A stretch of DNA of 21,418 bases, from the IMG/VR virus record IMGVR_UViG_3300046467_000846, positions 1 to 21,418 of that record; one strand, given 5' to 3'. The notes under the pieces were generated by a model that was not told the DNA's origin, ran no database searches, and was given only the letters and a program-made list of their open reading frames with translations. Positions 1 through 21,418 of the stretch are shown here, piece by piece. Every line of letters starts with the position of its first letter. Within the stretch, counting starts at the first letter, position 1. Origin of the DNA: a virus. The position numbers and the translations under genes are program-made.

Positions 1-575
1 GCCGGTTGACCCCCAAGGTGCGCCTGACCCCATGCCTCCGGTGGTGTGACCGGGCCCTGACCCATCACCCCCCCCATCGGTTGACCCATCGGTTGACCCT
101 GGTTGCCGAACGCCCGTGCGGCGTATTGATTCGCCATCGCTTGACCCATGTGCGGCGCTGCCATACGCCTCCTCTGCATCTCTTCCGCTTGTGCGCGCTG
201 TTGATTTACGGCTGCGCTGTAAGCCGCCCGCTGTTGGGCGTGTCTCCTCTGAGGTCTCGGGGCACCACCACGATGCGCCGCCATATTGTTGGCTAAGTTC
301 GCCTGATATGCGCCCCCCGTAAACTTCCCAGGAGCACCTTGCAGTGTCTGCCGGATTCCAGATCCCCCCCCAGGTGTTGGCACCCACTTGTCTCTCTTCC
401 CACCGGGCTTAATGCCCGGTGATATATCAGAGGGCCTCACTTCTATGTGGGTTTCGTAACGGGGCGACATAGCAGTGTCGTAGCCCGTGCCCCCGATATT
501 GGCACGAATGCCCTTCATCTGCCGCAGACGCTGCCGGAGTTCTTCTTCCGCTGCCGCCGCTGCTTGCCAGCTCAT
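1..575 (-). CDS. Gln/Gly/Met-rich virion-associated protein, partial (C-terminus beyond window)
   Basis: An open frame runs from the ATG at 575 to the left edge without a stop, giving about 191 residues of an incomplete protein. It starts MSWQAAAAAEEELRQRLRQM, a likely amphipathic helix. A Gly/Pro-rich central part follows, then a basic Gln/Arg/Ala-rich helix (about residues 105-140). The visible end is low-complexity, with M-G-Q-P-M-G-Q-P-M-G-G and P-V-T-P-P-E-A-W-G. The start lies 4 bases after the stop of the upstream gene, and an AGGGA about nine bases before the ATG can serve as ribosome binding site. Composition resembles the preceding 595-residue protein, so both may be internal virion or ejection proteins, which is inference. 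I recognise no domain. The reading frame is convincing because of the tight coupling and the absence of stops; the function is unknown. Confidence 0.7.
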   Translation of the reverse strand, partial: MSWQAAAAAEEELRQRLRQMKGIRANIGGTGYDTAMSPRYETHIEVRPSDISPGIKPGGKRDKWVPTPGGGSGIRQTLQGAPGKFTGGAYQANLANNMAAHRGGAPRPQRRHAQQRAAYSAAVNQQRAQAEEMQRRRMAAPHMGQAMANQYAARAFGNQGQPMGQPMGGVMGQGPVTPPEAWGQAHLGGQP

Positions 576-579
576 AGTC

Positions 580-2367
580 TTATCCCTGTGCGTACTGCGC
601 CGGGGCAGTATTACCGCCCGGCTTGGTTAACTGCTGTGCAGCCGCTTGTGCAAACCAATTCAGATTCGGAGCATTTGCTCCGCTCATCCGTTCAACTTGG
701 TCGGCGTACCTACCGCCAAGACCCGCCGCTCCGTACATGGAGTCTACGTATTTTCCGAACCTGCCCTGACCGTAGCCAGCATATTCCTGACCCAGGCCGC
801 CCATAGCCGTGTTCCAATCGCTCATCATCCCGTATTGCTGCTGCATCTGAGGTGTCACCCAACCACCACGCTGCGCCAGCTCTGCCTGCCGCATTGCAGC
901 CTGGGAACCTAAGCCAGCCGTTCCCATTCCAAGCTGACCCGACATGATAGCTCCGATGTCGCGACCTCGCTGACCCATCTGCTGACCACTCATCTGACCG
1001 TATGCTCCTTCGCCAGCCATCAGGGCACCGCCAAGTGCGCCAACACCACCCATTAGAGCTTGCTGTTGGGCACCAGTTCCAGCCATAAGTGCTTGGCGTT
1101 GCCCGGCAGCACCACCCATAAGGGCCTGACCATAGCCCGCAGCGCCTCCCATCAAAGCTTGACCCGTGGCACCCAAGCGACCCATCCCAACCTGCTGCTG
1201 TACCCCCAGACCCTGCATCTGGATAGCCTCCCTGCGGCGTGCCTGCTTGTCTAAATAATCCTGCTCCGCAATCTGCTGATCTCTTGCGAGTCGGCTCTGC
1301 AAAACCATGTCTCGGCTAGATACTAAGCCTGACGCCCTCCCCTGCTGTGTTAACCTGCCCCTCTCGTCGTCGAACTTCTCTTGAATGCGAGCTAATCCCG
1401 CATCCGTGCCGGTGTCAACGCCTCCCAGTAAATCTTCGTAACCCACCCCCAAGCCCTTAGCCAGTTTTCCATAGTCGTCTCCCAACAGGCTTGCAACATT
1501 GCCGTACCCCGTGTATGTGCCTGTACCAGCCCCGCTGTAGATGTCGCCCACATCACCTGACACATCGCCGTAGGCATCCCTCATTGCAGTGCCCACGTTC
1601 CCGTAAACGCCACCCAAACCAGTCTGACCACCCAGGGATCCACCAATCTGACCGTAGCGGTTCGCCATGGTATCCCTAGCTATGCCGTATGCGTCACCAA
1701 GCCCGCCCGACAGCTGGTTGTATGCGTCTGTGTAACCTCCCATCGCAGCACCGTACTGGTCACCAATTCCCTGCCCCAGCCGCTGGGCATGCTGACCGTA
1801 ATCAGCGATCCCCTGTTGCCATCGGGGGCCCAGTTGGTTCTCCATCGACAGCATCCTCTGGCCCATACCCTGACCACGCAGTGCCTGCTCTCCTGCCACC
1901 TGCGCCTCTCGGGATCCAAAGGAATCCTGCGCGGCGCGGGTGAGGTTGCCGTAGATGCCCGACAGCTGCTGCTGCTTCACGGCATTGATCATGTTCGCCT
2001 GGAACTCACCCTTAGCCAGCAACGCTGACTCGACGCTGTTGAATCCCCAGGAATCGTCACTAATTCCTTTGCGGGCCTCATCGGAAAGCATTTGCCTCAA
2101 CTGTGACTTGGTCAACCCACCCGAGAACCCAGGGTAGGTTACTGCGTCAAACGCGCCCGTACTCCAGGGGCTATACCCCTGCGGCATACTAATGTTCCAC
2201 GTACCCAGGAATTGATCCTTGCCTGCAATGGGTTTAATTCTATACTCAGGCATAGTCCACGAATTAGGGTATGGCACACCCGCCCCAACGGGGTCATACG
2301 CCGGCCCTGGATTAGGATCCCACGGGGGAACGATATTCTCTTGCCCTACTGTGCCTTGTGTTGCCAT
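580..2367 (-). CDS. Gly/Tyr/Gln-rich repetitive structural protein, candidate ejection (internal virion) protein
   Basis: This 595-residue protein is dominated by Gly, Ala, Gln, Met and Tyr. Residues 1-110 look more ordered. Residues of about 185-330 carry irregular Tyr-Gly repeats such as G-D-A-Y-G and G-N-V. Residues of about 330-390 are charged and probably helical, with R-L-T-Q-Q-G-R-A-S-G and R-L-A-R-D-Q-Q-I-A-E-Q-D-Y. Residues 403-452 are 4.5 copies of an 11-residue unit around Q-A-L-M-G-G. There is no signal peptide. The start ATG has AGGAG eight bases upstream, and that site overlaps the stop of the preceding gene. The gene lies after the tail-fibre-like genes. In many podoviruses large Gln/Ala/Gly-rich proteins near the tail genes are ejected with the DNA, so an ejection or internal virion role is the best guess. 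A tail-fibre-associated role is the main alternative. Confidence 0.72.
   Translation of the reverse strand: MATQGTVGQENIVPPWDPNPGPAYDPVGAGVPYPNSWTMPEYRIKPIAGKDQFLGTWNISMPQGYSPWSTGAFDAVTYPGFSGGLTKSQLRQMLSDEARKGISDDSWGFNSVESALLAKGEFQANMINAVKQQQLSGIYGNLTRAAQDSFGSREAQVAGEQALRGQGMGQRMLSMENQLGPRWQQGIADYGQHAQRLGQGIGDQYGAAMGGYTDAYNQLSGGLGDAYGIARDTMANRYGQIGGSLGGQTGLGGVYGNVGTAMRDAYGDVSGDVGDIYSGAGTGTYTGYGNVASLLGDDYGKLAKGLGVGYEDLLGGVDTGTDAGLARIQEKFDDERGRLTQQGRASGLVSSRDMVLQSRLARDQQIAEQDYLDKQARRREAIQMQGLGVQQQVGMGRLGATGQALMGGAAGYGQALMGGAAGQRQALMAGTGAQQQALMGGVGALGGALMAGEGAYGQMSGQQMGQRGRDIGAIMSGQLGMGTAGLGSQAAMRQAELAQRGGWVTPQMQQQYGMMSDWNTAMGGLGQEYAGYGQGRFGKYVDSMYGAAGLGGRYADQVERMSGANAPNLNWFAQAAAQQLTKPGGNTAPAQYAQG
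1012..1161 (-). repeat. Tandem 33-bp coding repeat (11-residue ALMGG unit, 4.5 copies)
   Basis: Within the 595-residue gene the units read QALMGGAAGYG, QALMGGAAGQR, QALMAGTGAQQ, QALMGGVGALG and GALMAG, a strict 11-residue period. Codons differ between units, so the repeat is not a very recent slippage product. An 11-residue period is compatible with a hendecad amphipathic helix. Confidence 0.85.
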
Positions 2368-2378
2368 ATCTATTTCTC

Positions 2379-2657
2379 CTAGCTATCAGCCTTTTCGGGT
2401 CTAGTATACAGCCAATCCCAGAGCTTGTACCACATTAAGTTCCACGATATCCGGCGTGTATGGCAAGGGTCGCAGGTTCTCAAATCCAGAAGCCGGGTGA
2501 TCCTAAACAGTACATCGCCGGGCCCATAAAGGGGTACGTCGCACCGCCACAGGAACCCCGACCCTTCGGGCTGGTTGCAGCGAATGCATACGCCCCGCTC
2601 GTACTGGCAGGGCAGTGGCTCTCGCGTTCTTTCCCAGGCTCTAGACCACCAGCTCAC
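2379..2657 (-). CDS. Small Trp- and Cys-containing hypothetical protein
   Basis: This 92-residue protein is unusually rich in Trp (about eight residues) and has two CxxC pairs: C-I-R-C near residue 25 and C-D-P-C-H near residue 63, plus single Cys nearby. That spacing could bind one zinc ion in a ribbon-like fold, which is inference. It probably starts with GTG at 2657, overlapping the stop of the preceding gene as GTGA, so translation is likely coupled. Its own stop overlaps the ribosome binding site of the next gene. The position between collar-like receptor-binding proteins and the large Gly-rich protein suggests a virion or assembly role, but I recognise no family. It could be a small chaperone for its neighbours. 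Confidence 0.6.
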   Translation of the reverse strand: MSWWSRAWERTREPLPCQYERGVCIRCNQPEGSGFLWRCDVPLYGPGDVLFRITRLLDLRTCDPCHTRRISWNLMWYKLWDWLYTRPEKADS

Positions 2658-3181
2658 GGCATTCTTTCGATAGGGATAAGGGATACGTTCTCAGGATCTG
2701 GTATCGCATGCGAGTGAGATCCCTCACTCGACACCACCGCATCGTGAACATGGGGTGATCCAAACGTCACGATGGGTCGCCCCTCGCTGTACTCATCTTC
2801 GGTGTAAGACACTGACGGGGGGCGTATCAGGTGATCGACGGTGATATCCGCACCACTTGTAGGAATAATGTGATCGTGAGGTGATGCGTCACTTGTTCTG
2901 GATTTCACCGCCGTGTCGCCCACGTCACCATCCGTATGGGTAGCCATAATGTAGTAGCCGATCAGGTTGTACCCCGACCCGCCCTCCGAAACAGCGTTAT
3001 CCGTACCGTTGGCAATTACCCAGTGCCTGGGAACAGCACCCACACGACCACTCACCCACCACACAATGCTCCCCACCGGAAGTGCGTTCTGGTCAGGATC
3101 GTACTCCTTTGCCAGCATAGACAGTGCCTGGGAAACTTGCGTTTCGTCGTATAGTCGTAATGGGTATTGTGATTTTTCCAC
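2654..3181 (-). CDS. Tail-collar-like fibre protein, paralogue 2
   Basis: This 175-residue protein has the layout of phage tail-collar / short tail-fibre tip domains. About 36 residues of N-terminus are followed by P-V-G-S-I-V-W-W, then R-H-W-V-I-A-N-G-T and G-S-G-Y-N-L, then His-X-His pairs (HDH, HVH, HSH), and the end L-I-P-I-E-R. These match position by position the protein encoded just upstream (W-W-T-G, G-W-A-L-M-N-G, G-S-G-Y-N-L, L-I-P-I-E-K). The His pairs are typical of intertwined trimeric fibre tips that coordinate metal. The likely start is GTG at 3181, three bases after the upstream stop, with only a weak ribosome binding site. The role is probably host recognition at the tail. 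Confidence is good for the fold family and low for the exact receptor role. Confidence 0.72.
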   Translation of the reverse strand: MEKSQYPLRLYDETQVSQALSMLAKEYDPDQNALPVGSIVWWVSGRVGAVPRHWVIANGTDNAVSEGGSGYNLIGYYIMATHTDGDVGDTAVKSRTSDASPHDHIIPTSGADITVDHLIRPPSVSYTEDEYSEGRPIVTFGSPHVHDAVVSSEGSHSHAIPDPENVSLIPIERMP

Positions 3182-3183
3182 AA

Positions 3184-3753
3184 CTACGTCACTTGATAGA
3201 TTAGTTTTTCAATGGGTATCAGCTTCATGTGGGCGGGGTTCCCGGCATCGTGGTCGTGATCACCGCCAGCGACACTCGCTGTGTGCGTATGGGGGTCAGC
3301 CGCCACAGCCAGTGCCTCGCCAGCGTATGTGGTGTCGTTGTACGAAGAGGAGTACACTGACTGCCCAGACTCGACACCTGTCGTCAAGTGGTCGATATCA
3401 CCCCTCACCGCGACATATTCTTCTTCGATTATTACCTCATGTGTATGACCGTCTCGACTGGTCTTGCCACCACCGGCAGCCGTGCCAGCGCCTGACGCTG
3501 CCGCCAAAACAAATTTGTCAACTAGGTTGTACCCTGAGCCACCGTTGCCCGTTGCATTCGCAACGCCGTTCATGAGTGCCCAACCTGACGGGATATCAGC
3601 TACCGCGCCGGTCCACCACACCATAATCCCAGCCGGGGTTGGTGGCCCCCTGGAGGCTATGTCTGCCAACGCCTGCTCGAACGCCTGACCCGTTCCCGTA
3701 CAGTCGGTCATCGGGAATGCGCTCTGCGCAACTATCTTACTGTTAATAGCCAA
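3184..3753 (-). CDS. Tail-collar-like fibre protein, paralogue 1
   Basis: The protein has about 189 residues if it starts at the TTG at 3753, which lies one base after the upstream stop and has a GGGGG tract five bases before it. An ATG at 3843 is possible but would overlap the conserved end of the upstream gene by 89 bases. An ATG at 3711 has a poor ribosome site. The TTG start gives an N-terminus nearly as long as that of the downstream paralogue. Features: P-A-G-I-M-V-W-W, I-P-S-G-W-A-L-M-N-G, G-S-G-Y-N-L-V-D-K-F-V-L-A, then H-T-H, H-T-H-T and H-D-H-D, ending L-I-P-I-E-K-L. This is the tail-collar / fibre-tip pattern, so it is probably a receptor-binding or fibre protein. Confidence 0.72.
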   Translation of the reverse strand: MAINSKIVAQSAFPMTDCTGTGQAFEQALADIASRGPPTPAGIMVWWTGAVADIPSGWALMNGVANATGNGGSGYNLVDKFVLAAASGAGTAAGGGKTSRDGHTHEVIIEEEYVAVRGDIDHLTTGVESGQSVYSSSYNDTTYAGEALAVAADPHTHTASVAGGDHDHDAGNPAHMKLIPIEKLIYQVT

Positions 3754-3754
3754 A

Positions 3755-5362
3755 CTAGCCCCCGCTGTACCGCACTTTTGTGCGGGGATGTACGATTGTT
3801 GTAATGTTTTCCACCGACCAGTTCTTCTTAGCGGCACCGGCAACCCTCAACACGTAGTAAGGGTCTCGCACTCGGATGCGAGTTGTGTTGTTGTGATATC
3901 GCCAAATTCCAGTGTCTCGCGATGTAGCATCAAACGCCTGTTCTGCCGATTGCCCTGTACGCACTGACCATGTGACGTTATCTCCGGTTCCGTTAGCGAT
4001 GCTCGACGCCATAACGGAGTTGATCTGGTCGATTGACCCGTTCAGAAATCCGCCACTCTTTGATCCGGCAGTAGCCAGGGGTCCATAGTCGATATAGCTT
4101 TCGGCTTCACACGATATTCGTTCGTCGAACTGTTTGATAATGGGCGGCCCACCCATGCCAATTAACACATCCGACACATTGTTGTTAGCCGATCCCTCGT
4201 AGATGCCAGCACATATGGGTGACGTTGATAGCGTCATGGGCCAATACGTCGGAGCGCCGGTTTTGTCGTTGTTCATTGTCTGGTTCACATCCAGCCAATA
4301 GTGCGTCTTCGCCGGGTTGGTGCCAATCGGAGTGATGTACAGATGAATACCACGGTGCCTGCCGTCGTATTCCATGGAGACATGGTACTCGTCATTCTTG
4401 ATAAACATCAGGTCGTCGGGCACCTTCTCGCGGCTCACAGAAATAGGAGTACTGCCGCACCCTGGGGGCATAGCACACACGCCTTCCTGTGAAAGCCAGA
4501 AGAGCCACCCGTCAGCTGTTCGGCACCAAGCATTGCGGGATACGCAACCTATCCGCTGGGATAAGTTATCCAGCCTGCCGCCATACCCTGGGTCTGCGCG
4601 CAACGACCATGTGCTGTTTGTGCAGAAGAATATGACGCACTGATCTCCATGCGCCGCAGCGGCACGAATCGGCTCGCCTAACTGACCCATGTTCGTGTTC
4701 TGGGAGAAGATAGCCGAATCCGCTCCGGTTCCCGAGTAGTTAAAGTTAAGCGGTTCGCTGGTCTTCGACATGTACCATCGCTGCGGGTTGGCGCTGTCGT
4801 CGCATACCACCAACCTGTCGTGATAACGAAAGACAATCTTGCAATTACGTGGTGCATCAGCGGAGTCATCAAGAGTATAGCTTGGATTTACATCTACTGT
4901 GTTGTCAGCGGGGTTGAATATCTTTAAGGGATGAGTCGGGCCACCATCGGCTATGTACAGCTTCTGGTGCATATCGGCAGCGGTCAAACTATCTGTACCC
5001 GCCAGAAGGGGGGTGGTGTTTTCGCTTGTCACTTTCGACCACTGTGCCGTTTCATCATCCTCCTTGTACCAGATGGCTTGCCCGACAGCCGCGACGAGCT
5101 TTGTTTTCCAAGTGCCCGAATCAACATATCGCACTTGGGATATCACTCGTACATTGTCAGTCGTGCCCCACGACACCCCAACATTCAGGATTCCATGGGT
5201 TGATAAACCGGGTCGAGCGCCTATTCTTTCCCGACTCTCCAGCGTGGTGTCTGGTCGCACGTTACTGCAATCAGGCGTAGTGAACGGTGGGTGCGCCTGA
5301 TAAGACTGGCGGCGGTACAAACCTCCCATGGGCGGCTGCAAGCTCATGATCTGTTTCGCCAT
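3755..5362 (-). CDS. Tail nozzle / DNA-stabilisation-like protein (P22 gp10 / T7 gp12-like)
   Basis: This 535-residue protein begins MAKQIMSLQPPMGG. The ATG at 5362 has AAGG six bases upstream. The frame stays open to 5503, but that extension has no family character and is rejected. Recognisable features are the N-terminal block P-D-C-S-N-V-R-P-D ... R-P-G-L, typical of podovirus tail hub proteins; a central F-R-Y-H-D-R-L-V-V; W-Y-M-S-K-T-S-E-P-L-N-F; and R-I-G-C-V-S-R-N-A-W ... G-W-L-F-W-L-S-Q-E-G-V, reading like beta-propeller blades. Such proteins plug the portal-adaptor channel and form the distal tail tube. It sits after the adaptor candidate and before the fibre genes, as expected. The assignment rests on remembered motif patterns and not on a search. 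Confidence 0.62.
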   Translation of the reverse strand: MAKQIMSLQPPMGGLYRRQSYQAHPPFTTPDCSNVRPDTTLESRERIGARPGLSTHGILNVGVSWGTTDNVRVISQVRYVDSGTWKTKLVAAVGQAIWYKEDDETAQWSKVTSENTTPLLAGTDSLTAADMHQKLYIADGGPTHPLKIFNPADNTVDVNPSYTLDDSADAPRNCKIVFRYHDRLVVCDDSANPQRWYMSKTSEPLNFNYSGTGADSAIFSQNTNMGQLGEPIRAAAAHGDQCVIFFCTNSTWSLRADPGYGGRLDNLSQRIGCVSRNAWCRTADGWLFWLSQEGVCAMPPGCGSTPISVSREKVPDDLMFIKNDEYHVSMEYDGRHRGIHLYITPIGTNPAKTHYWLDVNQTMNNDKTGAPTYWPMTLSTSPICAGIYEGSANNNVSDVLIGMGGPPIIKQFDERISCEAESYIDYGPLATAGSKSGGFLNGSIDQINSVMASSIANGTGDNVTWSVRTGQSAEQAFDATSRDTGIWRYHNNTTRIRVRDPYYVLRVAGAAKKNWSVENITTIVHPRTKVRYSGG

Positions 5363-5414
5363 CGCGCACCTTAGTAGAGAGAGAAACCATATCCGCTGTT
5401 GTACAGCCAGCTGC

Positions 5415-5678
5415 TTATTCTTCATCTCCGTCTGGCAGCGACCAAACCGGAGTAGCCATAATTGCCAGGATCTCTTCGTTGTTATATTCCTGATCTCCTT
5501 CAACGATTGCAGCCACGCTTGGCGGCATACCCCCTACATATTTAAGAACCACCAATAGCCCGCTCAGGGATCTCCTTACCGTCGAGGGTCCAGTTTCCAT
5601 GACCTCGCTGAAGTCGATGTTATTGATTGCGACGTGCGGGATAATAACGTAGCGCCTGTCGGATACGTTGTGACTCAT
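5415..5678 (-). CDS. Small hypothetical protein of the tail cluster
   Basis: This 87-residue protein (start MSHNVSDRRYVIIPHVAI) overlaps the upstream LamG-like gene by four bases (ATGA), so translation is probably coupled. It has a beta-like N-terminus, a short hydrophobic stretch G-L-L-V-V-L-K-Y-V-G-G too short for a membrane segment, and an acidic end (D-G-D-E-E). No family is recognised. The 52 bases between its stop and the next start contain only a pyrimidine-rich tract and that gene's ribosome binding site. It may be a tail assembly chaperone or minor structural protein, which is inference from position. Confidence 0.6.
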   Translation of the reverse strand: MSHNVSDRRYVIIPHVAINNIDFSEVMETGPSTVRRSLSGLLVVLKYVGGMPPSVAAIVEGDQEYNNEEILAIMATPVWSLPDGDEE

Positions 5679-6472
5679 GATTTACCAAACCTAGTCTTTG
5701 CCGCATTGTAATTGGTAGTAATATTCGCTGACGACAATGCCGTATTGTAAATCTGAACTGACGCGATTTGGCCCTGGAACTCGTTGGTTGGGTTCCCGCC
5801 AGTTGCACTACCGTTGCTGTACGTTGTTCCTCCAAGTTGGAGCGGCAGCGCGTTCCCTATGTCGTCGATGGTGTCTGTGCCGGATGTCACATTCGCGTTT
5901 TCAGTAGTATCGACATATACCGTTAGCTTCGTGCCCGCGTCCCAAACCATCGAATACAGATACCACGCATCAAACGCATATTCGGTCCCGGAATTGTTGA
6001 TCTTGACCGACTGGGCAGCATCGGCAACACCCGTCCCCTGCACGTACCAGCCAGTCCCCTTCTTGATCCGCATATTCCATCCGGCATAACTATTCCATGC
6101 GCCTGCGCCAAACGTGTTAACTACTCTTTGCACCCCCGTCAGGGAAGTTGTGGCTGGCTTGAACCACACGCACACGGTCATATCGCCATCGTCAGCCGGA
6201 TTGAAAGCGTCGTTGTTTGGCACCGACACAATATCATCTACGCCGTCAAATATAAGACTCCCCCCATTGGCGGTGTCGAAGTTGTCGGTACAGGAAATCG
6301 TTCCCATCAAGCCACCGATTACATCCTGCCAAGTAGTCGCTGTCTCGGGAGGGCCTGGGTATGTCGCACCCGCGCCCGTATCCCAGCAAGCAACCAGACC
6401 GGAATTAACTCCGGCGGAGCAAAGCCCCCCTTCAACGCCCAATCCGGCACCTGTAGTAGTAATCGTTGTCAT
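5675..6472 (-). CDS. LamG / concanavalin A-like lectin-domain structural protein
   Basis: This 265-residue protein is beta-rich with many Thr, Gly, Asn and Asp. It follows the LamG (Laminin_G_3) pattern: L-I-F-D-G-V-D-D-I-V near residue 74, M-T-V-C-V-W-F-K-P near 98, W-Y-L-Y-S-M-V-W-D near 170, L-T-V-Y-V-D near 183, and the closing block F-Q-G-Q-I-A-S-V-Q-I-Y-N-T-A-L-S followed by N-Y-N-A near residues 231-258. Such domains bind carbohydrate and in phages occur on capsid or tail surfaces. A single-domain protein fits this length. The start follows the preceding stop by one base with a weak GAAGAAAT ribosome site. A role in attachment to host or environmental glycans is inference. Confidence 0.78.
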   Translation of the reverse strand: MTTITTTGAGLGVEGGLCSAGVNSGLVACWDTGAGATYPGPPETATTWQDVIGGLMGTISCTDNFDTANGGSLIFDGVDDIVSVPNNDAFNPADDGDMTVCVWFKPATTSLTGVQRVVNTFGAGAWNSYAGWNMRIKKGTGWYVQGTGVADAAQSVKINNSGTEYAFDAWYLYSMVWDAGTKLTVYVDTTENANVTSGTDTIDDIGNALPLQLGGTTYSNGSATGGNPTNEFQGQIASVQIYNTALSSANITTNYNAAKTRFGKS

Positions 6473-6473
6473 G

Positions 6474-6806
6474 TTACGTTGTTATTTCTTCAAATTCCTG
6501 ATAGGCCATGTGTCCATCCACGTCCTCGGTACAAATTATTCGTAGCTCCTTGTTGACCGTTGGCGTTTCAAATTGACCGATATATGTAGCGTTTGGCGAC
6601 AGGCCCCCCTTCGCTGCCAATTGCATGTTTCCCGTTATCGCAGTGCCATCCTCGTCAACAAACTGGATTCCTGTTGCAGCATTAGCAACGACGGTGTACC
6701 CAAGTACCCTAAATCTCCTGCCAGCTACAGCGGTTATTATTGCCGTTGTGCCACTTGCCACGTTGATATCGTCATAAATAATAGGATTGTCTTCGCCTTT
6801 AGCCAT
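6474..6806 (-). CDS. Small beta-rich structural protein
   Basis: This 110-residue protein starts MAKGEDNPIIYDDINVA at the ATG at 6806, where GGAG stands six bases upstream and overlaps the end of the preceding gene. A longer frame to 6902 lies inside that gene and is rejected. The pattern V-A-S-G-T-T-A-I-I ... G-I-Q-F-V-D-E-D-G-T-A-I-T-G ... A-A-K-G-G-L-S ... Y-I-G-Q-F-E-T ... L-R-I-I-C ... V-D-G-H-M-A-Y resembles small phage virion proteins of a jelly-roll or Ig-like type that I recall from marine phages. A decoration or tail-associated role is plausible, but its position among neck genes does not decide between them. Confidence 0.62.
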   Translation of the reverse strand: MAKGEDNPIIYDDINVASGTTAIITAVAGRRFRVLGYTVVANAATGIQFVDEDGTAITGNMQLAAKGGLSPNATYIGQFETPTVNKELRIICTEDVDGHMAYQEFEEITT

Positions 6807-6807
6807 G

Positions 6808-8091
6808 TTAATCTCCAAAGTATTCGACTGAATTGTACGTGGCTGGTTTGTAGTAACGGTTGGCTTGCCCACGCGAGTCAGACTTGTCGCCGTTGTAGCC
6901 AAATTTTGTCGGTGTAAACTGTACCCGGTCGCGATGCACGCTTGCGCGTAATCGTTCCATGAACGTCTGCCAGTGAATCCCCTTCTTGTCTTCGACCTTC
7001 AACTCGGCAGCAGCGAGGCAGGAAGCGAGGATTGTCTCTCCATGCGCCATGCCGCCCATCGGGTAGTCATTCATCGACGCAGTATCCTGAAGCTCGTTGT
7101 GCGTAGCGTGCATTGTGAAGGTGCCGTTTGGGCCGGGCCAAATATGCAACTCATACCGCAATCCTCGTACTGCATTGCCCGACGTTCTAAACGCCCTGGT
7201 GTCGCTCGCGCGGATAGGAACTTCTGCCGCATACAACGGGCGTGCGGATGGGCTGATCTGACCCAGGTTCTGCTGTCGCAGGGATAGAATCCGGTTGATA
7301 CTTGTACGCTCAATCGAATAGTACGAGTTGTCAGATTCAGAGAAACTGATGTCGCTAGTGAATCCGGCATGCTCATCCGGCAATCGGAAGATGGCGTTGG
7401 TTGTAATTGAATACACACCAGCCTTTCCTGACGCATTTCCAGCCACCAGGATTGCAGCGGGAGAGCTGATATACCCCACGATCTCGAATTCAACGTCGTC
7501 GTTGGCTACGAAGGTTTGCCCTACCATCTCCGGTCGGAACACTTGCGATCCCGCATTGATGGTGACCGTGGTGTAATCCAGGGTGCTGTTATGCGCCGAA
7601 CACGTTACTGTTTCACCTGTCGTCTCGGAGTAGTCGCCAAAAATAGAAAATGTGAATTCCGGCTCAAGGAAACTCCAGTTATGGGCGACGTTACCCTCGC
7701 CGGGAATTGGCGGAGGGTAATAGAACTGGCGAAGACCTGAATCGATGCAGGCACCGATGTCATCTTCTTCCTCTTGGCTCCATGGCGTGAGCAACCACTC
7801 AGTGGCGTCGGTCAGCGTCGTAGACGTATCGGATACCAACAGCACGGTATCGCTGGTACGCGATGTGACATTGGCGGTAGTCCACGACTCGGTACTGCTG
7901 GTGTACCAGTGCAGCCTTCCTGCCGTTGCCCACTCGGGCCACGACCTGGAAGTAGTAGCCGAGTCAAGGGTGACGTGGTTGCCACTCTTGTCGATCTGAC
8001 CATGCCTGCGAAAGCTGCGACGGTATCCCAGGGCGTATGCAATCTCGGATCGCAACTCTGAGAAGTCTAAACTGAGGGTGGACTCTGCCAT
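6808..8091 (-). CDS. Putative head-tail adaptor (neck) protein
   Basis: This 427-residue protein starts L-S-L-D-F-S-E-L-R-S-E-I-A-Y-A-L-G-Y near residue 6. A second helical block, D-D-I-G-A-C-I-D-S-G-L-R-Q-F-Y-Y-P-P, lies near residue 110. I associate this pair with head-tail adaptor proteins of aquatic podoviruses, in which helices pack against the portal. Between and after these blocks lie beta-rich Thr/Ser segments. The end carries a basic G-Q-A-N-R-Y-Y-K-P block. The start is one base after the previous stop, with GGGG seven bases upstream. Gene order capsid, decoration, adaptor, tail nozzle supports the call. The inserted beta region is larger than in P22 gp4-type adaptors, so an alternative is a tail tube A-type protein. 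Confidence 0.55.
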   Translation of the reverse strand: MAESTLSLDFSELRSEIAYALGYRRSFRRHGQIDKSGNHVTLDSATTSRSWPEWATAGRLHWYTSSTESWTTANVTSRTSDTVLLVSDTSTTLTDATEWLLTPWSQEEEDDIGACIDSGLRQFYYPPPIPGEGNVAHNWSFLEPEFTFSIFGDYSETTGETVTCSAHNSTLDYTTVTINAGSQVFRPEMVGQTFVANDDVEFEIVGYISSPAAILVAGNASGKAGVYSITTNAIFRLPDEHAGFTSDISFSESDNSYYSIERTSINRILSLRQQNLGQISPSARPLYAAEVPIRASDTRAFRTSGNAVRGLRYELHIWPGPNGTFTMHATHNELQDTASMNDYPMGGMAHGETILASCLAAAELKVEDKKGIHWQTFMERLRASVHRDRVQFTPTKFGYNGDKSDSRGQANRYYKPATYNSVEYFGD

Positions 8092-8092
8092 T

Positions 8093-8521
8093 TCACTTCC
8101 CCGCTAGTTCTGGCTGCTCAATTATTTCCACGTTATCTATTTTTATCAGACGCTCTTCGGCAGACTTATCGTTCTCGATCAACACCTGAACAAACTTCTT
8201 ATCTGCGGAGAGTGACTTGAATGCTGCGAACACCTTTTTGCCGCGCCACTTCACCTTCACCCTGTCGTCGTACTTGGGAGGGTGAGTTAGCGCAGTAATC
8301 TTTGGGTCGTACTCCTCCTTCGTGGGTTCACCCGGCGTATACTTCATCGCCATGTAGACCAGCGCCGACCTGTCGATGACCTGCATGGAATAGCAGCGAT
8401 CCGAAAGTCGCTTGAACTTCCAATACGCTTCTTCCACTTCCCAGGGAACATCTTCATGTTCCTGCAATCCGCAAAGCCTAAGAAGCTGTTGTTTGGAATC
8501 TTCGTCGATGTAATGAGGCAT
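8093..8521 (-). CDS. Hypothetical protein with possible SH3-like C-terminus
   Basis: This 142-residue protein has an N-terminal helical part (MPHYIDEDSKQQLLRLCGL, then W-E-V-E-E-A-Y-W-K-F-K). Its C-terminal half reads like a small beta barrel: R-V-K-V-K-W-R-G-K-K-V-F-A-A-F-K then K-F-V-Q-V-L-I-E-N, and I-D-N-V-E-I-I near the end. It is the first gene after the terminator at 8545-8581 and ends one base before the adaptor candidate. Only a weak GAAAGAA site precedes its ATG. No named family is recognised. It may be a neck or assembly factor, which is inference. Confidence 0.62.
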   Translation of the reverse strand: MPHYIDEDSKQQLLRLCGLQEHEDVPWEVEEAYWKFKRLSDRCYSMQVIDRSALVYMAMKYTPGEPTKEEYDPKITALTHPPKYDDRVKVKWRGKKVFAAFKSLSADKKFVQVLIENDKSAEERLIKIDNVEIIEQPELAGK

Positions 8522-8544
8522 AAGTTTCTTTCGTCGCCCCTGGT

Positions 8545-8581
8545 AAAAATGGCTGGCCCGGCGATGGGCACCGGGCCAGCC
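8545..8581 (-). terminator. Intrinsic terminator after the decoration-like gene
   Basis: A perfect 11-bp stem (8551-8561 with 8571-8581, GGCTGGCCCGG arms) with a 9-base loop is followed on the minus strand by five T residues (8549-8545). It lies just downstream of the stop at 8600 and 24 bases before the next start, so any transcript for the tail genes must read through it or start nearby. Confidence 0.88.
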
Positions 8582-8599
8582 CGTGTAATAACGACAGTG

Positions 8600-9436
8600 T
8601 TACCGCAACTGCGCGGCTCGCCACCAATCCAGGCTGACGGTATGGTCAGCAGCGTTCGCTGCTTTGGCAGAGATCACCAGACTCATCTCTTCGCCGCCGG
8701 GAAAGTTTGTCGAATCGGCGAGATACACAGTGGCATCGCCGCTTGCTTTTCCGACATACGTGGCTAACTCGGCACCGTTCGAGTAGAACTTAATCTTCTT
8801 GGCGTTATCGCCACTCGGGTCGTACACGAATCCGACCTTAATGTAGGTGTCAGCAACCAAGGTCACCGCATCAGCCAGGATGGTATCAAAGGCAGCGCTG
8901 GTCTTTTGCGTAACGATATCGAATGCGTCAGCATCCCCTTCGTCATTCCAAAATCCCAGCAAATCGAAATCCCCGAAATCATTTCCGGCGTCGGCGATGA
9001 AATTGACCGTTCCCGCAGCCTCTCCAGCGAGTCCCACGAAAAATCCCGCCCTGGCATTCGTGATATTCTCTCTCTTAACACGACACTCAAACCACAGTTT
9101 GCCGCCAGTGCTATCCGCTGGGATCACAAACGGCGCACCCATAGTGCCCCCCACCTGAAGAGAACACCCCTCGTTGTCAGCCGTAGTAAACACAGCCAAC
9201 TCACCGGCACTGCTACCGGCAGTGCCGTCAAGTGTGGAAGACCCCTCGAAGATGGGATAGCCCGATGCATTGACGACGGTGGTAGCCGTACTCACGTAAT
9301 TTTCAAAACTGTCGTAATAATGAAAGCCCGTCGAGGGGTCGTGGGCCATTTCATTGACGGGGCAGTCAGCCCAGATAACGGGGCTGGGATACGCTGTTGT
9401 GTCACTAGGATCTCGATACTGAATTTTATTCGTCAT
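8600..9436 (-). CDS. Beta-rich structural protein following capsid, probable capsid decoration protein
   Basis: This 278-residue protein has a Gly/Ala/Asp-rich, beta-strand-like sequence. A concanavalin-like core is suggested by K-L-W-F-E-C-R-V-K near residue 113, A-G-F-F-V-G-L-A-G near 129, I-K-V-G-F-V-Y-D-P near 201, K-I-K-F-Y-S-N-G-A-E-L near 214, and the end H-T-V-S-L-D-W-W-R-A. This resembles phage structural proteins of LamG-like fold that often follow the major capsid gene. It is enclosed by two terminators (9571-9607 and 8545-8581), so it is transcribed by read-through or from its own start in the 190-base leader. AAGGA ten bases before the ATG is the likely ribosome site. Confidence 0.65.
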   Translation of the reverse strand: MTNKIQYRDPSDTTAYPSPVIWADCPVNEMAHDPSTGFHYYDSFENYVSTATTVVNASGYPIFEGSSTLDGTAGSSAGELAVFTTADNEGCSLQVGGTMGAPFVIPADSTGGKLWFECRVKRENITNARAGFFVGLAGEAAGTVNFIADAGNDFGDFDLLGFWNDEGDADAFDIVTQKTSAAFDTILADAVTLVADTYIKVGFVYDPSGDNAKKIKFYSNGAELATYVGKASGDATVYLADSTNFPGGEEMSLVISAKAANAADHTVSLDWWRAAQLR

Positions 9437-9570
9437 AACACTAAATTCCTTTGCATGCCCGAAGTAGCGCAGCTACCATTCCGCGCCGCCTTTTCGTAAC
9501 GCAACAAGCACTACAGGAGGGGTTGATTCGGCTACCAAACCGCCTCGTATTTTTACAGCAGGGCTGATGG
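9437..9570 (-). other. Leader region between capsid terminator and decoration-like gene
   Basis: This 134-base non-coding stretch is part of the largest gap in the window. It contains no convincing -35/-10 pair. It holds a short imperfect palindrome at 9465-9477 (GTAGC-TGC-GCTAC) and an A-rich tract, but I cannot call an operator or promoter from them. Confidence 0.4.
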
Positions 9571-9607
9571 AAAAGGTCGAGCGCCCCACCGAAGCAGGGC
9601 GCTCGAC
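9571..9607 (-). terminator. Intrinsic terminator after the major capsid gene
   Basis: A perfect 11-bp stem (9576-9586 with 9597-9607, arms GTCGAGCGCCC and GGGCGCTCGAC) with a 10-base loop is followed on the minus strand by CC and four T residues (9574-9571). It begins 20 bases after the capsid stop. Terminators directly after the capsid gene are well known in podoviruses, for example T7 T-phi after gene 10. Confidence 0.88.
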
Positions 9608-9626
9608 ACTCATATAGGAAACGTCA

Positions 9627-10667
9627 CTACGTTCCAGTGTCGGTTGCAATCACCCAGTTACGTCGTCGATCAACGCACAAATAGTTGTACGTTAAATCTA
9701 CGAAGACCTGGAACACATTATGCTGGGAGGGAGCCGGTTTGGCTTCGCTCTCACGCAAGTAATCGCCCGTCAAACAAACCGGGTAGAAAGTCGAGTGGTC
9801 AATTCCGTACACAGGATCTTTCGTATCGCTGTCTAACTTAGGCACCCACACGACTGGATGATTTCGGAACGTAATTGTTCCATCCATGCTCGCTAAGTCA
9901 CGACCTAAGTTTTCGTTTTGCGCTTCACCTAGCTCTTCCAGACCGGAAATGGTCGTCTCGTTTACGTACAAGCGATACCGCTGACCTTGTGTGCCACGGT
10001 AATCCTGAATCGTAATAGGAGACTTAAAACCAGTCTTTCGATGCGCGGTGCGCAACTTTTTAATGAGATCCGCTTTCGACACATTCGTGTACTGCGCGGT
10101 GTAATTTTTGAATGTCGGGCTGTCTGCCATCTCGACACCCGCCACGCTTGTACCGAAGGCTGTACTACCGTTAAATCCGGTAGTGTTGTTTTTCACAATC
10201 CAGTACGGAAGCCCGTAAGGAATCGTTTTCTGCGTAGACGCCGTAGGTGACGACCACGCCCTGTCTTCTAACTCTTCCACGAGGCTGATCAGACAATCTG
10301 CGCGACGCGGTTGAATCACGTTGAAGATCATCGACTCGCCTTTATTCATCAGCGTTTCCTGATAAATAAACGCCCACGAGTTCTGGGCATGAACCCAATT
10401 GACCTGCAACTGATCAATCACATCGGTGATGTTAACCGTATCGGTTTCCATCAGGCCAACGTGCTTGGCAGTGTTAGACAACTTGTTCATCAACGTGCGT
10501 TGGATTCCAATTCCTGAGTCAAACGCTACTTTATCCCGTTTGAACCAATGGCTGAATACTTCGTAATCAACCAAATTTTGAGCAATCTGTTGAAAGCGTA
10601 ATCTACCGAGTTCTCGTAACGTACCGGATACAAGATCGGCAATGTCTGTAGCAACTAAGTCAGCCAT
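9627..10667 (-). CDS. Major capsid protein
   Basis: This 346-residue protein has a helical N-terminus (L-V-S-G-T-L-R-E-L-G-R-L-R-F), then a mixed alpha/beta body. The conserved C-terminal block is H-N-V-F-Q-V-F-V-D-L-T-Y-N-Y-L-C and R-R-R-N-W-V-I-A-T, typical of HK97-fold capsid proteins that lack a cleaved delta domain. A strong AAAGGA sits seven bases before the ATG. It follows a Gln-rich scaffold gene and is followed by a strong terminator, which fits the most highly expressed virion gene. Exact family placement would need a profile search. The alternative, a minor capsid protein, is unlikely because no other capsid candidate is present. Confidence 0.88.
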   Translation of the reverse strand: MADLVATDIADLVSGTLRELGRLRFQQIAQNLVDYEVFSHWFKRDKVAFDSGIGIQRTLMNKLSNTAKHVGLMETDTVNITDVIDQLQVNWVHAQNSWAFIYQETLMNKGESMIFNVIQPRRADCLISLVEELEDRAWSSPTASTQKTIPYGLPYWIVKNNTTGFNGSTAFGTSVAGVEMADSPTFKNYTAQYTNVSKADLIKKLRTAHRKTGFKSPITIQDYRGTQGQRYRLYVNETTISGLEELGEAQNENLGRDLASMDGTITFRNHPVVWVPKLDSDTKDPVYGIDHSTFYPVCLTGDYLRESEAKPAPSQHNVFQVFVDLTYNYLCVDRRRNWVIATDTGT

Positions 10668-10703
10668 GACTTAATCCTTTCTATTTATGTGCATCCGCAA
10701 TGA

Positions 10704-11798
10704 CTACAGGTCACCGTATGTACGACTCGACATGGATGTTGGCTCCATGCCGTGTTCGCGATACCAGCCATTTGCAAAGTTAGCTGCGTTATCTTCGGGT
10801 GTGCCACCTCGGCTATTTGCAGGGGCGTTAGGTCGGCGCATTGCCTGCTGCCGCCTCTGCTGTGCTTGCTGGCGTACCTGATGCCTTGCGTTTGCATCCA
10901 TTTCGTTAGTGTGTCTACTACGTAAAACTCTCTGCTGTATCTGTTGCAGGTCGGGTTGCTGCCCCGAACTCCTCGAATACTGCAGAAACATACCTACTTC
11001 GTTTGCAAACTCCATTCGCTTGGCAAACTCTGGGCTTTGGGGATCCATCTCCGAAGCTCTACCAGACCCATACGATTCCTTTAGTGGGCCCTCAATCGTG
11101 TCGAAGAAACCATCCATTGCCGCATCGTATTGCTGCTGCTGCTGGTGGTTGCTAGAGCTGGTCATTTGACCCATCTCGTTGATCATCTGCCCGACAACAC
11201 CCTCTAATTGGCTGATGCTGTCGGCAGCTTGCGCAAACTGCGAATCGTAATGATTAGAGACCTTCCCGAACGCATCGACGATTTCCGGCTCGAACTCATT
11301 GCCTTCACCGAAAGGTTGTTCCAGCGTTTCTGGGTGAAACCCCTGATACATGTCATTATTCGCGTGTGGATCAAGAGGATCCTGCGCTGGCGCTTGTTGC
11401 TGCGCCTGCTGCTGCTGTTGGGCGGCTTGCCATTGTTGCTGCTGGGCAGCACTGTACTGATTGGTAAACCGTCTATCCATTGCGCCGAGCATAGAACCTA
11501 GCCGCTCGTCATCAATGTTGCTCAACTCGTCAGGAGAGAATCCGTAAACCTGTTGAGCCTCTTTGTGCAGATCCGACAAACCGGAATAGTCATCAGTTTG
11601 TTCGCCCTGCTGCTGCTGCGCCGCCCCAACGGAAAAGTCATCGTTAGAGCCAGTATACGGCGCAGTATTTCCATTAGGAGAACCGTCGCCCCCATCGGGC
11701 ATAATCTCGGTTCCCATTGATTGTTCGGTTGCTGTCTGTACGACCCCCGTTGCTAAATCTGTATCACCATCTGCAAAACTGTCGATAGGATCCGGCAT
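10704..11798 (-). CDS. Scaffold protein (Gln-rich)
   Basis: This 364-residue protein is acidic at the N-terminus, very rich in Gln in the middle (Q tracts near residues 60 and 118-140), helical around residues 180-300, and basic at the end (R-R-Q-Q-A-M-R-R-P). It lies directly upstream of the capsid gene. Scaffolds typically have this low-complexity, helical, charged composition with a basic C-terminus that contacts the capsid protein. The ATG at 11798 follows an in-frame TAG immediately, so no longer start exists. The ribosome site is weak (GGCAGCATTAG). Sixty bases separate it from the upstream gene and show no clear promoter. The two CAG-type Gln tracts are prone to length change. Confidence 0.78.
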   Translation of the reverse strand: MPDPIDSFADGDTDLATGVVQTATEQSMGTEIMPDGGDGSPNGNTAPYTGSNDDFSVGAAQQQQGEQTDDYSGLSDLHKEAQQVYGFSPDELSNIDDERLGSMLGAMDRRFTNQYSAAQQQQWQAAQQQQQAQQQAPAQDPLDPHANNDMYQGFHPETLEQPFGEGNEFEPEIVDAFGKVSNHYDSQFAQAADSISQLEGVVGQMINEMGQMTSSSNHQQQQQYDAAMDGFFDTIEGPLKESYGSGRASEMDPQSPEFAKRMEFANEVGMFLQYSRSSGQQPDLQQIQQRVLRSRHTNEMDANARHQVRQQAQQRRQQAMRRPNAPANSRGGTPEDNAANFANGWYREHGMEPTSMSSRTYGDL

Positions 11799-11858
11799 CT
11801 AATGCTGCCATTTCTGCATACCCTATTTACTGCCCCAGTTGTTTGGTGTCACCCCTTG

Positions 11859-12101
11859 CTAGTTGACCGTCAATGGGTCGATGTTGCTGTCGGTAGCTGA
11901 TCCCAAGTTGATGTAGATATGGGTGTTGGTAGAGTCGTCAGAGGCACCCGAGTTGAAGATCAGGCATCCCTTGGCGTATCCGACAGTTGTGTCGGCTGGC
12001 ACGCCAGAACTGGTAATATCCTCGATCACGATCAACTTGTTACCCGACCCATCTGTGGCGATAACGCCCGTAGCATCATGAAGTGCGTGTCTCTGTGACA
12101 T
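11859..12101 (-). CDS. Small beta-type structural protein
   Basis: This 80-residue protein starts MSQRHALHDATGVIATDGSG and contains T-T-V-G-Y-A-K-G-C-L-I-F-N-S-G and H-I-Y-I-N-L-G-S-A-T-D. The pattern G-Y-A-x-G-x-x-[IF] followed by Y-x-N-x-G-[ST]-A is one I associate with small virion proteins beside scaffold and capsid genes. A strong AAGGAG ribosome site lies five bases before the ATG. It lies 60 bases upstream of the scaffold gene. A head decoration or assembly role is inference. Confidence 0.65.
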   Translation of the reverse strand: MSQRHALHDATGVIATDGSGNKLIVIEDITSSGVPADTTVGYAKGCLIFNSGASDDSTNTHIYINLGSATDSNIDPLTVN

Positions 12102-12118
12102 GATATCTCCTTAGTTAG

Positions 12119-12454
12119 TTAGCTAAATAATCCTTGTGACTCGCCGCCCTCAATGGAATGATTCCTCTGAGGATCGCCGTAGCCGCCATTTCTATCGTAT
12201 AGCCCCACCGCTTCGCAATGTTCTTTTCTGTGTTGGGCGCTCGTAAACACAACGCGACCATCGTTTGCTACTTCCGTTTTCAATCCAAGATCGGCAAACT
12301 TCCGGCGCGCTTCGCCTACTTGTGACGGCGCAACACCGGCAGCATCCGACACGATGGGCCACTTCGCTTTTGTTTTGCGAACAGCCTTCTTTTTTACCTC
12401 AACTACTTCGTCGAGCTTCTTGTCGTAACGATATGTTTTTGATCTTGGCGGCAT
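12119..12454 (-). CDS. Small basic phage protein of the head cluster
   Basis: This 111-residue protein has a Lys/Arg-rich N-terminus (K-K-K-A-V-R-K-T-K-A-K-W). A helix-turn-helix-like stretch follows, P-I-V-S-D-A-A-G-V-A-P-S-Q-V-G-E-A-R-R-K-F, then D-G-R-V-V-F-T-S-A-Q-H-R-K and a Gly-rich tail with G-G-Y-G-D. Similar short proteins (I-x-S-D-A-x-G-V ... H-R-K ... G-x-x-D-R-x-G-G-Y-G-D) occur before scaffold genes in other phages as I recall; their function is unknown to me. DNA binding is possible from the basic and HTH-like part. An AAAGG site lies six bases before the ATG. Confidence 0.62.
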   Translation of the reverse strand: MPPRSKTYRYDKKLDEVVEVKKKAVRKTKAKWPIVSDAAGVAPSQVGEARRKFADLGLKTEVANDGRVVFTSAQHRKEHCEAVGLYDRNGGYGDPQRNHSIEGGESQGLFS

Positions 12455-12480
12455 TACTTACCTTTGCAGAATTTCTTAAT

Positions 12481-12987
12481 TTAATAATGAGGAGATAAAG
12501 GATGCCGGGGCTGCCATGCCGCAAGACCCCCCACGGGTCTTCCACCCCCGAATCTTCCCCTGCCGTGCATCGTTCCTGGCGTAATGGGCGAGGAATGCAT
12601 AAACAGGTTAGATAACCCCGCACTGCCCAGACTGCCAACCCTTCCCCCCATTACCCCTGGTCTTATCGAAGACCCCCCCAGGCGATTCCCAAGCCCACCA
12701 AACCCACCAAAATTCGTCAGGCTGTTGTTCATGTTGTGAAGACTGTACAGGCTGGGGGTTGCGTTGAAACCTTTCATACCCTGGCTCATTGATTGACGCC
12801 ACGGATGAGCTTCCATAACCGAATTTTTCCAAGCTACCTGCCCTGGCGTAGGCTCGGTTACGTAGCCGTATCGCCCCATCTGGGGCCACCCCGGCGTCAT
12901 TTCTGGGCTAGCTGCTGACCCCCGTTGGTTTCCAGGCTGGGCATACATGCCGGCGTAGGGGCTAGGATATCCACTTTGATTTGGCAT
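12481..12987 (-). CDS. SPITPGTMGG-family protein 3 (short, degenerate repeats)
   Basis: This 168-residue protein is rich in Pro, Gly, Met and Ser and probably disordered. It carries two clear copies of the shared motif, S-S-I-R-P-G-V-M-G-G near residue 106 and S-P-I-T-P-G-T-M-H-G near 132, plus two weaker ones (E-M-T-P-G-W-P-Q-M-G near 29 and E-P-T-P-G-Q near 45). The last part, R-G-R-F-G-G-G-R-P-V-G-G, is Arg/Gly-rich. The ribosome site GGGAGG six bases before the ATG is formed by the final Met-Gly-Gly codons of the upstream family member. It is the last of three consecutive family genes. No known function; see findings. Confidence 0.72.
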   Translation of the reverse strand: MPNQSGYPSPYAGMYAQPGNQRGSAASPEMTPGWPQMGRYGYVTEPTPGQVAWKNSVMEAHPWRQSMSQGMKGFNATPSLYSLHNMNNSLTNFGGFGGLGNRLGGSSIRPGVMGGRVGSLGSAGLSNLFMHSSPITPGTMHGRGRFGGGRPVGGLAAWQPRHPLSPHY

Positions 12988-12990
12988 TAC

Positions 12991-13776
12991 TTACCCTCCC
13001 ATCATTCCTGGTATGATCGGTGACGGCGGCGCGATGCGCCCTCCCATGAATCCTGGTGTGATCGGTGACCCACCGAAGAATCCCGGTGGTCGAGGCTGAT
13101 TCCATGGAGCGCCTGGGCGAAAACCGGGTCGATTCCATGGAGCATCCCATTGTTGCTCGGGGCCTGGAGTCCAATAGGGGCTAAATTGTTTTCGCCCACC
13201 CATCATTCCCGGCGTCATGGGGCTTCCCCCCCCAAACCAGCCTGGGTGCTGACCCCTGAACCCTCCCCAATTCTCATGCTGTTGTTGCCATGGCATAAAA
13301 GACCCTCCGGTCTGTGGTTCACCCCCCATACCTCCCATCATTCCCGGTGTGATCGGAGACGGCTGAGCTGCTCCCATGCCACCCATCGTTCCGGGGGTAA
13401 TAGGTGAAAACCCCCCCCTCGAAGGTTCGCTTGGCATTCCGCCAGGAGAAATTGGTGATACTGGCGCTGGTCCTACACCACCACCTCCTAGTACCCCTGG
13501 AGTAATTGGAGACGGTTGAGACATCGCTCCTACAGCAGCGTCGAATCTATTCCCGAGACCCCGCCTAAAGCTTGTATCACCCATCGTTCCCGGTGCAATC
13601 GGAGAGGCGAATGGTGGTGCTGCCCCACCACCACCCAACACTCCAGGTGTGATCGGGGATCGTCGCGCTCCCGTAAGCCTCCTGGGGGGGCCACCCATCC
13701 TTCCTGCTGAAATAGGTGAAGCGGAGAAGTTAGCGGGGGCTCCCATGCCACCCATCGTTCCGGGGGTAATAGGCAT
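12991..13776 (-). CDS. SPITPGTMGG-family protein 2 (11 repeats)
   Basis: This 261-residue protein is built almost wholly from 11 copies of the motif [SM]-P-I-[TSA]-P-G-x-[ML]-G-G, spaced by Gly/Ala/Pro/Gln linkers. It begins with MPITPGTMGG as its first ten residues and ends with P-I-I-P-G-M-M-G-G as its last residues, so the repeat frames the whole protein. Linkers around residues 155-220 are Trp- and Gln-rich. No membrane segment or signal is seen. The start ATG is two bases after the upstream stop, with AAGGA eight bases before it. Likely an extended, turn-rich disordered protein of the virion or of assembly; the function is unknown to me. Confidence 0.78.
   Translation of the reverse strand: MPITPGTMGGMGAPANFSASPISAGRMGGPPRRLTGARRSPITPGVLGGGGAAPPFASPIAPGTMGDTSFRRGLGNRFDAAVGAMSQPSPITPGVLGGGGVGPAPVSPISPGGMPSEPSRGGFSPITPGTMGGMGAAQPSPITPGMMGGMGGEPQTGGSFMPWQQQHENWGGFRGQHPGWFGGGSPMTPGMMGGRKQFSPYWTPGPEQQWDAPWNRPGFRPGAPWNQPRPPGFFGGSPITPGFMGGRIAPPSPIIPGMMGG
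12991..13776 (-). repeat. Dispersed coding repeat, SPITPGTMGG units across family protein 2
   Basis: Eleven roughly 30-base units encode the decapeptide. On the plus strand they read as variants of CCCATCGTTCCGGGGGTAAT, for example at 13381, 13580, 13640 and 13751. Unit spacing is irregular (roughly 40-170 bases). Codon choice varies while Pro-Ile, Pro-Gly and Gly-Gly stay constant, pointing to selection on the peptide. Confidence 0.88.
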
Positions 13777-13778
13777 AA

Positions 13779-16049
13779 TTAAAATCCTTTGCGTTGTTGG
13801 CTGCCGTAAACTGGTCTAGTGCCGTTTGGGCGATGCATACTAAACATCCCCCGATAATTTCCTCCACCCATCCTGCCAGGGGTGATCGGTGAGGGCGACC
13901 CCGGCATACTTGCCACGGATCCGAAAGATCCTGGCGCAATCTGATTCTGTGGATACGTTCCTTGACGGCTAAACATGCCCTGGTGATTCCATTGTTCTTG
14001 CGGCGCACCGCCCATCCTTACGGTTATCGGAGACGGTTGAGACGTTCCCCCCCCCATTATTCCTGGTGTGATCGGTGACGGTTGAGCTGCTCCCATGCCG
14101 CCCATCGTTCCCGGCGTGATCGGAGACGGTTGAGACGTTCCACCGCCGCCCATCGTTCCCGGTGTGATCGGAGACGGTTGAGATGCCCCGTCTCCGCCCA
14201 TCGTTCCCGGCGTAATAGGTGACGGGGCACCGAAGAACGGGGTCTGCCCGCCGCCTAATGTTCCTGGCGTAATGGGAGACGGGGAACCGAATTGCGTTCC
14301 CCTCCAATTATCCGGTGTTTGTGTTTGGGTAAACTGTGCAGCTGTTCCGTCTCCGCCCATTGTTCCTGGGGTGATCTGGCCCGACCCGGCAGCAACCGCA
14401 GAATCCCCAGCCCCCATTGTTCCTGGGGTCATCGGGGATGGAGAACCGTATTGCGCTCCCCTCCAAGCGTTTGGATTCTGTGCCAAGTTGAATTGTGCCG
14501 CTGTTCCAGCACTGCCCAGGGCTCCTGGGGTTATCTGACCCGTTCCCGTAACAGGAGCGGGGGTTGCTGCCGCAGCTGCCGCATCAGGTGCAGCCGCTGC
14601 CTGTTGGGCACCTTGGGAACCTTGGGCACCTATCGTTGGGTCGTATGTTCCGTAAGCTCCACCCTGCGCGCCGGGGCCAAGCACGGGTTTGCCTTGTTTG
14701 TATGTTTGCCACGCATTGTTTCTAGCTGTGTTGTACGCCTCCTGACTCATGCCCACCCGCTCACCGAATGTCTGGTCACCTCTCCATCCACTTGGGTCTT
14801 GAGCCATGGCGTATTGCTCTGGCGAAACTCCCGTGAAGTCTTGGAAGCCTGACATCATTTGTTGATTGAAATTGTTTACAGCTGTGTTGTACGCCTCCTG
14901 ACTCATGCCGTATTGTTCGAGGAATGTCTGACCACCCGCCGCTGGCTCGGCTGCTTGACCAACCACTGGCTCGGCTGCTTGATCAACCACTGGATCGGAT
15001 GCTCTTGCGACTGGCGTAATCTGACTTATAGCGTTTTCGTCGACCCATTCCCCACCCCCTGGGTGGCCCTGGAATACCAATCCAGAGTTCGCAGCAGGCG
15101 TTAAGGGATTCACCATATTCCAGTATGCGTCGTAAGCATTGGGAGTCTGCTGGGCTACAAGGCTCGACCACGGGTCGTTTGCCATCATCTGCAGCCCGCC
15201 CAGCCAAGAATTCGATATCGGAGATCCCCTGAGCCACGAAGCGGGCCCACCACCCCACATCGGGTTCGGCTGCAACGCTTGTGAATACAATCGAGACCAA
15301 CTGTCTTTGACTATATTGGGCCACTCGTCTTCTACGGGGCCGGGTGTTGGGGGAAAGTCAGTTGGGCCTGGGCCAGGAGGTAAAGGATAAACCGTACCAC
15401 CACCGCCAGTACCGCCGGGGCCGTCATCGCCGCCGCCCATAGGCCACCAATGAGGAGGCAGGTTTTCACCAGTGTCGATGTCAGGAAGGTCGTCACCACC
15501 ACCAACGTAACCACCTTCACCTGTGTACCCTTCTTCCCAGGGCCACTTTCCCCCCCCGTGCCGCCAAATAATTTCCTGTAATTGGGGGGGGTAGTAGCTC
15601 ATCACCTCTGGGGTCAGTTCTGCTATGTTTATTCCTTCTCCACCGTAAGCTGAAGTACCAGGAACGATAGGCACCAGTTGTTCATGTTCGGGATTCCCCC
15701 CCTCTTCTTTAGTCAGCTCTTCGTGATCATATGATGATGTTGTATGACCCTGCAGCAGATTCTGTACGTAAGAAGGGTAATAGCTGGCAACTTCTTCCTT
15801 TAACGGCACCGGAGCGTTCCCACCGGGCCCATAGCCATAGTGATCGTAGACTTCGAGCGGGTTTTCCCCGTACCCGTACCAGGGTATGCCCATAAAGCCA
15901 GGCGCAGTATCTGGGATCGCAAACTGACCGCCCCCTGGGTTATACCCGCCAGCTGCGCCGATGCCGCCTGGGCCTGCGACCCACGTACCATCCACCATCG
16001 AGCCGGGGCGTATCGGCGTATATGCCCCAGGAAACACAGGTTGCACCAT
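13779..16049 (-). CDS. SPITPGTMGG-family protein 1 (large, Gly/Pro-rich)
   Basis: This 756-residue protein starts at ATG 16049, which shares its A with the portal stop (TGATG) and has GGAGG six bases upstream; a GTG one codon earlier is less likely. Residues 1-170 are Gly/Pro/Tyr-rich with loose motif relatives (P-I-R-P-G-S-M near 12, A-P-G-F-M-G near 50, P-I-V-P-G-T near 127). Residues of about 170-350 are acidic and Gly-rich, then Trp-rich. Residues 370-460 hold a duplicated helix G-M-S-Q-E-A-Y-N-T-A. Residues of about 500-750 contain 11 decapeptide copies, one shortened (S-P-I-T-V-R-M-G-G). The region after a portal gene often holds a protease or internal head protein, and no Ser/His/Asp protease motif is visible here. 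Likely a disordered virion or assembly protein. Confidence 0.78.
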   Translation of the reverse strand: MVQPVFPGAYTPIRPGSMVDGTWVAGPGGIGAAGGYNPGGGQFAIPDTAPGFMGIPWYGYGENPLEVYDHYGYGPGGNAPVPLKEEVASYYPSYVQNLLQGHTTSSYDHEELTKEEGGNPEHEQLVPIVPGTSAYGGEGINIAELTPEVMSYYPPQLQEIIWRHGGGKWPWEEGYTGEGGYVGGGDDLPDIDTGENLPPHWWPMGGGDDGPGGTGGGGTVYPLPPGPGPTDFPPTPGPVEDEWPNIVKDSWSRLYSQALQPNPMWGGGPASWLRGSPISNSWLGGLQMMANDPWSSLVAQQTPNAYDAYWNMVNPLTPAANSGLVFQGHPGGGEWVDENAISQITPVARASDPVVDQAAEPVVGQAAEPAAGGQTFLEQYGMSQEAYNTAVNNFNQQMMSGFQDFTGVSPEQYAMAQDPSGWRGDQTFGERVGMSQEAYNTARNNAWQTYKQGKPVLGPGAQGGAYGTYDPTIGAQGSQGAQQAAAAPDAAAAAATPAPVTGTGQITPGALGSAGTAAQFNLAQNPNAWRGAQYGSPSPMTPGTMGAGDSAVAAGSGQITPGTMGGDGTAAQFTQTQTPDNWRGTQFGSPSPITPGTLGGGQTPFFGAPSPITPGTMGGDGASQPSPITPGTMGGGGTSQPSPITPGTMGGMGAAQPSPITPGIMGGGTSQPSPITVRMGGAPQEQWNHQGMFSRQGTYPQNQIAPGSFGSVASMPGSPSPITPGRMGGGNYRGMFSMHRPNGTRPVYGSQQRKGF
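13858..14550 (-). repeat. Dispersed coding repeat, SPITPGTMGG units in family protein 1
   Basis: Eleven copies lie in about 690 bases. Four consecutive ones (about 14055-14225) are separated only by short A-Q-P or T-S-Q-P linkers and are nearly identical in DNA (plus-strand CCCATCGTTCCCGG then GATCGGAGACGG), so they are recent tandem duplicates. One copy near 14010-14037 has lost a codon in frame and no longer contains Pro-Gly. Confidence 0.88.
14724..14909 (-). repeat. 30-bp perfect direct repeat encoding GMSQEAYNTA
   Basis: Positions 14724-14753 and 14880-14909 are identical over 30 bases and lie 156 bases apart inside family protein 1. The duplicated helix has the context F-L-E-Q-Y-G-M-S-Q-E-A-Y-N-T-A in one copy and F-G-E-R-V-G-M-S-Q-E-A-Y-N-T-A in the other. 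A segmental duplication of about 52 codons followed by divergence explains it. Confidence 0.85.
14944..14991 (-). repeat. 24-bp tandem duplication (VVDQAAEP / VVGQAAEP)
   Basis: Two adjacent 24-base units (14944-14967 and 14968-14991) differ at one base. They encode the octapeptides V-V-D-Q-A-A-E-P and V-V-G-Q-A-A-E-P in a low-complexity linker of family protein 1. Confidence 0.85.
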
Positions 16050-17854
16050 CACATGCCTCCCATCTGCTGCGGCGGTGCGCCTACGGGCTGGCTGCCTGGG
16101 GGATTAGCGGTCTGTGTTCCGGCACCTGACATGAGCGATTGCATCTGCTGCTGCTCCTGTGCTTCCCTAGTAGGTGGGCCAGCTCGGTTGACTCGCTCCG
16201 ATGTAGTATTTGTCGCCTGCGGCGATTTCATCGCGACTGACTGAGATGGTTCACCCACAGGTTGATTCATCGGGTCGAGGTGCAGTATCTCTTCCAGCTC
16301 AGGCAGGTTGGTGTATTTCGCCATGGTTCTGGCGAACTGCTGTTGGTCAACTTGCATTCCCATCGGGATAACCAACTCTGTAAGAATCTTATTCAGCTTG
16401 GCGAGTCTCTCTTCGGGTGTTGACCCACGCAGGGAATAAGGCTCGATGTCGATGTTGTATTGCTGGAAGTCACCTTCGCGTTGCTCGGGGGTCCAAGTGA
16501 AGGGCAGTTCGATGGAGCTTCCTATTCGCTTGACTAACGGCAGCTCGATATACGGGTCTTCCCACATGTATCTGGCTAAATCACCCATGATGCCTTTATG
16601 GAACCGCGACACCTCCTGCCGCATGTCATCGATCATGCGGTTAGCCGACTGGCTCAACATCTGATCTTGCCCGAGCGTGCTGGTCTGCGCCCCCAGCCCA
16701 CCGATGGCGTCGATGTTGCCCATCAGGTAACCGAGCTGGTTACGTGTATTAATACTGAAGGCGTGTGTTTGCTGGTCGATTCCGCCATGCCGGGTGACCT
16801 GCATTCCCTGAGGATTCTGCACGCTGACGATCTCACCGTCGTTAGCATCACGCAGGCTTTCTCCATCCTTACCGGATGCCGACTGCACAAGCATAACTTC
16901 CTTCTGTCTCTCTGCCTGCCGGATCAGCTTGCGCCACATGCGGTTGACGGCATCGTTCAGATCGGTCCACTGCATGACGGGTGCAATTGGCATGGGTGTA
17001 CCGGGCACAGGCTGGTATCGCAACAGATGATAGGGCCCGTGTTCGGGGCCCTGCCACTCGCGAACCTGCAGGGGTGTTCCAGAATCCTGATCTGTGGCAC
17101 TCATCGTGAGCAGTAGATTCTGGCGTGGCAGCCACAGATCCCAGACCTCTACAAAATCCATGAAGCCGTCATGGAATGCTTCGGATCCCTGCACAATTGA
17201 TTCAGCACGGTGATCGGCACCTGTACCGTGCATACTGAACTGCGATTTCTGTTGTGGTGCTAGTCTCTCACGCGCCGACTTGTTGAACTCTTTGTTATCC
17301 TTAGCGAACTCGTAGGGCAGCCGGTACTTGTTTCCAGCGAAGGTTGCCGCCTCGTAACTGGTGGCTGACATATCCATCATCCAGTCGTCGAGTAAAACCA
17401 CATCCGCAAACGGCTGACCGGCATCATGTTTGTAGCCCAGCTCATCTCCTACATCCCTGACCTCTAGACCAACCTTTATAATCCCCATAGAGAACATGGA
17501 TTCTATGAGAGCTAGTTTTGCGGTTCCGCCGTAGTTGATTTCCGTAAGTAGATGATTGAGCGCCAGCTCCAGCTCGTAAGCGGATGCCTTCAGGTTCGGG
17601 AAATCCGTAAGCACCAGTGCCTTGGGATTCTGAGGAACCAGCTGACGCTGATAGATAGAGACAGCCATCCAGATCATGTTGACTGGAACCTTGGCTGCTG
17701 CGCCGCCCGAATCGGAGAAGTTCTTTCCGACGTACTGCTTGAGAGCCTCCAGACGATTCTGCCGGAACGGGCGTAGCTTCTTATTGCTCCACGTCATCGC
17801 TTGACGGAGCCGACCCATTTCGCGTTCGTTTAGAGGGTTTGTCTGGGCGACCAT
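16049..17854 (-). CDS. Portal protein
   Basis: This 601-residue protein forms the dodecameric ring at the head vertex through which DNA passes. Visible portal features: an N-terminal basic helix (K-K-L-R-P-F-R-Q-N-R), F-S-M-G-I-I-K-V-G-L-E near residue 123, V-V-L-L-D-D-W-M-M-D near 151, a long stem-like helix around W-T-D-L-N-D-A-V-N-R-M-W-R-K-L near 292, and a Met/Gln-rich helical C-terminus near 395-430. The length suits podovirus portals. The last 60 residues are Pro/Gln/Gly-rich and end Q-Q-M-G-G-M; those GGAGG-containing codons are the ribosome site of the next gene. The ATG at 17854 has a poor site (AAGAATTAG) and lies 14 bases after a terminator T-tract. Order terminase, portal, scaffold, capsid supports the call. 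Confidence 0.92.
   Translation of the reverse strand: MVAQTNPLNEREMGRLRQAMTWSNKKLRPFRQNRLEALKQYVGKNFSDSGGAAAKVPVNMIWMAVSIYQRQLVPQNPKALVLTDFPNLKASAYELELALNHLLTEINYGGTAKLALIESMFSMGIIKVGLEVRDVGDELGYKHDAGQPFADVVLLDDWMMDMSATSYEAATFAGNKYRLPYEFAKDNKEFNKSARERLAPQQKSQFSMHGTGADHRAESIVQGSEAFHDGFMDFVEVWDLWLPRQNLLLTMSATDQDSGTPLQVREWQGPEHGPYHLLRYQPVPGTPMPIAPVMQWTDLNDAVNRMWRKLIRQAERQKEVMLVQSASGKDGESLRDANDGEIVSVQNPQGMQVTRHGGIDQQTHAFSINTRNQLGYLMGNIDAIGGLGAQTSTLGQDQMLSQSANRMIDDMRQEVSRFHKGIMGDLARYMWEDPYIELPLVKRIGSSIELPFTWTPEQREGDFQQYNIDIEPYSLRGSTPEERLAKLNKILTELVIPMGMQVDQQQFARTMAKYTNLPELEEILHLDPMNQPVGEPSQSVAMKSPQATNTTSERVNRAGPPTREAQEQQQMQSLMSGAGTQTANPPGSQPVGAPPQQMGGM
16056..16060 (-). promoter_or_regulatory. Ribosome binding site for SPITPGTMGG-family protein 1, inside portal gene
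   Basis: GGAGG on the minus strand, six bases before the ATG at 16049. It is encoded by the final Met-Gly-Gly codons of the portal and decides the start of the overlapping downstream gene. Confidence 0.8.
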
Positions 17855-17867
17855 CTAATTCTTGTAG

Positions 17868-17908
17868 AAAAAGGCGCACGGGGCGGGGTATGCAATCACC
17901 CGTGCGCC
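17868..17908 (-). terminator. Intrinsic terminator between the 54-residue gene and portal
   Basis: A perfect 10-bp stem (17873-17882 with 17899-17908, arms GGCGCACGGG and CCCGTGCGCC) with a 16-base loop is followed on the minus strand by a run of T (17872-17868). It ends 14 bases before the portal ATG. The unpaired loop is long for a terminator but the stem and T-tract are strong. Confidence 0.85.
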
Positions 17909-17940
17909 AGGGGAGACCTCTCACATAAGAAGTCTGTGTT

Positions 17941-18105
17941 CTACTTCGCGTTGGTCGACGTGGGGGCATTCGAGCCACCCTTATCGCTGCCGCGATTTTT
18001 GTCAAATGACTCAGACTGACCGCCACCCTTGCTCGCGCCGCCCTGCGAGGAAGCGACTTGGCTGGCTAGTTTCTTCATGTGCGCGTCGGCATCGTAGGCT
18101 TGCAT
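17941..18105 (-). CDS. 54-residue Gly/Ser/Lys-rich hypothetical protein in its own transcription unit
   Basis: The ATG at 18105 has GGAG six bases upstream and gives a 54-residue protein, MQAYDADAHMKKLASQ followed by a Ser/Gly/Gln/Lys-rich tail ending N-A-K. A longer frame reaches back to 18231 with a TTG start, but it would cover the promoter and overlap the terminase end, and its extra residues look non-coding; I reject it. The helix at the start and disordered tail have no family I know. The gene sits between a promoter (18145-18174) and a terminator (17868-17908), unlike any other gene here. It could be a small virion protein or a regulator, or the transcript itself could matter. Confidence 0.6.
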   Translation of the reverse strand: MQAYDADAHMKKLASQVASSQGGASKGGGQSESFDKNRGSDKGGSNAPTSTNAK

Positions 18106-18144
18106 GACCTTCTCCAGATGTTCAGGTATTGAAACACATCGAAG

Positions 18145-18174
18145 ATTATTTGTTAAAATACATGAACATGTCAA
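18145..18174 (-). promoter_or_regulatory. Sigma70-like promoter in the terminase-portal interval
   Basis: On the minus strand TTGACA (18174-18169, a perfect -35) is followed after 18 bases by AATAAT (18150-18145, five of six to TATAAT). It lies in an AT-rich island in otherwise GC-richer DNA, between the terminase stop and the small gene start at 18105. The predicted transcript has a leader of about 30 bases. Confidence 0.7.
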
Positions 18175-18190
18175 TAGAATCTTTCCTGCT

Positions 18191-20176
18191 TTACCAGAAT
18201 TCAGTGGCTTTTTGTTTTCCTGACCACTCAATCCTCCGCGACAAAAACGAACCTACGGGGGCAACCTTGTCTTCGATTGTCGGTTCGTTATGTTCTCGTG
18301 GATTGCCCAGCTTTTGCTTAGGAACGAGGTCTACAATCCCCCTCCAGCAGAGGGCATCGGCGGTTGCCCGATCCCCGTGGTTATGCCCGGCCCCCGAAGC
18401 ATCTTCCTTCCGGCTGGATGCGGCGACGTGTTCGATACCGCCCCCCACCTGATGCTCGTAGTATTTGCATTCGTCGATAGCGGCAGATGAGGGGTTGAGG
18501 AAATAGCCGTCAGCCAGGGCCTGACGGTAACCCCCGTACAGGATTCCACGCTTTTCTCCTTGGTTGTGGTATCCCGGCTTCTTCCTTTTCTTCCGGCTTA
18601 TCTCTGTCTCCACTTCATCCAGAAAGAGCCTTGGATATTCCAGCTCCATAATCGCCCTACTGAACTGGGCACCAGTCGCACCGTTACTCTCAAAGATTAA
18701 ATAGGCTGGGCCGTTAGGCCCTTGGAACCAATGCCCGGCTGCGTGGGCCAGCCTAGCCAGATCCTGCGGCAGCGACCGGGGGCTGGCAAATTCTGCGACC
18801 TTCGACCCAGTGGAGGTGGCTATCGAGATGGAACTATTGGAACTCAGGGTGCCGCCCCCTCCAGCCGCCACGTCGATCCCCATCACATAGTCAGTGGCTG
18901 TGCTGGGTCTGCCTGTCACCAAGATCTCGCACCACAGGTGCCATTCCCCTCGGGGATTACGCACAAACTGATCTGGCTCGTATGTCTCCTTGAAGTAATC
19001 CAGCTTGCCTGTTTCCAGGGGGTCGCGGCATTTAGCCCGGCACTTCTGCAATACATCTGGGTCGAAGAATGGGCTACCTGACCGCTCGGGGTCTCGGTCG
19101 AGTTCCTCTGCGATAGATGCCGGGGTGGCACCTGTACGGGCACACTGCACGTCGTACCAGGGGCTTCTGATCTTATCCTCGATCTGAAATCCTCGATTAC
19201 GAATTAGCTCGATTGTCTTTTTGTTCCCCTTGGCGTAGTCGGAGGGCAACGGGTTGTCGTCACTTACCGTATGTACGTACCCATGGTTGATGGTGTACAA
19301 CCCTCGGTTTCGTGTCGGGTTGTCTTTCCAATCCAGAACGATCTTCTGCATGCTCGATTCGGGGCCCCTCATTGCCTCGTAGTAATACCCGGCATTGCCT
19401 TTGAATGTAGACACTATGAACCGTGAGTCAGCCGAATACTGGATACTCGACATGGCGTTGTAGTCTTGCCCGCGAGGGAACTTGGCAATCTCGTCGAAGA
19501 ACCACACCGTCTTACGCCCACCCGAACCGACATCACCTACAGCCGAGTATCCGACGATACTGCTTTCGTTCTCGCTGTTCTTCAGTAGGTGCTTCTGTGT
19601 CTTCCGCTCGAACTTCGGTCGCATCCAGAAGGGGAGCTGCTTCAGCTGAAAATCCATCTTCCACATCAGACTGTCTGGATCATCGGGATCATCGACTGCC
19701 TCTTCGGTTCGGCTGACCAGCCCAAAGGCGAACCTCTGAAAGTCGTCGTGTATAGGGTCACCGAAGATCCAATACTTCAGCAAGACCATGAGACAGATCC
19801 AAGAGGCCCCTTCACCACGCGACTTCTCAATCCCTACATCCTCATGCCCCAAACACTTTTCCAGTGTACAGATACAGGGGTCTTGATGGGGCCACGTAAT
19901 AAAGGGGATGATCCTGGGTCGAGGTCGTGGCTCGTACAGCCAGCAGAACGTATTCAGCCAGAATAGCGTATCTCGGCGGCAGATGGCCCAGAGCTGCTTC
20001 TGAAGCTCGACATCATCCAGGGCGGCTTTCTGTAGCTCCACGCGGAAGCCCAGGTTCTCGACCTCGTTTTTAGGCACGAGGTGATAGTAGGGATACCGCT
20101 CTCCATCCAGCTTAAACGAGCGGATGCCCTCATCGTAAGCGAGCATGTAGGGATTGGTATGTGCAGTGAGATCCAT
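18191..20176 (-). CDS. terL: Terminase large subunit (ATPase-nuclease)
   Basis: This 661-residue protein cuts and translocates DNA into the prohead. Using the ATG at 20176 (AGGG six bases upstream; a GTG seven codons earlier lacks a good site), the Walker A-like loop K-S-R-G-E-G-A-S-W lies near residues 118-126. Its lysine is at the front of the loop, as in lambda gpA. Walker B V-W-F-F-D-E is near 224-229, and the coupling segment I-V-S-T-F near 254. The RNase H-like nuclease shows G-I-D-V-A-A-G near 434, I-F-E-S-N-G-A near 494 and H-G-D-R-A-T-A-D-A-L near 601. All three acidic positions are present. It follows the putative small terminase by 32 bases. Confidence is high. Confidence 0.94.
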   Translation of the reverse strand: MDLTAHTNPYMLAYDEGIRSFKLDGERYPYYHLVPKNEVENLGFRVELQKAALDDVELQKQLWAICRRDTLFWLNTFCWLYEPRPRPRIIPFITWPHQDPCICTLEKCLGHEDVGIEKSRGEGASWICLMVLLKYWIFGDPIHDDFQRFAFGLVSRTEEAVDDPDDPDSLMWKMDFQLKQLPFWMRPKFERKTQKHLLKNSENESSIVGYSAVGDVGSGGRKTVWFFDEIAKFPRGQDYNAMSSIQYSADSRFIVSTFKGNAGYYYEAMRGPESSMQKIVLDWKDNPTRNRGLYTINHGYVHTVSDDNPLPSDYAKGNKKTIELIRNRGFQIEDKIRSPWYDVQCARTGATPASIAEELDRDPERSGSPFFDPDVLQKCRAKCRDPLETGKLDYFKETYEPDQFVRNPRGEWHLWCEILVTGRPSTATDYVMGIDVAAGGGGTLSSNSSISIATSTGSKVAEFASPRSLPQDLARLAHAAGHWFQGPNGPAYLIFESNGATGAQFSRAIMELEYPRLFLDEVETEISRKKRKKPGYHNQGEKRGILYGGYRQALADGYFLNPSSAAIDECKYYEHQVGGGIEHVAASSRKEDASGAGHNHGDRATADALCWRGIVDLVPKQKLGNPREHNEPTIEDKVAPVGSFLSRRIEWSGKQKATEFW

Positions 20177-20208
20177 TCGACGCCCTGTGGCGCACACCCA
20201 CTACATGT

Positions 20209-20859
20209 CTACCTGGATTGCGGTGTACTGTCTACGGCAAGTCTTGTCTGGATCACTTCCAGTACGCTAGTCTTGCTGCGTTTCAGAACGCCCTCCAGAA
20301 TCGTCTGCCGCTGTTTAATAGATTTCTCTTCAGCTACACGCATGCTCTTCTGGTCGTCGTCTTCCTTCTTGTGCCGGATTTTAGGAACGATATCCTTGAG
20401 GAACCAGCGTTTGTCTTTCTTGGCAACACTGTGCAGGCTCCAGGCACCTGGGCTGGGGGCATCGGCGGGCGAGAGATTTCTCGCTGAAAGGTGGAGGTAG
20501 ACCCATTCCACGTCATCCTCCAGCATGACGGTGCTGTCGTCTCCGAGAAACTTCGCGATCTCTTCTTCCAGACCGTTGTTGTCGGGCTCTTCCTCTTCGT
20601 CAGTTTTCTCAGCCTTGACTGGGGCCACTTTCTTCGCCGCAGCTTTTTTAGGGGCGGCTTTCTTTTTAGGCTTCGGGGGGGCCACATAGGGAAACGCCTC
20701 CACGGTATTCTTCCAGGCCAGATCCGTAGCCCGCTCGGCTTCCAATCCGCTGGCTACCAGAAACTTCTCTCGGGCCACGAGGAAGTCTTCAGCTTCCTTC
20801 GCCTTCCCCTGTCGCTGCCAGCTCTCCCGCTGCTTCTCTATTTCCTGCCGCTCGATCAT
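20209..20859 (-). CDS. Putative terminase small subunit or packaging accessory protein
   Basis: This 216-residue protein has a charged helical N-terminus (MIERQEIEKQRESWQRQGKA), a Lys/Ala/Pro linker near residues 60-85 like a histone tail, an acidic stretch (D-E-E-E-E-P-D), and a C-terminal helical part with repeated Lys/Arg (K-R-S-K-T-S-V-L-E-V-I). It precedes the large terminase, where a DNA-recognising small subunit is expected. The basic tracts suit DNA binding, but no clear helix-turn-helix is seen, so the call rests mostly on position. It starts inside the resolvase gene (overlap of 71 bases) with GGAAGG six bases before the ATG. Confidence 0.6.
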   Translation of the reverse strand: MIERQEIEKQRESWQRQGKAKEAEDFLVAREKFLVASGLEAERATDLAWKNTVEAFPYVAPPKPKKKAAPKKAAAKKVAPVKAEKTDEEEEPDNNGLEEEIAKFLGDDSTVMLEDDVEWVYLHLSARNLSPADAPSPGAWSLHSVAKKDKRWFLKDIVPKIRHKKEDDDQKSMRVAEEKSIKQRQTILEGVLKRSKTSVLEVIQTRLAVDSTPQSR

Positions 20860-21337
20860 CGTGTGCCTTCCTCTCCAACGCCTTCACCAGTGCCAACGCC
20901 TGCCACGCATGCGACTTCACGCCGTAGAGCGGCCCCTGGCTTTTCTTGTTCCCTATCGCTTCAGCTTTGCCACCCCCGTACATATCAATGATTGCAGCGC
21001 GGATATTAGCATCCTTAGCTCTCATCGTGCCGCATATCAGCAACTTCACTTGGTGGCGGGTCAGGGGTATTACTTCCCCATTGAAACACTCGATCATACG
21101 ACCAACTTCTTCGCATGTTGTAAAGGTTTCTTTGCTCGGCATCATGCCCATGCCCTGTAGCTTCTCATACACCATAGCTGGGAACTTGCTTTTCTTGAGC
21201 AGATTGCGCAGCTTGGGGTTGGGCATTAGACCGCTGGTTGTCGGCTTCTGCTCCACGCAGTCGTATTCCACATACCCGCTGATGATGGGTCCAGGGTCGA
21301 TTGCCAGGATAGTCGAGAACTCCAGTTTTTCCAGCAT
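20789..21337 (-). CDS. RuvC-like Holliday junction resolvase (RNase H fold)
   Basis: This 182-residue protein has the RuvC start I-L-A-I-D-P-G with Asp14 as first metal ligand, S-G-Y-V-E-Y-D, and Glu58 in M-V-Y-E-K-L. The end motif S-H-A-W-Q-A-L-A-L near 142-150 has a His (143) and a Gln (146) where RuvC has His/Asp and Asp. The start is the ATG at 21337, with a perfect AGGAGG six bases before it; an earlier ATG at 21382 lies inside a terminator hairpin and is rejected. Phage RuvC-like enzymes resolve branched DNA before packaging, which fits its place before terminase. The last 30 residues overlap the next gene. Confidence 0.78.
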   Translation of the reverse strand: MLEKLEFSTILAIDPGPIISGYVEYDCVEQKPTTSGLMPNPKLRNLLKKSKFPAMVYEKLQGMGMMPSKETFTTCEEVGRMIECFNGEVIPLTRHQVKLLICGTMRAKDANIRAAIIDMYGGGKAEAIGNKKSQGPLYGVKSHAWQALALVKALERKAHDDRAAGNREAAGELAATGEGEGS

Positions 21338-21343
21338 CGGTTC

Positions 21344-21349
21344 CCTCCT
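21344..21349 (-). promoter_or_regulatory. Strong ribosome binding site of the resolvase gene
   Basis: AGGAGG on the minus strand, six bases before the ATG at 21337 and directly after the T-tract of the terminator. It decides the start over the in-frame ATG at 21382. Confidence 0.85.
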
Positions 21350-21352
21350 GTG

Positions 21353-21392
21353 AAAAACCGACACCCGGTGAAAGGTTAACACCGAGTGCCGG
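21353..21392 (-). terminator. Intrinsic terminator at the right edge, upstream of the resolvase
   Basis: A 13-bp stem (21358-21370 with 21380-21392, including two G-U pairs) with a 9-base loop is followed on the minus strand by five T residues (21357-21353). It would end an operon coming from beyond the window, just before the packaging genes. No promoter is visible between it and the resolvase. Confidence 0.82.
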
Positions 21393-21418
21393 CAACGCGA
21401 CCTCGCACCAGGAAGCGA

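Follow-up and report, generated by a model that had tools for sequence, protein, structure and literature searches.

A decapeptide repeat in three consecutive head-module genes of a tailed phage points to possible optional components of the virus head

Introduction

Several optional or repetitive proteins of virus heads have been described. In phage SPP1, gp7 is a minor capsid protein bound to the portal; its gene lies directly behind the portal gene and before the scaffold gene, and the protein is dispensable for assembly (PMC6316719). The scaffold-capsid module of SPP1 also encodes gp12, a collagen-like, non-essential, repetitive capsid protein (PMC6316719). Protein P30 of PRD1, which serves as a tape measure or cement, is proline-rich, mostly disordered, and extended (PMC7602432). 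Uncharged Pro/Gly-rich chains with many P-Xn-G segments and nonpolar side chains meet published heuristics for LCST behavior (PMC7794388).

Here, we analyze a whole virus record of 21,418 bases (hereafter referred to as the window), which is classed as linear and is probably a fragment. Three consecutive genes in the window, encoding proteins of 756, 261, and 168 aa, share a decapeptide repeat. These proteins resemble SPP1 gp7 in the place of their genes behind the portal, but their sequences are unrelated to gp7, gp7 is not a shared-repeat trio, and the three proteins have no Mu F-type Pfam match. They resemble gp12 in repetitiveness, whereas gp12 is made of collagen triplets and is encoded between scaffold and capsid. 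Like P30, they are proline-rich; P30, however, comes from another virus realm and capsid fold, and the present chains are Pro/Gly-rich with a common decapeptide. With elastin-like and resilin-like polypeptides, they have in common hydrophobic-x-Pro-Gly repeats, a high density of P-Xn-G, low charge, and nonpolar side chains, although elastin-like polypeptides consist of VPGxG units and the core found here is I-T-P-G-x-M-G-G.

Results

Gene content and lineage of the window

The main genes all lie on the minus strand, in the order Holliday-junction resolvase (a phrog_1770 match), small-terminase-position gene, large terminase (phrog_5989, E 3e-7), short gene, portal, the three repeat genes, g111, an 80-aa gene, scaffold candidate, major capsid protein, and tail-type genes (Table 1). 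The AF2 model of the capsid protein, built with 21 aligned relatives, has a pLDDT of 75.5, and its 349 Foldseek matches to PDB at E <= 0.001 (best E 3.7e-10) comprise phage capsids and encapsulins. With an HK97-fold capsid and adjoining portal and terminase genes, the window belongs to a tailed phage (Caudoviricetes). The portal has no match in Pfam or PHROGs, and the portal and scaffold are candidate identities, assigned mostly from gene order. The earlier note had placed the three repeat genes between portal and scaffold in one operon; this location is correct, with the addition that g111 and the 80-aa gene also intervene before the scaffold.

Short motifs (RxYERVxRxGP ... LMSG/LMGG) are kept in the variable P/G/Q-rich tail formed by the C-terminal 60 residues of the portal, in the window and in L009-L113 too. 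On the tail side, the 595-aa protein has a repeat of its own, (Q)ALM[GA]G[AV], in about six copies and without a family match, and a concanavalin A-like lectin domain (Laminin_G_3, E 3e-16) marks a candidate adhesin.

Searching with a capsid profile, we recovered the lineage among viral contigs and from nine contigs of the genome collection. The latter derive from MAGs of planctomycetes and verrucomicrobia, from the MAG of one unclassified bacterium, and from the isolate Cerasicoccus frondis, in which the capsid match lies inside a 272-kb contig and the repeat genes are missing. Planctomycete- or verrucomicrobia-type bacteria as hosts are a lead only, because MAG contigs can be mis-binned viruses. 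The capsid relatives within long bacterial contigs (L113, from C. frondis, and L107) suggest integrated prophages of the lineage.

The portal gene and the 756-aa gene overlap in the sequence ATGTGATGG. Gaps of 2 nt and 3 nt separate the 756-aa gene from g261 and g261 from g168, and a plausible ribosome-binding site precedes each of the three repeat genes. As g168 follows the TAA stop of g261 in the same frame, stop-codon readthrough was a candidate; the separate ribosome-binding site of g168 led us to set it aside. Internal starts via GGA-NNN-ATG in the motif were also set aside; the spacing is apparently too short.

Table 1. Coordinates of features in the window and of SPGAMGG[RK]-repeat proteins in other contigs
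Feature	Position	Strand	Remarks
595-aa tail-side protein	580-2367	-	own repeat
Lectin domain (Laminin_G_3)	5675-6472	-	candidate adhesin
Major capsid protein, HK97 fold	9627..10667	-	phrog_9953; AF2 and Foldseek
Scaffold candidate	10704..11798	-	acidic, Gln-rich, directly before capsid
80-aa gene	11859-12101		
g111, small conserved protein	12119..12454	-	downstream edge of variable slot
g168, 168-aa protein gene	12481..12987	-	2 strict copies: 12643-12672, 12562-12591
g261, 261-aa protein gene	12991..13776	-	9 strict copies; P+G 41%
756-aa P/G-rich protein gene (g757/g756)	13779..16049	-	ATG at 16049; GTG 3 nt upstream (16052) also possible
Motif-bearing C-terminal region of 756-aa protein	13863..14540	-	10 strict copies, GQITPGALGS ... 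SPITPGRMGG
48-bp tandem array within this motif region	14026-14225		
WRG element span, 756-aa gene	14286..14819	-	three copies: 14763-14819, 14445-14498, 14286-14339
GMSQEAYNTAxNN span, 756-aa gene	14715..14915	-	two copies: 14871-14915, 14715-14759
SYYPxxxQxxxxxH-like element span, 756-aa gene	15546..15785	-	two copies: 15732-15785, 15546-15602
Portal protein (candidate)	16049..17854	-	conserved synteny and lineage profile; P/G/M/Q-rich C-tail; overlaps start of 756-aa gene
SPGAMGG[RK]-repeat protein, L221	3-671		
SPGAMGG[RK]-repeat protein, L187	180-4679		
SPGAMGG[RK]-repeat protein, L139	650-2131		
SPGAMGG[RK]-repeat protein, L149	7092-8522		

The decapeptide repeat

The consensus of the repeat is S-P-I-T-P-G-x-M-G-G, with position 7 freely variable. 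A strict pattern, [IM][TSAIR]PGx[MLF][GH], finds 10, 9, and 2 copies in the 756-, 261-, and 168-aa proteins, respectively. Compared to this total of 21, about 0.02 copies are expected, as 5000 shuffles per protein gave means of 0.005, 0.017, and 0.002 and maxima of 1, 2, and 1. The looser anchor PGx[MLF] marks 24 sites, and one further copy opens the 261-aa protein, which begins with MPITPGTMGG and ends with SPIIPGMMGG. The DNA pattern for PITPGxMGG has nine exact matches in the window versus none in 100 shuffles. These results bear out a repeat common to three consecutive genes, as the earlier note had described it, and its counts (11, 11, and 2-4) come close to ours. Its claim that the motif is confined to these genes also stands, since the motif is absent from all nine of the other window genes checked.

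The ten strict copies in the 756-aa protein fall at residues 504-729. This protein carries further repeats: a WRG element, xQ[FY]..(A/T)Q.P..WRG.Q.FG, three times, and GMSQEAYNTAxNN and a helix-like SYYP element twice each (Table 1). Given these elements besides the decapeptide, we regard the protein as a P/G-rich chain strung with short motifs.

For the analysis of selection, only the core PGx[MLF] served to collect copies, and the columns outside this anchor were scored across the 24 sites in the three genes. The unanchored motif columns have a pN of 0.33 at a pS of 0.75, compared to a pN of 0.68 at the same pS for the flanking residues. Ser, Pro, Ile, Thr, and both Gly residues are kept despite synonymous saturation. 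A young slippage array would be expected to show a low pS, and recent slippage as the origin of the repeat is ruled out by this saturation; only the 48-bp array looks younger among the motif copies. With saturated synonymous sites, a conserved peptide, and random flanks, the decapeptide looks like an old linear motif under selection.

The Gly codon that follows Pro in the motif (12643-14540) is GGA in 18 of 21 copies, compared to 35 of 168 other Gly codons in the three genes (p = 7e-9, with copies treated as unrelated). The motif's other synonymous sites vary.

Composition and homology searches

Pro and Gly make up 29-41% of the three repeat proteins, which contain no Cys, 1-7 Lys, and 9-11% charged residues overall. 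They have 8-13 P-Xn-G segments per 100 residues versus about 1-2 in the portal, scaffold, capsid, and terminase of the window. VPGxG units are absent, and collagen triplets do not extend beyond runs of 3-4 GXY. AF2 modeling of the 261-aa protein from its single sequence, without an alignment, yielded a mean pLDDT of 48, with one short helix and the rest coil; by mean hydropathy, the repeat proteins fall just across the Uversky line, on the side of folded proteins. Composition and this low-confidence coil prediction suggest that the three proteins are probably intrinsically disordered, consistent with the disordered chains originally proposed. By the published P-Xn-G heuristics, such repeat proteins would be expected to undergo LCST-type coacervation.

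None of the three proteins matched Pfam, PHROGs, or NCBIfam at lax cut-offs, and no Mu F-type, enzymatic, Ig-like, or other decoration domain was found in these databases, nor any fibre, lectin, adhesin, or collagen domain in domain searches. The 261-aa protein has no match among PDB sequences or, by tblastn, among plasmids; tblastn against cultured phages gave none for the 756- and 261-aa proteins. Searching viral contigs for loci related to each of the three proteins returned none, and the exact DNA pattern for PITPGxMGG matched no other IMG/VR contig. In the literature, we found no report of elastin-like or condensate-forming head proteins in phages, and no relevant paper contains the motif strings. 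The earlier note had taken the proteins for an apparently novel phage protein family, with no described phage protein known to carry the repeat. The searches agree with the second part of this claim; "family" is better replaced by "lineage-specific occupant of a variable slot", because related phages have either an empty slot or unrelated P/G-rich proteins at this position.

The slot between portal and g111

In most loci of the lineage, portal, g111, scaffold, and capsid are consecutive, the distance from portal to g111 usually being 0-300 bases; of 106 loci, 98 carry a conserved g111 between portal and scaffold. The slot is empty in L009, L010, L011, L012, and L032, whose capsids are 69-79% identical to that of the window and in which g111 abuts or nearly abuts the portal. 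P/G-rich slot ORFs of at least 100 aa occur in only 8 of the 94 loci with both portal and g111 visible: the window, L041, and L062, and, separately, L026, L029, L031, L038, and L040. Another such ORF is present in L028, a locus visible on its g111 side only.

On a portal tree built with a quick method, L041 and L062 are the sisters of the window (100% SH-aLRT), and their slots hold one and two P/G-rich proteins, respectively. The other five loci form a distant clade with two P/G-rich slot proteins each, and the tree forces at least two changes in this trait. Shuffle-controlled comparison of the window's proteins with those in the slots of relatives gave no significant similarity (Z below 2), and homology between them was rejected once composition was controlled. 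The proteins of these seven relatives occupy the same slot and have the same composition as those of the window but lack the SPITPGxMGG repeat array. The slot recurs across lineages with composition, not sequence, in common. In L014, the large terminase is placed between portal and g111, and the slot therefore also accepts rearrangements.

PGxMGG repeats in other phages

A looser DNA pattern of two nearby PGxMGG units matched at least 119 stretches, few of which have repeated motifs in an ORF among the matches listed. Within that set, SPGAMGG[RK] repeats occur in four uncultured phages of other lineages (L139, L149, L187, and L221), with PGxMGG present 2-5 times. In L221, five tandem copies are followed by a Hint domain. 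The repeat protein of L187 and L221 is encoded directly upstream of a scaffold-position phrog_13678 gene and a phrog_267 capsid gene, and that of L149 directly upstream of the large terminase (phrog_38), with the portal (phrog_1216) further on. The cultured relatives of L187 (Roseobacter phages CRP-207 and CRP-603 and a spring-water podovirus) have a variable protein in the portal-to-scaffold slot, without the motif.

The SPGAMGG[RK] proteins resemble those of the window in PGxMGG repeats and head-module place and differ from them in lineage and flanking residues. The likeness is partly by construction, and the PGxMGG core is no evidence of kinship because it was the search term; that these proteins, too, are encoded in packaging or head modules is suggestive only. 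We think it quite improbable that PGxMGG turns act as a general head recruitment motif, akin to encapsulation peptides, by which optional disordered proteins (the three in the window and those of L187/L221 and L139/L149) would dock tandem copies at a site conserved on the portal, scaffold, or capsid.

Discussion

We hypothesize that the three genes encode accessory, disordered, multivalent head-module proteins that share a binding partner and form an optional component of the virion, a reading to which we give a probability of about one half. It rests on the location of the genes, their optional presence, a composition resembling that of disordered chains, and a multivalent motif under selection, which together favour an optional part of the virus head. 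The decapeptide would be a short linear motif displayed many times, probably forming a beta-turn at Pro-Gly with Ile and Met on either side. Through it, the three chains may have one common partner: one of the head proteins (portal, scaffold, or capsid), the other chains of the trio, or both. Synthesized beside the portal and scaffold, they would be recruited to the growing or finished head by numerous weak interactions and travel within the virion or on its surface. The disorder of the chains, their incorporation into the head, and the shared partner are inferred, and the chains may lie inside or outside the head. The beta-turn-rich structure, the binding to capsid, portal, or DNA, the condensates, and the internal core proposed in the earlier note are likewise hypotheses. 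On this account, the proteins would be analogous to the optional head proteins SPP1 gp7 and gp12 and PRD1 P30 and homologous to none that we found.

The proteins may instead be portal-associated internal or ejected proteins, loaded via the portal or scaffold in assembly and delivered with the DNA in the manner of SPP1 gp7. The slot's place immediately after the portal gene, which overlaps the start codon of the 756-aa gene, fits this role, as does the presence of a variable protein between the portal and scaffold-position genes in CRP-207 and CRP-603 and of a PGxMGG-repeat protein directly upstream of the latter gene in the related contigs L187 and L221. However, the comparison with L187 and L221 is biased, as it began from a PGxMGG search, the proteins of the cultured CRP phages lack the motif, and the three window proteins have no enzymatic or Mu F-type domain. 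We consider delivery with the DNA possible, if unlikely.

It is rather unlikely that the chains decorate the outside of the capsid or form head fibres, coating the head and acting in stability or adhesion like SPP1 gp12 or PRD1 P30. An optional gene in the head operon with a repetitive, fast-changing composition would suit such a coat, and the non-essential, repetitive gp12 and the proline-rich, mostly disordered P30 offer precedents. Yet the longest GXY run is 3-4, no decoration domain or trimerisation coiled coil was seen, and the slot adjoins the portal rather than the capsid.

A condensate former, in which elastin-like chains phase-separate and concentrate head components at the assembly site without themselves becoming part of the virion, seems doubtful. 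The P-Xn-G content conforms to the published heuristics for LCST behavior (PMC7794388), and three chains with one common motif would suit a co-condensing set. This case is purely compositional, however; phage head proteins of this kind are absent from the literature we found, and close relatives assemble without any repeat proteins.

We consider neutral low-complexity expansion, that is, functionless tandem duplication by slippage, very improbable. The 48-bp array and the absence of slot genes from close relatives would be in line with it, but peptide conservation at saturated synonymous sites, over 24 sites in three genes with random flanks, argues against it, as do separate genes with a ribosome-binding site each. 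Membership in a tail fibre or adhesin class, the case that the earlier note raised against its own proposal, has next to no likelihood: repetitive proteins are common among phage fibres, but these genes belong to the packaging/head module, a long way from the tail genes (580-8091), and no fibre, lectin, or collagen domain was found in their products.

The accessory head-module reading concerns a short peptide motif that appears to have been selected across three phage genes after DNA similarity had worn away, in a lineage whose slot is filled by unrelated P/G-rich, disordered-type proteins in different phages. The analysis also flags an under-described phage group, with planctomycete- and verrucomicrobia-type bacteria as the lead for its hosts. 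To our knowledge, the recruitment of disordered accessory proteins to heads has been little studied in bacteriophages. If the three proteins are head components, the motif would provide a testable handle on how such proteins are recruited to viral heads.
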